A program made the position numbers and the translations under genes. A stretch of DNA of 64,000 nt, taken from positions 4,954,001 to 5,018,000 of the forward strand of contig NZ_LR594671.1 in assembly GCF_901827185.1 (NCBI RefSeq), given 5' to 3'. This document shows, piece after piece, positions 1 through 64,000 of the stretch. Source of the DNA: Variovorax sp. PBL-E5. Its GTDB lineage: Bacteria > Pseudomonadota > Gammaproteobacteria > Burkholderiales > Burkholderiaceae_C. The notes beneath the pieces were generated by a model. That model saw only the letters and a list, made by a program, of their open reading frames with translations, was not told the origin of the DNA and searched no databases. Numbering within the stretch: position 1 is the first letter of the stretch; each line of letters starts with the position of its first letter.

Positions 1-333
1 CTGGACAACGCGCGCTTTCAGCGCCGCATCTCGGAGAGTCTCAAGTTCCGCCGTGCGCAGTCCGACGATGGCTACATGGTCAAGGAGGTGCCATCGGCCA
101 CGGACCCTACGTTCGAGCAACTGCGCAAGAACCTGCCCGTGGGCTCGGTCAATCAGGTCATCGACAGGATGCTGGAAGAAATCAGCATCCTGCGCCCCAA
201 GCACATCGCGCTGCAGACGCAGCTGGGCGATTGCGACCAGGCCACCATGCTGCGCCAGATCGAGCTGTGGGGCGAAAGGATCATCCCGGCGATTCGCAAG
301 GAAGTCGAATCGATGAACGCAGTGTCCGCCTGA
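1..333 (+). CDS. Luciferase-like flavin-dependent monooxygenase, C-terminal part (partial)
   Basis: The frame is open from base 1 to a stop at 333, so only the last ~110 residues are in the window. They resemble the C-terminus of LLM-class flavin-dependent oxidoreductases: a helix-rich segment with the pattern LPVGSVNQVIDRML, then a region ending in LWGERIIPAIRKE. That ending is the usual 'hxxhxxhhPxhR' close of these TIM-barrel enzymes. They use reduced FMN and O2. The next gene, 30 bp downstream, is a flavin reductase, the usual partner supplying the reduced flavin, which supports the call. The substrate cannot be told from this fragment. Confidence 0.6.
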   Translation: MDNARFQRRISESLKFRRAQSDDGYMVKEVPSATDPTFEQLRKNLPVGSVNQVIDRMLEEISILRPKHIALQTQLGDCDQATMLRQIELWGERIIPAIRKEVESMNAVSA

Positions 334-363
334 AGCGCGGATCGACAGGCAGAAAGGATCGCT

Positions 364-1161
364 ATGCGTGTGCACCTCACCAATGCCGGAGCCATCACCT
401 TGTGTGAGTCCTCGGTCTTCGACCGACTCGATGTGCTGGTCGATCCCCAATCGCCGGCGCGGCTGGAGCAGGCGATCGCCCGCATAGGCAGCCGTGACGG
501 CGCAGGCCATGTGCGGCTGTCGCCGTCCGTGCTGCGCTTCCTGTCGGACCATGCCGGAGCCGCCGAATGGGAAGCCGACTTCAACGCGATGATCGGCTAC
601 GCCGCCAGCAAGGGCTGGCTGGACGATCAGGGTCGGGTGCGTGCGCATCTGACGTTCCGCGAAGCCGACGAAGTGGTGTCGGAGTCCGACTTCAAGTCCG
701 CCATGCGCGCGCTGCCCGCCGGCATCAGCGCCGTGACCTGCGGCAGCGGCGACGAGATGGTGGGCATGATCGTGTCCAGCCTGACGTCGATCTCGGCAGA
801 TCCGCCGATGGTGGGTTTCTTTGCGCACCAGAACTCCTCCATCCGCGCGAAGTTGCTGGAGAGCGGCCGCTTTGCAGCCAACGTGCTGGGCGAAGAGCAT
901 CACGACGTGATCTCCACCTTTCTGAGCGCGCCTCAAGGCCTCGCCCGCTTCGCCAATGGCAGCTGGGCAGAAGGTGATCACCAGGTCCCCGTGCTGACCG
1001 ATGCGCTCGCCAGCATGGAGTGCGACATCGTGTGCACGCATCCGTTGGGCACGCATGATCTCATCGTGGGCAAGATCCGCAAGACGGCGTGTTCCTCCGC
1101 GAATCCGGTGGTGCATTTCAATGCGGCGACGCACAGCCTGGTGCCGGTGCAGACGCACTGA
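364..1161 (+). CDS. Flavin reductase family protein with N-terminal extension
   Basis: 265 aa. Residues ~105-260 match the flavin reductase/HpaC-like split-barrel fold: FKSAMRALPAGISAVT near the start, then SSLTSISADPPMVGF, FAANVLGE and the HPLGTHDLIVGKI segment. Family members reduce FMN or FAD with NAD(P)H and hand the free flavin to a two-component monooxygenase; the preceding gene is a plausible recipient. The first ~100 residues are not part of the reductase domain and I do not recognise them. They may be a regulatory or dimerisation extension. The ATG at 364 follows a weak AGAAAGGAT ribosome-binding stretch. Confidence 0.75.
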   Translation: MRVHLTNAGAITLCESSVFDRLDVLVDPQSPARLEQAIARIGSRDGAGHVRLSPSVLRFLSDHAGAAEWEADFNAMIGYAASKGWLDDQGRVRAHLTFREADEVVSESDFKSAMRALPAGISAVTCGSGDEMVGMIVSSLTSISADPPMVGFFAHQNSSIRAKLLESGRFAANVLGEEHHDVISTFLSAPQGLARFANGSWAEGDHQVPVLTDALASMECDIVCTHPLGTHDLIVGKIRKTACSSANPVVHFNAATHSLVPVQTH

Positions 1162-1188
1162 CCTTTCCACACTTTCACTCTGCAACCC

Positions 1189-1962
1189 ATGCCCTCTTCC
1201 ACCACATTCGATCGCAACGCGCTACAGGGCAAGGCGGCCGTGGTCACCGGCGCATCCGGTGGGCTCGGCCTCGCCATCTGCCAGCATCTCCAGTCGATGG
1301 GCGCGCAGGTGGTGCAGGTCGACATCAGCTATCCGGCGGCCCCCACCGAGGCCGATGGCATGCTGGCGGTGCACTGCGACATTGCAGACCCCGCATCGAT
1401 CATCGCGATGGCAGATCGGGTGCGTACGCGTTTCGGTCGTTGCGATGTGCTGGTGAACAACGCAGCCATCACTTCGTCGCCAGTGGGCCTCGAGACATTC
1501 CCGATCGAGTTGTGGGACCGCATCTTCCACGTGAATCTGCGCGGCGCCTTGCTGTGCGCGCAGGCACTGGTGCCGATGATGTTCGACCAGCAAGCGGGCA
1601 GCATCATCAATGTGGCGTCGATCGCCGCGCAGGTGGCGACGCGGGTCGGCGCATACGGGCCGACCAAAGCCGCCATGCGGGCCTTGACTCACCAGATGGC
1701 GGTGGAATGGGGGCCGCGCGGCATCCGCGCGAACGCCATCAGCCCCGGCATGATCCGCACGCCGTTGTCGGAAGTGCACTACCGCGATGAGGCCAAGTTG
1801 CAAAGCCGCATGTCCAAGATTCCCGCGCGGCGCATCGGCCGCCCCGCGGACATCGCGGATGCCGTGTGCTTCCTGGCGAGCGACGCGTCCACGTACATCA
1901 ACGGGCAGGACATCGTGGTCGACGGCGGATTCCTGAAGGCCTCGCTGGTCAACCTCTACTGA
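1189..1962 (+). CDS. SDR family NAD(P)-dependent oxidoreductase
   Basis: 257 aa, the classical SDR length. The Rossmann glycine motif is TGASGGLG near residues 20-27. Aspartate in QVDISY suggests an NAD preference. NNAA follows, then the serine in INVASIAA and the YGPTK active-site Tyr/Lys pair, and a C-terminus ending in DGGFLKASLVNLY. Classical SDRs oxidise or reduce hydroxyl/keto groups. It lies 27 bp after the flavin reductase on the same strand, so the three genes probably form one catabolic operon of the chromosomal flank. The substrate is unknown. Confidence 0.85.
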   Translation: MPSSTTFDRNALQGKAAVVTGASGGLGLAICQHLQSMGAQVVQVDISYPAAPTEADGMLAVHCDIADPASIIAMADRVRTRFGRCDVLVNNAAITSSPVGLETFPIELWDRIFHVNLRGALLCAQALVPMMFDQQAGSIINVASIAAQVATRVGAYGPTKAAMRALTHQMAVEWGPRGIRANAISPGMIRTPLSEVHYRDEAKLQSRMSKIPARRIGRPADIADAVCFLASDASTYINGQDIVVDGGFLKASLVNLY

Positions 1963-1984
1963 CGACTTTGCCGCCGCGCAGCGC

Positions 1985-2119
1985 TCAGAAGGCGTGGCTG
2001 ATGGCGAAGTCGTAGCCGCTCGAACGCGTTGGAGTGAACACGCCGGTGACAAACGCCGGGCCGCCCACGGTGAGATTGGCGCCGTTCTTGTTCCTGATGT
2101 AGGCGACCGTGGCGCTTCC
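1985..2119 (-). pseudogene. 3' remnant of an outer-membrane porin gene
   Basis: On the minus strand, about 44 codons before a TGA at 1985-1987 encode a typical end of a Burkholderiales trimeric porin: GSATVAYIRNKNG, then VGGPAFVTGVFTPTRSSGYD and the terminal ISHAF. The last Phe is the signature recognised by the BAM assembly machinery. Upstream of codon GGS (near base 2119) the similarity ends abruptly in the antisense of the isocitrate lyase-family gene. This is therefore a recombination scar and not an expressed porin. Confidence 0.6.
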
Positions 2120-2125
2120 GAAGGA

Positions 2126-3235
2126 ATGGTCGTCGCGCCCGGCGTGTACGACGGCATCTCCGCCCGCATGGCGGAGCGCTCGCCGTTCAGGGCGATGTAC
2201 ATGTCCGGCTACATGGTGGCCGCGTCGCGCTACGGCCTTCCCGATGCCGGCATCATCGGCATGAACGACATGGTCGACGCGCTGCGCACGATCCGCGGCT
2301 GCACGACCAAACCCATCATCTGCGACGCGGACACCGGCTACGGTGGCCTCGTCAATGTGCAGCACACCGTTCGCGGCTACGAATCCGCCGGCGCCTCGGC
2401 ATTGCACATCGAGGACCAGGAGATGCCCAAGAAGTGCGGTCATACCAAAGGCAAGCGCGTCGTTCCCGTCGCGGATATGGTCGCAAAGGTGGAAGTGGCG
2501 GCGTCCTCGCGCCGCAGCGAGGAGTTCTTGATCATCGCCCGCACCGACAGTCTGGCTTCGGAAGGCTTCGAGCGCGCCATGGCCCGCTTACAAGCCTACC
2601 GCGAGGCCGGTGCCGACATCGTCTTCATGGACGCGCCCACCACGGTGGAGCCGATGCGGGCGGTCGCTGCGGCCTTCCCGCGGCAGTCGATGATCAACAT
2701 CGTTCCCTATCGCCACTTCATGACGCCGGAAGTATCGGTGGCCGCGCTCGCGAACATGGGCTTCGCCATCGCGATCTTCCCCGGCGTCATGTCGTTCCCG
2801 TCGATCGGCAGCATGGAACGCTCGCTCGCAAAGCTCGCGAACGACGAACCCGCGGACTTCATCTCCTCGCAGATTTCACCGCACGAGCCGATGGGATTTC
2901 CACAGGTGTGGGCAGATGAGCAGCGCTGGGGGAGTGCTACAGCAGCGCCCCCGCCGCGCCCGTTTGATCGACGACCGACGGCGGGTAAAGGAAGTGCAAC
3001 TGCTGCATCGGGCCCGGGTTCGATAGATGCATTCAATATGCGAGGACGCATCCGAGATCGCGTTGGCATTCGGATTCGTCCTGGTCAATATATAAGCCTC
3101 GCAGGGGTCGAGCGAGGTGACCTGCCCCAGCGCCAATCCGGAAAGCCTCCAAAAACGTGGCGGCACGCACAGGAATGCCCTGCTTGTCCTCTGCATCAAA
3201 ATCATCCAGCAGCCGCTTCCCTGCCGGGAGAGTGA
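2126..3235 (+). pseudogene. Isocitrate lyase/PEP mutase family enzyme, truncated at the 5' end
   Basis: From MVVAPGVYDGISARMAE onward the sequence is a clear isocitrate lyase/PEP mutase-superfamily barrel, with the catalytic KKCGH loop and the metal-site sequence DADTGYGG. Family members cleave or rearrange 2-hydroxy/2-oxo acids, such as 2-methylisocitrate or oxaloacetate. Normal proteins carry ~15-25 residues before this point and end near MGFPQVWADEQRW (about base 2930). Here the 5' side is replaced by antisense porin sequence, and the reading frame runs on into ~100 codons that look unlike the family. The ATG at 2126, with AAGGA directly before it, is the first start inside family sequence. 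A longer artificial frame opens at 1994. Function is doubtful. Confidence 0.55.
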
Positions 3236-3251
3236 GAGACGCCCGGATGCA
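2935..3251. other. Unassigned segment after the lyase-like gene
   Basis: No gene is supported here. The plus frame is the non-homologous tail of the lyase-like reading frame. Minus-strand frames give stretches such as LDDFDAEDKQGIPVRAATF and SLDPCEAYILTRTNPNANA that look protein-like but change frame between them. This could be a decayed gene fragment at the element boundary. Confidence 0.3.
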
Positions 3252-3295
3252 CAAAAAAGCCCTAAGCCATGGACAGGGCTTAGGGCTTAGGGCTT
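3252..3295 (-). terminator. Rho-independent terminator, minus strand
   Basis: An 11-bp stem (AGCCCTAAGCC at 3258-3268 with GGCTTAGGGCT at 3277-3287) closes an 8-nt loop. On the minus strand it is followed by six T residues. It would stop transcription arriving from the nuclease-STAND gene that ends at 3542. Three GGGCTTA units sit in tandem on the plus-strand right arm. Confidence 0.6.
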
Positions 3296-3327
3296 GAGAC
3301 CACGAGAAACACACGCGGACAGGAATT

Positions 3328-3423
3328 TGGTGGCCTGGGGCGGAATCCAAATATCGTCCGCAGCCCGTGCCAGCACTCACTTTCGCCAATTCGTCCTACT
3401 TCTGGGGTACACGCTGGGGTACA
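3328..3423. other. Possible attachment-site remnant with integrase-type direct repeats
   Basis: Read on the minus strand, 3346-3328 gives ATTCCGCCCCAGGCCACCA, which looks like the T-arm/acceptor 3' end of a tRNA or tmRNA including CCA, a common integration target. About 55 bp further in, the decamer CTGGGGTACA occurs twice (3402-3411 and 3414-3423, 2 bp apart). GGGGTAC repeats of this kind often precede tyrosine-integrase genes of proteobacterial islands. No integrase follows, and no full tRNA body is visible. Confidence 0.35.
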
Positions 3424-3541
3424 TCAAACTGACCAGCGGCAAATCGGAAATCCGTACTTCGAACCGCAGACATCCTAGTTGCCGACTGCAATTATCTCAC
3501 TCCCTCCGTGGTTTGCCAGAGCTCGTCCAATTCGGACAGTC

Positions 3542-6136
3542 CTACTTGCCATCGTCTTCGAAGGGCAAGGGAATGGTGTGTGTATCGACATAGGGGCTAT
3601 GTCCTGTGGTTTCCCTTGTCTCTGCCAAGCCGCGACCGAGGTCTTCCAAGATTGACTTGAAGGTGTCCGTGCCGCCTATTCCCTCAAATACACGAATGAT
3701 CGGGCCGAGGCTCTGACTCATCTTGAGGTATTCGGCGGCTTGGTAGTCCGGATCGTCCAGAATGGCTTCCATAGCCCCCCGACACATGCTTCCGTAGTAG
3801 GACTCTTGCAACTCGCCAGCGGCATGCCTGATTCCTTCTGCGAATTCCCCACGGCTCCCTTGGAATATAGGTCCTGACTGACGTGCAAGTTTTTCGGAAA
3901 GACTCTGCACGAATGCAAAAGGGGCGGCGTAGCCAAGACAGGTATTGGCTTCCTTGCGAATGTTGGCGGCCGGGTGCTCACTTAGGCGAACCAAGATGTC
4001 ACTTATCGACGATGTCCCATCATCGCCTGATTCACCAGAGTCCCAATGCAAGGATCGGAGCGCACTCAGCACGACCTGTCCCGCATCCTCCGATTGGAAC
4101 GGAAATTCTTCGCCGATGCCGAGAATCGCCTCTATGAAATCGCTGAGTGACGAGTCATTTCCAAGCACCGACGCCAGCTCGTCGGAATCGTCGGAACCCA
4201 GCGCCACGAGCTTTATAGCTGCAATACGCACAAGATTGTCTGGATCGTTCATCGCGCTAGTTGCGGCAAAGCGAAGCACCTCCCGGTCTTCCATGCCTGC
4301 CGTCGACACGTATTCGCACAGTGACGACAATAGGGTTTGCCTCACGCGAGGGCTCGAGTAGGTCGGAATTCCACCAGGTCGCGCTCTCAACAAATCCACG
4401 TGAGTCGGCTGTCGCAGGAACCACGCTAGGGCGTCGCTTCCCGCGCCAGTTGCAACCGATGCGGAGAACTCCACGTCCATGTCTTCTTGAGCCCGTAGTT
4501 TCTGCGGCCATTCTTGCGCCCAGCATGCGATGACGTAGTCCCTCTCCCGTCCGTAGTAAAAGTCTACTGACTGCTGGCTGTTCGCCCCGAACTCGGTCGT
4601 CAACAAGGCCGACTCAAAGAAGCCGCGCGGAATCTTTTGAGCTATTGGATGCGACCAAATCTTGCAGACCGCTTCAAGCGGAACCGGCGCGCCGCTGCGA
4701 ATCATCTCCCTTCCAAGCTCTCTCAGGCAAAGAGGAACGTTGTAGTCTTCTAGCCCGACGGCCCGCCCCATCTTGTTCACGATGAAGCTGTTGAGAAGAC
4801 TGGGCTCATCTAATGAATCCGGGAGGCGCTCCCCACGATATTGGCGCATTGCGATGCCCAGCACATATGGATCGCGTGTTTTCTCATGGGATCCCGGGAC
4901 GGAGACGCCATATGCGGACGCGTAGACCTTATACGCGCGATCGCGTTCCGCGGGCGAGTAGCGGTTCACGTAGATGCAATTCCAACCGCTTGTCTTGGCG
5001 GCGGCCTCGGGGTCGAGTTCGATAAGGCTTGTGCCTTGACGGGAGATGCCAGCTTCTTCGGCAAGAAAGGAGGAATCCCCTCCGGCGTCCCTTAGGATTC
5101 TGGTCGCTGAGCTGTGCGTGAATGAAATCACGATCTGAATGCGATCGCTAGACAGCCGGCTGCAGTCAGCGTCGATAGCGCGTGCCAGCTGAATGCTCGT
5201 CTCGTTCAAGCCATCAATAAAAATGGTCAGGTTCTTGTTTGCTCGCTGCAATACTTTGTTCAACTTGCTCGCCAACTGGCTGAAAGTGTCCGACGCCCCA
5301 GAAAATTCCCACTCGAAGTCGTTCGCGATCTCGGCCAGGAGCGACTTCTGAAGGCCAATGGCAGGATAAAAAAGGCACGGCTGCGCGCGCGCGAGCCGTT
5401 GGAGGACGGTATGACAGATGACGTTCGTCTTGCCGACTTGCGGGTGCCCAATTAGCAATGTCACCCGATGGGATTTGCCGTCGAGGTAATCTGCCAGAAG
5501 AGAGCCAACTTCCGCTCTTTCCACAAACAGTTCGGGGATAAACTTCTTGTCGGATTCGAGCGACTCGCCCAACAGTGGCTTCATGCGAAAACGCGCCTGA
5601 GCCTCGCAGAAGGCCATTAGGTTTTCCGGCGAGAACGAGATGAGCGCATCGAGAGCCTCTGCTCGGAGCGATAGTTCATCGGGGGTGACGAAGAAGGATC
5701 TAGAACTGCAAACGCCGCTAAGTCGCACGTCCCGCCCAATTTCCAATCGGGAGAGGGAGTCGAAGACGCGGACACCCTCCCCATTGGTCAACACCACGTA
5801 GGGCGCAATGTTCCCTTCCGCGACGCATCTGGCATACGAGATGGCTTGATCCCGCGCTTGGTCGTCAAGCACCTCGCCTGGCGCCTTGACTTCGATAACC
5901 AACAAATTGTCGCGTCGCTCATTGCGAACCAAAACGTCGGCACGAGGAGAGTATGTCGAATGCGTTTCATCACGAGAGGTTGTGCCTCCACCGACCCGAA
6001 TGATGGATCGGCCCAGTCGAATTCGAAACGAGAATTCGATGGAAAGAGTTGCAAGCGAGAACCCGTGCGCAAGCAACCAAGGCACCACGACCTTTGTGCG
6101 AACGTCATCCTCGGACCTAAGCGCTTGCATCCCCAT
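3542..6136 (-). CDS. HsdR_N-type nuclease - STAND NTPase - HEAT repeat protein (candidate defence protein)
   Basis: 864 aa. Residues ~1-150 form a type I restriction HsdR N-terminal-like PD-(D/E)XK nuclease: D67 in SPRADVLVRN, E82 and K84 in LLVIEVKAPGE. Residues ~200-400 are a P-loop NTPase, with Walker A GHPQVGKT at 230-237 and Walker B LTIFIDGLNE, the acidic motif style of NACHT/STAND proteins. The C-terminal half is helical with HEAT-like units, e.g. NDPDNLVRIAAIKLVALG. This effector-NTPase-repeat order is that of Avs-type immune sensors, which become nucleases on recognising a phage protein. Nothing here proves that. It stands alone at the edge of the phosphorothioation island, and its start has only a weak GAGA upstream. 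Confidence 0.6.
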   Translation of the reverse strand: MGMQALRSEDDVRTKVVVPWLLAHGFSLATLSIEFSFRIRLGRSIIRVGGGTTSRDETHSTYSPRADVLVRNERRDNLLVIEVKAPGEVLDDQARDQAISYARCVAEGNIAPYVVLTNGEGVRVFDSLSRLEIGRDVRLSGVCSSRSFFVTPDELSLRAEALDALISFSPENLMAFCEAQARFRMKPLLGESLESDKKFIPELFVERAEVGSLLADYLDGKSHRVTLLIGHPQVGKTNVICHTVLQRLARAQPCLFYPAIGLQKSLLAEIANDFEWEFSGASDTFSQLASKLNKVLQRANKNLTIFIDGLNETSIQLARAIDADCSRLSSDRIQIVISFTHSSATRILRDAGGDSSFLAEEAGISRQGTSLIELDPEAAAKTSGWNCIYVNRYSPAERDRAYKVYASAYGVSVPGSHEKTRDPYVLGIAMRQYRGERLPDSLDEPSLLNSFIVNKMGRAVGLEDYNVPLCLRELGREMIRSGAPVPLEAVCKIWSHPIAQKIPRGFFESALLTTEFGANSQQSVDFYYGRERDYVIACWAQEWPQKLRAQEDMDVEFSASVATGAGSDALAWFLRQPTHVDLLRARPGGIPTYSSPRVRQTLLSSLCEYVSTAGMEDREVLRFAATSAMNDPDNLVRIAAIKLVALGSDDSDELASVLGNDSSLSDFIEAILGIGEEFPFQSEDAGQVVLSALRSLHWDSGESGDDGTSSISDILVRLSEHPAANIRKEANTCLGYAAPFAFVQSLSEKLARQSGPIFQGSRGEFAEGIRHAAGELQESYYGSMCRGAMEAILDDPDYQAAEYLKMSQSLGPIIRVFEGIGGTDTFKSILEDLGRGLAETRETTGHSPYVDTHTIPLPFEDDGK

Positions 6137-6242
6137 TTCTCACATGGATTGAATAAAGCTTAACGGGTCTATGCGGCGGCCGGTTCACGTTTGATCGCCT
6201 GCAGCGGGTTCGGCCGACTCTTGCGTAGCATACCCTGCCTCC

Positions 6243-7502
6243 CTAGAGCAGACCCAGTTGCCTGAGCCCGTCTCGGACCATGCTCGTTGCGTCGTCACTA
6301 GAAAGCCGCAGCAGGTGCATTAGGTCAGCGTGTGCCTCGCGCGCAAGAGCATCGTTCGTCAACAAGGCATCAAAGTACGAAGCGACGAGCGCGTACTCAA
6401 GGTCGATTTGGTTGTTCAGTTCTCGGTGAGCAGCGACTTGCTGTGGATTGCCACGGACCGCCCACATCAAGCTGTGGCGCACGGTGAGATTGAACCAGCG
6501 TAGGAACATGGGGCGCTCCGCGAGGAATGCGGCCGATGCCTCCTCGGCATGACCAAGCCTCGCCAACATCTCTTCCATCATCAAGTCAGAATTGAGTTTG
6601 ATGAATGCCAGTCGGAAATCATCTCCGAGCTTTCCGTTCCGCAGTGCCTTCAAAACGGGGGGCTTCACACCGCGTAGGAAGGGCCCGCTAAGCTTCTGTG
6701 CCCTCTGTTTTGCGTGTTCCGCATTCAGCTCTTCTTCAAGCAGCTCGCGTCTGATGCCTTCGAATCGCTCGTTGAGCGCGGCCCTGGCTGGGCCGACCTG
6801 CTTCTGGCGGATCTCTTCGAGAAGCTGACGCGAGTACTGAGTGAACTCAACATCGAGGAGACCGACTGCAGTCACAGGCACTAGCGTCCGAAGCTCCTCT
6901 GCCACACATTCATCAACGGCGACTGCGTGAAACACTCTTGCTCCAGCTTGCGACAGTGGCTCTAGTGCCCGCTCAAACGTGTACTCAAAGTTCTCATGCT
7001 TCGACATCTCCTTGAACGAGGCGTCGGGAAGAACGAACCGTACTTCCGCGCGAGAGGAAATGATCCGCTGCAAGGGTTCGCTTTGGAGCGAGTTCTGATC
7101 AAGCACGAAGCTTTCCGACCATTGCGCAGCCCGGCTACCCTCTTTTCGCACGTAGGTTTCGGCGGTCCTGAACAGCCGGGTCGGGCATGGCGGCACAGCG
7201 CGCTTTCGACCGGCTTTTGCAAATCCGTTTGCCTCGAGCACGCAACAGACGACGGCACCGACGTACTTTTTCAAGTAGTCCTGCCTTTCCGGAGCCGCGG
7301 CTTCGATATGCGGACCACACGCCCGAGCGATGCCGGCGACGGCTGGCAAATCGAGTTCCTCCGTAGCCATCACCATCCGTTCGAAAGCAGCGGCCGTGTT
7401 CAGTAAGTCGAAGATGGGAGCACCTTCGCGCGACAGGCTAAGCGGCGCGAAATTGCGGTATTTCACCCCGAACCCAATGCGGTCGATAGAATTGAATTTC
7501 AT
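6243..7502 (-). CDS. PIN-like domain protein of unknown function
   Basis: 419 aa, soluble. I do not recognise a named family. From residue ~132 the sequence SFVLDQNSL, then RFVLPDASFKEMSK, resembles the start of a PIN ribonuclease domain (hhxD, then a second acidic/polar cluster). Near the C-terminus the DLEYALVASYFDALLTND segment resembles the end of a PIN fold with its last acidic residues. A long helical, charged insertion lies between them (residues ~230-340). If correct, it would be a metal-dependent RNase with a large insert. The ATG at 7500-7502 lies beside an inverted repeat AGGTG/CACCT (7503-7507/7517-7521), with a TAGAAT minus-strand box between its arms. The transcript may therefore be very short-leadered. 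Confidence 0.4.
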   Translation of the reverse strand: MKFNSIDRIGFGVKYRNFAPLSLSREGAPIFDLLNTAAAFERMVMATEELDLPAVAGIARACGPHIEAAAPERQDYLKKYVGAVVCCVLEANGFAKAGRKRAVPPCPTRLFRTAETYVRKEGSRAAQWSESFVLDQNSLQSEPLQRIISSRAEVRFVLPDASFKEMSKHENFEYTFERALEPLSQAGARVFHAVAVDECVAEELRTLVPVTAVGLLDVEFTQYSRQLLEEIRQKQVGPARAALNERFEGIRRELLEEELNAEHAKQRAQKLSGPFLRGVKPPVLKALRNGKLGDDFRLAFIKLNSDLMMEEMLARLGHAEEASAAFLAERPMFLRWFNLTVRHSLMWAVRGNPQQVAAHRELNNQIDLEYALVASYFDALLTNDALAREAHADLMHLLRLSSDDATSMVRDGLRQLGLL

Positions 7503-7586
7503 AGGTGCATATTCTACACCTGTAAATTAATCTAAGCGATCGACCTGGATACGCGCGAGACGGTGCTTGGCTGGGCATTTCCAATA

Positions 7587-7609
7587 GTATTGCAATATAA
7601 TATCAATAC
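7587..7609. promoter_or_regulatory. Inverted repeat around a TATAAT box upstream of the 176-aa gene
   Basis: GTATTG (7587-7592) and CAATAC (7604-7609) form a perfect 6-bp inverted repeat with an 11-bp AT-rich spacer that contains TATAAT at 7596-7601. A poor -35 candidate (TGGGCA) lies 18 bp upstream. This looks like an operator over the -10 box of the gene that follows. Confidence 0.4.
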
Positions 7610-7611
7610 CA

Positions 7612-8142
7612 TTGATCGGAACGCACATCCACCCTGCCGTGGCAGTCTTCTCGGGCAAGTCGAAGCAGCACATCCTCGCTGACGGGGGGACGCAGTCCTG
7701 GCGCCTGGTTCCACGCCACGCCGCCAAGCATGAATACGTCGTCTGCTGCCGGTCGGGCATAAGTTGGGCCGAAGGACCTGAAGCTAGAGGTACCGCATTC
7801 CTGGTCGGTCGCATTGGCGGGATCATTAAAGCAACAGACCCCGATGCGCCAGAGCGCTTTCTCATTCTCATGAGCGAGTACGCAGAAGTCGATGTGCCCG
7901 GCGCTTGGAGAGGTTGGCGTAATCCCGTGAAGTACACCACCCTAGAGGAACTGGGAATCGATTTCTCAACGCTGATGTTTCAACCAATGCCGGTGGTTGA
8001 TCAACCGACGTCATCAAGCTCGCCAAGAAGGACTCACGCTGATAACGCACCGCTCAGTCTCACGATCGCGCAGGCGAAGCTCGCACTAGCGACCCACTAC
8101 GGGGTCGCGGAAGAATGCGTCGAGATCACCATTCGCGGCTGA
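7612..8142 (+). CDS. Hypothetical protein, defence island
   Basis: 176 aa if the TTG at 7612 is used. A GTG at 7639 would begin with AVFSGKSKQHILADGG and may be the true start, because 7612 has no ribosome-binding site and lies only ten bases after a TATAAT box. Visible features are an N-terminal FSGKSKQHILADGGTQSW block, a compact mixed alpha/beta middle, a Ser/Pro-rich linker (residues ~130-145), and a C-terminal block LTIAQAKLALATHYGVAEECVEITIRG-like helix/strand. No catalytic motif is evident. It is followed after 30 bp by the 187-aa gene, so the two are probably co-transcribed. Confidence 0.5.
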   Translation: MIGTHIHPAVAVFSGKSKQHILADGGTQSWRLVPRHAAKHEYVVCCRSGISWAEGPEARGTAFLVGRIGGIIKATDPDAPERFLILMSEYAEVDVPGAWRGWRNPVKYTTLEELGIDFSTLMFQPMPVVDQPTSSSSPRRTHADNAPLSLTIAQAKLALATHYGVAEECVEITIRG

Positions 8143-8172
8143 CTGGCGGCGTATCACTTTAAGGAACCCCAG

Positions 8173-8736
8173 ATGAAGTATGAGAACACCATCAAAAAGA
8201 TCAGGGATGGCCGGATGACCCGCACCGAACTCAGAGACGTGCGCGAGAAGGCGCTCGCCAAGAAGAAAACGGGCGACTCAGATTCTCATGAAGTGCTGCA
8301 GGCGATCGATCATGCCGTCGCCCAGGACGCGAGCATGATCTTCATGGGCTTCTGCCCTAACGCCGAGATTGCTAACCGGTTGGACACGGCGTGGAAGACT
8401 CATGGAGTGTGTACGTTCGACTTCGATGAAAGCGTCGTCCAGATGGAGACGTTTCGGAACATCTGCGCAGGCGACCTCCTCGTCCTCAAGAAGGTCGAAA
8501 AGTTCGGCAAAACGATGCGCCTCTATGGCCATGGTCGTGTCAAGGCTGCGAAGGAGGGTAATGACGGACGACGCTACCTTGAAATGCAGTGGTCGCCTCA
8601 GGAGCGAGTGATCGAAGTGCCGCTGATCGGCTGCCAGTCCACTGTGAATCTTCGAAGCATGGAGAGCGTAGAGGCAGCAATGCCCGAGGAGTTCTTCAAA
8701 TGGCTGAAAGAGGCTGAACCGGCATTGCAGGCATGA
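8173..8736 (+). CDS. Hypothetical protein with possible PUA/EVE-like fold
   Basis: 187 aa, starting at an ATG after AAGGA. The first ~50 residues are basic and helical (IKKIRDGRMTRTELRDVREKALAKKK). The rest, with MIFMGFCPNAEIANRLD and AGDLLVLKKVEKFGKTMRLYGHGRV, has the 'GDhhhhKK...G.G.V' rhythm seen in PUA/EVE-type beta barrels that read modified bases. That assignment is a guess from pattern and not a recognised family hit. Its place next to a DNA phosphorothioation locus makes a modified-DNA reader an attractive idea. No signal peptide or membrane segment. Confidence 0.45.
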   Translation: MKYENTIKKIRDGRMTRTELRDVREKALAKKKTGDSDSHEVLQAIDHAVAQDASMIFMGFCPNAEIANRLDTAWKTHGVCTFDFDESVVQMETFRNICAGDLLVLKKVEKFGKTMRLYGHGRVKAAKEGNDGRRYLEMQWSPQERVIEVPLIGCQSTVNLRSMESVEAAMPEEFFKWLKEAEPALQA

Positions 8737-8983
8737 CGCGAGCTTGCTGCCGATTCGGTGGAATCGCGCCAACACCAAAACCTGGCTGCAACTTGCGTCA
8801 GGTCGTGCCACAAGGTGTTCGGGACCCAGTCCATTCGCGTAAGGCAAATCTCCCCGCCCCGACGACCCGGGGATCATCGTCAACAGCCAAGCAACATCAG
8901 TGGACGCAGCCGAGCCCTGCACATTGGGACATTGAACTCCGCGTGTGAGACACTTGCGCAAAACATGCTGAGGGGATGGCCTT

Positions 8984-9517
8984 ATGGCGCAGAGGCAACC
9001 AATCTTCACACACGAGGAAGTCAAGCTCTTTTTTTACGAGCTAAGCGCGAAGTTTCGCGACGGCGTGCGATCGCCCGACGCCTTCCTTTATGTCGTATTC
9101 ACGTTGGTCGGCGTGGGCTGGGCGACATTGGCAATTCCTAAGATCAACAGCAGCCACACCAGCCCGGAAACCGTGGGCGTCTATGTGATCGGCATTCTGG
9201 TGACTGTGCTCCTCGACGGCATGCTCACCTGGAAATCGAAGGGGGGGGACAACAAGTACGGGCATGCCATCGCCGTTCTTTGCATGTGCGTATCCTTGTT
9301 ATTGATTGTCGTAGTGAGCTATTTCTCCGCAAACAAGAGTCCGCCCACAGCTCCAGGTGGGGAGCCGATCTGGAAAGCATGTTCCTACCCAGTCCTGTGC
9401 GCTAGTTTTGTCCTTTCAGTCTTGATGGCGCTCGTGTTGGCAGGCTTTGAGGCGGGCCCTCCTGCGGTAGGCCCGCTTGACCGCTCTTTAAACGCGGTGG
9501 AGGACGGAAATGCCTGA
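8984..9517 (+). CDS. Four-helix membrane protein coupled to a DGQHR protein
   Basis: 177 aa. A cytosolic N-terminus (~35 residues) is followed by four hydrophobic segments: about FLYVVFTLVGVGWATLAI, VGVYVIGILVTVLLDGML, AIAVLCMCVSLLLIVVVSYF and VLCASFVLSVLMALVLAGF. No known family recognised. GAGGGG precedes the ATG by 9 bases. Its end overlaps the start of the DGQHR gene by 8 bp, so the two are translationally coupled and likely act together. The gap before it (8737-8983) holds no gene I can support. Confidence 0.55.
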   Translation: MAQRQPIFTHEEVKLFFYELSAKFRDGVRSPDAFLYVVFTLVGVGWATLAIPKINSSHTSPETVGVYVIGILVTVLLDGMLTWKSKGGDNKYGHAIAVLCMCVSLLLIVVVSYFSANKSPPTAPGGEPIWKACSYPVLCASFVLSVLMALVLAGFEAGPPAVGPLDRSLNAVEDGNA

Positions 9518-10745
9518 CGTCAAACCATTTCTTTCACTCCCCGCAGTCGTTGTTCGGCAGCCCGTGGGAGAGTTCTACTTGTGTTCAATCCCCGCGGGGG
9601 CCCTTCGCGAGATTTCGTACTCGATTCCCGCGAGCATGCGGCGAGAGCAAGGTATGTTTTCGAAGATGCTAGGCAATCAGCGCGTTCGCTCGATTCCGCG
9701 CGCGAAGCAGATCGGGGCATACATTGACGAGGAAGGTTCGACCTTCCCGAACACCATCATCCTTAGTGCTAACTTTGACGAGGACGGTAACTACGTGGAG
9801 GACCCTCTGGCGCGATGGCACGCAACGAGCGCGAAGGATGGCTGCTTGCGGTTAACGATCCCCACTTCTCGACGCCTTGCTTCCATCATTGATGGTCAAC
9901 ACCGCCTCGAAGGCTTCGGATTTGCGACGAAAGACGGCCGGCAGGAAATGGACTTGCCATGCGCAGTCTTCGTCAACTTACCCCGGCCTTATCAGGCGAG
10001 AATCTTCGCGACGATCAATATCAACCAAAAGAAGGTAGATAAGAGCCTTGCGTACGAGTTGTTCGGCTACGACCTGAACGAGTCCGACGCGAATAAGTGG
10101 CCGCCAGACATGCTCGGTGTTTATTTTGCGCGCGTGCTGGAAGGGCGACCAGATTCCCCGTTCCAGGGCCATATTAAGCTCGCTCTGTTGGACGAGGACG
10201 AAGATGCAGCGCCCGTCCCGGAAGGACATCCTTGGTCTGTCTCTGTGGCTTGCATTGTCGAAGGCGTGACAAAGCTCATTTCCGAGAGGCCAATAGCCGA
10301 CCGCAGCGCGCTGGCAAGCGGGAAAGCGAAAACAAGGCGCGAGCTTCTAGCTGACAGGGCACCTCTTCGCGAGCTGTATCGTAAGCAGCAAGACAAGCGC
10401 CTTCTCAGCGCGATAAGCGAATACTTCGCTGTTGTCGACGACCTGATTTGGGCGAAGCAACCCTCCGCCAGCTTTGCATGGCGAACCGTCGGCGTGTTGG
10501 CGTTGTTCGACGTTCTGCGGGAAGGACTCATTGAGGGGAGACTCAATCCGAGCGACATGGAGGCGTCGGCACGGCTGTTCCTGCAAGGCGCCGCGAAGAT
10601 CAATTTTGCGGACGACTTTTTCCACGCGTCAGGCGCGGGCCGGGTTCGGATACGGAAAGTTCTTCGGGTCCTGGTCGGCTTGGAGCAAACGCCCGATGAG
10701 GATGTGAAAGACGCGGTACGCAGATTGAAAGCCCGGGCGCGTTAG
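9510..10745 (+). CDS. DGQHR domain protein (DndB-related, second copy)
   Basis: 411 aa. The hallmark DGQHR lies at residues 128-132 in SIIDGQHRLEGFGF, followed by FVNLPRPYQARIFATININQKKV. This ParB/sulfiredoxin-like core is the one found in DndB and related phosphorothioation-associated proteins. It is distinct from the dndB at 20906-22015: the two share the motif and little else by eye, and this copy is ~40 residues longer. DndB homologues bind DNA, and at least one represses its own operon. Whether this copy has a regulatory role or belongs to an effector complex with the overlapping membrane protein is unknown. Confidence 0.75.
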   Translation: MPDVKPFLSLPAVVVRQPVGEFYLCSIPAGALREISYSIPASMRREQGMFSKMLGNQRVRSIPRAKQIGAYIDEEGSTFPNTIILSANFDEDGNYVEDPLARWHATSAKDGCLRLTIPTSRRLASIIDGQHRLEGFGFATKDGRQEMDLPCAVFVNLPRPYQARIFATININQKKVDKSLAYELFGYDLNESDANKWPPDMLGVYFARVLEGRPDSPFQGHIKLALLDEDEDAAPVPEGHPWSVSVACIVEGVTKLISERPIADRSALASGKAKTRRELLADRAPLRELYRKQQDKRLLSAISEYFAVVDDLIWAKQPSASFAWRTVGVLALFDVLREGLIEGRLNPSDMEASARLFLQGAAKINFADDFFHASGAGRVRIRKVLRVLVGLEQTPDEDVKDAVRRLKARAR

Positions 10746-10888
10746 CGACTCAGCACACGGGTTACGACTGCGCCGTGCGCCGCTAAGCGGCTGCAGAAAA
10801 GTCGTACGTGTCAAAGGATCCTCGCAGGGTTTTCTCGACATATTCTGTGGCGCAAGTTAACATCTGCTGACAGGCGCGAGAGGAGGCC

Positions 10889-10933
10889 ATGCGCTGCTAT
10901 GTCGCTGTGCGTCGTCATTTATTCATTGTTTGA
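10889..10933 (+). CDS. Possible 14-codon leader ORF
   Basis: A perfect AGGAGG (10881-10886) sits two bases before an ATG at 10889, which opens a 14-codon frame rich in Arg and Val and ending at TGA 10931-10933. The larger gene starts at 10899 in another frame, 12 bases from the same AGGAGG. Either the AGGAGG serves the larger gene with a long spacer, or a leader peptide is translated first. I cannot decide. Confidence 0.25.
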   Translation: MRCYVAVRRHLFIV

Positions 10934-12392
10934 GGGCGAGCTGCGACTGGATCGCTTCACGAAGGTGGACGATGTGTCGCAGGCGCTTGACCGCCTGTTC
11001 GCGCGGCCTGGTGGTCGCGTCGCCATCGATCTGGCATTCGACCCCCTACCCTCAAATGTCATCAGCGGCCTTCTAGGTAACGCCGAATGCCGGGTATGTG
11101 CGTCCGAACGGGTCATTCCACTTCTCGCAGAAAGCATCGTTTCGGATACGTCGGAGGCCGGCCTGGTCGGCCACGTCAAGTTCTATGCAGCCTTTCCTGC
11201 ACCACAGTCTCGAGAAGGTCGCTCACTCAACGGCCGCGAAAGTGGGACTGGCTGGCTGGCGTCCCTGTCCGTTTCCGACCGAGAGCTGCAAAGGCAGCTG
11301 GTAGCCGTGGGCATTGGCGACGAACGGTCTTATCAGGCGAATGAGCATCTACTTCCCCCGCACCTTCGAGTCGCAGCCGCGAGGACGCGTTATATGCAGC
11401 TCGCCGGCGCCCCGCCGGATCCGGTTGAAATCCTGGACAACCTGAACGCATGTCCTCCCTGGGTGGTTGGAGCCCGATTGAAAGATCTGCCACTCTCCGT
11501 TCGCCAGGCGAACGTGTTGCGCGCCTACTCGCTAAGAACGGTCGGCGAAGTGTCACGATTCGGGAATTCAGGACTTCTTAAGCTTCCAAACCTTGGACTC
11601 AAGTCCGTGAGAGAGCTTGGCGTAACAATCTACGAGCTCATGCTGCGCGAGCCGGCCATTGGATCATCTACGATCGGTGCGCTCAATGGCTTGGCGATTG
11701 AGATTCCGCTCCCGCATGCTGATGGCTCCTTCATTGAAATGCTTCGCGACGAGTTACGCGGGTATGGTGGCATCGCCGAAGTCGTTCTCTTGGAACGTTG
11801 GGGCCTTCTCGGCGAGCGAAGTACGCTGCAGCAGCTGGCAGAAAAGCATGGGTTGACGCGCGAAAGAATCCGGCAGATCGAGGTGAAGACCGCCGAGCGG
11901 TTGCGAGGCGCAGGCGTTTGGGTGACCTTTTCGCAGCACGTTGACGGCTTGTTAGATTCACGCGAGACGCCACTCTGGATGGATCGATTGCCAGCTGAAG
12001 ATCCTTGGTTTGGCGATGACGCGTGGCTGACGCATGGACTGGCGACTTGCATCGAACTCTTCCTAGGCCCCAGGTTTCATCTAGTCGAGATCAAGCAAAG
12101 GCCTGCCGTTTCGGCGCTTGCACCAACCGAATGGAGACGCATCATCGAGGACTGCAAGCTGATATTGGGCCCCGAGCTTTCCCACGACGAAGATCGCGTC
12201 TGGCGACTTGCCGCCGCGGTGCTGGTCGAGAAGGGAAGTGAACTTCGCGGCGAATTGGTCAGTCACCTCACAGTTCCATCCGAAACCGACAGTGAGGCAG
12301 AGCTGCCCGCAGTAGATCCCGACGTCGCGCTGTCTCGACAACTCGAACGGGCGTTGTTAGAACAAACCCTTTTGCGAATTGCCGAGTCGTGA
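10899..12392 (+). CDS. Fusion of RNA polymerase alpha-CTD-like and sigma-70 region 4-like domains
   Basis: 497 aa. Residues ~196-247 (LPLSVRQANVLRAYSLRTVGE..., LLKLPNLGLKSVREL) reproduce the helix-hairpin-helix core of the RNA polymerase alpha C-terminal domain. Residues ~298-337 (ERWGLLGERSTLQQLAEKHG, LTRERIRQIE) are a textbook sigma-70 region 4 helix-turn-helix. The N-terminal ~190 residues and C-terminal ~160 are unassigned. No sigma region 2 is present, so it is not a complete sigma factor. It heads a tight operon with a helicase/nuclease and an SMC-like ATPase, so it may be a DNA-recognition subunit or a regulator contacting RNA polymerase. Confidence 0.7.
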   Translation: MSLCVVIYSLFEGELRLDRFTKVDDVSQALDRLFARPGGRVAIDLAFDPLPSNVISGLLGNAECRVCASERVIPLLAESIVSDTSEAGLVGHVKFYAAFPAPQSREGRSLNGRESGTGWLASLSVSDRELQRQLVAVGIGDERSYQANEHLLPPHLRVAAARTRYMQLAGAPPDPVEILDNLNACPPWVVGARLKDLPLSVRQANVLRAYSLRTVGEVSRFGNSGLLKLPNLGLKSVRELGVTIYELMLREPAIGSSTIGALNGLAIEIPLPHADGSFIEMLRDELRGYGGIAEVVLLERWGLLGERSTLQQLAEKHGLTRERIRQIEVKTAERLRGAGVWVTFSQHVDGLLDSRETPLWMDRLPAEDPWFGDDAWLTHGLATCIELFLGPRFHLVEIKQRPAVSALAPTEWRRIIEDCKLILGPELSHDEDRVWRLAAAVLVEKGSELRGELVSHLTVPSETDSEAELPAVDPDVALSRQLERALLEQTLLRIAES

Positions 12393-12393
12393 T

Positions 12394-14340
12394 GTGACTA
12401 ACGAACAGCTGCGTTCGCTCAAGGCCATCTACAAGACCCGCGATGGGTCGATTGGGGCTTCATTCTTCGCCCCGTGCCTGGGGCTGTGCACTCACTACAA
12501 GCGAGCAGCCGGTTTTTTTTCTTCAACAGCCCTGGTGTCTTGGGCCGACGCACTCCTGGCGAACGGTACAAAATCCGTCGCAATCAGTCTGCTTATTTCT
12601 CCGACCCTGTCGTCCGGCGACAAGGCAACCTTTGAGAGGGCCACCGACCCGGCTGCTCGCGCCGACATCCTTACCCGGTGCGGGGATTCCCTTGTTCACG
12701 AACTCCTCAATGATCCCGCTTGCGGCAAGACGAGAGGCAACTACCTACTGTGGTTACTTGCCACTGGAAAGCTTGAGATTCGGTTTGCACTTCCGCAGCA
12801 TGTGGACGAACCGGGCATGTACCACCAAAAGAGCGGCGTGTTCGTTTTCCCGGACGGCGCAAGAGTCGCCTTCGAAGGTTCGGCCAATGAAACGGCATCA
12901 GGCTATATCCGCAACTACGAGAAGATTCATGTGTTCCGTAGCTGGATCCCCGAGGACGTGAGTCGGCTTGTCTCTGTCGAGGCTGACTTCGACGAGCAGT
13001 GGAACCAGCAGGACGAGTACCTGACCGTCGTTCCGCTATCCAGCGAATCACTCCGCCTAATCAAGGAGCGCTCCGCCGATCTCGACTTCGACAACCCGCC
13101 GCCGGCTCGCGTGCCCGCGGAAGATCCCAAGTGGCGGCACCAGGGCGACGCTGCCCGAGCATTCATCGCCGCCAGGAGAGGCGTCCTAGAGATGGCGACG
13201 GGCACCGGGAAGACCAAGACTGCTCTTCGAATCGCAAAGGAACTTTTTGCGCGAGGCGAGATTGATTCGATCATCGTGTGCACAGAGGGCACGGACCTGC
13301 TGCAGCAGTGGTATGAAGAGATTCTCGACTGGCGCGCGTCGCTGGAGAGACCGTTGCGCGTATACCGCCATTTCGCGAGCGACCATCAGGGCATGACATT
13401 TGCGCTGAACTGCGCATCATCTGCCCTCGTCGTGTCTCGCGGGCAGTTGGGGAAATTTCTTCCCATGCTGAAGGACGCGCAAGCCGCACGAACGCTCGTC
13501 ATTCAGGATGAAGTTCATGGGCTAGGAGCGCCCTCCAATCGGACTAGCTTGGGCGGGAAGCACCAGCGGCACCGCTATGTTCTAGGTCTCTCCGCGACTC
13601 CCGAGCGCGAGTACGATGCGGAAGGGACGGCGTTCATTGATGCGGAGATTGGCCCAACAGTCTTTTCGTTTGGACTCGAGGATGCGATCAAGCGCGGCAT
13701 CTTGGTCGAGTTCGACTATGTGCCGTTGCCGTATGAGCTGACGGCGAATGACCGGGAAAGGCTGAAGGCTGTCTACGCGCGGCAGTCTGCTCGCGCACAC
13801 TCTGGCCAGCCGATGTCCAATGAGGAGCTTTGGACTGAGCTCTCAAAGGTCTATAAGACCGCCGAGCAGAAGCCCGGCATCTTTGCCGACTATCTGGCGA
13901 CCCATTCCGGCATAGTCCTCGGATGCATTTTGTTTGTCGAGGAGCGCGAGTACGGGGAGCGAATTCTTCCCATCCTTCACGCTACCGGGGTCCGGTATCG
14001 CACGTACTATGCGGATGACGATCGAGAGAACTTGGTGATGTTCGGTCGCGGGGAAATCGACTGTGTGTTGACATGCCATAAGATTTCCCAGGGCATCGAC
14101 ATCAAGAGTCTCATGGCTGTCGTGCTGTTCGCTTCTGCGAAGGCTCGGCTTGAGACAATCCAACGCGTGGGACGCTGTCTGCGGAGCGATCCTGCCAACC
14201 CCGATAAGCGAGCCACCGTAGTTGATTTCGTCCTTGAAGCTGAAGAAGAAAATCCGAGGCGCGGGCCATCGGCTGACGAGCAGCGGCGCGATTGGCTCAC
14301 TGAGTTATCACAGGTTAGGAGGGAGAAAAATGCCAATTGA
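12394..14340 (+). CDS. PLD-nuclease / DEAD-DEAH (SF2) helicase, phosphorothioation-linked restriction candidate
   Basis: 648 aa from GTG 12394 (a TTG at 12379 is the longer option; the upstream gene stops at 12392). The N-terminal ~230 residues carry a phospholipase D-type nuclease signature: H144-x-K146 in MYHQKSG, then FEGSAN. A full SF2 helicase follows: Walker A MATGTGKTKTAL (~267), DEVH box, SATPE motif III and motif VI QRVGRCLR. Helicases of this type occur beside dnd genes, and a protein family named for a phosphorothioation-system restriction enzyme is, as I recall it, of this kind. The likely role is DNA translocation and cleavage of unmodified DNA. Confidence 0.8.
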   Translation: MTNEQLRSLKAIYKTRDGSIGASFFAPCLGLCTHYKRAAGFFSSTALVSWADALLANGTKSVAISLLISPTLSSGDKATFERATDPAARADILTRCGDSLVHELLNDPACGKTRGNYLLWLLATGKLEIRFALPQHVDEPGMYHQKSGVFVFPDGARVAFEGSANETASGYIRNYEKIHVFRSWIPEDVSRLVSVEADFDEQWNQQDEYLTVVPLSSESLRLIKERSADLDFDNPPPARVPAEDPKWRHQGDAARAFIAARRGVLEMATGTGKTKTALRIAKELFARGEIDSIIVCTEGTDLLQQWYEEILDWRASLERPLRVYRHFASDHQGMTFALNCASSALVVSRGQLGKFLPMLKDAQAARTLVIQDEVHGLGAPSNRTSLGGKHQRHRYVLGLSATPEREYDAEGTAFIDAEIGPTVFSFGLEDAIKRGILVEFDYVPLPYELTANDRERLKAVYARQSARAHSGQPMSNEELWTELSKVYKTAEQKPGIFADYLATHSGIVLGCILFVEEREYGERILPILHATGVRYRTYYADDDRENLVMFGRGEIDCVLTCHKISQGIDIKSLMAVVLFASAKARLETIQRVGRCLRSDPANPDKRATVVDFVLEAEEENPRRGPSADEQRRDWLTELSQVRREKNAN

Positions 14341-14524
14341 TACTGAGCTGCGTGAGGCAGTCCACCAAGCCGTCATCCAACACCAGCAACCGCTCGAGGT
14401 GGAGCGCCAGCTGATAGCGCTCCTCACGGAACTAAGCGAACAGGATGTGACTGACGATCGTCGGATGCAGCGGATTAGCATCTTGCAGTCGGAGATCAGC
14501 ATCGCAAAAGCGCTCGGGCAATAG
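14330..14524 (+). CDS. 64-aa small protein between helicase and SMC-like ATPase
   Basis: The ATG at 14330 overlaps the last 11 bases of the helicase gene and is preceded by a strong GGTTAGGAGGG ribosome-binding site; the stop at 14524 is one base before the next ATG. The 64-aa product is acidic and wholly helical, with TELREAVHQAVIQHQQPLEV near the start and RMQRISILQSEIS near the end. No family recognised. The coupling and strong ribosome-binding site suggest a stoichiometric subunit, perhaps bridging the helicase and the ATPase. Confidence 0.6.
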   Translation: MPIDTELREAVHQAVIQHQQPLEVERQLIALLTELSEQDVTDDRRMQRISILQSEISIAKALGQ

Positions 14525-14525
14525 C

Positions 14526-16529
14526 ATGGAGATCAAACTGCTTGGCTGGACCTGCGAGGGATTCCGCTGCCCAGACATGGAGGTCGACCTTCGCAAGGGC
14601 AGCGCCGTGCCGCGAGTTGCGTTGGTCCAGATGCCGAATGGAACAGGCAAGACCACCACTCTAGTTCTCTTGAAGGGAACGTTGACTGGCGAAGCGCGGA
14701 ATTGGACGTCCAAGTACATTGCGGGTCTTCGCAGTACAAGCAAGCCGGACAGCGGCGCCTTCTCGGTGTCTCTCACCGTGGATGGGCGACCGTTGAAGCT
14801 TGAAATGACCTGCGACTTTGAGCTGGGTGAGGTTTCGTTCAACACGACATCACCGGAAGTCGGTGGCTTCAACCGGGGATGGACGCCCCCTCCGGCCGTG
14901 CGCCGATTCCTTGCTCCACGCTTCGTTGATTTGTTTGTGTTTGACGGTGAACTCGCAAACACGCTTCTCGACCCTCATGCCACCAAGGCCGAGGAGGCTA
15001 TCGAAACGCTTTGTCAGCTTGATCTGCTTGATTCGTTGGCGAACGACTGCGAGCAGTTCTGGCGGCTCAACACTGCGAAGGCCGGCGCCCGCCATCAAAC
15101 GGGTCTAGCGCGATACACAACGATCGCTGGACGGCTGAACGAACGCATCCAGATTCTTCGCAAGAACATTGACCAGCGTGAGACCAAACTTGGTCAGGTG
15201 AACGCCGAAGTGGAGCGATTGAACACCGAAATCCAGAAGCTCGTCGACCAGGACGGGAAAAACCGGGAGACCTATTACCAGAAGAAGGCTTCGAAGGCAG
15301 AAGCAGAGCAGGCTCTCTCGGGCGCGGTCCGAGAGTTGATGGACAAGATGAGGCGTCCAGAGTCGTTGGCTCCTGCGTTCGGGCAGGCACTTAAGACCCT
15401 GAAGGCCAATCTGGACGTCGCCAAGTTGCCAGACAGCACGTCAAGGCAGTTCTTTCAGGAACTGGCTCTGAAACCCGAATGCATTTGCGGCAGGCCGGTC
15501 GGAGAGAAAGAGCGGCTCCATATTCTCTCCAGTGCAGAGGACTTCTTGGGCGAGGAGCTTGCCGGCGTTCTGAATGCTTTCAAGCAGGAAGTAGACATCA
15601 TCGACTCCGATGAGCGCCAGAGAGTGCTCGATGCGTTGCTCACAGCGATCGAGCAAATTCGCCTCCGGATTGCCGATCTCGAGGCTGAAATGGCGGTTCT
15701 GGAGAAGTCCAGCGTTAGTGCCGCTGGCGGAGATCCCGAAGAGTTCAGGCGCCAGCTCGAGCCGCTCAATGTCGAGAAGGCGAATCTTGAACGGGAACTT
15801 GACCTTTTAAGAGCGCCTATTGAGCCAGGCGAAAGCAGCGAGCTCATTACTTCCCCGACTGATGCCATCAAAATAACGAAGCTTGCTGTCGCCGAGAAGC
15901 AGCTTCGCATGGCCAACGACGAGATCAATCGGATCAACGGAACGCTTGAACTACGAATGCGCCTCGACCTGCTCAAACAGGTCTGCACGGACGCACGAGG
16001 CCTTGCGAAGCAGCGGATCAAGGACGGGCTACTCGACAAATGCAATCAACGACTGCGTCGCATTCTCAAGGGTGATCCGCTCGAGATCCAACGCATTGAC
16101 AGGTCACTTGTCTTGAAGGACCGGGAGTCGGGCAGTGCAGGACAGAACCTGGCCGTCGGCTATACCTTTCTTGCCGAAGCATTAAGCAAGGGCAGCCACG
16201 ACTTCCCACTGGTCGTCGACAGCCCAGCGGGCCCCCTTGACCATGGCGTGCGGCGCCAGATTGCGACGATGGTCCCTGCTCTGTGTACCCAGTTCGTCGC
16301 ATTCACCATCTCGACCGAGCGAGAGGCATTTCTTGAGCCGCTCGAAGCAAGCGCGGGCGGTGACGTCAAGTACATCACCGTCTTCCGGAATACACCAGGC
16401 AATGCATCGCTAGTCAACGACCTGCCCGCGGACCATACGGACAATGGGCAGTCATTCGTCGTCGGCGGGCGCGATTACTTCGTGCGATTCGCCCTCGAAA
16501 ACGAGAATGACGAAGCGGGGGGCAGCTGA
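14526..16529 (+). CDS. SMC/Rad50-like AAA ATPase, second DndD-like protein
   Basis: 667 aa. Walker A PNGTGKTTTL is at 37-46, long coiled coils run at ~185-270 and ~330-480, and a single CICG centre at ~320 resembles half of a Rad50-type zinc hook. The C-terminal lobe has an SAGQNLAVGYTFL signature and Walker B FPLVVDSPAGPLD. Such proteins clamp or remodel DNA. It is separate from the DndD at 17404-19422, so this locus encodes two ABC-type SMC-like ATPases. Its position between the 64-aa gene and the 151-aa gene, with one-base spacing or overlap, indicates a multi-subunit complex with the helicase. Confidence 0.75.
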   Translation: MEIKLLGWTCEGFRCPDMEVDLRKGSAVPRVALVQMPNGTGKTTTLVLLKGTLTGEARNWTSKYIAGLRSTSKPDSGAFSVSLTVDGRPLKLEMTCDFELGEVSFNTTSPEVGGFNRGWTPPPAVRRFLAPRFVDLFVFDGELANTLLDPHATKAEEAIETLCQLDLLDSLANDCEQFWRLNTAKAGARHQTGLARYTTIAGRLNERIQILRKNIDQRETKLGQVNAEVERLNTEIQKLVDQDGKNRETYYQKKASKAEAEQALSGAVRELMDKMRRPESLAPAFGQALKTLKANLDVAKLPDSTSRQFFQELALKPECICGRPVGEKERLHILSSAEDFLGEELAGVLNAFKQEVDIIDSDERQRVLDALLTAIEQIRLRIADLEAEMAVLEKSSVSAAGGDPEEFRRQLEPLNVEKANLERELDLLRAPIEPGESSELITSPTDAIKITKLAVAEKQLRMANDEINRINGTLELRMRLDLLKQVCTDARGLAKQRIKDGLLDKCNQRLRRILKGDPLEIQRIDRSLVLKDRESGSAGQNLAVGYTFLAEALSKGSHDFPLVVDSPAGPLDHGVRRQIATMVPALCTQFVAFTISTEREAFLEPLEASAGGDVKYITVFRNTPGNASLVNDLPADHTDNGQSFVVGGRDYFVRFALENENDEAGGS

Positions 16530-16984
16530 TGGCTTTCAAAATGCGTTCCGAGGTCGACGAGTGGTTCGCGAAGATCCACAAGGTCAAAGATACGCCTTTG
16601 CCCAACAAGTTTGACTACTACTATCTGTGCCTGATGTTCGGACTTACCAAGCGAAAGGCGGCAAGCCTCTCGGGAGGGATTGAGTTCATTCCTTACTTCA
16701 TCGCCGACTACAAACCCGTCCAAAACCTGATCTTGGGTCTGCTGGTTGTTGCAGAGGCAGAGGTGCAGGGAATTGATCTAAGCAACCGGGCGGCGATCAA
16801 GAAGCTATTGACCTTGTACCTGAGCCCCGAAGCCTCGGTGGCGCTGACTCCCCAAGGCTTCGATCGGATGAATGACTACGCAAATGGCGGATTTAATGCG
16901 ATCGTCGCTTCGTATCCGGAAGCGCCTTGGGTAGCAGCCGACTTCTTGCAGTGGTATGCCAGGGAGATCAAAGGCGTGTCATAG
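16529..16984 (+). CDS. Hypothetical protein, last gene of the helicase operon
   Basis: 151 aa; its ATG overlaps the stop of the SMC-like gene by one base. It begins KMRSEVDEWFAKIHKVKDTP and has a largely helical sequence with PNKFDYYYLCLMFGLTKRKA and a C-terminus rich in aromatic residues (VAADFLQWYAREIKG). I do not recognise the family. The opening 'hxxhxxhhxKhx...NKFDhYYhChhhGh' pattern loosely recalls DndE in size and position after a DndD-like gene, so it may be its functional counterpart in this operon. That is inference. Confidence 0.55.
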   Translation: MAFKMRSEVDEWFAKIHKVKDTPLPNKFDYYYLCLMFGLTKRKAASLSGGIEFIPYFIADYKPVQNLILGLLVVAEAEVQGIDLSNRAAIKKLLTLYLSPEASVALTPQGFDRMNDYANGGFNAIVASYPEAPWVAADFLQWYAREIKGVS

Positions 16985-17066
16985 GCGGACTCCCCGCAAT
17001 TTCCACCTGTCGACGCGCATTGCTTATGCCCGAAGCGATCTAGCATGTGAAATGCGGCCGCCTGAG

Positions 17067-17414
17067 CTACACCGCGTGATCCACCAGCTCCACAACGGAT
17101 TTGGCCTTCATGAGCCCTGTTAGACCGTCGTCAATGTGGCTCGCGATCACTTGACTCAAAGTCTTTCCGTCTAGTGGGCCGTGAACTTGAACAAGTAGCG
17201 CTTCGAAAACGTTGGCGTGCTCTCCGAACAGGGTGGTGCCAATGAACTCGCTTCCATTCTGTTCCACCTTCTTCTTGCCTGCGCGGGGACCCTCCCGAAG
17301 GGAGCGAATCAGCGCGATGCGACAAACGATGTTGGGCGTCAGCCCGGTGCGCCCCTTCAAGATCTTTAGCTTGTCAGTCGCGGCCTGCGAGATATGCATG
17401 CGCTTAGGCAACAT
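17067..17414 (-). CDS. dndE: DNA phosphorothioation protein DndE
   Basis: 115 aa from ATG 17412-17414, preceded by AAGGAGGT, and overlapping the 3' end of dndD by 11 bp. It starts MLPKRMHISQAATDKLKILK and continues TGLTPNIVCRIALIRSL, the characteristic DndE N-terminus. Known DndE is a small helical protein that forms a tetramer, binds nicked DNA and is required for sulfur insertion into the DNA backbone with DndC and DndD. The basic AGKKKVEQNG stretch may contact DNA. A longer in-frame start at 17480 lies inside dndD and is unlikely. The gene faces the helicase operon tail to tail across 82 bp. Confidence 0.85.
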   Translation of the reverse strand: MLPKRMHISQAATDKLKILKGRTGLTPNIVCRIALIRSLREGPRAGKKKVEQNGSEFIGTTLFGEHANVFEALLVQVHGPLDGKTLSQVIASHIDDGLTGLMKAKSVVELVDHAV

Positions 17415-19422
17415 TCGCGACCTCCTTGCTCTTCCAGAAGTAGCCCTCTTCCATCGTCGTGCTCCTCTCGACGGAGTCAAAGTTCAAATGGAATGCGTGT
17501 GAAACGCTTGACTTGAGGCCGTCATAGAACCGCTGGTCCACTTCAGTGTCCGTCGAAAGCACGATGACCTGGTGACTCGCCCGAGGGAAATAGGCCTCCA
17601 CAAGCTTCTCCCGATGCTTGCTATCGAGCCGGCCGAGCGGTGTGTCGATGATGATCGGCAGGCTTCGTCCCGACGCCTTTCCCAAAGCCTCCAGCATTGA
17701 AATCGCGAAGATTTGCTTTTCCCCGGCCGAGAGGCGCGCTTTGGGAATCTCATTGCCCTGCTGATCAAGCAACCTCACCACAAACGTCGACTCGTCGATC
17801 GCTGCGTCCGCGATCATGTCGTCCTTGCGGGAGAGCCTTTGAAAGGCGGCCAGGAAATGCCGACGAAGCTCCTGGCACTTACGATGTCCAGCTCGCTGCT
17901 TGAATTCGCCGAGGACTTCCTGAACACTCTCAGCCAAGTAGTCCGCCCGCAGTGTGATCCCGTCCACCTGCGAATCCTTTTCAAGCTTCCTCTTCTTCCT
18001 CGTGATATCAATCGCTTGCCAGAGCTTACGCCGGATCTCCTGCAACACCTCCTGCTTTCTGGCTTCCAGCCGATTGACGACCTCCATGGATTCTTCCAAC
18101 GCTCGGAACGCTTCCTGAATGGATTCATCAGACGGCGCATGCGCCAACCTGTCCTGTTCTTGGGCCTCCTGCTCTGACAACTGTTTGAGGCCCTTCTGCA
18201 ACTCGGCGAGCTGGTGCTCCACCATGGGAACAGTCGCCGTAAGCGTGTTCAGCAATTTGTCCGCTTCGCTTCCAGTGAGCCCGTGAATGATCTTCGAAGG
18301 CGCTTCTGGTGGCGCACACACTTCTCGCACCCATTCGTCGATTGATCGGTTCACCACTGGGCGCCATCCACTTGATCCTTTGACCGCGACCAACCGCTTC
18401 TTCAACTGGTCCACCGACGACTTGATGGAGCCGGAAATAGCCTTGGCTTCCAGCGCCTTCCGCTCTGACAGGACGGTGCTGACCAAATGTTGCCGCAGCT
18501 CCCCGGCAAACATGAAAACGCCCGGACCCGAAAGGAGTTCGCGGATTTGCTCGTCCCGGCTGGCGCGGTCTTCCTGAATGCCTTTGAGCCTCGCCTCCAC
18601 CTGAGTTCGATTGATAGCCCAAGCGCCTCCCCGATCGGACAGCTTTGACCGCATCCGCTCCTTGGCGGCAATTGCCTGGTCGAGCTGAGGCTGCAAGGCC
18701 TGCTGCATTTCCGCTTGGGCCTTGTCGATCTCGGATATCAGTTGGTCGTAGGCCTCGTGAAGTGAACGCAACTTTGTCCGCACATCGTCGGGGGTACTGG
18801 CCGCTCGTCGGGCCCGGACGAACGAGGTCAAGTCGGCTGCCAGTCGGTCCGCTATGTCAAGTCCGAGCAGGCGCCGAATGGCGTCGCTGAGCACTTCGTC
18901 AGCATCGTCTCGAGCTAGATCGGCAATCTGCTCGCCGTCAAAGAAGAAGAATTGCGAAATGCCGGATGGAATCAGTTGCGAGAGAAAGCCTTGAGCTTGG
19001 TCGTCTACCAACCAAGGCTCATCGACTTCGTTCTTGAATAGGCGCAAGGACTCTTGAACCGAACTTCCCTTGCCCACCCAAACGCGCTGAACCCTGTATC
19101 GAAGAGTCTCGCCCAATCGTGCGTAGCTGAAAACAAGCTCGACCGACGCGCGATCCGCGGCGACCAGCTGCGTTGGCGACGCATGAATCAACTGCGCCAG
19201 GATGGCCGCGTACTCCTTCTCTGTCAGGGGCAGGTCGAAACCTTGTCGGCCATACAAGGCTAGGCGGACAGCCTTCAGAATCGTTGTTTTCCCCGCGCCA
19301 TTCAACCCACCAAAGAGTACGATGGTCCGTTTGGAACCGTACTTCGTGCGCGGGGCAAGGTCGAAGGAATGACTACCTCTATAAGTGCCGAAGTCGTTGA
19401 GGATGAGCCGCTCAATTAGCAT
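17404..19422 (-). CDS. dndD: DNA phosphorothioation ATPase DndD
   Basis: 672 aa. The N-terminus MLIERLILNDFGTYRG and Walker A GGLNGAGKTTILKAVRLALYG (38-58) are typical of DndD. FFFFDGEQIADLARD follows at ~150-165, then a coiled-coil centre, the ABC signature LSAGEKQIFAISMLEAL and Walker B LPIIIDTPLGRLD. DndD is an SMC-like ATPase that nicks or opens DNA for phosphorothioation and pairs with DndC. The start overlaps the end of dndC by 11 bp, and dndE starts inside its end: a coupled dndBCDE order. Confidence 0.93.
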   Translation of the reverse strand: MLIERLILNDFGTYRGSHSFDLAPRTKYGSKRTIVLFGGLNGAGKTTILKAVRLALYGRQGFDLPLTEKEYAAILAQLIHASPTQLVAADRASVELVFSYARLGETLRYRVQRVWVGKGSSVQESLRLFKNEVDEPWLVDDQAQGFLSQLIPSGISQFFFFDGEQIADLARDDADEVLSDAIRRLLGLDIADRLAADLTSFVRARRAASTPDDVRTKLRSLHEAYDQLISEIDKAQAEMQQALQPQLDQAIAAKERMRSKLSDRGGAWAINRTQVEARLKGIQEDRASRDEQIRELLSGPGVFMFAGELRQHLVSTVLSERKALEAKAISGSIKSSVDQLKKRLVAVKGSSGWRPVVNRSIDEWVREVCAPPEAPSKIIHGLTGSEADKLLNTLTATVPMVEHQLAELQKGLKQLSEQEAQEQDRLAHAPSDESIQEAFRALEESMEVVNRLEARKQEVLQEIRRKLWQAIDITRKKRKLEKDSQVDGITLRADYLAESVQEVLGEFKQRAGHRKCQELRRHFLAAFQRLSRKDDMIADAAIDESTFVVRLLDQQGNEIPKARLSAGEKQIFAISMLEALGKASGRSLPIIIDTPLGRLDSKHREKLVEAYFPRASHQVIVLSTDTEVDQRFYDGLKSSVSHAFHLNFDSVERSTTMEEGYFWKSKEVANVA

Positions 19423-20902
19423 CGCCGATCACCTTCCCAATGTCGGCGTAACGCTTCTGTAAGTCTCTCTCCTGGTCATCGTAGCTGCTGACCCGATTGA
19501 TCCAATCCGTTTGTGAGGCGATGGCTTGCTTGTCGTCCGCCCAGTCTCGTGAGAGCAGGTCCTGCAGCTCCTTCTGCAAGCCCGACCTTCGTGCGTGCCC
19601 TTGGTAGGAGACCTCAAGCTCAAGCAGCTTCATCAGCAGCTCCTTGGGCAGTCGCCTTTCCGAGCAGAGTTCAGCCACTACATTCGCGTCGTTCCCGTCA
19701 AAGACAAAGTCGTCGTCGGTTTTCCATGCAACGTCATTCGAAAACACCTGCCGATAGATGGCCGGCACCGAGTCTTCCCAGTCCGGCTCGTTCGGGTCGA
19801 GTCGCCATTCCTTGCGAATCTGCTCAAGTTCCGCCAGGCTAATGAGCTGTTCAGCATCCTCGGGATTCAAGTCGTAAATGGCTTTCTGAGTGGCCAGCAG
19901 CTCTTTCAGCAGATGCTTGCGATACTCCATTCGATAGGGCCCCAGTACGTGCTTTTCCTGCACCGTCTTGCCTTGCTCGTCCTTCTTGATGGAAATCGTC
20001 ACCGAACCATCGCGTCGCCTTGCGCTGCGGAATTCGTGCTTTCGAGCGGGATCGGTCGTTCGGTAGAGCTCGTTCCGGAAATCACGCAATGGCGTCAACC
20101 AGGTATTGCCAGTTTCGATCAATCCGTCCATTGCGCGGTCCTTGGTCACGACCGTGCATACCCAGCATCCGAACCTTGAGTTTCCGCAGGATGGCGTGGA
20201 CGTGTCGAGAACCAATGGGCACTCCCCCCCGTTCGACCCCTTATACAAATCAAACAGGGCTTGGTGATCACCGCCCCAGGGTGCCGGCCCGGAGAAGAGA
20301 TATTCCCACACGTCGTCAGCGCTCCACTCATCGATAGGGGTGAACACCAAGGCGTGGGGCAGACTCGTGTGTTTGCCAAGCCGCGAGCCGTCGATTCGAT
20401 GCTTACGCATCACCTGGGCACGTGACGAGCTCTCCTGGAGGCGGGACCCGAGAACTACGACCACCTCACCAAACGCTGCAACCTTCTCCCGAATGAACTC
20501 GCTAGTCGGATCAATTTTCATCCGTTCGGTGCACCAACGGAATTGGCGGGTCGGAGCGGGATAGCCCTTGCCAATCAAGTTGACCCAGAATGTCTCGTCG
20601 ATTTGGGGTGTCACCGGACTGGCAACTTCGATCGGAAGCGCCAATTCACTCGCCGCGAGTCGCATCTTGTCCAATGCATCATGGATCAAGTTGACCACCA
20701 GCGGCGTTTCGACCAATGTGTCTGAAGAGACAATAAATACCGGCTTGGTTCTCTCCAAAAGTGGGAGCTCCAGCAACGCCTCGAACACCAGTCGACAGAC
20801 AGCTGTGGAGTCCTTTCCACCACTGAAGCCGATCACCCATGGGCGGTTGTCCGCCTTGTAGATGGTAAGGATATCTTCCTTACTTGTTATCACGCATTCC
20901 AT
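19412..20902 (-). CDS. dndC: DNA phosphorothioation sulfurtransferase DndC
   Basis: 496 aa, the usual DndC length. The PP-loop pyrophosphatase motif SGGKDST is at 27-33 in NRPWVIGFSGGKDSTAVCRL. A cysteine cluster SCGNSRFGCWVC (~250-262) would hold the 4Fe-4S cluster. DndC activates DNA or sulfur with ATP, in the manner of PAPS reductase, and receives sulfur from a cysteine desulfurase. No dndA lies in the window, so a chromosomal IscS-like desulfurase must serve if the system works. It starts 3 bp after dndB ends. Confidence 0.93.
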   Translation of the reverse strand: MECVITSKEDILTIYKADNRPWVIGFSGGKDSTAVCRLVFEALLELPLLERTKPVFIVSSDTLVETPLVVNLIHDALDKMRLAASELALPIEVASPVTPQIDETFWVNLIGKGYPAPTRQFRWCTERMKIDPTSEFIREKVAAFGEVVVVLGSRLQESSSRAQVMRKHRIDGSRLGKHTSLPHALVFTPIDEWSADDVWEYLFSGPAPWGGDHQALFDLYKGSNGGECPLVLDTSTPSCGNSRFGCWVCTVVTKDRAMDGLIETGNTWLTPLRDFRNELYRTTDPARKHEFRSARRRDGSVTISIKKDEQGKTVQEKHVLGPYRMEYRKHLLKELLATQKAIYDLNPEDAEQLISLAELEQIRKEWRLDPNEPDWEDSVPAIYRQVFSNDVAWKTDDDFVFDGNDANVVAELCSERRLPKELLMKLLELEVSYQGHARRSGLQKELQDLLSRDWADDKQAIASQTDWINRVSSYDDQERDLQKRYADIGKVIGDAN

Positions 20903-20905
20903 CGA

Positions 20906-22015
20906 TTACCTTTTAGATGTGAGCCGCTTCTTTGCAGGCAAGAGGGCTTCGAGCTCGAGATCTTCTGGCGACAGTGGTAGCCCCAGAACGGACTTCACGT
21001 AGTTTGCCGCCAGATGGACGTTGGTCGCAGCTTTGCTAATCCTTCCGTGCACCATGGCGCGCCCCTCCCAAATCCCGATATTGGATCGCGACCAGTCGAT
21101 CTTGCGCAGATAACGCAGGTCAGTTTTCCATTGCTTCGGTCGCCTTGATAGGAGTTCTGCGCCGGCATATGCGAGAGCCTGCAAGGCGACACCATGCGCG
21201 TGAACATACTCTTGGCGAAGTTCCGCCGTGGCAACGTCTTTTGTGCGAGCCCGCTGCCAGTCCGGTATTTGATCGCTGACCTCATCCCAATACTCTTTCG
21301 CGACCATGCGGTCCGTCGAGCTGAACTCGTCCCTCGGATGCTTTCGGAGCAGTGCCCGGCTCGCGTGCTTGATGCTGCTCAGGGTGAATAGCTTGACGGA
21401 GCGGTTGGAAATCGTCGATTTCTCCATCTCCGTCAAGCCTCTGAATGCCCTGCATTCGGACGCGAGGTATCGAGCAAGCTCCGAACTGGGATCGCGATGG
21501 TCATACAGAGTTGATAACGAATAGCTCGGACGAACGGCGTATTTGTTGAGATCCGCGAACATCTGCTGACTGCGGAGCAACCCATCATCGCCAAAGAACA
21601 AGACGGGGACGTTGTCCTGGCCTAGTGCCGGACTCTCCTTGAGCGCTTCCTCGATGGCCGCGCGCCGATGTTGTCCATCGTTGATCAGGATTCGCGCGTC
21701 CATCGGAATCTCCAGGACACCGATCGAAAGATTTCGGCCGGCGTCGAGTGGAGCGAATCTCACTTGCCCGTCTACCGAGGCGGTCAACGCTGAAAGAATA
21801 TACGTTTCAGGGTTCGCAACCAGGTATTGGGCGATCGCGGGGATGCGATTCTTGTTGAGCGAGCGTTGGGCGCGCAGCTCCGCTGGCACCTCCTCCTCAT
21901 CGAACATGAATAGCTTCGGGATCATGCGAAGCGGGCACATGGCGATGAAAAAGGGGCGCTTCCCCTGAAAGCCCTGCACGGCCGGGAAGCTGTGGAAGTA
22001 CCCTTGATCGTCCAT
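20906..22015 (-). CDS. dndB: DndB, DGQHR-domain regulator of phosphorothioation
   Basis: 369 aa with DGQHR at 113-117 in ILINDGQHRRAAIEEAL, and RNLSIGVLEIPMDA just before it. DndB is not essential for the modification; in a studied enterobacterial system it represses the operon and alters modification frequency. It is the first gene of dndBCDE. The promoter region directly upstream contains a palindrome across the -10 box, as expected for self-repression. Compared with the DGQHR protein at 9510-10745 it is shorter and lacks the FATININQKKV block. Confidence 0.9.
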   Translation of the reverse strand: MDDQGYFHSFPAVQGFQGKRPFFIAMCPLRMIPKLFMFDEEEVPAELRAQRSLNKNRIPAIAQYLVANPETYILSALTASVDGQVRFAPLDAGRNLSIGVLEIPMDARILINDGQHRRAAIEEALKESPALGQDNVPVLFFGDDGLLRSQQMFADLNKYAVRPSYSLSTLYDHRDPSSELARYLASECRAFRGLTEMEKSTISNRSVKLFTLSSIKHASRALLRKHPRDEFSSTDRMVAKEYWDEVSDQIPDWQRARTKDVATAELRQEYVHAHGVALQALAYAGAELLSRRPKQWKTDLRYLRKIDWSRSNIGIWEGRAMVHGRISKAATNVHLAANYVKSVLGLPLSPEDLELEALLPAKKRLTSKR

Positions 22016-22029
22016 TTTTGCCCCATTAT

Positions 22030-22067
22030 GGAAGTTAAATTATAACTTCCAGTTCTCGAGGGTGGAA
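22030..22067 (-). promoter_or_regulatory. dndB promoter with palindromic operator
   Basis: GGAAGTTA (22030-22037) and TAACTTCC (22043-22050) form a perfect 8-bp inverted repeat with a 5-bp spacer. On the minus strand a consensus TATAAT spans 22044-22039, inside the palindrome; a start about seven bases on would give a ~17-nt leader before the dndB ATG at 22015. A third GGAAGT half-site lies at 22064-22069, where a weak -35 would fall. The layout suggests repression by a protein that covers the promoter. Confidence 0.55.
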
Positions 22068-22106
22068 GTGACCTTGCAGTACAGACGCCCATAGCATCAG
22101 TCACCG

Positions 22107-22134
22107 GACCGCAGGTTCTTGAAGGCCTGCGGGT
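22107..22134. other. GC-rich hairpin between dndB and the HARE-HTH gene
   Basis: CCGCAGG (22109-22115) pairs with CCTGCGG (22126-22132) across a 10-nt loop. There is no T-run on either side, so it is not a standard terminator. It could be an operator for the divergent genes. Confidence 0.25.
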
Positions 22135-22221
22135 CGCGCAAACGCGCTGCCTGGTATTGGGGTTTCGTGAGTTGCGCTACATTCTCTGCAAGTGCGGCTA
22201 GACGCCCCACTGGAGCTCAAG

Positions 22222-22464
22222 ATGACGATCGTTGAAGCGATAAAGACAGTAATGCGCGCCAAGGGCGCGCCTATGACCGCTCCTGAGGCCTATGCGGCAA
22301 TCGCAAGCGCGCGTCTGTACGAATTTCACACTGACAATCCAGCCTCCATCGTTCGCGCGCAAATGCGGCGACACAGCGAAGGATTGGCGCTGACCTCCTC
22401 GTCCAAGGTGAAGCACTTCAAGGCTTTGCCGGACGGACAGTTCGACATCCTCCCCGGAACCTAA
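22222..22464 (+). CDS. HARE-HTH domain protein
   Basis: 80 aa from ATG 22222 (GGAG six to seven bases upstream; a GTG at 22192 is an alternative). The whole protein matches the HARE-HTH fold: MTIVEAIKTVMRAKGAPMTAPE, then AAIASARLYEF and SIVRAQMRRHSE. HARE-HTH domains are known as parts of chromatin proteins and of bacterial restriction systems, with a proposed role in sensing modified or damaged DNA. A stand-alone copy divergent from dndBCDE could be its regulator or a modification reader. Confidence 0.65.
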   Translation: MTIVEAIKTVMRAKGAPMTAPEAYAAIASARLYEFHTDNPASIVRAQMRRHSEGLALTSSSKVKHFKALPDGQFDILPGT

Positions 22465-22530
22465 GCTCCTGCGGCCTGGAAGCGCTCGGCGGACCTGCCC
22501 CTTCGCCGCGCGTCCGGGCACAATCGCGGC

Positions 22531-22959
22531 ATGCCGAATATTGCATCCGTTCTCAAGACTGAAATTGCTCGCATCTCCCGCAGGGAATCGCGTAGCGAGC
22601 TGGATTCCCTCCGCAAGGCGACAGCGCAGCATCGGTCTGCGATCGCCGCACTGAAACGCCAGGTCGTTGAACTTGAGAAGCGACTGAAGCAGTCCTCGCG
22701 AGCCCAACGCACCCAGAACGCGTCGCCAGTCGGGGAATCAAAAAGGCAGATTCGCTTCAGCCCGCAACGTCTGGCTGCACACAGGGCCAAGCTTGACCTC
22801 TCGGCAAAGGACTACGCCACCTTGGTGGGAGTCAGTGCATTGAGCATCTATAAATGGGAGAGCGGCAGCACCCGCCCGCGGGCGGCACAACTTCCCGCGA
22901 TCGCAGAGGTCCGCAAGCTGGGAGCCCGTGAAGCACACGCTCGGCTCGCCGGAGCCTGA
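22531..22959 (+). CDS. Coiled-coil plus helix-turn-helix transcriptional regulator
   Basis: 142 aa. Residues ~20-60 are a coiled coil (SELDSLRKATAQHRSAIAAL, then KRQVVELEKRLKQ). Residues ~75-125 contain an XRE-type HTH, with LDLSAKDYATLVGVSALSIYKWESGSTRPR and its characteristic 'hYxWExGxxxP' recognition helix. Such proteins regulate accessory regions of mobile elements. It follows the HARE-HTH gene after 66 bp and converges with the DUF2274/trbI end of the transfer operon. Confidence 0.65.
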   Translation: MPNIASVLKTEIARISRRESRSELDSLRKATAQHRSAIAALKRQVVELEKRLKQSSRAQRTQNASPVGESKRQIRFSPQRLAAHRAKLDLSAKDYATLVGVSALSIYKWESGSTRPRAAQLPAIAEVRKLGAREAHARLAGA

Positions 22960-22975
22960 TCCGCGACGAACACCG

Positions 22976-23239
22976 CTAGGGGACGACCGCGACAGGCGCT
23001 GCGGGTTTGGGAGCCTTCCGGGAACGGAGGGCCTTGAAGCCGCGATCACGGGCCATGAACGACTGCAACATGTGAGGAATCAGAGTCGCAGCGTCCACCG
23101 CTTCGCCATGCACGCGACTGTGCGCGGCCGCATAGTCATCAAGGCAGGTCTTAAGTTCCGAAGGCAGGCTGACGGTCAGCTTGATGCTCTCGTTGCGAGG
23201 CAGCGGCCCCAGCCTCAGCCTGTGTGGACTGCTACTCAT
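22976..23239 (-). CDS. DUF2274 domain protein downstream of trbI
   Basis: 87 aa, overlapping the trbI stop by 4 bp. It starts with the basic RLRLGPLPRNESIKLTVSLP and continues SELKTCLDDYAAAHSR, matching the small DUF2274 family that closes trb operons in this ICE type. The beta-strand KLTVSLP followed by two helices resembles a ribbon-helix-helix DNA-binding unit. It is the last gene of the transfer operon. Its function is not established. Confidence 0.75.
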   Translation of the reverse strand: MSSSPHRLRLGPLPRNESIKLTVSLPSELKTCLDDYAAAHSRVHGEAVDAATLIPHMLQSFMARDRGFKALRSRKAPKPAAPVAVVP

Positions 23240-24516
23240 TGACTCGACCCCCGCACGAAGAAAAGTGGCTGATAGGGACGCAGGATTAGGTCCTTGCTCA
23301 CCATGACCCGGACCGGAAACCCGGGGCGCGCCGTCAGCGTCGGCTGGACGTTCAGGTTCCGCTTCGTGAGCTCCTGGCCGATCTGGTTCACCGTGTCTTG
23401 CGCGCTTTCGCGCGCAGCAATGATCACTTGATTTCCGTCTGTCCGGGTCTGCGGTGCGGCCAGCTCAGCGCCCACGCCAAGCAGCGTGGAGAGCGCCGCA
23501 CCTGCAAGGATTCGGCCCCAGTGCCAATCCACACCGTCCTCCAGCCCCGCATAGCCTGCGGGATCCACACCAGGCAGTTTGTCAAGGGCTATCGAAGAAG
23601 CGTCCGGCAGGATCAAGCGCGTCCAGACCAGCAGAATTCGCCTCTGACCAAACGCCACTTGGCTGTCATACCGCCCAATCAATCGTGTGCCCTGCGGAAT
23701 CAGCAGATGGCGGCCCGTGGCGGTGTCGTAGACCGCTTCGGACACGTTGGCGATCACTTGCCCAGGCAGGTCGGAGTTAATCCCCGTCACCAGCGCCGCA
23801 GGGATGATAGTGCCTGCCATCACCTGATACGGCGACGCCGGCAACTGCAAGCTACCGAGATTGCGCGTCGAGGTGTCGCCTGCCTTCGCGATGAACGCCT
23901 CCTTCTGATCCTGCCGATTTTGCGCGGCCGTCGGATCGGAGGGCTGAGCTGCGGCGGCAGCGGTTCCCATCGGATTGAATGACTGATTGCCCGAAGTCGA
24001 TGCCGAAGAGTCAACAGCGGCCGGCGCGGCGCTCGGCTTTGCTCCGCCGCTGCTTGGACCGCTTCGGAAAAACACTGAAGACCGCGCCGCCTCTTCAGCA
24101 GCAAGGCGCTCAGCCTGCGCCGGATCGACGCCGCCGCTCGGCGAGCGCGCCTCCATCGGCTGCTGCGACTTGACTATCGCCGGCCCCAGGTCTCCGGGCA
24201 ACGGCTCGCCCAGCACGGGTGGTGCGTGCTTCGGGACCGGAGCGAGACCGGCATAGTCCTTCGGCAGCTGGTCCAGGTTTTCAGCGCGCGCGACGCGATC
24301 GACGTTGTACAGCTCGGTGGCTGGATTGCGCTGGCGCTTGATTGACTGCAACGACCACAAGGTGCCGCCAAGTACGGCAGCGGCCAGGGCGCCGGCACCA
24401 ACCATCAGCATGCGGCGGTTCAGGCGGGTGACCGGACGCGGCGAAGCGCGCAAGGCCACGGATTCGGGCTCGACCTTCGGCGCCGCAGCGGGTGTTGCCT
24501 CGGGGGACGTGCTCAT
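23236..24516 (-). CDS. trbI: Conjugal transfer protein TrbI (VirB10-like)
   Basis: 426 aa. A cytosolic N-terminus is followed by a single membrane helix (LMVGAGALAAAVLGGTLW, residues ~39-56), a Pro/Ala-rich periplasmic region, and a C-terminal VirB10 beta-barrel domain from about VMAGTIIPAALVTGINSDLPG, with GTRLIGRYDSQVAFGQRR. VirB10-type proteins span both membranes, form the outer-membrane core of the type IV secretion channel and relay ATPase energy. Three bp separate it from trbG. The family length is normal. Confidence 0.92.
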   Translation of the reverse strand: MSTSPEATPAAAPKVEPESVALRASPRPVTRLNRRMLMVGAGALAAAVLGGTLWSLQSIKRQRNPATELYNVDRVARAENLDQLPKDYAGLAPVPKHAPPVLGEPLPGDLGPAIVKSQQPMEARSPSGGVDPAQAERLAAEEAARSSVFFRSGPSSGGAKPSAAPAAVDSSASTSGNQSFNPMGTAAAAAQPSDPTAAQNRQDQKEAFIAKAGDTSTRNLGSLQLPASPYQVMAGTIIPAALVTGINSDLPGQVIANVSEAVYDTATGRHLLIPQGTRLIGRYDSQVAFGQRRILLVWTRLILPDASSIALDKLPGVDPAGYAGLEDGVDWHWGRILAGAALSTLLGVGAELAAPQTRTDGNQVIIAARESAQDTVNQIGQELTKRNLNVQPTLTARPGFPVRVMVSKDLILRPYQPLFFVRGSSQ

Positions 24517-24518
24517 GC

Positions 24519-25535
24519 TCAGTTCCTCCGCGTAGCGCCCGCACTGACACCATCGGTGCGTTCAATGCGCACCACCTGCGCCTTGTCGCCGCCCAGCCGC
24601 AGTTCGGCCGCACCGAAAAGCCGGTCCACCACGTAGTACGGTGATCGGAAGCGGTAGTTCACCAGTTGCCCATCGCCCCGCGCGCCGATCACGAATAACG
24701 GAGGCAACTCGCCCTGCGCGATACCGCCGGGGAACTGGATATAGACGCGCTCGCCGTCGTCGAAGGCGCGTAGCGGCTTCCAGGGCGGATTGTCACCGCT
24801 GACGGCATATCGGAACTTGATCTGCTCCAGCGTCATGCCGGTTTCCACCGGCGCGCTGGCCTGAGCCTGCAGCGCCTGCTTCTGCAGGGCCAACATGCGG
24901 TCCTTCGGGTAGTCCCAGGACACGGATGCCATCCAGGCCTGCGGCGTGGAAGAGAGTTCGAGCAGGTAGGTGCGCCGGTTTGTCGTCACCACCAGGTTGG
25001 TCTTCAAGCCGATGCGCGTGGGCTTGACCAGGATGTTCACCCGCAGCGTCGCTCCCGCACCGCTGGCCGTATCGCCGACGATCCAGCGCACCGTGTCGCC
25101 GGCCGAGACGGTCACCAACTCTTCGCCCTGCTGCAGGGCAATCACAGTGACGCGCCCGGGGCTGGTGTAGACCTGATACAGCGCGCCATCGGCGTAGGGC
25201 CAGACCTGAATCGCGTTGACATATCCCTCTCGTGTCGGTGCGATGCGGGCCTCAGCGTTGGCGCGAAACACGCGCAACTTCTCGTCCGCGGGCTCAGGTG
25301 CCAGCTTCGCGTCAGACTCGTTCGGCAGCGCCTTCATCTGTTCGGGCAACGGCAAAGGCGTTGGCACTTCAACTACTTCGATGGGCTTCGGCGGTTGAGG
25401 CAACGGCTGCGCGGCAACGGCAACGGCAACGGGCTCGTCCAGTGAGATCGCCGGCGGGGGCTTGCCCTGCGTGGCGCAGCCGGCGAGGGCCAGCAGGATA
25501 GACGGCAGTACGGATTTACGGAGAAATGTATTCAT
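24519..25535 (-). CDS. trbG: Conjugal transfer protein TrbG (VirB9-like)
   Basis: 338 aa. A lipoprotein-type signal ends in LLALAGCATQG, so the mature protein is probably anchored by Cys at ~19. VirB9/CagX domain features follow: ARIAPTREGYVNAIQVWPYADGALYQVYTSPGRVT, the RRTYLLELSS strand pair and the C-terminal FDDGERVYIQFP, VNYRFRSPYYVVDRLF. VirB9 and VirB10 make the outer-membrane core complex. It overlaps trbF by 4 bp. Confidence 0.92.
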   Translation of the reverse strand: MNTFLRKSVLPSILLALAGCATQGKPPPAISLDEPVAVAVAAQPLPQPPKPIEVVEVPTPLPLPEQMKALPNESDAKLAPEPADEKLRVFRANAEARIAPTREGYVNAIQVWPYADGALYQVYTSPGRVTVIALQQGEELVTVSAGDTVRWIVGDTASGAGATLRVNILVKPTRIGLKTNLVVTTNRRTYLLELSSTPQAWMASVSWDYPKDRMLALQKQALQAQASAPVETGMTLEQIKFRYAVSGDNPPWKPLRAFDDGERVYIQFPGGIAQGELPPLFVIGARGDGQLVNYRFRSPYYVVDRLFGAAELRLGGDKAQVVRIERTDGVSAGATRRN

Positions 25536-26245
25536 GGCTTTGTTCCTTTCATTGCGTCGGTGGCTTCAAGTTCACGGCTCCAGGACAGCCCGTTGACGTA
25601 GATGCCGAGCGGGTTCTTGCGCAGGCGCTGCTCGGTGCGCGGCGGCTGCAGCACCACCGACAGCACGGCCGTCCAGCGCTCCGTCCCGGAGGGCGCGCCA
25701 TTGGCGTAACTGCGTTCGATCCAGCGCACCTGGAAAGATGTGTCGCTCGCCCGCACCACACTCGTGACCTCGACAGCCACCGAGATCTGCCCGATGCGCG
25801 AGAAGGGATCGTTCACCCGGGCGTAGTCGTTCAGCGTCGCGGCGCCGCGGTCCGTTGTGTATTCATAGGCTTCAAGCCAGTTCTGCCGAACCACGATCGG
25901 GTCAATGGAGAGCGAGCGCACGTCGACGATAAAGCGCGCCAGATGATGCGCGATCTGCGCGTCGTTGGGCTTGTAGGGTGAGGCGGCTTCGCCGACCGCA
26001 CGGACCTGGCCGGCGTTGTCCACCTCGACGACGAAGGGCGTCACGATGGACTGAGCCGAGCGCCACACGAGGCCGCCGGCCATCAGCAGCGCGAGGGAGA
26101 GACAGCCGAAGGCCATCAGCCGCCAATTCTTGGCCTGGACGCGCGCACTGCCGATGCGCTGGTCCCAAACCTGCCCGGCCGCCTGATAGGGGGTGACGGG
26201 CTCCGGCGTCGCCGAGTACCGCACCTGGGGACGTTTAAATAGCAT
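25532..26245 (-). CDS. trbF: Conjugal transfer protein TrbF (VirB8-like)
   Basis: 237 aa. A cytosolic N-terminus containing TPYQAAGQVWDQRIGSARVQ is followed by one membrane helix (LMAFGCLSLALLMAGGLVW, ~43-61) and a periplasmic VirB8 domain with VEVDNAGQV, LARFIVDVRSLSIDP and QRLRKNPLGIYVNGLSWSRE. VirB8 proteins are bitopic inner-membrane scaffold subunits. The gene lies 9 bp after trbL and overlaps trbG. Confidence 0.92.
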   Translation of the reverse strand: MLFKRPQVRYSATPEPVTPYQAAGQVWDQRIGSARVQAKNWRLMAFGCLSLALLMAGGLVWRSAQSIVTPFVVEVDNAGQVRAVGEAASPYKPNDAQIAHHLARFIVDVRSLSIDPIVVRQNWLEAYEYTTDRGAATLNDYARVNDPFSRIGQISVAVEVTSVVRASDTSFQVRWIERSYANGAPSGTERWTAVLSVVLQPPRTEQRLRKNPLGIYVNGLSWSRELEATDAMKGTKP

Positions 26246-26254
26246 CAGGATCTC

Positions 26255-27622
26255 CTAAGAATTTGAGTCATCGCGCAGGCTCGGGCTGGCGCCACCGCCG
26301 CCGGCATCACCCGAGCGCAACGCGTGCGCGGCCGTCGTGGCTGCATGTGTCATCTGCTGCTTGCGGCGCATCTGCTTCGCCCATGCGGGTTCAGCCGCTG
26401 GTGCGCCGGCTTCGCTTGCGTCCGCCACCTTGGCCGCAGCAGGCGCCGCTGCCTCGGCGACGAAGCTCACCACGCCGTCCTTGACCGCTTTGGCGCTGGA
26501 CGCCACACGCTGGCCCACGGCACCGACACCGCTGCGCGCAACGTTGGCCAGGCCGGCACCGGCCGCGCGCACGCCACCACTGCCCGATGCGGCGGCGCCG
26601 GCCTGATAAGCCGACTTCGCGCCGTTGGCCATTGAACTGGCAGACCGAGCCGCGGCGGCACCCCCACCGATGGCAGCACGCGCGGCACCAGGCGCCATGC
26701 GCGCTCCAGCAGCCACCGCGGAACCGGCGCCCGCCACGGCCGCGCCGCCAGCGACGGCCAGACCCGCAGCACCAAGTGCTGTCCCCGCCGCCGCCCCTGC
26801 GCCAAGCTGCGGCGCACCAGACACCAGCCCTGTAGCAATGCCCGGCCCGAAGATGCCCAATCCCAGCATCGCCAGAGCGGCCAACATGATGACCAGCGCG
26901 TGGTCGATGGACGGCTCGGTGCCCGGCGGCACCGTGAACTCGGCGAACAGGCCTGTGCCGATACCGACGATCACGGCCAGCACCAGCACCTTGATCCCCG
27001 AGGAAACCACGTTGCCCAGCACCCGTTCGGCCAGGAACGCCGTCTTGTTCCACAGCGCGAACGGCACCAGCACGAAGCCGGCGAGCGTGGTCAGCTTGAA
27101 CTCGATCAGGGTGACGAAAAGCTGCACCGCGAGCACGAAGAAACTCACGATCAATACCAGCCATGCCAGAAACAGCACGGTGATGACATCGAGGTTGGCG
27201 AATACCTCCGGAAAGCCAGTCAGGTCGCTGATCTGTTTCATGATCGGCGCGCCGGCCTCCACGCCCACGCGCGCCAGCCGGCCCGGCTGCAGCAACTGGC
27301 CTTGGGTCATCGACGAGCCGGACGCCATCAGTCCAAGCCCGGCGAAGGACCGGAACACGATGCCCGACAGGCTGTTGAAGTTGTTCAGGATGAAGGCGAA
27401 AGCGCCGACGTACAGCACCTTCTTGATCAGCTTGCCGATCACATCGTCGCCACCGCCGCCGCTGGCATTGCTCATCGCCCAGAAGAGGCCAGCCAGCGTT
27501 ATGTCGATCACGACCAACGTGGCAGTCAGGAAGCCAACCTCGCCGCCCAGCAGGCCGAAGCCAGAGTCTATGTAGCGCGAGAAGACGTCGAGGAAGCGGT
27601 CGATGACCGACAGGTCGTTCAT
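26255..27622 (-). CDS. trbL: Conjugal transfer protein TrbL (VirB6-like)
   Basis: 455 aa from ATG 27620-27622 (MNDLSVIDRFLDVFSRYIDS). Upstream in-frame codons lie in trbK and are rejected as coding. The N-terminal ~290 residues hold six or so membrane helices, including VGFLTATLVVIDITLAGLFW and VLIVSFFVLAVQLFVTLIEF. The remaining ~165 residues are an Ala/Gly-rich low-complexity tail, usual for TrbL. It forms the polytopic inner-membrane part of the mating channel. The tail makes antisense frames appear open across the same stretch. Confidence 0.92.
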   Translation of the reverse strand: MNDLSVIDRFLDVFSRYIDSGFGLLGGEVGFLTATLVVIDITLAGLFWAMSNASGGGGDDVIGKLIKKVLYVGAFAFILNNFNSLSGIVFRSFAGLGLMASGSSMTQGQLLQPGRLARVGVEAGAPIMKQISDLTGFPEVFANLDVITVLFLAWLVLIVSFFVLAVQLFVTLIEFKLTTLAGFVLVPFALWNKTAFLAERVLGNVVSSGIKVLVLAVIVGIGTGLFAEFTVPPGTEPSIDHALVIMLAALAMLGLGIFGPGIATGLVSGAPQLGAGAAAGTALGAAGLAVAGGAAVAGAGSAVAAGARMAPGAARAAIGGGAAAARSASSMANGAKSAYQAGAAASGSGGVRAAGAGLANVARSGVGAVGQRVASSAKAVKDGVVSFVAEAAAPAAAKVADASEAGAPAAEPAWAKQMRRKQQMTHAATTAAHALRSGDAGGGGASPSLRDDSNS

Positions 27623-27900
27623 CGACCGCTTCCTTGCCCTGGCTGTGAGGCAGAAGGCTGTGATGCGGCAGGCACCGGCGTGTGCTTGGGGCCACCGCCG
27701 GAGAAGAAGCGCAGGCGCGTCGCTTCGGCGACCTCGTGGCACTGCGCCTCGCCGATCAGGTGTCGCTCCACCTTGCACCTCACCCGCATCTCCTTCAAGC
27801 GCTCGGGATTGGCGGCCAGCGACTCCGCGGACTCAAAAGGTATGGGTTTACCGCACCCAGCCTGCATGACGGCGAGGATCAAGATAAGGGGTTTGCGCAT
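27619..27900 (-). CDS. trbK: TrbK-type entry-exclusion lipoprotein
   Basis: 93 aa from ATG 27898-27900. The signal MRKPLILILAVMQAGCGK ends in a lipobox with Cys at ~16. The short mature domain has two further cysteines (VRCKVERHLIGEAQCHEV), the pattern of the small EexN/TrbK lipoproteins that stop redundant transfer between donor cells. It overlaps the trbL start by 4 bp and follows trbJ by 7 bp, the normal place for trbK in this operon type. Confidence 0.8.
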   Translation of the reverse strand: MRKPLILILAVMQAGCGKPIPFESAESLAANPERLKEMRVRCKVERHLIGEAQCHEVAEATRLRFFSGGGPKHTPVPAASQPSASQPGQGSGR

Positions 27901-27907
27901 GTGAACC

Positions 27908-28636
27908 TCACCGTCCGTAGAAGTCCACGGCATAGGGCGAGTACGGCGTGCCATCACCCTGGAAGCGACGGCGCACTTCACGCGCACGCTCTTGCACCGC
28001 CACTTGGCGCGCCTGCTCCAGCGCGGCCGCACGGTCCTGCGCGATCTGCAGTTGCTGGGCCTGCATCGCCTGGCGCGACTGCAAGGCGAGCAACTGGTTT
28101 GTCGCCTGCATGGCTTGCAATGCGCCTGTTGCCGACTGGCTGCGATTCACCAGGTCGGTCAAGGTCCGCTCGTCCGACGTGAAGTTCTGCACCGCCTGTG
28201 ACTGCACCTTGGTCGCGGTGCGTAGTGCTTCAAGCGAATGGGTCCACCGCGTGCGCGCATCGGCTCCCATCTGCGTGCCCGAGATTGCTGCCGAGTACGA
28301 ATCGGGGTACAGCCGACGAAAATCCGTCTCCATTTGGGCGACGTTGAAGGCTAGACCCTGGCCCTGCTGGATCAGCTGGTTGGTCGCCGACAAGGCGGCG
28401 CGCAGCTCGCTCAGCGCATTGAAATCCAGACTCGTGAGGTTGCGCGCCTGGTTCGTCAGCATCTGCGCCTCGTTCTGCAGTTGCCGGATCTGGTTGTTGA
28501 TCTGTTCCAGCGTGCGCGCAGCGGTGAGGATGTTCTGTGAATAGTTCGAGGGATCGAAGACGATCCACTGCGCATGCGCGGCAGGCCCAAGGGCGATCAG
28601 CGATGCCGCGGCGGCGGCGAGAAAGTGCTTCTTCAT
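27908..28636 (-). CDS. trbJ: Conjugal transfer protein TrbJ (VirB5-like)
   Basis: 242 aa from ATG 28634-28636, with GGAG eight bases upstream; the start overlaps the trbE stop as ATGA. A cleavable signal peptide (MKKHFLAAAAASLIALGPAAHA) precedes QWIVFDPSNYSQNI and a long helical periplasmic domain with LEQINNQIRQLQNEAQMLTN. TrbJ/VirB5 proteins are minor pilus or adhesin components. The longer frame to 28723 lies inside trbE and is not needed. Confidence 0.9.
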   Translation of the reverse strand: MKKHFLAAAAASLIALGPAAHAQWIVFDPSNYSQNILTAARTLEQINNQIRQLQNEAQMLTNQARNLTSLDFNALSELRAALSATNQLIQQGQGLAFNVAQMETDFRRLYPDSYSAAISGTQMGADARTRWTHSLEALRTATKVQSQAVQNFTSDERTLTDLVNRSQSATGALQAMQATNQLLALQSRQAMQAQQLQIAQDRAAALEQARQVAVQERAREVRRRFQGDGTPYSPYAVDFYGR

Positions 28637-31071
28637 GACGAGTTCTCCAAAGGTGATGAAGGGGAGGACGGGAACGATGGGATGAGGTCTGCAGCCCAAC
28701 CGAGGCTGCAGTGGCGCAGCCAAGCTGCTGCGAAGTCCGAGGAGGTAGCGGCGGCGAACACCTTGTCGATGGCCCGCTGGTCCTCCGGCGTGGACGCACC
28801 GGAGAAGGCCAGCGCCACCGACCCGAGCCCGAGGTCGAAGACGCGGTTGCCCAGCCGAGACTGGTAGTAGTAGTCGCGCTTAGGCTGTGCGGTCGCGACG
28901 ATCTCAATCTGCCGACTGTTGAGCCCGAAGCCTTCGTAGATCACACGTATCTGCGGTTCGGCCGCCTGCGGGTTCGGCAGGAAGATGCGGCTCGCGCAGC
29001 TCTCCACGATGGCTGGCGCGATGGTCGAATCCTTAATATCCGCAAGCGACTGCGTAGCGAAGATCACGGAGACGTTCTTCTTGCGCAATGCTTTAAGCCA
29101 CTGGCGAATTCGCGATGCGAACACTGGCTCGTCCAGGAAGAGCCAGGCCTCATCGAGGATCAGCAAAGTCGGCGCACCATCGAATCGTTCGTCGAAGCGA
29201 GCGAACAGATAGCCCAGCACCGCCAACACGGCGGCCTTGCTGTGCATCAGCTCTTCCATCTCGAAACCCTGCACAGTGGCAACGCCGAGCCGGTCCCTAT
29301 CGGCATCGAGCAGCTTTCCGTGGGCGCCGCCGAGCACGTAAGGCTTGAGGGCTTGCCGGAGTGCGTTGGACTGCAGCAGCACCGACAGGCCTGTCATGGT
29401 TCGTTGTTCAAGGGGTGCGCTGGCCAGGCTATTGAGCGCGGACCAGACGGCGTCCTTCTCCGGAGGCCCAACTGCGATGCCTTCCTGCAGTAAGCGCCCC
29501 TCGACCCACTCGGCCGCCCAGGTGCGATAGCCGTCCTGGTCGATTCGTGCCAGCGGCTGGAACGCAATGGCGCCGTCAGTGCCGAGGTCGTAATGTTCGC
29601 CACCGAGCCCGAGAATGGTCGCTCGCATCGAGCGGCCCATGTCGAAGGCGAGAATGCGCGACCCCGGATAGCGGCGGAACTGCATCGCGAGCGTGGCGAG
29701 CAGCACCGACTTGCCCATGCCGGTCGGTCCGACGATCAACGTGTGCCCCACATCGCCGATGTGCGTGACCAGCCGGAACGGCGTCGCACCATCAGTGCGG
29801 GTAACGATCAAGGGCGGACCATCAAGATGCGCATTGCGCTCCGGACCGGCCCACACGGCCGACACTGGCATCATGTGCGCGAGGTTCAGCGTCGAGACGA
29901 TTGGCTGCCGGACGTTGGCGTAAGCATGGCCTGACACCGACGACAACCATGCGTCAACCGCATTCAAAGTCTCAGGAATGGTGACGAAGCCGCGACCCTG
30001 GATGGCTCGCTCCACAGTACGCAGCTTCTCGTCGGCCACTGCGGCTTCGGCGTCGAGTACGGTCACTGTGGCCGTGACGTAGCCGAAGGCCACCTGGTCG
30101 CTTCCAAGCTCTTGCAGCGCCGCATCGGCGTCCGATGCCTTGTTCGAGGCATCGGAATCCACCAGCGGGCTCTCCTGCTGGAAGATCGTCTCGCGCAGTA
30201 GAGCGACGATGTTCTTGCGCTTGGCAAACCACTGACGGCGCAGACGCCGCAGTTCCTTCTCCGCCTCGGCCTTGTCCAGGCACATGAAGCGCGTGCTCCA
30301 GCGATAGGCGAAGCCTAGGCGGTTCAAGTCATCGAGCAGGCCCGGCCACGTCGAGGTCGGAAACCCGCGCACCGACAGCACCCGCAAGTGCCGATTTCCG
30401 AGCATCGGCGCCAGGCCGCCGACCAACGGTTCGTCCGCCAGCAGCGCGTCAAGATGCATCGCCACCTCGGGCACCGCCACTGCATGCCGGCGCGTGGAGA
30501 CGCAGCCATGCAGATAGGTGAGCGTCTGCGCGTCATCGAGCCAGTCGATCTCTGGTAGCACGCCTTCGAGCAAGCCGAAGAGGCGTTCGGTCTCGGACAC
30601 GAAGCCTTCCAGCCGCTCACGCCAATCCACCCCTTCCGCGCGATTGTTCTCGTACAGCAACCGGGCTGCACGGGCCGCCGATTCCTCGGGCGGTAGGTAC
30701 AGCAGCGTCAGGTGGTAGCTGCTTTCGAAGTGGCTGGCGTCCTCCTCGAAAGCGGCGCGGCGTTCTTCGTCGATGAGCCAGGACAGCGGCTCCGGGAAGT
30801 TGGACTCCGGATAGTCGGCCGCTTCACGCCGCTCGGCGTCGACGAACAAGGCCCAGCCTGAGCCAAGACGCCGCAGCGCGTTGTTGAGGCGCGCCGACGT
30901 GGCGACCAGTTCGCCCTGCGTCGCGCTGTCCAGGTCCGGCCCGCGGAACCGCGCCGTGCGCTGGAACGAGCCGTCCTTGTTGAGCACGACGCCCGGCGCC
31001 ACCAGCCCGGCCCATGGCAGCCAGTCGGCCAGCAACGCCGGGCGCTTGCGGTATTCGGTGAGGTTCAACAT
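28633..31071 (-). CDS. trbE: Conjugal transfer ATPase TrbE (VirB4-like)
   Basis: 812 aa from ATG 31069-31071 (MLNLTEYRKRPALLADWLPW). The CagE/TrbE N-terminal domain is followed by a P-loop ATPase: Walker A IVGPTGMGKSVLL in the middle, Walker B TLLILDEAWLFLD, and a later NVSIFATQSL-like segment (VSVIFATQSLADI). VirB4 ATPases power pilus assembly and substrate passage at the inner membrane. Length is typical. It lies 7 bp after trbD and overlaps trbJ. Confidence 0.94.
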   Translation of the reverse strand: MLNLTEYRKRPALLADWLPWAGLVAPGVVLNKDGSFQRTARFRGPDLDSATQGELVATSARLNNALRRLGSGWALFVDAERREAADYPESNFPEPLSWLIDEERRAAFEEDASHFESSYHLTLLYLPPEESAARAARLLYENNRAEGVDWRERLEGFVSETERLFGLLEGVLPEIDWLDDAQTLTYLHGCVSTRRHAVAVPEVAMHLDALLADEPLVGGLAPMLGNRHLRVLSVRGFPTSTWPGLLDDLNRLGFAYRWSTRFMCLDKAEAEKELRRLRRQWFAKRKNIVALLRETIFQQESPLVDSDASNKASDADAALQELGSDQVAFGYVTATVTVLDAEAAVADEKLRTVERAIQGRGFVTIPETLNAVDAWLSSVSGHAYANVRQPIVSTLNLAHMMPVSAVWAGPERNAHLDGPPLIVTRTDGATPFRLVTHIGDVGHTLIVGPTGMGKSVLLATLAMQFRRYPGSRILAFDMGRSMRATILGLGGEHYDLGTDGAIAFQPLARIDQDGYRTWAAEWVEGRLLQEGIAVGPPEKDAVWSALNSLASAPLEQRTMTGLSVLLQSNALRQALKPYVLGGAHGKLLDADRDRLGVATVQGFEMEELMHSKAAVLAVLGYLFARFDERFDGAPTLLILDEAWLFLDEPVFASRIRQWLKALRKKNVSVIFATQSLADIKDSTIAPAIVESCASRIFLPNPQAAEPQIRVIYEGFGLNSRQIEIVATAQPKRDYYYQSRLGNRVFDLGLGSVALAFSGASTPEDQRAIDKVFAAATSSDFAAAWLRHCSLGWAADLIPSFPSSPSSPLENSS

Positions 31072-31078
31072 CGCGACC

Positions 31079-31351
31079 TCACACGTCCAGCAGCTGCCGG
31101 TGCTTGATGTGTCGCGAGAAGACCTGCATGAACTGCGGGTCCAGACGCGCACCCCAGGCAGCCAGCGAGTGCCCGACGATCCACAACACGAGGCCCGGCA
31201 ACCAGAGCTGCAGGCCCAAACCCACGGCAGCGGCAAGCGTGCCGTTGGCAATCGCCACCGTGCGCGGGGCACCGCCCAGCAGGATTGGTTCGGTCAGCGA
31301 CCGGTGCAGCGGCACCTCGAAGCCCGCGATGGTTCCGGGCGCCGTGTTCAT
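31079..31351 (-). CDS. trbD: Conjugal transfer protein TrbD (VirB3-like)
   Basis: 90 aa. The opening GFEVPLHRSLTEPILLGGAPR is diagnostic of TrbD/VirB3. Two adjoining hydrophobic segments follow (ANGTLAAAVGLGLQLW and GLVLWIVGHSLAAWGA), then DPQFMQVFSRHIKH. VirB3 is a small inner-membrane partner of VirB4. Its ATG overlaps the trbC stop by 4 bp. Confidence 0.92.
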   Translation of the reverse strand: MNTAPGTIAGFEVPLHRSLTEPILLGGAPRTVAIANGTLAAAVGLGLQLWLPGLVLWIVGHSLAAWGARLDPQFMQVFSRHIKHRQLLDV

Positions 31352-31680
31352 GCCAGCACCGCCCCGCCCGTGAAACTGAAGAAGGTCAGGAAGAAGCTGG
31401 ACGCCGCAAAAGCGATCGACAGGCCGAACACGATCTGGATCAGCTTGCGAAAGCCACCGCTGGTGTCGCCGAAGGCCAGCGCTAGGCCCGTGGCGATGAT
31501 GACGATTACCGCGATGATCCGTGCCACCGGCCCCTGAATCGACTCGAGCACCGACTGCAGCGGTGCCTCCCAGGGCATGTTCGAGCCTGCTGCATGCGCG
31601 GGCAGCGCGACGGCGAGTAGCAGCGCCGCTACGGCGGCGACGTGCAGAAGCGGTTTTACGGAAAGGCGTGAAGTCGTCAT
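31348..31680 (-). CDS. trbC: Conjugal transfer pilin TrbC (VirB2-like)
   Basis: 110 aa. A signal peptide (LLHVAAVAALLLAVALPAHAAG) is followed by MPWEAPLQSVLESIQGPVARI and two membrane helices (IIAVIVIIATGLALAFG; LIQIVFGLSIAFAASSFFLTF). VirB2-type prepilins are processed and stack into the conjugative pilus; TrbC of the RP4 type is cyclised by a TraF peptidase, and a traF gene is present here at 54461-54994. Confidence 0.92.
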   Translation of the reverse strand: MTTSRLSVKPLLHVAAVAALLLAVALPAHAAGSNMPWEAPLQSVLESIQGPVARIIAVIVIIATGLALAFGDTSGGFRKLIQIVFGLSIAFAASSFFLTFFSFTGGAVLA

Positions 31681-32693
31681 GAAGGATCTCCTATGGAGGT
31701 AGGGTTGGGCGGAGGAAGAGGCGGGAAGGAAGACAGCTCGGCATCCAGCTGGTAGCCGTGGCTGTCGTGGCCGATGACGCGCACGATCTCACGCACGCGG
31801 CGCGCACGGCCACGGCCGGCGATGAAGACGATGACGTTGACCGCCTCGGCGATCAGGGCGCGCGGGACGGTGACGCTCACCTCCTGCACCAGTTGCTCCA
31901 GGCGGGTGAGCGCGCCGTGCGCCGAGCCGGCGTGGACGGTTGCGATGCCGCCGGGATGTCCGGTACCCCAGGCTTTCAGCAAGTCGAGTGCTTCCGAACC
32001 GCGCACCTCGCCGACCACAATGCGGTCGGGTCGTAGCCGTAGCGTGGCGCGCACCAAGTCGGCCATGGTGCTCACGCCCGGCTCGGTGCGCATGCTCACG
32101 TGGTCGTCACTGCGGCACTGCAGCTCCACCGTGTCTTCGAGTATCAGCACCCGGTCGCGCGTCTCGGCGATATCGTCGAGCAAAGCATTGGCCAGCGTCG
32201 TCTTGCCCGTGCTGGTGCCGCCGGCAATGACGATGTTCAGGCGCTCGCGTACCGCACGCCGCAGGAACGCCGCCTGATCCTCGGTCATCACGCCATCAGC
32301 CACGTACTGGGCGAGCGTCATGATGCGCAGAGCCCGCTTGCGGATCGCAAAGGATGGCGCTCGCACGACGGGCGGCAGCACGCCCAGGAAGCGTTCGCCG
32401 GTCTCAGGCAGTTCGGCCGACAGGATCGGTGCGCCTGCATGCACCTCGGTGCGTACGTGCGCTGCCACCAGCCGGATGATTCGCTCGGCGACGGCCGGCG
32501 GCAGGGCCGTGTCAGTGGCCTCGCGGCCGGTACCCAGCCGATCCACCCAAAGCGAGCCGTCCGGATTCAAAAGGACTTCGACGACTTCGGGGTCCTCCAA
32601 CGCTGCCGCGATCTCCGGCCCCATGGCCGTGCGCAACATGCGGATGCGCCGCTCCAACGAGGCGTCCATGGCGTTCGGCTCAGACAGATTCAC
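31677..32693 (-). CDS. trbB: Conjugal transfer ATPase TrbB (VirB11-like)
   Basis: 338 aa from GTG 32691-32693, chosen because AGAGG lies six bases upstream; an ATG at 32667-32669 is the alternative. Walker A is GGTSTGKTTLAN, followed by the Asp box ILEDTVELQC and the RPDRIVVGEVRGSEALDLLKAW Walker B/His region. VirB11 proteins are hexameric cytosolic ATPases that switch the channel between pilus assembly and DNA transfer. The start overlaps the upstream RHH gene by 14 bp. Confidence 0.92.
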   Translation of the reverse strand: MNLSEPNAMDASLERRIRMLRTAMGPEIAAALEDPEVVEVLLNPDGSLWVDRLGTGREATDTALPPAVAERIIRLVAAHVRTEVHAGAPILSAELPETGERFLGVLPPVVRAPSFAIRKRALRIMTLAQYVADGVMTEDQAAFLRRAVRERLNIVIAGGTSTGKTTLANALLDDIAETRDRVLILEDTVELQCRSDDHVSMRTEPGVSTMADLVRATLRLRPDRIVVGEVRGSEALDLLKAWGTGHPGGIATVHAGSAHGALTRLEQLVQEVSVTVPRALIAEAVNVIVFIAGRGRARRVREIVRVIGHDSHGYQLDAELSSFPPLPPPNPTSIGDPS

Positions 32694-33165
32694 GATGAAC
32701 CTCTTGGGGTTGGGAGCCTGGACCCGCCTGGACGTCTGGCTGCATTGGTTCAGCTTCGGTTGGTGCGACGTCTTCATGGACCTCGCGCACCAGGCTGCGC
32801 CCGCGCTGGATGTGGCGCGCGAGCTGCTCGATGAACTGCGCATAGCGGGCGCGACCCTGTGCGCGCGCCGCCTCCTGCTGACCCTCGGGCACCGGCAGCG
32901 AGACGGTCAGGAAGTAGCGGATGTATAGGGCCGTCGTCTCGATCAGCACGTTCTGGTCACGCTCCAGGCGGTCGAACTGCCGAGAGAGCCGGTCCAGGCG
33001 CTTGGCAATAGCTGCCTCGCGCTGGTCCTCGCCGTCGGGCGAAAGGAAAGACGCAAGCGCGGCGGCGATCACGGCCGATTTCGACACACCTTTGTGCGCC
33101 GCAACCTGGTCCAGCCGCTTCGCGTGCTCTGGCTCGATGAAGATGTTCAGTCGGGCGCGGGTCAT
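32680..33165 (-). CDS. CopG-family ribbon-helix-helix protein
   Basis: 161 aa. Residues ~1-45 (RARLNIFIEPEHAKRLDQVA, HKGVSKSAVIAAALA) are a ribbon-helix-helix DNA-binding unit. A coiled coil with RLDRLSRQFDRLERD follows, then a possible hydrophobic helix (LYIRYFLTVSLPVP) and an acidic Pro/Gln-rich tail. CopG-type genes between traG and trbB are common in this ICE family and probably control the trb operon or help build the relaxosome. It overlaps traG by 4 bp. Confidence 0.8.
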   Translation of the reverse strand: MTRARLNIFIEPEHAKRLDQVAAHKGVSKSAVIAAALASFLSPDGEDQREAAIAKRLDRLSRQFDRLERDQNVLIETTALYIRYFLTVSLPVPEGQQEAARAQGRARYAQFIEQLARHIQRGRSLVREVHEDVAPTEAEPMQPDVQAGPGSQPQEVHRESV

Positions 33166-35165
33166 AGTGCGATCCCGTCGTCAGGGTCCAACGCGGCCAG
33201 ACGCGCGGCGCGCGTCAGCTGCCGGTCCACGTCTTGCGGCCGCAGCGGCACGTCATCTTCGTCATCGAGCACCAGCGGGCCATCGCTGTTCGCAAGCGAA
33301 TGCACATCGGCGGCGACGTCCAACTCGGGCTTGAGCTGGTGGCCCCCCTCGTCGGCCATGCCGCCTCCATCAACGACAGACGAAGGCGGCAGAGCTTCCA
33401 GGGGTGGCAATCCGCTCCAGTCGTCGAGGCGCGCTGCAGGACGGTCGGCGTAAACGCCGGCTACCAGCGCCGGCGCAGGCAGGACACGCGACGTGAAGTT
33501 CCGGTCCTGGTAGTACCGCAGCTTCTTCGCCTTGATGGGCGGATGGCCCGAGACCATCACCACGGCATCATCGGGCGGCAACTGCATCACTTCGCCCGGT
33601 GTCAACAGCGGGCGGGCCGTCTCTTGGCGCGACACCATCACGTGACCGAGCCACGGCGCAAGCCGGTGGCCGGCGTAGTTGCGCTGGGCGCGCAGCTCCG
33701 TCGCCGTCCCGAGCGCCTCGGAGATCCGCTTGGCTGTGCGCTCGTCGTTTGTTGCGAACGCGATGCGCACGTGGCAGTTGTCCAGGATGGAATGGTTCTG
33801 GCCGTAGGCCTTGTCGATCTGGTTGAGCGACTGGGCGATGAGGAATGCGCGCAGGCCGTAGCCCGCCATGAAGGCAAGAGCGCTTTCGAAGAAGTCCAGT
33901 CGGCCGAGTGCCGGGAACTCGTCGAGCATCAGCAGCAACTTGTGCTTGCGCGCGATGCCGTCCGATCCGTCCAGCGATTCGGTTAGGCGCCGGCCGACCT
34001 GGTTGAGAATCAAGCGGATCAGTGGCTTGGTGCGGCTGATGTCGGACGGCGGCACGACCAGGTAGAGCGACACCGGGTGCGCGGCCGAGATCAGATCGGC
34101 GATCCGCCAGTCACAGCGCGACGTGACTTCGGCTACCGTGGGATCGCGGTACAGGCCCAAGAAGCTCATGGCGGTGGACAGCACGCCCGAGCGTTCGTTG
34201 TCGCTCTTGTTGAGCACTTCGCGTGCGGCCGATGCGACGACCGGATGGACCTCTTCGCCGAGATGCCCGGTGGTCATCATCCGGTGCAGCGTCACCTCGA
34301 ACGGGCACGCCGGATCTGACAGGAAATTAGCAACGCCGCGCAGCGTCTTGTCCTCGCCGGCGTAGAGCACGTGCAGGATGGCACCGACCAGCAGGGCATG
34401 GCTGGTCTTCTCCCAGTGGTTGCGCCGCTCCAGCGCCCCTTCGGGATCAACCAGGATGTCGGCGATGTTCTGCACGTCCCGCACTTCGTGCATGCCGCGT
34501 CGCACTTCGAGCAGTGGGTTGTACGCGGCTGACTTCGCGTCGGTGGGGTTGAACAGCAGGCAATGCGAGAACCGCGCGCGCCATCCTGCGGTGAGGTTCC
34601 AGTTCTCGCCTTTGATGTCGTGGATCACCGCCGAGCCCGGCCAGGACAGCAGCGACGGCACAACCAGGCCCACGCCCTTGCCGGAGCGCGTGGGGGCAAA
34701 GGCCATCACATGCTCCGGACCTTCGTGGCGCAAGTAGTCGGCGTCCTTGCACGCGGTCTTGCCAAGGAACACGCCGGCAGGCCGAGTCAGGCCGGCCTCG
34801 GTGATCTCCTCACGCTCGGCCCATCGAGCGGAACCGTAGGTCGTGACCTGCTTGGCCAACCGCGAACGCCACACCGCCATGCCGACGGCTGCGCCGGTGG
34901 CGAGCATCCCACTCGAAGCGGCGATGATCCCACCGCGCTCAAATATCTTGGGTGCGTAGGCACCATAGAAGTACCACCACTCGAAAAGCTTCCACGGCTC
35001 GTAGACCGACAAGCCCGAAACGTCAAACCACGGTGGGCCGAGCCGCGCTTGATGGCGCAGCGCATGCGCTGTCCACTGCGTGGCGGCCCATAGGCCGCCG
35101 AGGGCGACACCCAGCACCACAACAATCTGTCCGAACAAAATGCCTGTCGCACCCCGGCTCGACAT
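33162..35165 (-). CDS. traG: Type IV coupling protein TraG (VirD4-like)
   Basis: 667 aa. Two N-terminal membrane helices (GQIVVVLGVALGGLWAATQW and IIAASSGMLATGAAVGMAVW) anchor a cytosolic ATPase. Walker A is APTRSGKGVGLVVPSLL and Walker B KLLLMLDEFPALGRLDF, with the FLIAQSLNQID motif after it. VirD4 coupling proteins pass the relaxase-DNA complex to the secretion channel. It heads the traG-RHH-trbBCDEJKLFGI operon. The ~270 bp upstream (35166-35437) contain no gene and presumably the operon promoter. Confidence 0.94.
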   Translation of the reverse strand: MSSRGATGILFGQIVVVLGVALGGLWAATQWTAHALRHQARLGPPWFDVSGLSVYEPWKLFEWWYFYGAYAPKIFERGGIIAASSGMLATGAAVGMAVWRSRLAKQVTTYGSARWAEREEITEAGLTRPAGVFLGKTACKDADYLRHEGPEHVMAFAPTRSGKGVGLVVPSLLSWPGSAVIHDIKGENWNLTAGWRARFSHCLLFNPTDAKSAAYNPLLEVRRGMHEVRDVQNIADILVDPEGALERRNHWEKTSHALLVGAILHVLYAGEDKTLRGVANFLSDPACPFEVTLHRMMTTGHLGEEVHPVVASAAREVLNKSDNERSGVLSTAMSFLGLYRDPTVAEVTSRCDWRIADLISAAHPVSLYLVVPPSDISRTKPLIRLILNQVGRRLTESLDGSDGIARKHKLLLMLDEFPALGRLDFFESALAFMAGYGLRAFLIAQSLNQIDKAYGQNHSILDNCHVRIAFATNDERTAKRISEALGTATELRAQRNYAGHRLAPWLGHVMVSRQETARPLLTPGEVMQLPPDDAVVMVSGHPPIKAKKLRYYQDRNFTSRVLPAPALVAGVYADRPAARLDDWSGLPPLEALPPSSVVDGGGMADEGGHQLKPELDVAADVHSLANSDGPLVLDDEDDVPLRPQDVDRQLTRAARLAALDPDDGIAL

Positions 35166-35437
35166 GAGCTACTACTCCTTTGCGTCTCAATTCCAGCGCG
35201 CACGTGCCGCAACGGCACCGCTTGCCCGAGTCTGGAATCGAGTCGCCAAAACACACACCCATCAGGGCGTGATGGAGCGCGGTGAGGAGTACGCCTACGG
35301 AATCGCCGGCTCGGACAAGGCGAAAGGCGGGCCCGCGACCTCATCTGCGGACCGCTAGCATGGCGAAGCCTTGCGACCGTGTCCAAAGCCGATGACGCTG
35401 CTTGCTTGGGCGACGAGCGCGACAGTTGTAACGAGTG

Positions 35438-36322
35438 CTACAAAACTTTGGAGTGGGTCACGAAACGCTGAACCGCATCGGACAGGCCGCACCGGTGATG
35501 CTTGTGAATCACGAACGTCGTGATTTGCTCCTGCTCGCGGAGCGGCACTGCCAGCAGGTCCGAACGCCGCAACGTCGAAACGTGCCCCGCATCAATCAGT
35601 CCGACCCCCATACCGGCGGCCACACGCGTGACGTATCCATTCAGAGTGCAAGCTTCGCCTGCAATCGTGGGCACTTCCGCATGACGCTGGAGGATCGTTC
35701 TTAACTGCCGCGATGCCCCGGGCTGTCTCTCAGAGTGATACGTCAGCACTGGGTAGGCAAACAACTCGGCTAGATCCAGTACTGGCCGAGAAGCCAGTTC
35801 GTGACCGAGTGGCACAAGCGCCATCGCCGTATAGCTCCAGGCCGGGTGCTGTGCGAGAGTTTCGCACTCTGCAATGCCAAAGGAGAATCCTGCGTCGATC
35901 TCCTCGCGTCGCAAGGCTTGCGCGAGTTCTGGTGCACGCATCTCGGTTAGCTCCAGATGGATTTCTGGAGCCACGCTGCGCCAGCCAACCAAGCAATCGG
36001 ACAGCTTGGGCTGAGCCAATCCGTCAGCGACGCCAACACGCAATGGTGCGCGGAACCGGGCATCTGTCTCGCGCACCGCCCGCTGAGCGCGTTCTATTCG
36101 GATCAAGACTTTTCGTGCCTCCTGCAGCATTCGCGCACCTGCAGGCGTAAGACTCAGTTTTCGCGGCCCTCGTACGAATAACTGCACGCCAAGTTGATCC
36201 TCTAGGTCGCGAACAGTCCGCGACAGTGGAGTCTGATCAATGTGGATGCGATCGGCAGCTTGTCGGAAATTGAGTTCCTCGGCGACGGCGATGAACTGGC
36301 GGAGGTGTCGCAGCTCAATCAT
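35438..36322 (-). CDS. traR: LysR-type regulator at the traR position
   Basis: 294 aa. The N-terminal HTH is canonical (MIELRHLRQFIAVAEELNFR, QAADRIHIDQTPLSRTVRDLE), and a LysR substrate-binding domain follows (LRVGVADGLAQPKL...). In Tn4371-type ICEs a LysR gene named traR sits just upstream of traG in the same direction, as here, so the symbol rests on position. It probably controls transfer genes in response to a small ligand. Its ATG overlaps the stop of a 35-codon ORF as ATGA, implying coupled translation. Confidence 0.8.
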   Translation of the reverse strand: MIELRHLRQFIAVAEELNFRQAADRIHIDQTPLSRTVRDLEDQLGVQLFVRGPRKLSLTPAGARMLQEARKVLIRIERAQRAVRETDARFRAPLRVGVADGLAQPKLSDCLVGWRSVAPEIHLELTEMRAPELAQALRREEIDAGFSFGIAECETLAQHPAWSYTAMALVPLGHELASRPVLDLAELFAYPVLTYHSERQPGASRQLRTILQRHAEVPTIAGEACTLNGYVTRVAAGMGVGLIDAGHVSTLRRSDLLAVPLREQEQITTFVIHKHHRCGLSDAVQRFVTHSKVL

Positions 36323-36426
36323 TCGATCCTCGCCAAAGAACTGTGGACCAGTGCTTGGTGAGACTCGGGGTGAAAATGTCGGCAGTTGCCAGGGTGAGTC
36401 GTGTCGGCGGCTTTGATAAGGCTCAT
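36319..36426 (-). CDS. 35-aa ORF translationally coupled to the LysR gene
   Basis: ATG 36424-36426 is preceded by a perfect TAAGGAGG (36439-36432 read on the minus strand) five bases away. The 35-codon frame (MSLIKAADTTHPGNCRHFHP...) ends in a TGA that overlaps the LysR ATG. The ribosome-binding site is the strongest in this neighbourhood while traR has none of its own. The peptide could be a leader, or the 5' stub of a replaced gene now driving traR. Confidence 0.4.
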   Translation of the reverse strand: MSLIKAADTTHPGNCRHFHPESHQALVHSSLARIE

Positions 36427-36439
36427 TTTTTCCTCCTTA

Positions 36440-37158
36440 GTGCTTATTGCTTCCTTCCAACGTTACTGGAGCATCTAGCGTGCTTTTGTTCGGTGAGTCG
36501 CGGAGACGTTGGGCTCCGCTGCTGCTGAATCCCCATTTGCTGACCACCTCTACGCATAGGCGGGCGTGATGTCGTGGACCGCATTACGAACAGATTCGAG
36601 CTCCTCAGGGTCTAGTCCAGTGCCGCAAGCGGAACGTTGCGAGAAGAGATCCAGCGAAGCTTGACGTCGACATTCTTCGGTCTGTTCGCCCCATTAGCCG
36701 TTGGCACCCGACTTCCACACACTTGAAGGGGGACCTGGTGTTTATGGGCTCTTTGGCAGAGCTCAAGGTGCGCACGGACAGAAACGTTCCTTATGCGGTC
36801 GCTGGCACTGTATTGGCCGTCGACGGCGGCTCGGACGGAACAACGACTCATCTACGTCCCCGGTCTACGACCTAGCCGGAGCGGACCACAACGCTGCAGT
36901 GCGGCTGCGCCCGAGCCCGCATTGATTGCCTGGCTCGCTGATCTTTTGAAAACATTGCCTGCCGGATTTACTTTGAGTCGGCCAAGCCCGCAGAATCCCG
37001 AAGACTGCGCCTACGTTATCGAATGGGAATGATGGCAGCGTCACCTTCGCTGACTCCCTGCACGAATTGATCGATGTCATAGAAATGTGTGATCTGATGG
37101 CTTAGTTCTGACTGCCGCCGTTGAGCCGGCGACCTATGAGTGGGGGACGTGGCGTTTT
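36440..37158. other. Gene-poor segment with possible gene remnants
   Basis: No intact gene is supported in these ~720 bp. Plus-strand bases ~36770-36840 encode PYAVAGTVLAVDGGSDG, like the C-terminal end of an SDR dehydrogenase. Bases ~36920-37032 encode PALIAWLADLLKTLPAGFTL ending EDCAYVIEWE before a stop, like another C-terminus. Both lack upstream parts, so this looks like an insertion/deletion scar at the left edge of the catabolic cargo. Confidence 0.3.
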
Positions 37159-37947
37159 TTATGCGAGTTCTGCAATTAGAAGGCTCAGGTCCTGCGGCGC
37201 GGTGACCATTGCGTCATGACCTGTTTGAAGCTCGCGGTACGTCCACGATGCAGTGCCGCGTATGCGCGCCTTTGTCGCGTCGAACACTGGCAACCTTGGT
37301 GACTGGCACGCAATGTAGCTTCGCCGTGTCGCAGGTGGCAGCGCGGCCGCGAGATGCAGCGGCTGAAAGTATGTCGCAGCTGGTTGAGCAGTCAGCCGTG
37401 CCTGTGCCCAGTCGATATCTTCCGGCTTCTCAATGCCGAAGAACCTGGCAGGTACCGCACCATAAGCAGGATTGCCCGCGGCAAGCGTCGCGGCCAGCTT
37501 CGCGCGGGCATCCGCTGGCATGTAGTCAGAGACCTGCTCGCCGTCGGCAGGAACAAATGCGTCCAGGTAAACCAGCGAGCGCAGCCGCCCGGAACTTGCG
37601 AGGCGCGCGGCCGCACCGGTGATCACAAAACCGGCGTAGCTGTGGCCGACCAATGCCGCAGGCTGTCCCGGCGCCAGTGCAGCTTCCACCACTGTGTCGA
37701 TGTGGCTGTCCAGGTTGATGGAGAGCGAGAGTTCGCTCTTGCGTTCACCCATGCCGGGCAGCGACACCGCGACACTGCGGTAACCCGCCCGCCCAAGCAA
37801 TGGCGTCACCCGCTCCCAGCACCACGCGCCGTGCCAGGCGCCGTGAACAAGGATGATCACTGGCCTGGACTGCGCATCGATGGCGCCGCCGGCACAGTCT
37901 GTAAGGATGCCGACCGCGCCGGCGCCGAGGAAGCTTCTTCTTTGCAT
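37159..37947 (-). CDS. Alpha/beta-fold hydrolase with twin-arginine-like leader
   Basis: 262 aa. The N-terminus QRRSFLGAGAVGILTDCAGG resembles a short Tat or lipoprotein leader. HGAWHGAWCWERV provides the oxyanion region, GHSYAG the nucleophile elbow (Ser ~100) and TGHDAM the catalytic His. Relatives include esterases and lactonases of the salicylate/pyrethroid esterase group. It ends a three-gene minus-strand set (DUF1330, SDR, hydrolase) divergent from the shikimate dehydrogenase-like operon. It could hydrolyse a lactone or ester intermediate of the pathway. Confidence 0.75.
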   Translation of the reverse strand: MQRRSFLGAGAVGILTDCAGGAIDAQSRPVIILVHGAWHGAWCWERVTPLLGRAGYRSVAVSLPGMGERKSELSLSINLDSHIDTVVEAALAPGQPAALVGHSYAGFVITGAAARLASSGRLRSLVYLDAFVPADGEQVSDYMPADARAKLAATLAAGNPAYGAVPARFFGIEKPEDIDWAQARLTAQPAATYFQPLHLAAALPPATRRSYIACQSPRLPVFDATKARIRGTASWTYRELQTGHDAMVTAPQDLSLLIAELA

Positions 37948-37968
37948 CGTCTATCTCCTTTGGTTGAT

Positions 37969-38718
37969 CTAGCAGCCGCCACGCCCGCCATCGACGCTCA
38001 GGTGCGCACCCGTAATCCAGCCCGCTTTGCCGTCGAGCAGAAACTGGATGGCGCGCGCCACGTCGATGGGCTCTCCCACCCGGCCCAGCGGATGCATGGC
38101 AGCGCGTGAGCGCAGAAACTCTTCGTAGTCCACGACGATTCCCGCCGCAAGCTGGAGGTTGGTTCGCACCACGCCGGGGTTCACCGTGTTGACCCGGATG
38201 CCCTCGCGCGCCAGAGTGGACGCCATGCTGCGCGACAGCATGTCGACGCCCGCCTTGCTGACCGAATAGGCCAGCGTGTCGCAGGGACGCAGGGAACACA
38301 CTGATGAAACGTTGACGATCGCGCGGCCGCTTCCAGCCTTCAACAAAGGCAGAAATGCGCGCGCGACGTTGAATGGGCCTGTCAGGTTGACACGCATGAC
38401 TTCGTCCCAGTCGGGCTGCGTGGTGGACTGGATATCTCCTGCGCGGATGACGCCTGCCGCATTGACCAGGCCGTCGATGCCTTTGCGTGAAGCCAAGACC
38501 TCGCCCGCCGCGCGGGCGCACTGCGCGGCATCGCCAACGTCGCACTGGATGAACCTGTGCCTGGCCGCGCGGGCCAGCGCCTTGGGGGCCAGCGAGCGGA
38601 ACTCGTCCTGCGAACGCGAGATGCAAAAGACTTCGCAGTCCGGGTTTTCGTCGAGTAGCAGATTTGCCGTTTCCAGGCCGATGCCGCTTGTCCCACCGGT
38701 AATCACGAATGTCTTCAT
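37969..38718 (-). CDS. SDR family oxidoreductase
   Basis: 249 aa. Glycine motif TGGTSGIGLETA, NAAG segment (LVNAAGVIRAGD), active-site YSVSKAG, and the C-terminal LSVDGGRGGC. The Arg in ISRSQDEF after the second strand suggests NADP binding. Its ATG overlaps the DUF1330 stop by 4 bp and the hydrolase begins 21 bp downstream. It likely oxidises a ring hydroxyl in the cargo pathway. Confidence 0.85.
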   Translation of the reverse strand: MKTFVITGGTSGIGLETANLLLDENPDCEVFCISRSQDEFRSLAPKALARAARHRFIQCDVGDAAQCARAAGEVLASRKGIDGLVNAAGVIRAGDIQSTTQPDWDEVMRVNLTGPFNVARAFLPLLKAGSGRAIVNVSSVCSLRPCDTLAYSVSKAGVDMLSRSMASTLAREGIRVNTVNPGVVRTNLQLAAGIVVDYEEFLRSRAAMHPLGRVGEPIDVARAIQFLLDGKAGWITGAHLSVDGGRGGC

Positions 38719-39014
38719 GCCTCCGGCTCCGTGTACTGAGCCATCACCATTTCAAACTGGGCCGCGCCGAGCCGCTCCAGCCGCGCTGCCTGGTATTGCT
38801 GGGACCGGTAGTAGGTGCGCGCGGCATCCGGCGAGTCAAAGAGGGACACCACGGCGCGGTTCACGCCCATCTGGCCCTCCAGGGTTTCCAGCGGCGCGCC
38901 GCGGGTGAGAAAGCGCGCGCCATGCGCGGCCGCTGCGTGGGTCGCCAACCCGGCATAGCGCGCATAGCGCACGGCGTCTTCGACACGGGCAAGTGTGATC
39001 AGGATGGTTTTCAT
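38715..39014 (-). CDS. DUF1330/dimeric alpha-beta barrel protein
   Basis: 99 aa. ILITLARVEDAVRYARYAGLA at the start and VSLFDSPDAARTYYRSQQYQAARLERL match the DUF1330 ferredoxin-like fold. These small proteins occur as dimeric barrels in degradation operons, with no settled activity. It is the first gene of the three-gene minus-strand set, directly downstream of the palindromic operator. Confidence 0.7.
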   Translation of the reverse strand: MKTILITLARVEDAVRYARYAGLATHAAAAHGARFLTRGAPLETLEGQMGVNRAVVSLFDSPDAARTYYRSQQYQAARLERLGAAQFEMVMAQYTEPEA

Positions 39015-39022
39015 AGCTTCAC

Positions 39023-39061
39023 CGATGGATTGTTAAATCATCGATGATTATGCTACCATCG
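39023..39061. promoter_or_regulatory. Nested palindromic operator in a divergent promoter
   Basis: AATCATCGATGATT (39036-39049) is a perfect 14-bp palindrome. An outer pair CGATGG (39023-39028) and CCATCG (39056-39061) is centred on almost the same point. TATGCT at 39050-39055 could be the -10 for the plus-strand operon, whose ATG follows at 39066 with no ribosome-binding site, so a leaderless mRNA is possible. The GntR-type regulator at 43996-44787 is a candidate binder. Confidence 0.5.
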
Positions 39062-39065
39062 ATTA

Positions 39066-39887
39066 ATGATCTCAAATCCCGAATCGGCCGGGCCGGTCTC
39101 ACCCATTGACGCCGCGACCCAGTTCGTCTGGATCGTCGGCCATCCCATCGGGCAGGTGAAAGCGCCGCAGGTGATGAACCCGCTCTACATGGCGGCCGGC
39201 GACAACCTGTTTGTCCTGCCCGCGCCGGTACACCCCGACGATCTGCGCTGCGCATTCGACGGCGCACGCAAGGTTGGCAACTTGCGCGGCTGGATCGTCA
39301 CGGTGCCGCACAAGATCGCGCTCGCGCAGTGGGTCGATGAGCTTTCGCTGGCGGCGCGCATTGCCGGCGCGGTCAACGCCATCCGCTTTCGCCACGGCAA
39401 GACATATGGAGACCTGTTCGACGGCTACGGCTTTACCGCAAGCCTGGCCGCGCGCGGATTCAACACTGCGGGGCGCCAAGCGCTTGTCATGGGCGCGGGC
39501 GGGGTTGGCTCTGCCATTGCCCTCGCACTGGCCGAAGCAGGCGCGGCGAGCGTCGCCCTCTTCGACATTGACCGCTCGCGCGCAGTCCAGCTGGCAGCGC
39601 GCCTGTCCCAGCACGGACCAGCGGGCACGCGCTTTGAAGTCGGCAGCGTCTCGTCAGCCGAGGGTTTTGACCTGATCGTGAACGCCAGTCCCGTGGGCAT
39701 GGCAGGCGACACGCGCACACCCATCGATCCCGCATTGCTGAAACCTTCGCACGTCGTTGCCGAAGTGGTCATGACCCCGGAGTTCACTCCGCTCCTCCTG
39801 GCCGCAAAACGACTGGGCTGCGAAGTGCATCCCGGCAAACAGGTACTGGCCGGCCAGCTTGAAAAGCTCGTCGAATTTTTTCGCTGA
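39066..39887 (+). CDS. Shikimate dehydrogenase-like protein
   Basis: 273 aa, AroE length. Substrate-binding side: IVGHPIGQVKAPQVMN replaces the usual GxPxxHSxSPxxHN serines with V-K-A, an odd change in the shikimate-contact motif. VTVPHKIAL keeps the catalytic Lys. NADP side: MGAGGVGSAIALALAEAG. It reduces 3-dehydroshikimate or oxidises shikimate/quinate-type alcohols in the family, but the altered motif points to another hydroaromatic acid. It is the first gene of a plus-strand operon with a TctC protein and two flavoproteins. It is a catabolic paralogue, not the housekeeping aroE. Confidence 0.75.
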   Translation: MISNPESAGPVSPIDAATQFVWIVGHPIGQVKAPQVMNPLYMAAGDNLFVLPAPVHPDDLRCAFDGARKVGNLRGWIVTVPHKIALAQWVDELSLAARIAGAVNAIRFRHGKTYGDLFDGYGFTASLAARGFNTAGRQALVMGAGGVGSAIALALAEAGAASVALFDIDRSRAVQLAARLSQHGPAGTRFEVGSVSSAEGFDLIVNASPVGMAGDTRTPIDPALLKPSHVVAEVVMTPEFTPLLLAAKRLGCEVHPGKQVLAGQLEKLVEFFR

Positions 39888-39905
39888 ACACTTTGGAGAT
39901 ATCAC

Positions 39906-40916
39906 GTGAAATCACACAAGCATCTGAACCCCGAGGCTGCGCATGCGTCCGAATGGCTGCCAAACAGGCGGCAGCTCCTGGCCGCGGCCGGACTGGCGAG
40001 CGTGACAGGTCTTGCCGGCGCACAGTCTGCTTACCCCGCGCGTCCCATCACGATCATTGTTGGCTTTGCTGCAGGCGGTATCGCAGACTCGCTAGCGCGC
40101 CTGGCCGCAACGCTCCTGAGCGAGCAGCTCAAGCAGAGCGTGATCGTTGAGAACCGCGCCGGGGCCGGTGGCACCATCGCCGCGGCGGCGGTTGCAAAGG
40201 CGCCCAAGGATGGCTACACCCTGCTCATGGCGTCCAACGGACATGCCGTCAACGCCACGATGATGAAGCAACTGCCCTTCGACGCCGTCAAGGATTTCGC
40301 CGCAGTCGGCGGCGTTGCCGCAAGCCCGCTGGTCGTCGTGGTCAGGGCGGACTCGCCTTACAAGACCATCGCGGACCTGATCGCCGCGGCCAAGGCCAAG
40401 CCCATGCCTTATGGGTCTGGCGGCGCCGGTACTCTCACGCATCTCTTGCCTGAGCTGGTCGCATCCACCACGGGCGCGAACTTCACGCATATCCCCTACC
40501 GCGGCACTGGCCCCGCCATCATCGACCTGATGGGCGGCCAGGTGGAGTTCGTGATGGACCTGGTGCAAACCGCCCTGCCTCAGGTCCAGGGCGGCAAGCT
40601 GCGTGCACTCGCGGTGAGCAGCCGCCAGCGCTCGATGCAGTTGCCCGACGTGCCCACGCTGGCCGAAGGAGCCATGCGCGGGCTTGACGCGCAAGGCTGG
40701 TATGGACTGCTTGCTCCGGCGGGCACACCTCCCGCAGTTCTCGACAAGCTCAATGCGGCACTGAACAGGTCGCTCGGCAATCCGGCGGTGATTGCCCGAA
40801 TCATCGGGCTGGGGTCAACGCCGATCGGCGGCACGCGCGATGCCTTCATGGCGCTGCTGCGCTCCGAGGTCAAACGCTGGGGCGACATCGTCACGGCAAG
40901 AAACATTACTGCCTGA
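39906..40916 (+). CDS. Tripartite tricarboxylate transporter substrate-binding protein (Bug/TctC)
   Basis: 336 aa from GTG 39906, with TTTGGAG eight bases upstream. A signal sequence of twin-arginine look (PNRRQLLAAAGLASVTGLAGAQ) leads to YPARPITIIVGFAAGGIADS, the hallmark of Bug proteins, with NRAGAGGTIAAAAVAKAPKDGYTL and the YGSGGAGTLTHL loop. These periplasmic proteins bind carboxylates. No TctA/TctB membrane partners lie in the window, so it must share a transporter or act as a sensor. It is ~75% similar by eye to the TctC at 44817-45794. Confidence 0.9.
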   Translation: MKSHKHLNPEAAHASEWLPNRRQLLAAAGLASVTGLAGAQSAYPARPITIIVGFAAGGIADSLARLAATLLSEQLKQSVIVENRAGAGGTIAAAAVAKAPKDGYTLLMASNGHAVNATMMKQLPFDAVKDFAAVGGVAASPLVVVVRADSPYKTIADLIAAAKAKPMPYGSGGAGTLTHLLPELVASTTGANFTHIPYRGTGPAIIDLMGGQVEFVMDLVQTALPQVQGGKLRALAVSSRQRSMQLPDVPTLAEGAMRGLDAQGWYGLLAPAGTPPAVLDKLNAALNRSLGNPAVIARIIGLGSTPIGGTRDAFMALLRSEVKRWGDIVTARNITA

Positions 40917-40925
40917 GGAAACAAC

Positions 40926-42323
40926 ATGCTCGATATCACGCGTGAGATCGAATGCGACGTGCTGGTCATTGGCGGCGGCGCCGCAGGTGTGGCCGCCGCA
41001 ACCTGCGCGGCGCGCAACGGCGCCAAAACCATCCTCGTTGAGGCGTCGCCGATGGTGGGCGGAGAACTGGTCAGCGGCATCTCCATGCTGGGGATGGTGT
41101 CCACCCGCGGCGAGTGGATCGTGGGCGGCATCGCACGCGACCTGCTTCGCGAAGTAGAAGCACTGGATGGCTACATCGGTCCGGTGTTTGACTACCGCTC
41201 CCTGCACCTCGTGTGTTACGACCCGGAACTCATGAAGTTCGCCGTGGTCGGCCTGCTCGACAAAGCCGGTGTCGAGCTCATGCTCTACACGCTGGCCACT
41301 GGCGTGCTGTCAGTCGATGGACAGGTTCGCGGCGTCTTTGTGCAGAACAAGTCCGGTCGCCACCTGGTGCGCGCGAAAGTGGTGATTGATGCCAGCGGCG
41401 ACGCCGACCTGGTGGACGCGGCGGGCGGCAAGACCGAACTGGGCAAGGACGGCCGCTTCTTCCAGCCGCCCTCGCTCATCTTCCGCATGATCGGCGTGGA
41501 CACACCGCGCCTGCTGGGCAATGTGCTGGCACATCCAGAGGACTATGGGCTGGCGGAGTTTCCGGGACTGGGAATGACACGCGAGCAATGCGCGCAGGCG
41601 CTGGTCAAGCAGGGCCAACCCAAGATCGTGTTGCTGGGTGACCGGGGCCTGCTCAAGCGCGCCATCGAAGACAAGGAGATGTTCCCCACCTCCATCGTCG
41701 CGGTCATCCCGGTGTCCGTGGCCCGCAGCGAGGTCAGCATCAACTGCACGCAGATCGGCAATGTGGACGCGACCGAGACGAAGCAACTCAGTGCCGCCAT
41801 CCCGACTTTCTTTTCGCAGATACAAACCTCCATGCGCTTCCTGAAGGCGCGCGTGCCTGGCTTTGAAAGCGCGCACTTCTCCGGCGTCGCGGGCAAGATC
41901 GGCGTGCGCGAGACGCGCCGCATTGTCGGCGACTATGTGCTCACCGAGGACGACGTTCTCCAGGCACGCAAGCGGGCCGACGTGGTAGCCAAGGGCGGCC
42001 ACGAGATCGACCTGTTTGCGGTGTCGTCGCACCGCCGCCAGACCATCAAGGACGGTGGCTCCTACGACATTCCGCTCTCCGTGGCCATTGCACAGAACGT
42101 GCGCAATCTTTTCGTCGTCGGGCGCTGCCTGTCGGCGACGCGCGAGGCGCAGAGTTCGGCACGCGTGATGGGCACCTGCATGGCGATGGGCCAGGCAGCG
42201 GGAACGGCGGCTGCGATGTGCGCGGGCGACCCAGGCTGGACCGGTGATGTCCGCTCGGCTCCGATCCCCGCGCTGCAGGAGCGGCTGATTGCGCAAGGCG
42301 CATTGCTTGAGAGCGAGGCGTGA
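40926..42323 (+). CDS. FAD-dependent oxidoreductase (FAD_oxidored type)
   Basis: 465 aa. The N-terminal dinucleotide motif is LVIGGGAAGVAAATCAARNGA, the FAD region VEASPMVGGELVSG, and the C-terminal FAD-contact block NLFVVGRCLSATREAQSSARVMGTCMAMGQAAGTAAAM. This group includes enzymes acting on ring or polyol substrates and often partners other flavoproteins. It lies 9 bp after the tctC gene and its stop overlaps the next ATG (TGATG), so the two flavoproteins are made together. Confidence 0.8.
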   Translation: MLDITREIECDVLVIGGGAAGVAAATCAARNGAKTILVEASPMVGGELVSGISMLGMVSTRGEWIVGGIARDLLREVEALDGYIGPVFDYRSLHLVCYDPELMKFAVVGLLDKAGVELMLYTLATGVLSVDGQVRGVFVQNKSGRHLVRAKVVIDASGDADLVDAAGGKTELGKDGRFFQPPSLIFRMIGVDTPRLLGNVLAHPEDYGLAEFPGLGMTREQCAQALVKQGQPKIVLLGDRGLLKRAIEDKEMFPTSIVAVIPVSVARSEVSINCTQIGNVDATETKQLSAAIPTFFSQIQTSMRFLKARVPGFESAHFSGVAGKIGVRETRRIVGDYVLTEDDVLQARKRADVVAKGGHEIDLFAVSSHRRQTIKDGGSYDIPLSVAIAQNVRNLFVVGRCLSATREAQSSARVMGTCMAMGQAAGTAAAMCAGDPGWTGDVRSAPIPALQERLIAQGALLESEA

Positions 42324-43999
42324 TGGGCGAGGGCCAGAACGTCGATGTGCTTGTGCTTGGCGCCGGCGCAGCCGGTATGACGGCCGCGCTGGCCGCACAT
42401 GCACGCGGCCTGAAGGTGTTGCTTGTGGAGTCGAGCAACCAGGTCGGCGGAACAAGCTCCACCTCCGCAGGGACACTCTGGCTGCCTTGCGCAGCGCAGG
42501 ACGACGCCAAAGGCACATGCCGCGACCAGGCTCGCGCGTATCTCGAAGCGAGCATCGGCCGGGGCGCCGAGGCCGCCAAGATCGATGCCCTGCTCGACTC
42601 GGGTCCGCAACTCCTGCGCTTTCTCCATAGCGCGACGCGGGTGCGCCTGTCGGCCGTTGCCGCACATCCGGATTATCTGCAGTCGCTGCCCGGTGCGACT
42701 CTGGGCGGCCGCGCGTTCGCGCCTGCCGAGTTTGACGGCAGGCTGCTCGGGCCTGCGTTCGCGCGCATTCGCCCGCCCTTGGCCGAGTTCATGGTTCTGG
42801 GCGGAATGATGGTGTCGAAAGCGGACATCCCCGACCTGCTCAATGCGACGCGCGAGCCACGCTCGTTCTTGCGCGCAGCACGCCTGGTGTTGCGGCATGC
42901 CATGGACCGACTGACCCGCAAGCGGGGCACGCGGTTGGTCATGGGCAATGCCCTGGTCGCCCAGCTTTTCGCGACAGTCCTGGACAAACGCATCGAGATT
43001 GCGTTTGAGAGCACAGTCACGCGCGTCCAGCGCGACGGCACGGGGTTCTCGTGTGTCGTCGGGCATGCCCAGGGCGAGCGGGCGGTTCGTATCGGCAAGG
43101 CACTCGTGCTGGCAACCGGCGGGTTTTCGGGCAACGCGCAAATGCGCGAGCGCTGGCTGCCCGCGCCTGCAATTGCGCACAGCGTTGCGCACGGTGGCAA
43201 TTCCGGCGGCGGCATCGACCTGGGCATGGCGCTAGGCGGCGCAGTGGAAGACAAGCACAAGTCCCCCGCGTTCTGGATGCCCGTGTCCACCATGAAGCGT
43301 GCGGACGGCAGTGTTGCGACCTTCCCGCACATCATGCTGGACCGAGCCAAGCCCGGCCTGCTGGCGGTGAACTCCGCGGCACTGAGGTTTGCCAACGAAG
43401 CCGACTCTTACCATCACTTGTGCGAAGCGATGCTGGACAACGCACGGCAAACCGGCAGCGCGCAGTTCTACCTGATCGCAGACGCAGCATTTATCAAGAG
43501 CTACGGTATCGGCATGGTCAGGCCGGGGCTGAAGTCGCTTTCAAAGTTCGTTGCATCGGGCTATCTCACGCACGCCACATCCCCTGCAGGCCTGGCCGCG
43601 CAACTGGGCCTCGATCCCGGCGTACTGCAAGGCACATTGGCCAGGTACAACACGAGCGCAGCCAGCGCGGTGGATCTTGATTTCAATCGTGGCGAGTCGG
43701 CCCTGAACCGGCACAACGGCGATCCCCTCCATACGCCCAATCCATGCCTGCGCCCGCTGGATACAACCGCGCTGTATGCGGTGCGCATTCACGTCGCAGA
43801 TCTGGGGACGAGTTTGGGCCTGTCGACCGATGCAGATGCGCGTGTGCTCGACAGTGCGGGCACCCCCGTGCCCGGGCTCTATGCGTGCGGCAATGACATG
43901 GCCTCGATGATGCGCGGTGCATATCCGGGTCCGGGAACAACGCTGGGGCCGGGGATGACTTTCGCGTGGCGCGCTGCGCGCCATATCGCTTCGGCCTAG
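42323..43999 (+). CDS. FAD-binding dehydrogenase (fumarate reductase/3-ketosteroid dehydrogenase-like)
   Basis: 558 aa from ATG 42323. Motifs: VLGAGAAGMTAALAAHARGL, GGTSSTSAGTLWLPC near residue 50, ALVLATGGFSGN, and the C-terminal GLYACGNDMASMMRGAYPGPGTTLGPGMTFAWRAARH. That layout is the fumarate reductase/ketosteroid delta-1-dehydrogenase group, which introduces or removes C=C bonds next to carbonyls. It suits dehydrogenation of an alicyclic ring. Its stop overlaps the convergent GntR gene's stop by 4 bp. Confidence 0.82.
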   Translation: MGEGQNVDVLVLGAGAAGMTAALAAHARGLKVLLVESSNQVGGTSSTSAGTLWLPCAAQDDAKGTCRDQARAYLEASIGRGAEAAKIDALLDSGPQLLRFLHSATRVRLSAVAAHPDYLQSLPGATLGGRAFAPAEFDGRLLGPAFARIRPPLAEFMVLGGMMVSKADIPDLLNATREPRSFLRAARLVLRHAMDRLTRKRGTRLVMGNALVAQLFATVLDKRIEIAFESTVTRVQRDGTGFSCVVGHAQGERAVRIGKALVLATGGFSGNAQMRERWLPAPAIAHSVAHGGNSGGGIDLGMALGGAVEDKHKSPAFWMPVSTMKRADGSVATFPHIMLDRAKPGLLAVNSAALRFANEADSYHHLCEAMLDNARQTGSAQFYLIADAAFIKSYGIGMVRPGLKSLSKFVASGYLTHATSPAGLAAQLGLDPGVLQGTLARYNTSAASAVDLDFNRGESALNRHNGDPLHTPNPCLRPLDTTALYAVRIHVADLGTSLGLSTDADARVLDSAGTPVPGLYACGNDMASMMRGAYPGPGTTLGPGMTFAWRAARHIASA

Positions 44000-44787
44000 G
44001 CGCGAGAAGCTTTTTTCCGGACTTCGGCGGCCGGCCTGGTTGCGTCGCCCATCAGGCCGACGAGATATTCGTACGTGCGGTCGATGTGCTGCAGCGCGAG
44101 CTTCTCGGCCAGCGGCGCGTTGCGCCGCACACAGGCGTCCAGCAGTGCAAGATGCTCGCCCTCCGCGCGCCGGGAATATTCACCGTCTTTAGTCAACTGC
44201 AGGCGGTAACGGTCCTGCATGTCCATGAGCGTGCTGCAAAAGTGCATGAGCATGGGCATGCCGCAGCCTGACAACACTGCAAGGTGAAACTTGCGATGCG
44301 CGTTTTCCCATTCGGCGGCCGATGCCGGCCCGGGCTTTGCGGCAATGCGCTTGCCCAGCATGTGCGCGGTCGCTGCGACCCGCTCTTCCCAATCATCGTC
44401 GCCGTGCAGCACCGACTCGCGGATGGCCACGGGCTCGCACAGGCGCCTGATGGTGACGATCTCGCCGAGATTGGCGCGCGACATTTCACTGACGCGAAAC
44501 CCGCGCTTGGCCTCGAAATGGACGAAGCCCTCAGCGGTGAGTCGCGACAGTGCTTCGCGCAACGGACTGAGGCTGACGTCGTAGCGCCCCTTCATCTCGT
44601 CGAGGTTCAGGCGCGAGCCGGCCGGGCTTTCGCCGCGCAAAATTCCCAGCCGGATTTGCCGTGCCAGCCGGTCCGACAGCAGGTCCTGGACTTCGCCCTC
44701 CACCGGCGCTCGCGCCGGGGGATCGACAAGAAGGGGCTGGCCGGCCGGCTGTTTTGATTTGGGTGCGCGCTTCGCTGAGGTTGCCAT
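43996..44787 (-). CDS. GntR family regulator (FCD type)
   Basis: 263 aa. Residues ~35-100 are the winged HTH (LARQIRLGILRGESPAGSRL, YDVSLSPLREALSRLTAEG). The all-helical FCD ligand domain follows, with the His/Asp positions of the metal-binding type (EWENAHRKFHLAVLSGCG). FCD regulators usually repress catabolic operons until a carboxylate inducer binds. It lies 29 bp after the second tctC gene and could be the last gene of that operon. Targets probably include the divergent promoter at 39 kb. Confidence 0.85.
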   Translation of the reverse strand: MATSAKRAPKSKQPAGQPLLVDPPARAPVEGEVQDLLSDRLARQIRLGILRGESPAGSRLNLDEMKGRYDVSLSPLREALSRLTAEGFVHFEAKRGFRVSEMSRANLGEIVTIRRLCEPVAIRESVLHGDDDWEERVAATAHMLGKRIAAKPGPASAAEWENAHRKFHLAVLSGCGMPMLMHFCSTLMDMQDRYRLQLTKDGEYSRRAEGEHLALLDACVRRNAPLAEKLALQHIDRTYEYLVGLMGDATRPAAEVRKKASRA

Positions 44788-44816
44788 GCGCCAATCATAG
44801 AGCGGCGCACGGTGTG

Positions 44817-45794
44817 TCAGGACGCAGTGATGTTCCTGGCGGTGACGATATCGCCCCAGCGCTTGACCTCGGAGCGGACCAGCGACATATACGCATCGCG
44901 TGAACCGGACATGGGCGCGGAGCCCAGAGCAGTGATCCTTGCGATGACGGACGGCTCTGCAAGCACCGCGTTGAGCGTGGCATTCAAACGGTCCAGCACA
45001 GCGGCCGGAGTTCCCGCGGGTGCAAGCAATCCGTACCAGCCTTGCGCGTCGAGGCCGGGCATCGAAGTCTCCGCGAGTGTGGGGACATCGGGCAGCTGCG
45101 CCGATCTCTGGCGGCTGCTGACGGCCAGCGCGCGCAATTTGCCGCCCGCGACCTGCGGCAGCGCCGTGAGCACCAAGTCCATCACGAACTCCACCTGCCC
45201 GCCCATGAGGTCGACGATGGCCGGGCCGCTTCCCCGGTACGGAACGTGAATGAAGTTCGCTCCGGTATTGGCGGCCACCAGTTCAGGCAACAGGTGCGTC
45301 AAGGTACCCGCGCCGCCAGAGCCGTAGGCAATGGGTTTGGTCTTTGACGCCACGATCACGTCGCCGAACGTCTTGTACGGCGAATCGTTTCGCACGACCA
45401 CCACGAGCGGGCTGGTCGCTATCCCGCCGACTGGCACAAAGTCGGTGAGAAGGTTGAACGGCAGCTGCTTCATCATCGTAGCGTTGACTGCGTGGCCATT
45501 GGATGCAAGCAGCAGCGTGTGCCCGTCCTTCGGCGCCCTGGCCACGGACGCCGCGGCGATCGTCCCTCCGGCGCCCGGTCTGTTGTCCACAACGACGCTC
45601 TGCTTGAGCCGCTCCGACATCAGCGTGCCGACCAGCCGCGCGAGCGTGTCCGCAATACCCCCCGCCGCGAACGCGACAACGATGGTGACCGGCCGCGACG
45701 GAAAGTGATCCTGCGCGCTGGCAAGACAAGCAGCGCCCGCCAGCGCCGTTGCGGACAGGAACTGGCGCCTGTTGAGAAGAAAGAGAGTGTTCAT
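44817..45794 (-). CDS. Second Bug/TctC substrate-binding protein
   Basis: 325 aa from ATG 45792-45794, with AGGAG eight bases upstream; a nearby ATG at 45800 is too close to that site. Signal LNRRQFLSATALAGAACLASAQ, then FPSRPVTIVVAFAAGGIADT and the same internal motifs as the other TctC (YGSGGAGTLTHLLPELVAANTGANF). The pair probably arose by duplication and may bind related acids. It overlaps the TIM-barrel gene's stop by 4 bp. Again there is no tctA or tctB. Confidence 0.9.
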   Translation of the reverse strand: MNTLFLLNRRQFLSATALAGAACLASAQDHFPSRPVTIVVAFAAGGIADTLARLVGTLMSERLKQSVVVDNRPGAGGTIAAASVARAPKDGHTLLLASNGHAVNATMMKQLPFNLLTDFVPVGGIATSPLVVVVRNDSPYKTFGDVIVASKTKPIAYGSGGAGTLTHLLPELVAANTGANFIHVPYRGSGPAIVDLMGGQVEFVMDLVLTALPQVAGGKLRALAVSSRQRSAQLPDVPTLAETSMPGLDAQGWYGLLAPAGTPAAVLDRLNATLNAVLAEPSVIARITALGSAPMSGSRDAYMSLVRSEVKRWGDIVTARNITAS

Positions 45795-46654
45795 GGGCAT
45801 GTCTCCTGGTGTTCTGGAAAGTTGCTGTTGAAAAATCGCTGCGCGGCCTCTGCCGCGAGGCACGCGCGACGGGTTGCGCAACGGGACGCAAGCGCGGCGA
45901 CTGGCGTTTCCAGTTCAAGCTCGGCGTCGGCGGACAGCGCGCGCACCACCGAAGCAAGGTCGAGTCCGCCCTCGCCCAAATGCATGCGCCCCGACATGGC
46001 CTCATCGAAGAGCGATGCACCCGGCGCGAGTTGGGCAGGAGCATCGCTCAGCTGCGTGAGATGGATGCTGGATGGATCGAGCCGCGCAACGTCAACGGCA
46101 CTCGCGCCCGATCGCATGAGGTGCAAGGTGTCGATCACCAGGCCAAGGTTCGAGGCACCGACGGCCTTGATGAGCTCGAAGGTTTGGCCGATTGTCTTGA
46201 GTTCGCTCATCGGCATGAACTCCAGGGAGATCTGCACGCCCGCATCTTCGGCAGCGGCCGCGTACATGCTCAACAGTGAAGCGACGCGCTCAAGGTCCGG
46301 ATCGAAACAGCCCTGGATAATCCTGCGCGCCCCTAGTTGCGTGGCGGCCGCCACGTTGGCGAGCAGGTGCTGGATATGAACCTGAGGCGAGATGTAGTAG
46401 CCGGTCACACTCGGGATGCGGATGCGCGCGCCATTCGCCGCGCTGCGAAACTCATCGAACGTGGCTGCGTGGCTGCCGGCCTGACCCCACGTATCACCAG
46501 GGTAGCGGCCACTTATGCGTGGACTGACGGCGCCATAACCCGCGACCGCCGCGGCCTTCACCAGTTCAAGTGGAAGCGTCTGCGGGCCCAGCGTCAGATA
46601 GCCGAGCGTCAGTTGGGAAACCATGCGGTGTCTCGTGGTCATGGTCGTGGTCAT
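45791..46654 (-). CDS. TIM-barrel sugar phosphate isomerase/epimerase family protein
   Basis: 287 aa from ATG 46652-46654, which overlaps the SDR stop as ATGA; later ATGs at 46642 and 46624 are possible. The core has GARRIIQGCFDPDLERVASLL, GVQISLEFMPMSELKTIGQT (metal Glu), LGLVIDTLHLMRSG (metal Asp/His) and SSIHLTQLSD, the xylose isomerase-like/AP endonuclease 2 barrel. This fold includes 3-dehydroshikimate dehydratases as well as isomerases. Beside a shikimate dehydrogenase-like gene, a dehydratase acting on a hydroaromatic acid is a reasonable guess. Confidence 0.75.
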   Translation of the reverse strand: MTTTMTTRHRMVSQLTLGYLTLGPQTLPLELVKAAAVAGYGAVSPRISGRYPGDTWGQAGSHAATFDEFRSAANGARIRIPSVTGYYISPQVHIQHLLANVAAATQLGARRIIQGCFDPDLERVASLLSMYAAAAEDAGVQISLEFMPMSELKTIGQTFELIKAVGASNLGLVIDTLHLMRSGASAVDVARLDPSSIHLTQLSDAPAQLAPGASLFDEAMSGRMHLGEGGLDLASVVRALSADAELELETPVAALASRCATRRACLAAEAAQRFFNSNFPEHQETCP

Positions 46655-47436
46655 GCGCGCATGTCCGCAACCGTCCCCAGTTTGGCGGGCGGCGCTCCAA
46701 GAGCAAGCCAGCCACAGTCCACCGGCAGCGTCACGCCGGTGATAGAGGACGCTCGCTCTGAAAGCAAAAAGGCTATTGCGTCGGCAATATCCTGTGGCCG
46801 CACCGTTCGGCCTACGGGAGTGCGCGCTTCGATGTCGTTGAGGTTGAGGGCGCCTTTGGCAACCAGCGCCATCATGAGGTCTGTTTGCACGTAGCCGGGG
46901 GCAATGGCGTTGACGCGGATGCCGTCGCGCGCCCACTCGCACGCCATGCTTTCCGTCATTGAAGATATACCGGCCTTTGCCGCGCCATACGCGTTGCGCC
47001 CCGGAAAGCCGCCGTGTCCCACGATGGAGCTAATGTTGACGATGGCGCCGGACTGCTGCCGTACGAAGATGCGCGCGGCCTCGCGGCTGGCCAAAAATGT
47101 ACCCCGCACATGCACGGCAAGAATGCGGTCGAACGCCTCCACGCTTTGCTCCAGCGTCATCACGGGCTGGTCGCCGATGCCCGCGTTGTTGACGAGCGCG
47201 TCCACCCGGCCGTAGCGTTTGTGCACCTGTTTCATCAACGCGACGACATCGGCCTCGACGGCGACATCGCACCCGATACCCGCGTGTGCTGCGCCGAGCT
47301 CTGCCGCGCGCTGTTCGGCCGCATCAGGCCTGATGTCCGCGATGACGACGTGCCGAAAACCCTCAACCAGCCGGCGCGCTGTCGCCCAGCCGATCCCGTC
47401 GGCGCCACCGGTCACGATTGCCACTTCAGCTTTCAT
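46651..47436 (-). CDS. SDR family oxidoreductase
   Basis: 261 aa. TGGADGIGWATARRL is the cofactor motif, Asp in VIADIRPD suggests NAD, LVNNAGIGD follows, and YGAAKAG is the active site. The end VTLPVDCGWLALGAP is a variant of the usual DGG. Start overlaps the MaoC-like stop by 11 bp. It may act as a hydroxyacyl-CoA dehydrogenase or a ring-alcohol dehydrogenase together with the neighbouring MaoC-like hydratase. Confidence 0.85.
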   Translation of the reverse strand: MKAEVAIVTGGADGIGWATARRLVEGFRHVVIADIRPDAAEQRAAELGAAHAGIGCDVAVEADVVALMKQVHKRYGRVDALVNNAGIGDQPVMTLEQSVEAFDRILAVHVRGTFLASREAARIFVRQQSGAIVNISSIVGHGGFPGRNAYGAAKAGISSMTESMACEWARDGIRVNAIAPGYVQTDLMMALVAKGALNLNDIEARTPVGRTVRPQDIADAIAFLLSERASSITGVTLPVDCGWLALGAPPAKLGTVADMRA

Positions 47437-47866
47437 TGCGTACCCACTTCAGGATGTGGACCGCGACCGCGACCAGCGTGCCATGCTGGTTGGTCACGTC
47501 GATGTGCGCTGTCGATCTGCGCCGCTCGGTGTCCACGTCTGTGAACTCGTATTTGAGGTGAACCGTGTCACCAAAAAAAATAGGCGCGAGGAACCGCACA
47601 CGGTCAAAGCCCAGTGCAACCGGCGTTTCGTCCGCGCCCTCGCGCATGTGCGCAATGGCCAGGCTGGACACCGTGGACATGTAGCCGACCAGCAAAGCGC
47701 CGTGCGCCTGCAACTTGCCGAACTTCGACTTCTGCATGTACTGCTGGTTCACATGATTGGGCGCAAAGTCCCCCGTGATGCCGGCAAAGCCGTACACGTC
47801 ATATTCGCCGACGGTCTTGCTGAACGAAGCGCTGTCGCCTGGTTGAACGTAAAACTCTTTTGTCAT
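47426..47866 (-). CDS. MaoC-like hotdog hydratase/dehydratase
   Basis: 146 aa. The MaoC pattern FSKTVGEYDVYGFAGITGDF with APNHVNQQYMQKSKFGKLQAHGAL keeps the Asp and the hydrophobic loop, but the usual active-site 'D-x-N-P-x-H' appears as DFAPNHVN. MaoC-type proteins hydrate enoyl-CoAs. A CoA-transferase gene immediately upstream (12 bp) fits a CoA-thioester ring or chain degradation step. Confidence 0.82.
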   Translation of the reverse strand: MTKEFYVQPGDSASFSKTVGEYDVYGFAGITGDFAPNHVNQQYMQKSKFGKLQAHGALLVGYMSTVSSLAIAHMREGADETPVALGFDRVRFLAPIFFGDTVHLKYEFTDVDTERRRSTAHIDVTNQHGTLVAVAVHILKWVRNES

Positions 47867-47877
47867 TGCTGCATGCT

Positions 47878-49416
47878 TTATGGATGGAAATAGCCGGGAT
47901 TGATGAGCGACGGGGACCCAACCCGCGGCGTGAATTGCATTTGCTCCAGGACGTCCGCCTGGACATCGATGCCTGGCGCAACTTCGATCAGCTCGACGCC
48001 CTCTTTAATGAGTCGAAACACTGCCCGCTCGGTCACGTAGAGCACCTGCTGGCCGCGCGCGAGAGCGCGTTGTCCGCTGAATGTGATCTGGCTGACCTTG
48101 TAAACCAGCTTATTGACCTGGCCGTGCGCGCGCACGCTCAACACGCCATCGACCACATCGACCTCGCTGCCCCTGGCGCCGAACGTTCCGCAAAACACGA
48201 CCTTCTTCGCGTTCTGGCTGATGTCGATGAAGCCGCCCGGGCCAACGACTTCACCGCCCAGCATGGAGACGTTGACGTTGCCTTGCGCGTCCATCTCGCC
48301 CATGCCGAGAAAGGCGATGTCCAGACCGCCCCCGCTGTAAAAGTCGAACTGCGAGGTCGAATCGATCATTGCCGTCGCATTGATGGTCGTTCCGAACACG
48401 GCCCCATCAAGCACGTTGCCTCCGTGAATTCCGTGTTCCACCGTCTGCTTGTAGAGATGCTGCTCGTTGCGCTCAGTGATGAGTTTGGCCACGCCATCGG
48501 GCATGCCCAGCCCGAAGTTGACAGCGGCGCCGGGGCGCAGTTCCTCAGCGGCGCGGCGAGCGATGATCTTGCGCAGGCTGAAGGGCTGGGGCTCGCTCTC
48601 CACGAGCACGCGCCGCTCGCCCGATATCGAAGGGTCGTAGAACGTGTGATAGTTCTGCATTTGCGCTTCGTCAACCACCACCGCATCGACGAGAACGCCC
48701 GGAATCTGCACGCTTCTTGGTGGGAGTTCCCCGGTGCCGACCAGCTGCTTGACCTGCACGATGACCTTGCCGCCGCAGTTGTGCGCTGCCAGTGCCAGAG
48801 CAAATACATCCAGGTTGGCGATTTCATGGGCCAGGCTGATGTTGCCGTCCGGGTCGGCCATGGTCCCCCGGATGATTGCCACGTCCACATGCATGGGCTT
48901 GTAGCGAAGGTGTTCGGCCCCGTCGATGCTCACCAGCTCCACCAGGTCCTCTTTGGCGGATCGGTTCATCCGGCCACCCTGCTCGCGTGGGTCCACGAAG
49001 GTCCCGAGCCCCACAGTGGAGTAAAGGCCGGGGCGCCCAGCGCCGATTTCGCGCATGAGCTGCGAGATGACGCCCGAGGGAAACGAATATGCTTGGATCT
49101 TTTCCTGGCGCACCAATGCCTGCATCCGCGGAGAGGCCGCCCAGTGTCCTGCAATCACCTTTCGCACCAGTCCTTCATGCGCAAACCGGTTGACGCCCTT
49201 TTGCTTTTTATCGCCAAGACCAAGCGCCCATACAAGAGTCAGATCGTGCGGACCATTGCCCTCCAGGAAGCGCGACTCGATGCCGGCAAACACTGTGTCG
49301 GGTTCCAGCATTCCACCGCCTGCGCCAGTGATGGCAACAGTGTTGTTGTCCCCTATCAAATCCCCAGCCTGCCGGGCTGTCATCACTTGGCATTGGGTTG
49401 TAGCGAGCCTGTCCAT
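47878..49416 (-). CDS. Family I CoA-transferase (YdiF/propionate CoA-transferase-like)
   Basis: 512 aa, alpha and beta halves fused. Features: ITGAGGGMLEPDTVFAGIE at the start, the alpha-subunit end, then NFGLGMPDGVAKLITERNEQ in the second half, and the C-terminus LIEVAPGIDVQADVLEQMQFTP, diagnostic of YdiF-like enzymes. They move CoA from acetyl- or succinyl-CoA to a free acid by way of a glutamyl thioester. This is probably the activating step of the cargo pathway. It is the first gene of the minus-strand operon, under the IclR-type operators. Confidence 0.88.
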   Translation of the reverse strand: MDRLATTQCQVMTARQAGDLIGDNNTVAITGAGGGMLEPDTVFAGIESRFLEGNGPHDLTLVWALGLGDKKQKGVNRFAHEGLVRKVIAGHWAASPRMQALVRQEKIQAYSFPSGVISQLMREIGAGRPGLYSTVGLGTFVDPREQGGRMNRSAKEDLVELVSIDGAEHLRYKPMHVDVAIIRGTMADPDGNISLAHEIANLDVFALALAAHNCGGKVIVQVKQLVGTGELPPRSVQIPGVLVDAVVVDEAQMQNYHTFYDPSISGERRVLVESEPQPFSLRKIIARRAAEELRPGAAVNFGLGMPDGVAKLITERNEQHLYKQTVEHGIHGGNVLDGAVFGTTINATAMIDSTSQFDFYSGGGLDIAFLGMGEMDAQGNVNVSMLGGEVVGPGGFIDISQNAKKVVFCGTFGARGSEVDVVDGVLSVRAHGQVNKLVYKVSQITFSGQRALARGQQVLYVTERAVFRLIKEGVELIEVAPGIDVQADVLEQMQFTPRVGSPSLINPGYFHP

Positions 49417-49435
49417 GCCGCTATATTACACAAGT

Positions 49436-49472
49436 TGGAATCAAGATTCCACTTTGGAATGTAAATTCCAAA
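49436..49472. promoter_or_regulatory. Two tandem IclR-type operators in a divergent promoter
   Basis: TGGAATC-AA-GATTCCA (49436-49451) and TTTGGAAT-GTAA-ATTCCAAA (49453-49472) are perfect palindromes one base apart and share the GGAAT...ATTCC core known from IclR-family operators (TGGAAAT-N-ATTTCCA type). They lie between the CoA-transferase start (49416, minus) and the IclR gene (49489, plus), so one regulator can control both directions and itself. Confidence 0.7.
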
Positions 49473-49488
49473 TCGTCAAGGAGTTCAG

Positions 49489-50265
49489 GTGTTAACAACC
49501 AATCTTCAACGCGGCTTGGCAATGCTCGACCTGCTTTGCCGTGCCCAGGATGGCCTGCCGATGTTCAAGATGGCAGACCCGCTGGGAATTCCGCGAAGCA
49601 CCGCGCACCGCGTGCTGGCTGAGCTGAGTGAAGCAGGCTTTGTCACGCAGGAAAACGAACAGGCACCGTATCGGCTGACGCTGAAACTCGCCCAGATGGG
49701 CATGAGCTATCTCAATGTTGCCGGGGTCACCAACGTGATCCAGCCTGTGCTCCATCGGCTAGCGGCCGAAACGAAGGAACTCGCGCGGATGAGCATCGTC
49801 GACGGCAAGCGCTTGGTGTGGGTGTCAAAGGTTCAGGGTTCGCGCACCGGGCTGCGCTACGACGCGAATGCAGAGCCAGGCGAAGAGGTTGTCCTGTTCT
49901 CCAGTGCAACCGGCCATGCGTGGCTGGCCACCTTGCCGGAAAACGAAGCATTGGAAATCGTGATGCGCCAGGGGTTCGACCCAGAAAACCGCGGACCCAA
50001 TGCACCGAAGTCAGCTACCGAATTGCTAGAGCTGCTGGCCAAAGTGCGCCGCAAAGGGTATGCCCTTGTCCACGAAACCAATGAACACGGCATTTCGGCA
50101 GTAGCTGCCCCGGTGTGGAACAAGCCGGCCAACCGGGTCGTCGGTGTCGTCACCATCGCAGGCCCGACATCTCGCATGGATCCCGAGAAAATCGAGGCAA
50201 TCGCGCAACAAGTCCTAGCCTCTGCTGATGAGCTGTCAAAGGTGAGTTTTGGCCTAGTGCGTTAG
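49489..50265 (+). CDS. IclR family transcriptional regulator
   Basis: 258 aa from GTG 49489, with AAGGAGTT seven bases upstream. N-terminal winged HTH (LQRGLAMLDLLCRAQDGLPM, IPRSTAHRVLAELSEAGFV) and C-terminal effector domain (RMSIVDGKRLVWVSKVQGS..., GISAVAAPVWNK, VGVVTIAGPTSRM). IclR proteins commonly regulate aromatic and acid catabolism, often as divergent neighbours of their targets. Two operator palindromes lie between it and the CoA-transferase operon. Confidence 0.9.
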   Translation: MLTTNLQRGLAMLDLLCRAQDGLPMFKMADPLGIPRSTAHRVLAELSEAGFVTQENEQAPYRLTLKLAQMGMSYLNVAGVTNVIQPVLHRLAAETKELARMSIVDGKRLVWVSKVQGSRTGLRYDANAEPGEEVVLFSSATGHAWLATLPENEALEIVMRQGFDPENRGPNAPKSATELLELLAKVRRKGYALVHETNEHGISAVAAPVWNKPANRVVGVVTIAGPTSRMDPEKIEAIAQQVLASADELSKVSFGLVR

Positions 50266-51775
50266 CTGGCTTTCCCTTAGAGAACGTGACGAGCGGATGG
50301 GCCGGCGAATTCATAGCCGCAGTCAAGCGCCGCCAAGGCCAGCAACGTGTCTGTGCGTTTTGAGCTGCATGGTGCTTTATGGTTTCTGCACTTTCTTTGT
50401 CAGGAGGGTCGAGGGCACGATTTCATGCAACAGCGTCGCGGTGTGGAAAAAAAAGAGCGCAATCGCTTCAGGACTGGTGGACCAGGACGCTTGCCGCCCC
50501 TGGAGGAAAAAATGTGATCGTCTGGATGCGGACGCCGAGATCGAGTTCGGCTGAGTAGGTGGCAGCCACTTTGTGAGTGGGCACGTCACCAAAAATGGTA
50601 CTTACGTTTCCGCCTCATCACGCGACCAATTCAGACGCAACGAAGTCTAATAACTGGAGCCAGAAGGGAAACACCAATCCTTACACGGGCAATGAAGGCA
50701 CTAAAAAGGATTGAGCCTGCGTCACATCCGCAGAGAGTGAGCAGTGAAGCGAAGCAGGTTCCTAGCGCTGCTAGTGACATCAGTGCTGCCAGGACAATCC
50801 GAACCCAAATGGGGCGCGGAAGAGTTGGGCGCGGCGGTTGCGGTGCACGAGGACGGAGTGGCCACTACCTACCGTGCCTGGATCGCCACGTGCGATAGCG
50901 ATGGCATCGACCTGGACGGGGACACGCGAGAAGTGGCCGCCAAGTCGCCGAGCGCTGCCGACCGCGCCTTTCAGGCTGGTTTTCGTGACATTGGCGAATT
51001 CCTTGGCGCGCACCTAGGGTGCGTCTGGTGCGCTGATCGCGGTGGACCTGCGTGAGCAACCCTCGATTCTTGCTCCTGGCGAAACCGCACCGGTGATCAA
51101 TCCGCCGGGGCATCGCGTGCTGTGGCAGGTCTACCTGCTTCGTGATAGAGGCGAGAGGGTACCGGCGGATGCCGTCGCTCGGCGTCGCCAAGGCGGCATC
51201 CTTGAACTTTTGGCGGTGCGCGCAGCAGCCTGCAGGCGCACCTCAAGGACACATCGGTGCGACCCCACCCTGCTGCACCTGCAGACGCCCGACTCCTACC
51301 CAGCCCGCGCAGGAAAAATGGGTTGAAGCTCGGTGGATCCGAAATGGTTACCATCGCGGCGGGTAAATATCGAAAGCAGTATACGGAGCGAGGTTTCCTC
51401 CGCACTTTTGGGATCGCTCCGCAGCATGCTTGAATCAATACCTTGTTCCGCGAAAACGGACGATCCTTGGATCGCGATGCCATCCGTCGATTAGTCGGGG
51501 CGCTTTGGTGCATCGCCGATATCGCCCGCACCGACCGCTGTGATGGCGCGATATTTTCATTGACTCAAAAGTAAGTACGGATTTGGAACGACCGGACTTG
51601 ACAATTCGAAAAGGATCCCACTAGGTCGAGTTGTCGCGTTGTTTGGAGAATTGCCCCGAAACGGACGAGCCTCGAACATTCGCTGCCAAGTACTTCTCGA
51701 GTTCTGGCTTGCTCTACTGGAACCATCCGAGCGGACGCCTGCTGCCTATGGAATCTCGCTACAAGCGGCAGTAAC
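50266..51775. other. 1.5-kb segment without a supportable gene
   Basis: Short frames occur, for example 50744-51055 on the plus strand (103 codons, with a GTG-rich, Ala/Asp-rich product) and a minus frame 51531-51097. None shows a recognisable motif, and the codon pattern shifts between frames. The segment is more AT-rich in places (51530-51620). It probably consists of decayed gene pieces at the right edge of the catabolic cargo. Confidence 0.3.
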
Positions 51776-52103
51776 CTAAGAGCGTGTAGCTGCCGCGAGC
51801 CGTAAAGTTCCCGCCACCTCGTCGGGTTCGCGGAACGTCAGCCAATAGAGGCGCAGAAACTGGCTATTAGCTGGTGAACTCGCGGTGAGGGGAACGTGAC
51901 GTGCAATGCCTTGTCGCAGATCTGCGAGTTCGGTTCCAAGCTGATCCATCGACTGCAAAAGGGCGACCCCATGACTTACGAACACTCGCCCTGCCGCGGT
52001 CGGGACCATGCCACGTGCATGACGTTCAAAGAGAGCATCGCCAGTTCCCTCTTCTAGGTCGCGAATGCGTCTACTTGCGGCGGCTAAGGCGAGGTTGGCC
52101 AGT
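51776..52103 (-). pseudogene. LysR-type regulator gene fragment
   Basis: Minus-strand codons from about 52103 read NLALAAASRRIRDLEEGTGD, then ALFERHARGMVPTAAGRVFVSHG and LLQSMDQLGTELADLRQG, the second half of a LysR HTH and its linker helix. The first ~25-30 residues of the HTH and everything after residue ~105 are missing: the frame ends at a TAG (51776-51778) following unrelated residues. It is a remnant next to the relaxase gene's 3' end. Confidence 0.6.
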
Positions 52104-52138
52104 TAATCAATCAGTGTGTCCAGGCACGATCGACAACA

Positions 52139-54088
52139 TCACAGACCAATCGCGCGCGTTCGGGCAAGTTGCCATGTGACCGACTGACCGCGCACAACGG
52201 CAGACACTTGCTGTCCAAGCTTCTGTTCGACCACAGGCCGCCACGGCACAAGGCGGAAACCCATGCCGTTATCCAGCATCGCAAATCGGCCGCTGGCCAG
52301 CAGGATCGAGCGGCGGTAGATGCCGGTTGCGTGCTCGCTATCCTGCAGCGGGCGGTAGGTTTGTCCGGTCTGCTGCTCCAGCGCTTTGCCGGCCGCTGTC
52401 AGCTCTCGGTCGCGCAGAGCCGCAAGCAGGTTGTTCGCGGGAACCGCGCGCTGGCCATGCCATTCGGCAAGTCCCTTCGTAGCGAGAAAGTCGACACGGG
52501 CGCGTATCGCATCACGCACTTGAGCCCCAAAGCCTTGGCCGGACACAGTCGAAGCATCGCCTACCAACTGCTTGTCCAGCCAAGTGGCGCCGATGGCGCG
52601 TACCTGTTGATCGATCGGCAGATGCGATCGCAGCTCGATCGCGAGTCCGGAAGACTTCTGAGCATCATGTTGCCTGGCCTTCTGCAGCAGATCCGGCGGT
52701 ACCTTCCAAACGCCATCGGCGATGCGCTCCACGATGCCAGCGCGGCGCAGCGCTTCGAGCCGGCTCACGTGCGCATCGACAGTGGATTGCGGGTCGTTGT
52801 CGCTGGCTTGCTTCAGTTGCGCTACGTGGTCGACGGTTTTGTAAAGACCATCTCGCGCGACGTCTGCGATGTGGCGGTCCACAGGCTTCTCCTGCCCAGG
52901 CGGCCGCGCCTCCACGATGCCGTGCACGGGCAGTGCTGCGAGGTCGGTGCCGGCTGGCAGCTTCAGGTAGTGCGCCCGCCCGTCAATGCCATCGACCACC
53001 AAGTAGCTGCGGTCATGCAGTTCGTCGGCCAGACCCTTGCCCGCGATCCGGCCAATGATGGGGGAAATTCGCCGCTCGTCGATCACGCACTCTCGCCGCT
53101 GCCCATTGAGCGCACGGCGCACCGTCTCCAGCGCATCTTCGCGCTGGCCCATGGCGTCAAGTGTGGCGGCCATCCCTGGCTGGAGCTTCCACCGATTCGC
53201 ATTCATCCTTTCGGCCAGGCACATGCGTTCGAGCCGCTGCAGCCGTGCCCGCAGTGCGTTCTGACGCGGCCGGTCTTGCGGGTTGCCCGTCAGGTCGATG
53301 CCATCGGCGCCAGCTTGCCGGATCAGCGCCCGGTCCAGGCTGGTAAGCCGCTGCTGGTCGACCTCCCGCAGCAGGCTCTGAGAGATCTCCGCCTCGGTGC
53401 GCGGCCCCAGCCATTCGGTGGCGATTTCGCTGGCGCGTAGGCGCATGCCGTGGGCCATGTAGTCGGGGGCGATCACGAGATCTTCCCTGCCGCTGGCAGG
53501 CCCGCCCGTATGGCCATTCAACACGATGTGGGTGTGCGGATTGTCTGTGTCCCAATGGTCTACGGCCACCCAGTCCAGTCGGGTCTCCAGGTCGATCTCC
53601 ATGCGGCGCATCAGCTGGCGGGTGAAGCCCATCAGGTCTTTCAGTTCCAACCCATCCTCGGTCGAGACGATGAAGCGGAACTGATGGCGGTCGTTCTGCC
53701 CCCGCTCCTGAAAGGCCTTGATGTCGGCCGCATCGGTGTCAGCGCCGTAGGCCTGGCCCTTCTGCCCATCGCGTGTAACGCCGTCGCGCTCGATGTAGCG
53801 CAGGTGCACGGCCACAGAGTTCGGACTGGCGCGTCGGAGTGCGACGTAGCGGGATTTGACGACTACTCGCCGCGCGTTCGGCCCCAGGCGCTGGCCGGCC
53901 ATGGAGGCAGCGACGCGGCCGCGTCCAAATGTGTTGGCGGGTCTACCAAGGCTCTTGCCCGACGGCCTTGCCCCGGTCTTCGACACCTGCTTGAGCACCT
54001 GCGAAACGAAGCGCTGCGAGCGCGGTCCACCGCGCGACTTCTGCGCCGCGGGCTTGACGCGAAAGCGATCCTCTTCATTGCCAGCCAT
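52139..54088 (-). CDS. rlxS: VirD2/TraI-type relaxase with DUF3363
   Basis: 649 aa. An N-terminal basic region with KSRYVALRRASPNSVAVHLRYIERDGVTRDG (motif I area) is followed by a histidine-triad motif III DHWDTDNPHTHIVLNG at ~175-190 and a C-terminal DUF3363-type region. Relaxases of this MOBP-like family nick oriT and pilot the single strand through the type IV channel. The catalytic tyrosine is probably in YVALRR. The symbol follows Tn4371-type ICE usage and is provisional. Next gene upstream is traF, after a 372-bp gap with repeats. Confidence 0.85.
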   Translation of the reverse strand: MAGNEEDRFRVKPAAQKSRGGPRSQRFVSQVLKQVSKTGARPSGKSLGRPANTFGRGRVAASMAGQRLGPNARRVVVKSRYVALRRASPNSVAVHLRYIERDGVTRDGQKGQAYGADTDAADIKAFQERGQNDRHQFRFIVSTEDGLELKDLMGFTRQLMRRMEIDLETRLDWVAVDHWDTDNPHTHIVLNGHTGGPASGREDLVIAPDYMAHGMRLRASEIATEWLGPRTEAEISQSLLREVDQQRLTSLDRALIRQAGADGIDLTGNPQDRPRQNALRARLQRLERMCLAERMNANRWKLQPGMAATLDAMGQREDALETVRRALNGQRRECVIDERRISPIIGRIAGKGLADELHDRSYLVVDGIDGRAHYLKLPAGTDLAALPVHGIVEARPPGQEKPVDRHIADVARDGLYKTVDHVAQLKQASDNDPQSTVDAHVSRLEALRRAGIVERIADGVWKVPPDLLQKARQHDAQKSSGLAIELRSHLPIDQQVRAIGATWLDKQLVGDASTVSGQGFGAQVRDAIRARVDFLATKGLAEWHGQRAVPANNLLAALRDRELTAAGKALEQQTGQTYRPLQDSEHATGIYRRSILLASGRFAMLDNGMGFRLVPWRPVVEQKLGQQVSAVVRGQSVTWQLARTRAIGL

Positions 54089-54338
54089 GAAGACCCCAAC
54101 GCACCCTGGCGCAGCGCATCAGAAACGGCACACAGCAATCGCCGCTGCAGTGCGGATTCCCGCATCTGCGCGGCACGCGCGGCAGTCCTTGCGGTGCCGC
54201 CGCAAGCCCACGTGCAGACTGTCTTCGAGGGGCTCGACGTGCCACCCCTTTTATCTGGCCCTCCGTCTCCGCCTTCCGCATCCGCTCCCGGCTCCGACCA
54301 GCTGCCAGCCGCGCACAAGGTGCGCACCGCTGCCTGAA

Positions 54339-54403
54339 GTGCAGCGACGGTGCAGCGCAACCTGCACGCTGGCGGCGGGCTCCCTGCACGATGGAGTGCA
54401 GCG
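54339..54403. repeat. Repeat cluster upstream of the relaxase gene, possible oriT
   Basis: The gap 54089-54460 has no supported gene. It contains GTGCAGCG three times in direct orientation (54339-54346, 54350-54357, 54396-54403) and CTGCAC twice in inverse (54362-54367, 54384-54389). The last pair forms the perfect hairpin CTGCAC-N6-GTGCAG at 54384-54401. Repeat clusters next to relaxase genes are typical of origins of transfer. A nic site is not identified. Confidence 0.4.
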
Positions 54404-54460
54404 CAGACGCATGCCGGGCTGCAGTTCGGCGGCGTGTCTGATGACGCGAGAGAACCAAGC

Positions 54461-54994
54461 TCATGGCGCGCTCCAGGTCCACAGTGGGCGCGCGATGCCC
54501 AGGACGGCGGACGCGGCGATGGGGCCGAAGTAACGGCTGTCGAACGACGCCGGGTTCGTGTCGGTGAGCAAGAACAGTTCGCCATCGGAAAGGCGACGGC
54601 ATTGTGACCAGGATTGCAGCGGCCGGTGCGCACCGTCATGCATCCGAGCGGTTGCCACCACTGAGCCGTCGATGTGCACGCGATGCTCGTGAACGCACAC
54701 TGATTGCGGCGCAACGGCGCCGATGCGCTTGAGAATCGGCACGCCGTTCGGAAGGTAGCCGCGCTGTCCCGCGAACGAGGCCACGTCAGCGGGAAGCCGA
54801 GCCAGCACGATGCTGCCGACGTGCAGCGAGGCCGCGTTGTCGATGCTACCGATTCGGTACCAGCCGCGAGGCACGCTGTCCGTCGGGTTGTAGACCACGA
54901 ACACATTCCCACGCGCCGACATCGGCATGAATGCCGGCGCGCACAGCGCAGCCAGGCCAATGCCCATGCCGGCGAAGAGCGAACGCCGGCTCAT
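54461..54994 (-). CDS. traF: Conjugative transfer signal peptidase TraF (S26 family)
   Basis: 177 aa. An N-terminal membrane/signal helix (SLFAGMGIGLAALCAPAFM) precedes NPTDSVPRGWYRIG, with the catalytic Ser, and ILKRIGAVAPQSV, with the general-base Lys. The C-terminal LLTDTNPASFDSRYFGPI is the S26 'D-SRYFG' box. TraF processes and cyclises the TrbC pilin in RP4-like systems. It overlaps the DUF2840 gene by 4 bp. Confidence 0.9.
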   Translation of the reverse strand: MSRRSLFAGMGIGLAALCAPAFMPMSARGNVFVVYNPTDSVPRGWYRIGSIDNAASLHVGSIVLARLPADVASFAGQRGYLPNGVPILKRIGAVAPQSVCVHEHRVHIDGSVVATARMHDGAHRPLQSWSQCRRLSDGELFLLTDTNPASFDSRYFGPIAASAVLGIARPLWTWSAP

Positions 54995-55509
54995 CTCAAC
55001 GCTCCTCGCGCAAGATGCGCCGCATGCCGCTCGGTGCTGTAGTCCGGCAGCGACTGGCGTGCTGCCAGCCGGTTTCCAACCGTGCGCCAGTACGTGGCGG
55101 CAACTGCGGCCGGTTCGATGCCCAGCGCTTCGATGGCGTCGATCACTTCGAGCACCGGCTTGACTTGGTGCTCGCCATCGGCGCGCAGCAGGATGTGCGC
55201 GCCGGGCGTTACGCCGGCGATGCGTTGCGCGCTATCGAACGGCATCGGCGCCTGCACCACCATGAGTTGCCAGAGCGCCGTGCCGTAGTCATTGCCGATC
55301 CACTTCACGCGGCAGCAGACTGCGTTGGGCTCGAAAGTCGCCACGCGCCGCCAGCGGTCCACCACCGTCTCGCGAACCGGCTGTCCGAAGCGCAGCCAGA
55401 CGTTGACGCGATGCTCGACGAAGGCGAGCGAGACCCGCATAGGGACAGGCCGTGGCGGCGGAACGGCCTGGGGCCAAGGCTGCACAGTGATGGGTAGCAA
55501 TTGCGTCAT
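54991..55509 (-). CDS. DUF2840 domain protein
   Basis: 172 aa. An N-terminal VSLAFVEHRVNVWLRFGQP is followed by a compact alpha/beta domain (FEPNAVCCRVKWIGNDYGTALWQL), PGAHILLRADGEHQVKPVLEVID, and a C-terminal helical stretch ending HAAHLARGALR. DUF2840 genes sit between parA and traF in this ICE family; no biochemical role is known. Overlaps on both sides (4 bp each) place it in a parA-RHH-DUF2840-traF transcription unit. Confidence 0.8.
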   Translation of the reverse strand: MTQLLPITVQPWPQAVPPPRPVPMRVSLAFVEHRVNVWLRFGQPVRETVVDRWRRVATFEPNAVCCRVKWIGNDYGTALWQLMVVQAPMPFDSAQRIAGVTPGAHILLRADGEHQVKPVLEVIDAIEALGIEPAAVAATYWRTVGNRLAARQSLPDYSTERHAAHLARGALR

Positions 55510-55769
55510 GGCTGTCCTCTGCCATACTCGCGCTCCAGCAGCTCCCGTAGCATCTCGGCCGCAGTCACACCGCGTTCAAAGGCGATTATCTTGATACGCC
55601 CCCGCAGCGCGGGCGTCACGTCAATGGTGAGGCGCGCGGTGTAGATCGACGCCCTCACGGCGACCTCTAGTGCGTCGGCCCGGCGCACCCAGGTCGATGC
55701 CGGATCGACGGCCGGCTTGCGGCCGATTTCGGAGCGCTTCGGCGTTGCAGATGACGCTGATACCGTCAT
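55506..55769 (-). CDS. Small ribbon-helix-helix partition-type protein
   Basis: 87 aa from ATG 55767-55769, overlapping the parA stop by 4 bp. A disordered basic N-terminus (KRSEIGRKPAVDPASTWVRR) is followed by RLTIDVTPALRGRIKIIAFERGVTAAEMLRELLEREY, a clear ribbon-helix-helix. In size and position it resembles ParG-type centromere-binding partners of ParA. A separate ParB-like gene is present at 62.9 kb, so the exact role is uncertain. Confidence 0.7.
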   Translation of the reverse strand: MTVSASSATPKRSEIGRKPAVDPASTWVRRADALEVAVRASIYTARLTIDVTPALRGRIKIIAFERGVTAAEMLRELLEREYGRGQP

Positions 55770-56515
55770 CGCAGCATCTCCTGCACTGCTTGCGCCAGTG
55801 CCGCGATCTCGCGCGCGGCCGCGCACTTCGGCGCGGCTTCGCATGCCAGCCGCCCGGCAGCCACGCTGTCGGCGAACACGATGCGCTGCGAGACTTCGAT
55901 CTGCAGCGCGGCAAACGGCTGGTCGATCAGCGCGGCGCGTGCTTCGCGGCCGATCACCGTGCCGACCACGCGCCGGTTGATGACGAAGGCCGCGCGAAGC
56001 TGCGGCCTGAATACCCGGGCCTCGGCTATGAGCGTCACCATCTCATGGCTGGCCCACACATCGTACGCGCTGGGCTGAACCGGAATCAGCACCAGGTCGG
56101 CGGCCAGCAGCGCGGAGCGCGCGAGGGCCGCGACCCGTGGCGGGCCGTCGATCACGACGAAGTCCGCCTCCAGGGCGATCTGGGGCGCTTCCTGATGCAG
56201 CGAGTCCCTCGCCAACCCGAACACACCGTAGAGCCGTCCCTGACCGTTCTGCATCCGCCGTTGCGCCCAGTCGAGCGCAGAGCCCTGCGGATCGGCGTCG
56301 AGCAGCGTCACGCGGCTTCCCGCCATCGCCAGCTCGCCCGCCAGATGCGTGGCAAGCGTGGTCTTGCCCGCACCGCCTTTCTGATTCAGCAATGCGATCA
56401 CCTTGCCAGGTCGGTCTTGTCTTCCTGACAAGCGGTTTTCGGCTGTTCGGACTGCATCCAGCGAGGCACTGCCCGCCTTTTGAGCAGTTTCGTTTCGCGC
56501 GCGCGTGACTTCCAT
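55766..56515 (-). CDS. parA: ParA family partition ATPase
   Basis: 249 aa. Deviant Walker A LLNQKGGAGKTTLATHLAGEL (~42-62), LLDADPQGSALDWAQRR and Walker B DFVVIDGPPR. The first ~38 residues (METHIONINE then EVTRARNETAQKAGS) precede the usual VIALLNQKGG start and may be an extension or upstream sequence; many family members start just before VIALLN. ParA helps keep the excised or replicating element in daughter cells. It starts 20 bp after repA. Confidence 0.9.
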   Translation of the reverse strand: MEVTRARNETAQKAGSASLDAVRTAENRLSGRQDRPGKVIALLNQKGGAGKTTLATHLAGELAMAGSRVTLLDADPQGSALDWAQRRMQNGQGRLYGVFGLARDSLHQEAPQIALEADFVVIDGPPRVAALARSALLAADLVLIPVQPSAYDVWASHEMVTLIAEARVFRPQLRAAFVINRRVVGTVIGREARAALIDQPFAALQIEVSQRIVFADSVAAGRLACEAAPKCAAAREIAALAQAVQEMLR

Positions 56516-56535
56516 TTATGTATCCCTTTAGATGT

Positions 56536-57540
56536 TTAGGGAAGCCCGAAACCATTGCTGGGAGCGGCTTGCGGGCTGTTTGGCGCCGGTGATCCACCGA
56601 TAGTTGCGCCGGTGATCCACCGAGTCTCGTGCCGGTGATCCACCGAGCCCGTCCCCACGACATCCCCAGGTTCTTCAACAGAAGCGGTGGATAAGTCGGT
56701 CATCGATGTGTTGCTTGTGCAAGGGCGGAAGGCCAGCCATTCGGAGCCGCCGCTGCGTTCGATCGCCAGGCGGTATCCCGGCAGCGCTTGGCGTAGTGCA
56801 AGGCCGCGCACATGCGCGGCGAAATCGCGGGAGCGTTGGAGCGCGCCGGACTTCAAGTACAGGTGACGTATTTCGAAACGCCATCCACTAGGTTGCCGCC
56901 CGCCGTGCTTGCGCACCAGCCGGTACAACCAGCGCTCGATGCCGCCTGAAAGCCGGAAATACGTGGGATCAAGCGTGAGCACCAGCGCCTCGTCCATCAC
57001 GCCGGTGAAGAACCAGTCGGCCAGGATCAGCTCGATGCCGTCGGAGCGCCCATCGGGCCGGATGTATTCCCTCCACTCGTTGATCCATGAGAAGCGGTGC
57101 ACCCGCTTGCCGCCGTTCGGGCGCTCGCGCTGGCGCAGCGTCGTGGCAACAGTGGTGGACTGCAGCCGGTCGAGCGCGGCGCGTAGCGCCAGGTAGTCGC
57201 TGCGGCCGGTACCCCGCCGCGCAAAGCGCAGGATCTCGTAAGGGGTGGCCACCATCAGGCGCGAAGGCGCGATGCCTTCCTTCTTCGCCTGGATGATCTG
57301 GCTGGCGGCCCAGATCAGCACGTCGGCGTCCCAAATGGTGGCGATGCCGTGCTCGGGCACGCCCTCGACGGTGAGCGTGATGCCGCCAGCCTCGAAGCGG
57401 ATCGGTACGATGCGCGGCGACTTGGCCAGGGAGAAGAAGGGGTAGGCCATGAGGTCCTGCGAATCGCGCAGCGCCATGTCGCCGTGCGGCAGCGCGCGGA
57501 ACAATGTGAGCTGTTCGCGTTCGCTCAGGCGCCTTGACAT
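56536..57540 (-). CDS. repA: Replication initiator protein RepA
   Basis: 334 aa from ATG 57538-57540 (MSRRLSEREQLTLFRALPHGDMALRDSQ). The replication-initiator domain shows FFSLAKSPRIVPIRFEAGGI, TIWDADVLIWAASQI and FRLSGGIERWLYRLVRKHGG. The last ~45 codons (from TASVEEPGD) are read through the iteron array and may be a dispensable tail. RepA would support plasmid-like replication of the excised element, known for some ICEs. The much longer open frame to 58005 crosses neighbouring genes and is rejected. Confidence 0.88.
   Translation of the reverse strand: MSRRLSEREQLTLFRALPHGDMALRDSQDLMAYPFFSLAKSPRIVPIRFEAGGITLTVEGVPEHGIATIWDADVLIWAASQIIQAKKEGIAPSRLMVATPYEILRFARRGTGRSDYLALRAALDRLQSTTVATTLRQRERPNGGKRVHRFSWINEWREYIRPDGRSDGIELILADWFFTGVMDEALVLTLDPTYFRLSGGIERWLYRLVRKHGGRQPSGWRFEIRHLYLKSGALQRSRDFAAHVRGLALRQALPGYRLAIERSGGSEWLAFRPCTSNTSMTDLSTASVEEPGDVVGTGSVDHRHETRWITGATIGGSPAPNSPQAAPSNGFGLP
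56585..56646. repeat. Three iterons with 23-bp period within the 3' end of repA
   Basis: GCCGGTGATCCACCGA occurs exactly three times at 56585-56600, 56608-56623 and 56631-56646, start to start 23 bp apart (about two helical turns). Direct repeats of this spacing beside repA are the hallmark of RepA-binding iterons in a replication origin. Each repeat also contains the short inverted pair GGTG/CACC. Confidence 0.75.
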
Positions 57541-57566
57541 GCGGTGTTGCCCCCTCGTGCGGCCAG

Positions 57567-57875
57567 TCAGCGCACGGAGTCGCGCTGCACGTAGCCGGGG
57601 TCCGAGGTCATGTCGTAAGCGCGGCTGTCGGCCCAGGCACGCAGGTCGGCGGCCGCGTACACGACGCGTGCGCCGAACTTGCGGAACCGAGGACCACCGC
57701 CCAGTACGCGCTGCTTCTCCAGCGTACGCGGTGACAACCGCAGGAAGGCACCGGCTTCGTCGGTGGTCAGAAACTCGGAATTGGCCGGCGCAGGCGGCAC
57801 CGCAGCAGGCTGCGGCGCAGCCGCAGCGGCCGGGCGGGAAGAGAGAGAACTGCCAGCTGTCATGACGGACTCCAT
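57567..57875 (-). CDS. Helix-turn-helix DNA-binding protein (AlpA/excisionase-like)
   Basis: 102 aa. An Ala/Pro-rich N-terminus (~30 residues) is followed by a MerR-like winged HTH: FLTTDEAGAFLRLSPRTLEKQRVLGGGPRF, RKFGARVVYAAADLRAWADS. This 'DEAA.hL.hS..TL...R..G.GP.....g....Y...DL..W' pattern is that of excisionase/AlpA regulators. It directly precedes repA and probably regulates replication or excision. ATG at 57863 is an alternative start. Confidence 0.8.
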   Translation of the reverse strand: MESVMTAGSSLSSRPAAAAAPQPAAVPPAPANSEFLTTDEAGAFLRLSPRTLEKQRVLGGGPRFRKFGARVVYAAADLRAWADSRAYDMTSDPGYVQRDSVR

Positions 57876-57955
57876 CGCTGTCGATGGGCCGCAAACCGTT
57901 TGCGGCCCGATGGAGGCAGTCTCGGAAACCTGGCCCGATCGGGGCAGGGAGAAAT

Positions 57956-58754
57956 TCAGGGCACCGGTTCGTCTCCGGGGTGCTTCGCTGGGAGAGGCAG
58001 CACACCGGCCATGGCTAGGTAGCCGCCGTTCATGAATGCCTCTGCACGCCGCAGAAGGTGCCGTACCTGCGCGCGCAGCTCTCCATCCTCATGCCATCGC
58101 AGAACGACGGCTTCGAGACCGAACAAGGCTTGGGCGATGTCACGATGTGACGCGCCCGCCTGCGCGGCATCGAGCGCGTGCAAAGCGCGCAGGTGCAGAA
58201 GCGCGGCCCGAGTCACTGATCGTGCGGGATTCACCTGCGGCGTATGGCCTTCCAAGGCCTGCGCCTGCGCATTGAAGGCGTCGAGCTGGCCGCGCAGGCG
58301 CGGCGTCAGCGGAACGGCACTCGCGTAAGCGGTGCCGTCAGCAAGAGCACCCGACAGCGACAAGCGCATGCGCTGGGCACTGAGATCGACTGTCATCGAC
58401 AAGTCGGGACCGTCAAGCGCCAAGCGCTTGCGGCCGGGGATTCGCCACAGATCGAATAGGCAGGCAGCTGCATCGTGCGCGCGCGCAGCACGCACATGCA
58501 GCAACCCGTCAGAGGACGACAGCCACAGCGGATGCGCACAGTGGCCGTCCAAGTCGGGATCTTCGGCGACATCGCAACCCCCAGCGGGCAAACGACACCA
58601 CGCGCTTCCGGCGCGCCCAATCTGAGCGGTAGTCCGGATGACGACGCAAGTACTCCCAGGCAACGCCCGAGTCGTCCAGGTCCAGCACGTAGAGGTAGGC
58701 GGCCGACACGCCCCACGGCGCATAGGGTAGGTCTTCGGAATCGGGTTTCGACAT
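57956..58754 (-). pseudogene. DUF2285-type regulatory protein gene, frameshifted
   Basis: It starts at ATG 58752-58754 after AGGAGG with SKPDSEDLPYAPWGVSAAY and continues to HPDYRSDWARR, the usual N-terminal domain of these ICE proteins. From there the homologous continuation (SAWCRLPAGGCDVAEDPDLDG, ... DLSMTVDLSAQRMRLSLSG, ending PAKHPGDEPVP) lies in a different frame and runs to 57956. The switch falls near 58600-58620. It may be a one-base indel, a sequencing error or, less likely, recoding. The C-terminal DUF2285 helical domain is intact. Confidence 0.65.
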
Positions 58755-58853
58755 GGAGTCCTCCTTTGGAGGAACCCTGCCACAGGAGAGAAGAAGCAGA
58801 GTCGCCTTTGGGGCGACCATTCATCGCGCGGTTAGCGATTTTGCGGAAACGCG

Positions 58854-59195
58854 CTAGTCGTTGATCGAACCGTCGCGCTGTGCGTCGGCCAGGTAAGCCG
58901 TAAGCGTTTGGCGAGGCTTGAAGTGCGGATCGGCCACGATGGGCATGCCCCGCGGCCCGCGCACGCCTTCGAGGGCCGAGAGGCTGACGTGCCCCAGCTC
59001 AGGACTGCCGGTGCCGGCGTCGCACAGGCCGTAGGCCTTGTCCCCACCGGCGTCCAGCTCGGTCAGCAGCCAGGCCGCACCGGCGTCCAGTGCGTAGAGC
59101 TTGACGACGGGTAGGGGGTCAAGCCTTTCCCCCCGCGCCCGCGCGGCACCGTTGGCCAGCATCTGGCTCCGCTGCTCGTCTGTGAGAAATGACAT
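58854..59195 (-). CDS. DUF2958 domain protein, copy 1
   Basis: 113 aa. The family core is LDPLPVVKLYALDAGAAWLL, then TELDAGGDKAYGLCDAGTGSPELGHVSLSALEGVRG and DPHFKPRQTLTAYL. DUF2958 proteins are widespread in conjugative elements and their function is unknown. A second copy lies at 59698-60045 on the same strand, with an XRE regulator between them. By eye the two share over half their residues. Confidence 0.85.
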   Translation of the reverse strand: MSFLTDEQRSQMLANGAARARGERLDPLPVVKLYALDAGAAWLLTELDAGGDKAYGLCDAGTGSPELGHVSLSALEGVRGPRGMPIVADPHFKPRQTLTAYLADAQRDGSIND

Positions 59196-59362
59196 GTCTT
59201 CTTTGTGAGGTAATTACATCCTAATGTGGCCCCGGCATAAGGCAAGCGGGATACCGATCACTTCCAACCAATGCCATGACGGCCCCCAGGTATCGATTGT
59301 CTTAGAACTTTGAGTTAAAGATAACGTGGTTTTAATGTACGTCAAACACGACGCTTCTGTGT

Positions 59363-59656
59363 ATGCAGAAGCAAGGAATACAGCGCGGTCGGCCGACCGG
59401 CGCAACAACGTTTGAGGCGGTCCCCGCACGGGCCTTTGGCGAAGCTGTCCGCAGCCTGCGCACCGAGGACGGAATCGCCCAGGAAACCCTGGCCCACCTG
59501 GCCGGCATCGAGCGCTCGCACATGGGAAAGATTGAGCGAGGCGAACACATGCCCACCTTGGCCATGATCTTGAGGATCGCCCGCGCGCTGGGCCGCAGCG
59601 CGGGCGAACTGATGCTGGAAACCGAGGCCCGCCTCGCCACGGACGAGAATAAATAG
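59363..59656 (+). CDS. XRE family helix-turn-helix regulator
   Basis: 97 aa. EAVRSLRTEDGIAQETLAHL, AGIERSHMGKIERGEHMPTL and IARALGRSAGELM form a complete XRE domain. An N-terminal QKQGIQRGRPTGATTFE arm is basic. No ribosome-binding site precedes ATG 59363, so it may be leaderless. AACT-TTG-AGTT (59308-59318 region) upstream is a small inverted repeat that could be its operator. It lies between the two DUF2958 genes on the other strand. Confidence 0.82.
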   Translation: MQKQGIQRGRPTGATTFEAVPARAFGEAVRSLRTEDGIAQETLAHLAGIERSHMGKIERGEHMPTLAMILRIARALGRSAGELMLETEARLATDENK

Positions 59657-59697
59657 AGCCAGTGGGCCGCGGCGTCACCCACAGCCCATGACGCCTG

Positions 59698-60045
59698 CTA
59701 CGCCACGATGCGCCCGGCCGATCGAGCCTCACGCGCGTACACACTCAGACGCTTCTGCGCTTGGAAGTGAAGGTCCCGTTCCACAGGAAGCCCCAGCCGG
59801 CCGCGCACTGCGGCGATCTCTGCCAAGCTGACCCAACCCAACTCAGGGAAACCCAAGCCCAGGTCGCACAGCCCGAATGCGTGGTCGTGATCGTCGGGAT
59901 CGATCTCTGTCAGTAGCCAGGTCGCGCCGGCGTCAGGGGTGAACAACTTGACCACGGGAGCGGGGTCGAAGTTTTCTTGCCCGAGGGACTGGCGGCCGTT
60001 GGCCAGCAGCTGCACAAGTTGTTCGTCAGCGATGAGTTTCGTCAC
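59698..60045 (-). CDS. DUF2958 domain protein, copy 2
   Basis: 115 aa: FDPAPVVKLFTPDAGATWLLTEIDPDDHDHAFGLCDLGLGFPELGWV, AEIAAVRGRLGLPVERDLHF. It is the typical DUF2958 and a paralogue of the gene at 58854-59195. The product is acidic and cytosolic. An AGGAG-like stretch (TAGGAGAAGACC on the minus strand) precedes the ATG. Confidence 0.85.
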   Translation of the reverse strand: MTKLIADEQLVQLLANGRQSLGQENFDPAPVVKLFTPDAGATWLLTEIDPDDHDHAFGLCDLGLGFPELGWVSLAEIAAVRGRLGLPVERDLHFQAQKRLSVYAREARSAGRIVA

Positions 60046-60591
60046 GGTCTTCTCCTAGGAAGGAATCAGGGCGGGATTGCCCGAGACCGGAGGCAGCACG
60101 TCGCAGCGCAGCCGTCAGGGTTCAAAGACGGCCGCAGGACGCAAGCGTGCGACGCACGCGCAGACCTTGACGGCGAGAACGACGTGATACGGTGAAGGGA
60201 ACAGCAAGCCGTCCCCCACGCTCTTGCAAACGCAGTGCGCAGCGCCGCAGGCGCGAAAGGCGTCAGCGATGAAAGCCCGAAGGGTCTAGACGCCGCGGGC
60301 GGCTTGATGCGCAGCACGCCAGCGCGGCCGGCATTGCCGGAGACGCACAAAAGAACGGAAGTTGGTTTCAGGATGTGCGGAGAGCCGTGAATCCGCCAAT
60401 ACGGGACTGGGCAAACGCGCAGAAGCGCAAAGATTACTTTCACGAGTCGCCGCCGAAACGTGCTGCTGGAAAGCCGCAAAGGCGAATTGGCGAGAAGAAG
60501 CAAATGCGGCTTTACTGATTCGAGTGCATTCGCATTCCCGCTATTCAGGCTGCCACGCCCCCTGCCGCACAGACGCACGCGAACGAATAGG
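60046..60591. other. 545-bp gene-free leader region
   Basis: No gene supported. The stretch contains many short GC-rich palindromic pieces (e.g. GCGCAGCGCCGCAGGCGCG near 60238) and resembles a structured or promoter-rich intergenic region of the ICE backbone. No tRNA or known ncRNA is recognised. Confidence 0.3.
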
Positions 60592-61266
60592 ATGACCACC
60601 ATGGAAGCTGCCCAACACGAAACCGGCGATCCGTTCGAAGCGATGCTTCGACGGTCCGACGAGTTGCAGGAAGCCTTGCTTCACATCCTCGACCGCGACA
60701 CTTTCGACCCTTCACCTCGCGGAGAGGCAGCCGTGGGCATGTGCTCGGTTGCACTGGAGCACGGCCTCAGCTTGCGCGCACTCCTGGCAATGGGATTGCC
60801 CACATCGGCGGTCGGCTTGATGCGGCTCCAGTTCGAAGCTTTGGTCCGCGCGATGTGGCTGCAGTATGCGGCCAATGAACTCGCCATCGACAAGATCGCC
60901 GCGCCCTTGACACCCGAGAGCGAGCTGGCCGCGAAGAGTCTCCCCTCGGCCACCGACATGATCGATCAGATCGGCAAGCGGGTAGGCACCAACGTGCCGG
61001 CGGCCGCGCACCAGATGCTGGTGCGGTTCAAGGATGTTTCTTGGCATGCCATGAACTCCTACGTGCATGGCGGCATCCACCCGCTGCGCCGTCAGGCCGA
61101 GGGCTTCCCGGTGCACTTGGCCCTGCAGATCCTGCGCAACTCCAACGGCTTGCTCACAATGACCGGAATGACGTTAGCGGTGCTGACGGGCGACGCCGCC
61201 GTCGCCAAGTCGATGGGCAAGATCCAGCCGGCATTTGCCGACTGCCTTCCCGAACTGTTGAAGTAG
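60592..61266 (+). CDS. Uncharacterised helical protein (DUF6988-like)
   Basis: 224 aa from ATG 60592; ATG 60601 with GGAT eight bases upstream is equally possible. All-helical: SDELQEALLHILDRDTFDPS, CSVALEHGLSLRALLAMGLP, MRLQFEALVRAMWLQYAAN, then VSWHAMNSYVHGGIHPLRRQ. The ALEH.LS...L...G...SA..L.R.Q.EA..R..W pattern is of a family I recall as DUF6988, of unknown function, found in proteobacterial accessory DNA. No membrane helix or signal. Confidence 0.65.
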   Translation: MTTMEAAQHETGDPFEAMLRRSDELQEALLHILDRDTFDPSPRGEAAVGMCSVALEHGLSLRALLAMGLPTSAVGLMRLQFEALVRAMWLQYAANELAIDKIAAPLTPESELAAKSLPSATDMIDQIGKRVGTNVPAAAHQMLVRFKDVSWHAMNSYVHGGIHPLRRQAEGFPVHLALQILRNSNGLLTMTGMTLAVLTGDAAVAKSMGKIQPAFADCLPELLK

Positions 61267-61287
61267 CGCATTCGGAAGAGAAATTGC

Positions 61288-61306
61288 GCCCCGCCGGCGG
61301 CGGGGC
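61288..61306. terminator. GC-rich hairpin between convergent genes
   Basis: GCCCCGCC (61288-61295) pairs with GGCGGGGC (61299-61306). On the minus strand it is followed by GCAATTTCTC, a weak T-rich stretch. Located between the ends of the helical-protein gene (61266, plus) and DUF736 (61317, minus), it could terminate both. Confidence 0.4.
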
Positions 61307-61316
61307 GGGGCGACGA

Positions 61317-61622
61317 TCAGTCGCCCTTGCTGCGCGACCAGATCAGGTTGTGCGCGCCGTCCTCGCCTTCGACCAGGCGGGCGTAGATGGTCGCCGGAAA
61401 CGACGGGTCATCCAGGGTGACCGACAGGTAGGGCCGCTCCGCCCGGCTGATCTTCTTCCAAGCCGCGCCGATCTCGAAGTTGCCGGCGACGATGCGGTAG
61501 TCCGGGGCGTTCTCGCTGTCCTTGTCGTTGGGCACGATCTTGACCTTGACGTTGAGCGTCAGGGTGCGAACCGAGCCGGAGTAGCTGTCGTTCTGTGCGG
61601 TGAAGGTGCCGATGTTGGCCAT
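61317..61622 (-). CDS. DUF736 domain protein
   Basis: 101 aa: MANIGTFTAQNDSYSGSVRTL, LNVKVKIVP, DYRIVAGNFEIGAAWKK, YLSVTLDDPSFPATIYARL. This is the small beta-rich DUF736 family, a constant member of Tn4371-like and related ICE backbones. Its role is unknown. Preceded by AAAAGGAC. Confidence 0.88.
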   Translation of the reverse strand: MANIGTFTAQNDSYSGSVRTLTLNVKVKIVPNDKDSENAPDYRIVAGNFEIGAAWKKISRAERPYLSVTLDDPSFPATIYARLVEGEDGAHNLIWSRSKGD

Positions 61623-62183
61623 GATGAAGTCCTTTTGAAGTTAACCAGGTCGCGCCCATCGCGGCCTTGGCGTGATCCGATCGGTGAGGGTCCGGGCGCG
61701 CCGCACCGAAGGCCGCAGCGCAGCGAAGGACCGGGAAGCCCGAGAAATTTGCCTCGCGAGGAAGACCGCAGGTCGGGGAAATTTGTCGGGCTGGACGGTT
61801 GCGGCGAACAAGCCCGAGGCGGCAGAGCCGCCGTGCCCTCGCCAGGATTCACGACAAAAACAAGGCCGCTGTGGGAGTGATCTTGTACGGAAAGGACACA
61901 TGGCTTGCGCACCATCACCGCCGCGACGGCGTTTGAGGCTCGCCGACACCCCGCGACGGCAAAGGCAGTGAACGGCGAGACAGGGAAGTGCGATCCCGTT
62001 GCATCGGCGCCGTCCATCGGGTGGACGCTCTCGGCTTGGCCAGAAATCCGCTTGGAGCGGCTTGTCGTTGACGCGCCGTCGTCGGCGCGGACCGCCCTTC
62101 CTCCCAATGAAGGACGGCGCACACGAGAATGGACCGCAGCAAGCCGGGTCGAGATGAACGCTCCATACAGGTTGGGCGCTTTG
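61623..62183. other. 560-bp region without a supported gene
   Basis: A 99-codon plus frame (61672-61971) exists, but its Arg-rich product lacks motifs and no ribosome-binding site precedes it. GAAATTTG occurs twice (61744-61751 and 61778-61785 region) in a similar GC-rich setting. The stretch is likely the long leader or regulatory region of the divergent backbone genes. Confidence 0.3.
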
Positions 62184-62633
62184 TTAGCTTCCAGGGCATT
62201 CCAGCGCAAGGACCTTCGTCGCGATACGCGACTCCATCTGGTCACGTAGGGCAGCCACCAGCGTGACAGTAGCTTCGCAAACGACCTCGTGCGCATCGTG
62301 GGCCTGAACGCGGAATGTCGCACTCCGATCCCCCATCCGTTCGAGCCATCCGCGCAGCCGCAAGGGCGACCCGGGAGGGATCGGTCCCCGGTGGTCGATT
62401 CGAATGGTCCGGCCAACCACCACTTCGGTGGCGGCGTCGACGTGCTGCTGCATCTCGCGGATGCAGATCGACTCGACCACGGCCACCAGATACCCAGTGG
62501 CAAGGCATTCGATCAATCGCTCCGCATAGCCGCTTCCGTAAGGAAGCCGTGCAAAGAGCGACTTCGCCGTCTGGTCGGCGGGAACGGTATAGGACTCTTC
62601 AAAGAAAATCTCGCTGACGCCTTGATGGTTCAT
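62184..62633 (-). CDS. FlK-like hotdog thioesterase family protein
   Basis: 149 aa from ATG 62631-62633. Core features: GYAERLIECLATGYLVAVVESICIREMQQH, ATEVVVGRTIRIDHRGPIPPGS, GDRSATFRVQAHDAHEVVCEATVTLVA. That is the single-hotdog layout of fluoroacetyl-CoA thioesterase FlK and its relatives, which hydrolyse short acyl-CoAs. The E-S-I-C and I-D-H-R positions would correspond to the catalytic region. A metabolic gene is odd between DUF736 and parB of an ICE backbone, so it is probably cargo. No ribosome-binding site is evident. Confidence 0.65.
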   Translation of the reverse strand: MNHQGVSEIFFEESYTVPADQTAKSLFARLPYGSGYAERLIECLATGYLVAVVESICIREMQQHVDAATEVVVGRTIRIDHRGPIPPGSPLRLRGWLERMGDRSATFRVQAHDAHEVVCEATVTLVAALRDQMESRIATKVLALECPGS

Positions 62634-62791
62634 GGGTATCTGGAATTGGGTTGTCGAAGTCCGGTCGCCTGGCAGGTGACCGGTGCTCTTCGATGCTCTT
62701 GCGTTCAGCTGGCATTCCCAACCCACCACGGCGAACGCTGGCGTAGCGCGCGCGACGCGATACGGCGATCGGCGGATGTCTGGACGTCAAA

Positions 62792-62861
62792 ACGCGCGCG
62801 GCAGTCTGCCGCGCGCGTCGCGCCGAATTCCGAGTTCCCGGCATCCAAGCCGGGAACTCGG
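62792..62861 (-). terminator. Tandem terminator hairpins after parB
   Basis: Stem 1 is a perfect 13-bp pair (CCGAGTTCCCGGC 62830-62842 with GCCGGGAACTCGG 62849-62861), six bases after the parB stop. Stem 2 is ACGCGCGCGGCAG (62792-62804) with CTGCCGCGCGCGT (62806-62818), followed on the minus strand by TTTT. Together they form a strong rho-independent stop for parB. Confidence 0.6.
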
Positions 62862-62866
62862 GCCGA

Positions 62867-64000
62867 TTACGCAGCTGCTTCCATGCCCTCCGCCGCTTCG
62901 GCGTCAGGCTGCGCACCAGCGTCCGGCTCGGCGATCGCAGGTTGCTCCTGAGCACGGAACATCGCAGGCAGCCAACCGGTGCCCGCCGCCAGTCGCTCGG
63001 CTTCGCTGGAAATCTCTGCCTTCTTGAGCTTGCCGAGCCGGTTCACTTCACCGGGGGCGAAAACTTGCAACCCTTCCAATGCTTTGGCCTTGGAGACGTG
63101 ATCGAAGTAGCCTGCTGCGGTCGGCGTCCACCACGCGTGCATGTCCAGTCCCACAGCCTGCGCCAGTGCAGCTGCCGGGGTTTCGTCCTCCCGCGAAGCG
63201 ATGGCTGTCACCGTGAAGCCCACGCAAACCGCGAGCAGAGATAGCAGCTCCTGCTGCGGCAACACCAACAACTCGGCGAACAGCGCATCTGGATCGCTGG
63301 GCAGGCGTTCGGCCCATGCCTCCCGCACCTGCCGCATGCCCACAGCAGCCGGTGCCTCGGCAACGTCAGCGGCGTACTGCTCCAGCCGCCCCTGTGGGTT
63401 GGCGGTGATGTTGATGGGCGAACCGTAGTGCGCGTCATGGATGACATGCAGCGCGAGCCGATGCACGACGGCAACCAGCGCGACCTGCGGATGCCGGGCG
63501 ACCTCAGCTTGCAAGGCAGCGGTGCGATGGGCACTCAGGCACTTGACCAGCTTTTCCGAAATGGTCAGCTTGCCCTGCGTTTCGGCTGCGCCGCTGCTCT
63601 CCGTATCGCCATTCGTGCCGCGCCCGCCGCGTTCCTGCTCCCGCATCGCCTTGGCCTGTTCCTCGCGCAGCAGCCCGCGATGCACGATCACACCGCCCAT
63701 GTGGTCGAGCGACACCACGGCCCCCGCCGTTGCCATCGCACGCGGCGGATAGACCACCAGCGTGCGCTCGATGGCTTCGAGTTCGTTGCCCAGCATGTCC
63801 ATCTCGTCCTGCGCGGCTTGCGCCTGCTCGTCCGTCATGTCCTCGTTCTCGTCGTCCAGGCGGTCTTGCAGCTTGCGTTGCTGCGCTTCGAGCTCGGCGA
63901 TGCGCTTGGCCTCGGCCTTGCTCGGCTCGCGTCGTTTGCTGCGCATGCGCTGGAACTGGTGCAGGTCGGCGCGGGTAGCTCGCGGGGCTACGTCCGCCCA
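62867..64000 (-). CDS. parB: ParB/RepB-like partition protein, C-terminal part (partial)
   Basis: The frame is open from the window end (64000) to TAA at 62867-62869, giving ~377 residues of C-terminal sequence. It begins ADVAPRATRADLHQFQRMR, then a coiled coil (AKRIAELEAQQRKLQDRLDD) and GAVVSLDHMGGVIVHRGLLREEQAKAM, a helical domain (SEKLVKCLSAHRTAALQAEVARHP, QVALVAVVHRLALHVIHD), and an acidic tail. This is the large C-terminal region of the ICE/plasmid ParB-type proteins. The ParB nuclease-like N-domain lies outside the window. It pairs functionally with ParA at 55.8 kb. Confidence 0.8.
   Translation of the reverse strand, partial: WADVAPRATRADLHQFQRMRSKRREPSKAEAKRIAELEAQQRKLQDRLDDENEDMTDEQAQAAQDEMDMLGNELEAIERTLVVYPPRAMATAGAVVSLDHMGGVIVHRGLLREEQAKAMREQERGGRGTNGDTESSGAAETQGKLTISEKLVKCLSAHRTAALQAEVARHPQVALVAVVHRLALHVIHDAHYGSPINITANPQGRLEQYAADVAEAPAAVGMRQVREAWAERLPSDPDALFAELLVLPQQELLSLLAVCVGFTVTAIASREDETPAAALAQAVGLDMHAWWTPTAAGYFDHVSKAKALEGLQVFAPGEVNRLGKLKKAEISSEAERLAAGTGWLPAMFRAQEQPAIAEPDAGAQPDAEAAEGMEAAA

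Follow-up and report, generated by a model that had tools for sequence, protein, structure and literature searches.

What does a dndBCDE cluster work with when neither dndA nor dndFGH lies beside it? The window analysed here, a stretch of 64,000 nucleotides of Variovorax sp. PBL-E5, contains such a cluster. It is faced by a plus-strand operon of five genes, which is preceded by genes for a membrane protein and a second DGQHR protein. All the ORFs named in the original prediction were present, including the fusion of an alpha-CTD with sigma-70 region 4 that we call SIG (Table 1). We find that the locus comprises a known sulfur-tagging anti-virus system that shuts out untagged DNA and a companion, SIG, which also occurs in some other bacteria and for which the literature searched has no counterpart. 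That this is a phosphorothioate (PT)-linked Dnd-Pbe defence locus is very likely (probability about 0.9). Published systems are compared as far as excerpts of the cited papers describe them.

Table 1. Genes of the Dnd-Pbe locus, in window positions
Feature	Position	Strand	Basis
Membrane protein, four-helix, partner of DGQHR_1	8984..9517	+	hydropathy: 4 segments
DGQHR protein 1 (DGQHR_1), DndB-like, PT-associated accessory	9510..10745	+	TIGR04172 below cut-off; DGQHR domain
SIG, alpha-CTD / sigma-70 region 4 fusion, recurrent pbe companion	10899..12392	+	Pfam, structure list
PbeA, HKD (PLD) nuclease + SF2 helicase	12379..14340	+	PADLOC PbeA, motifs
PbeB-slot small protein, 64 aa	14330..14524	+	position, size
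PbeC, CxC-type ABC ATPase	14526..16529	+	CxC, ATPase motifs, PADLOC
PbeD, DndE-fold protein, 151 aa	16529..16984	+	predicted fold
DndE	17067..17414	-	TIGR03184, PF08870
DndD	17404..19422	-	TIGR03185
DndC	19412..20902	-	TIGR03183, residues
DndB	20906..22015	-	TIGR03233, PADLOC DndB

Locus organization

The pbe genes lie in the order A-B-C-D and are tightly coupled; from this order and the overlaps they are predicted to form a single operon. By ORF coordinates, SIG and pbeA overlap by 14 bp, pbeA and pbeB by 11 bp (from the pbeB ATG) and pbeC and pbeD by 1 bp, and a 1-bp gap separates pbeB from pbeC. The membrane protein and DGQHR_1 genes overlap by 8 bp, and 82 bp lie between the convergent stops of pbeD and dndE. 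The DndE start is a chosen ATG near the start of its relatives, and the listed ORF extends to 17480.

Across positions 8001 to 22000, the seven 2-kb bins have a G+C content of 56.7-58.6%, and the 21 bins right of 22000 have 58.1-67.5%, with at least 60% in 19 of the 21. To the right of the locus, Pfam identified TrbL, TrbE, TraG-type coupling protein and relaxase-type (DUF3363) domains. Judged from such features, a conjugative element probably carries the locus. A megablast of 9510-22015 against plasmid records gave no match.

The Dnd module and its sulfur source

The prediction of a complete dndB-C-D-E set is confirmed, as all four proteins exceed curated cut-offs and their frames are open. 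DndB scored 488 bits with TIGR03233 (cut-off 328) and 542 bits with PADLOC DndB, DndC 542 bits with TIGR03183 (cut-off 290), DndD 540 bits with TIGR03185 (cut-off 246) and DndE 78.5 bits with TIGR03184 (cut-off 71.85), in addition to a match to PF08870. DndC has SGGKDS at 27 and Cys at 228, 239, 246 and 249; cysteines of the DndC type bind an iron-sulfur cluster.

No cysteine desulfurase is encoded in the stretch, as had been noted: a linked DndA is absent, since the NifS-family profile matched nothing in the window and four places in the 7.09-Mb genome. One of the four is IscS (C1:2028483; TIGR02006, 682 bits, cut-off 643.2). The missing dndA could mean that the locus is a functionless remnant, the more so as dndA sits between pbeD and dndE in both Rhizobium relatives described below. 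We consider this very improbable: all frames are open, the catalytic motifs are kept and IscS is present, the enzyme that serves as the sulfur source of DndBCDE in Salmonella and E. coli JM109 (PMC11662687). The IscS-DndBCDE-DndI system of that report resembles the window in having dndBCDE without dndA and being served by IscS, but its effector is a DUF262-HNH protein and not Pbe.

The DptF profile (TIGR03238) had no match in the organism's own genome and detected the annotated dptF of a control record. TIGR03237, which we take to be DptH, also had no match in this genome. By these two profiles, nothing like DptF or DptH is present genome-wide, with a positive control for DptF only. As for SspE, Pfam found no GmrSD domain among 20 window proteins.

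The convergent operon matches PbeABCD, with a candidate PbeB

Four of the five plus-strand operon genes correspond to pbeABCD, with a candidate pbeB. PbeA matched PADLOC PbeA (PDLC02703) over residues 14-625 with 779 bits (7e-235), and H149, K151, S168, N170 and the helicase motif residues are invariant in 10/10 aligned proteins. It scored 21.7 bits with Pfam PLDc_2, under the cut-off of 27, and 155 bits with TIGR04095, far under the cut-off of 600. The 64-aa ORF in the PbeB slot matched no NCBIfam or PADLOC profile and shares 28% identity with a Rhizobium "CxC ATPase DNA modification system associated small protein". In PbeC, Walker A lies at 37, SAGQNL at 537 and VVDSP at 563, CIC at 319-321 aligns with the CxC of other PbeC proteins except that of L010, and the best PADLOC PbeC score is 67.3 bits. 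The term "SMC-like" in the original prediction is a recorded misnomer, and the protein is a CxC ABC-ATPase (PMC10853773). PbeD is a DndE-fold protein in its predicted structure; Foldseek alone returned no match at E 0.001 or better, and a profile comparison with DndE found nothing.

The PADLOC matches, the CxC, the PbeD fold and the published PbeABCD led us to reject an undescribed five-gene system; what had been called largely undescribed corresponds, for four of the five genes, to PbeABCD (PMC6459918, PMC10853773). PbeABCD gives PT-dependent virus exclusion in an archaeon (PMC6459918), and Pbe has been reported from many bacteria (PMC6459918, PMC10853773). The identities support the predicted defence complex linked to Dnd.

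One of the closest known systems is DndCDEA-PbeABCD of Haloterrigena jeotgali, in which PbeA has PLD, ResIII and Helicase_C domains, the small proteins have 66 and 152 aa (64 and 151 aa in the window), and the A-B-C-D order adjoins dnd genes, as it does here (PMC6459918). The window differs in being bacterial, in having DndB and lacking DndA, in its convergent rather than tandem arrangement, and in adding SIG and the membrane protein/DGQHR_1 pair. The locus also has in common with the CxC ABC-ATPase–DndE systems, tandem with DndDE in 936 bacterial taxa, an HKD-SF2 helicase, a small protein, a CxC ATPase and a DndE cognate (PMC10853773). Also close to the window are plasmids of Rhizobium sp. 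NXC14 (L008) and R. leguminosarum WSM1689 (L011), where a SIG-type gene and pbeABCD converge with dndEDCB. WSM1689 also encodes a 172-aa four-helix protein and DGQHR_1, though there the pair adjoins dndB. Unlike the window, both plasmids have dndA, a SIG of about 750-764 aa and a RelA/SpoT gene upstream.

One could suppose that pbe is a solitary cassette, brought beside dnd by the shuffling of mobile elements and relying on a different mark or on no mark at all. Of the first 30 Pbe loci, 11 have no dnd or ssp in the stretch (for one of these, G642, dnd is ~24 kb off), and in a published survey only 42.1% of 553 pbeAC had dndCD nearby (PMC6459918). However, a PT module, either dnd or ssp, accompanies the other 19, the two Rhizobium plasmids preserve the convergent pbe-dnd arrangement at a PbeA identity of 48%, and neither curated models nor Pfam found a methylase among the tested window proteins, 8984 to 22015. 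A solitary cassette is accordingly improbable here, and we retain the PT-linked reading.

The original prediction of restriction of unmodified DNA was too simple. In the archaeon, pbeABCD had no effect and did no harm when PT was missing, and the viral DNA remained uncut, with a replication block and no cleavage seen (PMC6459918). Accounts of how Pbe finds and stops invaders differ, since PMC10853773 argues that PbeA must cut.

SIG is a loose group with a constrained region 4

Pfam and the structure list place an alpha-CTD at 187-248 of SIG and sigma region 4 near 272-391; its N-terminal and C-terminal parts had no match in these searches, and Foldseek alone gave none for SIG at E 0.001 or better. 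Pfam found no sigma region 2 in eight SIG proteins, the window's included (the structure list agrees for the latter), and SIG is thus unlike an ordinary initiating sigma factor. By ORF, the proteins range from 437 to 1026 aa, and the L003 copy has a HARE-HTH. In five plasmid loci, SIG-type genes are annotated as "sigma factor-like helix-turn-helix DNA-binding protein".

Across 17 aligned rows, relatives are 17-58% identical to the window SIG, and the region 4 helix departs little from TRER(I/V)RQIE. In this recognition helix R323, R325 and Q326 are kept in 17/17 rows, E322 in 16/17 and R321 in 15/17, and in the alpha-CTD R202 and G233 are kept in all 17. The matching region 4 residues of sigma factors read the -35 box, and the constraint on the helix suggests that SIG still reads promoter-like DNA. 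This argument is weaker than the counts, because remote members were found largely through region 4. The window SIG alone scored only 18-25 bits against L008, L011 and L025 and 76-77 bits against L010 and L003, and L036 (83 bits) and L027 (43 bits) were added through the profile. The group is therefore loose, and what unites it may in part be a common architecture and not clear descent.

Close relatives are few: of 7,998 candidates scored from a 5.8-billion database, 14 proteins, counting that of the window, reached E 1e-3 or better. The contig sizes 24588, 25739, 17883 and 356979 are common to the SIG and PbeD lists, which suggests that relatives of the two share contigs. SIG also shares sigma region 4 with MzaA of the MZA system. 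Only that short stretch matches, with 26.3 bits against a cut-off of 800 (11.3 bits in PADLOC) for the window SIG and 43 and 31 bits for those of L025 and L036, and we rejected SIG as a full-length MzaA.

SIG recurs beside pbe

Pbe loci were collected through PbeA. Plasmid records with at least 80% cover numbered 21, of which 19 were fetched (the other two are both Lactiplantibacillus). Counting partial matches, PbeA-positive genomes were 4/399 (order), 11/398 (phylum), 5/399 (family) and 8/383 (class of G642). The resulting 36 loci comprise 19 from plasmids, nine and then six from genomes, the window, and L003, which was found through SIG. L039 and L017, where the contig ends in or just beyond pbeA, and L006, L007, L019-L022 and L082, which are partial PbeA matches, were left out. 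L088, L038 and L043 were kept though a contig end cuts a flank, as was L087, a partial PbeA match followed by PbeC and SIG pieces.

SIG adjoins pbe in 11 of the 36 loci (window, L003, L008, L010, L011, L025, L027, L036, L042, L047 and L087), or 9/34 without the window and L003; leaving out L087 gives 10/35 and 8/33. L027, whose pbe genes are split, was counted on a weak profile score of 43 bits, with each of the two Pfam domains above its cut-off. Of the six loci in the final, separate sample, one had SIG, the decayed L087. SIG was not seen in 25 of the 36 loci and is thus dispensable for Pbe.

Measured between ORFs, SIG and the adjacent pbe gene either overlap or are no more than 20 bp apart in 10 of the 11 loci, a spacing that in Rhizobium uses the longest pbeA frame, the annotated pbeA start lying ~0.2 kb after SIG. 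L087 is in pieces, with ~0.5 kb between those of PbeC and SIG. L036 (G642) repeats the order of the window (membrane protein, DGQHR_1, one ORF, SIG, PbeA, PbeB, PbeC, PbeD), with dndBCD ~24 kb from SIG on the same contig. For L010 and L042 the stretch contains no dnd, but a DNA methylase gene is nearby, which indicates that SIG follows Pbe and not PT.

Reverse searches agree with this association. The window SIG matched one of 72,556 plasmid records, and that record carries pbe. The Ruegeria SIG matched 15, and all four with >20% cover carry pbe; in the remaining 11 the match extends over just 5-14%. Among 398 genomes, full-length SIG was found only in G000 (544 bits) and G642 (639 bits), both with pbe, in a search whose profile included rows from these two genomes and which scored at most two candidates per genome, so that a weak SIG could be missed. 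This search of the phylum gave matches in 390/398 genomes, mostly short stretches around region 4 that we read as RpoD-like. A scan of genome contigs yielded one locus, L003, and none of 19 stretches matched on viral contigs was confirmed.

The open-licence PMC literature searched, figures and supplements apart, does not mention a separate alpha-CTD/sigma-4 protein with Pbe. In the main text of PMC10853773, "sigma" appears once, for an HTH inside DndH, and we found no such separate protein in the sections covered; nor do the excerpts of PMC12839542 mention one.

Possible roles of SIG

We propose that the locus would be a two-layer PT defence, probably mobile. Host IscS would supply the sulfur and DndC, DndD and DndE would place PT marks on the cell's DNA, restrained by DndB. 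PbeC (CxC ATPase) and PbeD (DndE fold) may scan DNA, and PbeA (helicase and HKD nuclease), tuned by PbeB, would act on unmarked DNA. SIG, through sigma region 4 and alpha-CTD, may read -35/UP-type promoter DNA and either assist the loading of Pbe onto incoming DNA that is being transcribed or link Pbe to RNA polymerase. The gene identities, the predicted PbeD fold, the SIG domains and the recurrence come from the sequences, and PT-dependent virus exclusion by DndCDEA-PbeABCD is published; every step given to SIG and to the membrane protein/DGQHR_1 pair, and that the window copy works, we infer.

We think SIG is probably an extra DNA-recognition subunit, by a modest margin over even odds. A narrower form of this idea is speculative: as a promoter-reading targeting subunit, SIG might let Pbe find invaders through -35/UP elements or the polymerase engaged there, while PT spares the host. 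If true, exclusion would begin at whichever genes of an incoming phage or plasmid are most active. The presence of SIG beside pbe in distant bacteria, also near a methylase gene instead of dnd, offers a testable lead on targeting.

Alternatively, SIG could regulate transcription of the pbe or dnd operons, binding a local promoter and recruiting or blocking RNA polymerase so that toxic Pbe is made only when needed. Both alpha-CTD and region 4 are promoter-binding modules, a regulator built of such parts would look alike, and SIG directly precedes pbeA in seven of the 11 loci, the window included. In the remaining four (L003, L010, L042 and L087), however, it follows the pbeD slot, and the large size of the protein, with the HARE-HTH of L003, does not favour a regulator either. 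The combined promoter and terminator scan of the window showed no excess. A plain sigma-70 scan is silent either way, as it gave two sites where 4.7 were expected; one of the two, at 10835-10863, immediately precedes SIG. Regulation is a tentative alternative to the recognition subunit that we prefer.

The membrane protein/DGQHR_1 pair follows PT genes

DGQHR_1 scored 408.7 bits with TIGR04172, below the cut-off of 450, and 137.9 bits with the DGQHR domain (cut-off 58.85). Hydropathy indicated four hydrophobic segments in the membrane proteins of the window, L011, L025, L036 and L047. In L089-L093 a partner of similar size precedes DGQHR_1, with four segments in four of them and three in L093; in L092, DGQHR_1 is split in two frames. 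A DGQHR gene in L086 was rejected as a pair member because its neighbour has no membrane segment.

Outside the window, the pair occurs in Pbe loci of G642 (L036), Ruegeria (L025), Pontibrevibacter (L047) and R. leguminosarum (L011). In Mesorhizobium, R. phaseoli and Aureimonas (L089-L091) it also occurs beside dndCD-type and FtsK genes. Two further loci (L092, L093) contain it together with dndBCDE: one in Aliivibrio, with dptFGH, and one in an E. coli record, with a gene like that for DptF. Neither Pbe nor SIG was found in the stretches of L089-L093, and we rejected the pair as a part of Pbe. All 10 loci with the pair have dndC (in the genome of L036, ~24 kb off); these are best matches, eight having been looked at among the 41 plasmid records that match the window DGQHR protein. 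The pair is a companion of PT genes in these 10 loci, in agreement with the NCBIfam name, and may act as a separate accessory of PT systems. Such a pair following PT genes was not found in the open-licence PMC literature searched.

The seven plus-strand genes had been proposed as one unit. This holds for SIG with pbe, even where dnd is absent from the stretch (L010, L042), but not for joining the pair to pbe, as it goes with PT genes in L089-L093. Taken whole, the explanation that combines the Dnd-Pbe core, a SIG subunit and a separate pair is one we hold to be somewhat better than an even bet. The three modules (PT marking; Pbe with SIG; membrane protein with DGQHR_1) indicate which genes to clone together. 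Among the first 30 Pbe loci, the pair was found only with SIG, in 5/10 loci with SIG versus 0/20 without (Fisher p 0.0018).

Companions of pbe and SIG in other loci

Because genes resembling sspA-D directly adjoin pbe in five of the comparison loci (L024, L026, L040, L086 and L088), the PbeABCD defence genes also pair with a phosphorothioate (PT) module of the Ssp type. The Ssp names follow from domain names and are given to genes for a desulfurase, a DUF4007 protein, a large ATPase and a member of the PAPS-reductase family. Only part of this set is visible in L086 and L088.

Three Pbe loci that lack SIG, the alpha-CTD/sigma-70 region 4 fusion protein, encode a GmrSD_N/GmrSD_C protein immediately next to pbe, with the same domain plan as SspE/DndI. 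SIG itself has other neighbours: a RelA/SpoT-domain gene immediately precedes it in both Rhizobium plasmid loci (domain identified by Pfam in L008), and in L003, from a gammaproteobacterial MAG, the interval from SIG to dnd includes a gene whose product has an Ion_trans_2 (ion channel) domain.

In L089, L090 and L091, genes for DndC, a small protein, a DndD-like ATPase and FtsK adjoin the membrane/DGQHR_1 pair, a companion of PT genes in the 10 loci read; neither dndB nor DndFGH genes are annotated within these stretches.

The pbe-SIG locus L087 (G1488:C2) is fragmented, with PbeA, PbeC and SIG each split across several short frames. One Lactiplantibacillus plasmid (L050) carries the pbeABCD cassette twice, with identical protein accessions. 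In the Aurantiacibacter Pbe locus with a linked methylase gene (L010), the ATPase has no CxC at the aligned position; a CPTC lies close by.

Positions of genes discussed in the text
Feature	Locus	Position	Strand
GmrSD_N/GmrSD_C protein	L009	14506-16344	
GmrSD_N/GmrSD_C protein	L037	4435-6309	
GmrSD_N/GmrSD_C protein	L041	11024-12832	
RelA/SpoT-domain gene	L008	6421-7506	
RelA/SpoT-domain gene	L011	6419-7504	
Ion_trans_2 protein	L003	9947-11161	
ATPase	L010	7277-9262	
864-aa protein	window	3542-6136	-
419-aa protein	window	6243-7502	-
187-aa protein	window	8173-8736	+

Window genes left of the Pbe-Dnd locus

The 864-aa protein may be a further defence protein. It has weak matches to an HsdR N-terminus and a HEAT repeat, both below the cut-off, and a faint match to Avs2. 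The 419-aa and 187-aa proteins have no match in Pfam or PADLOC at E 0.001, and their genes occupy the same low-G+C stretch.
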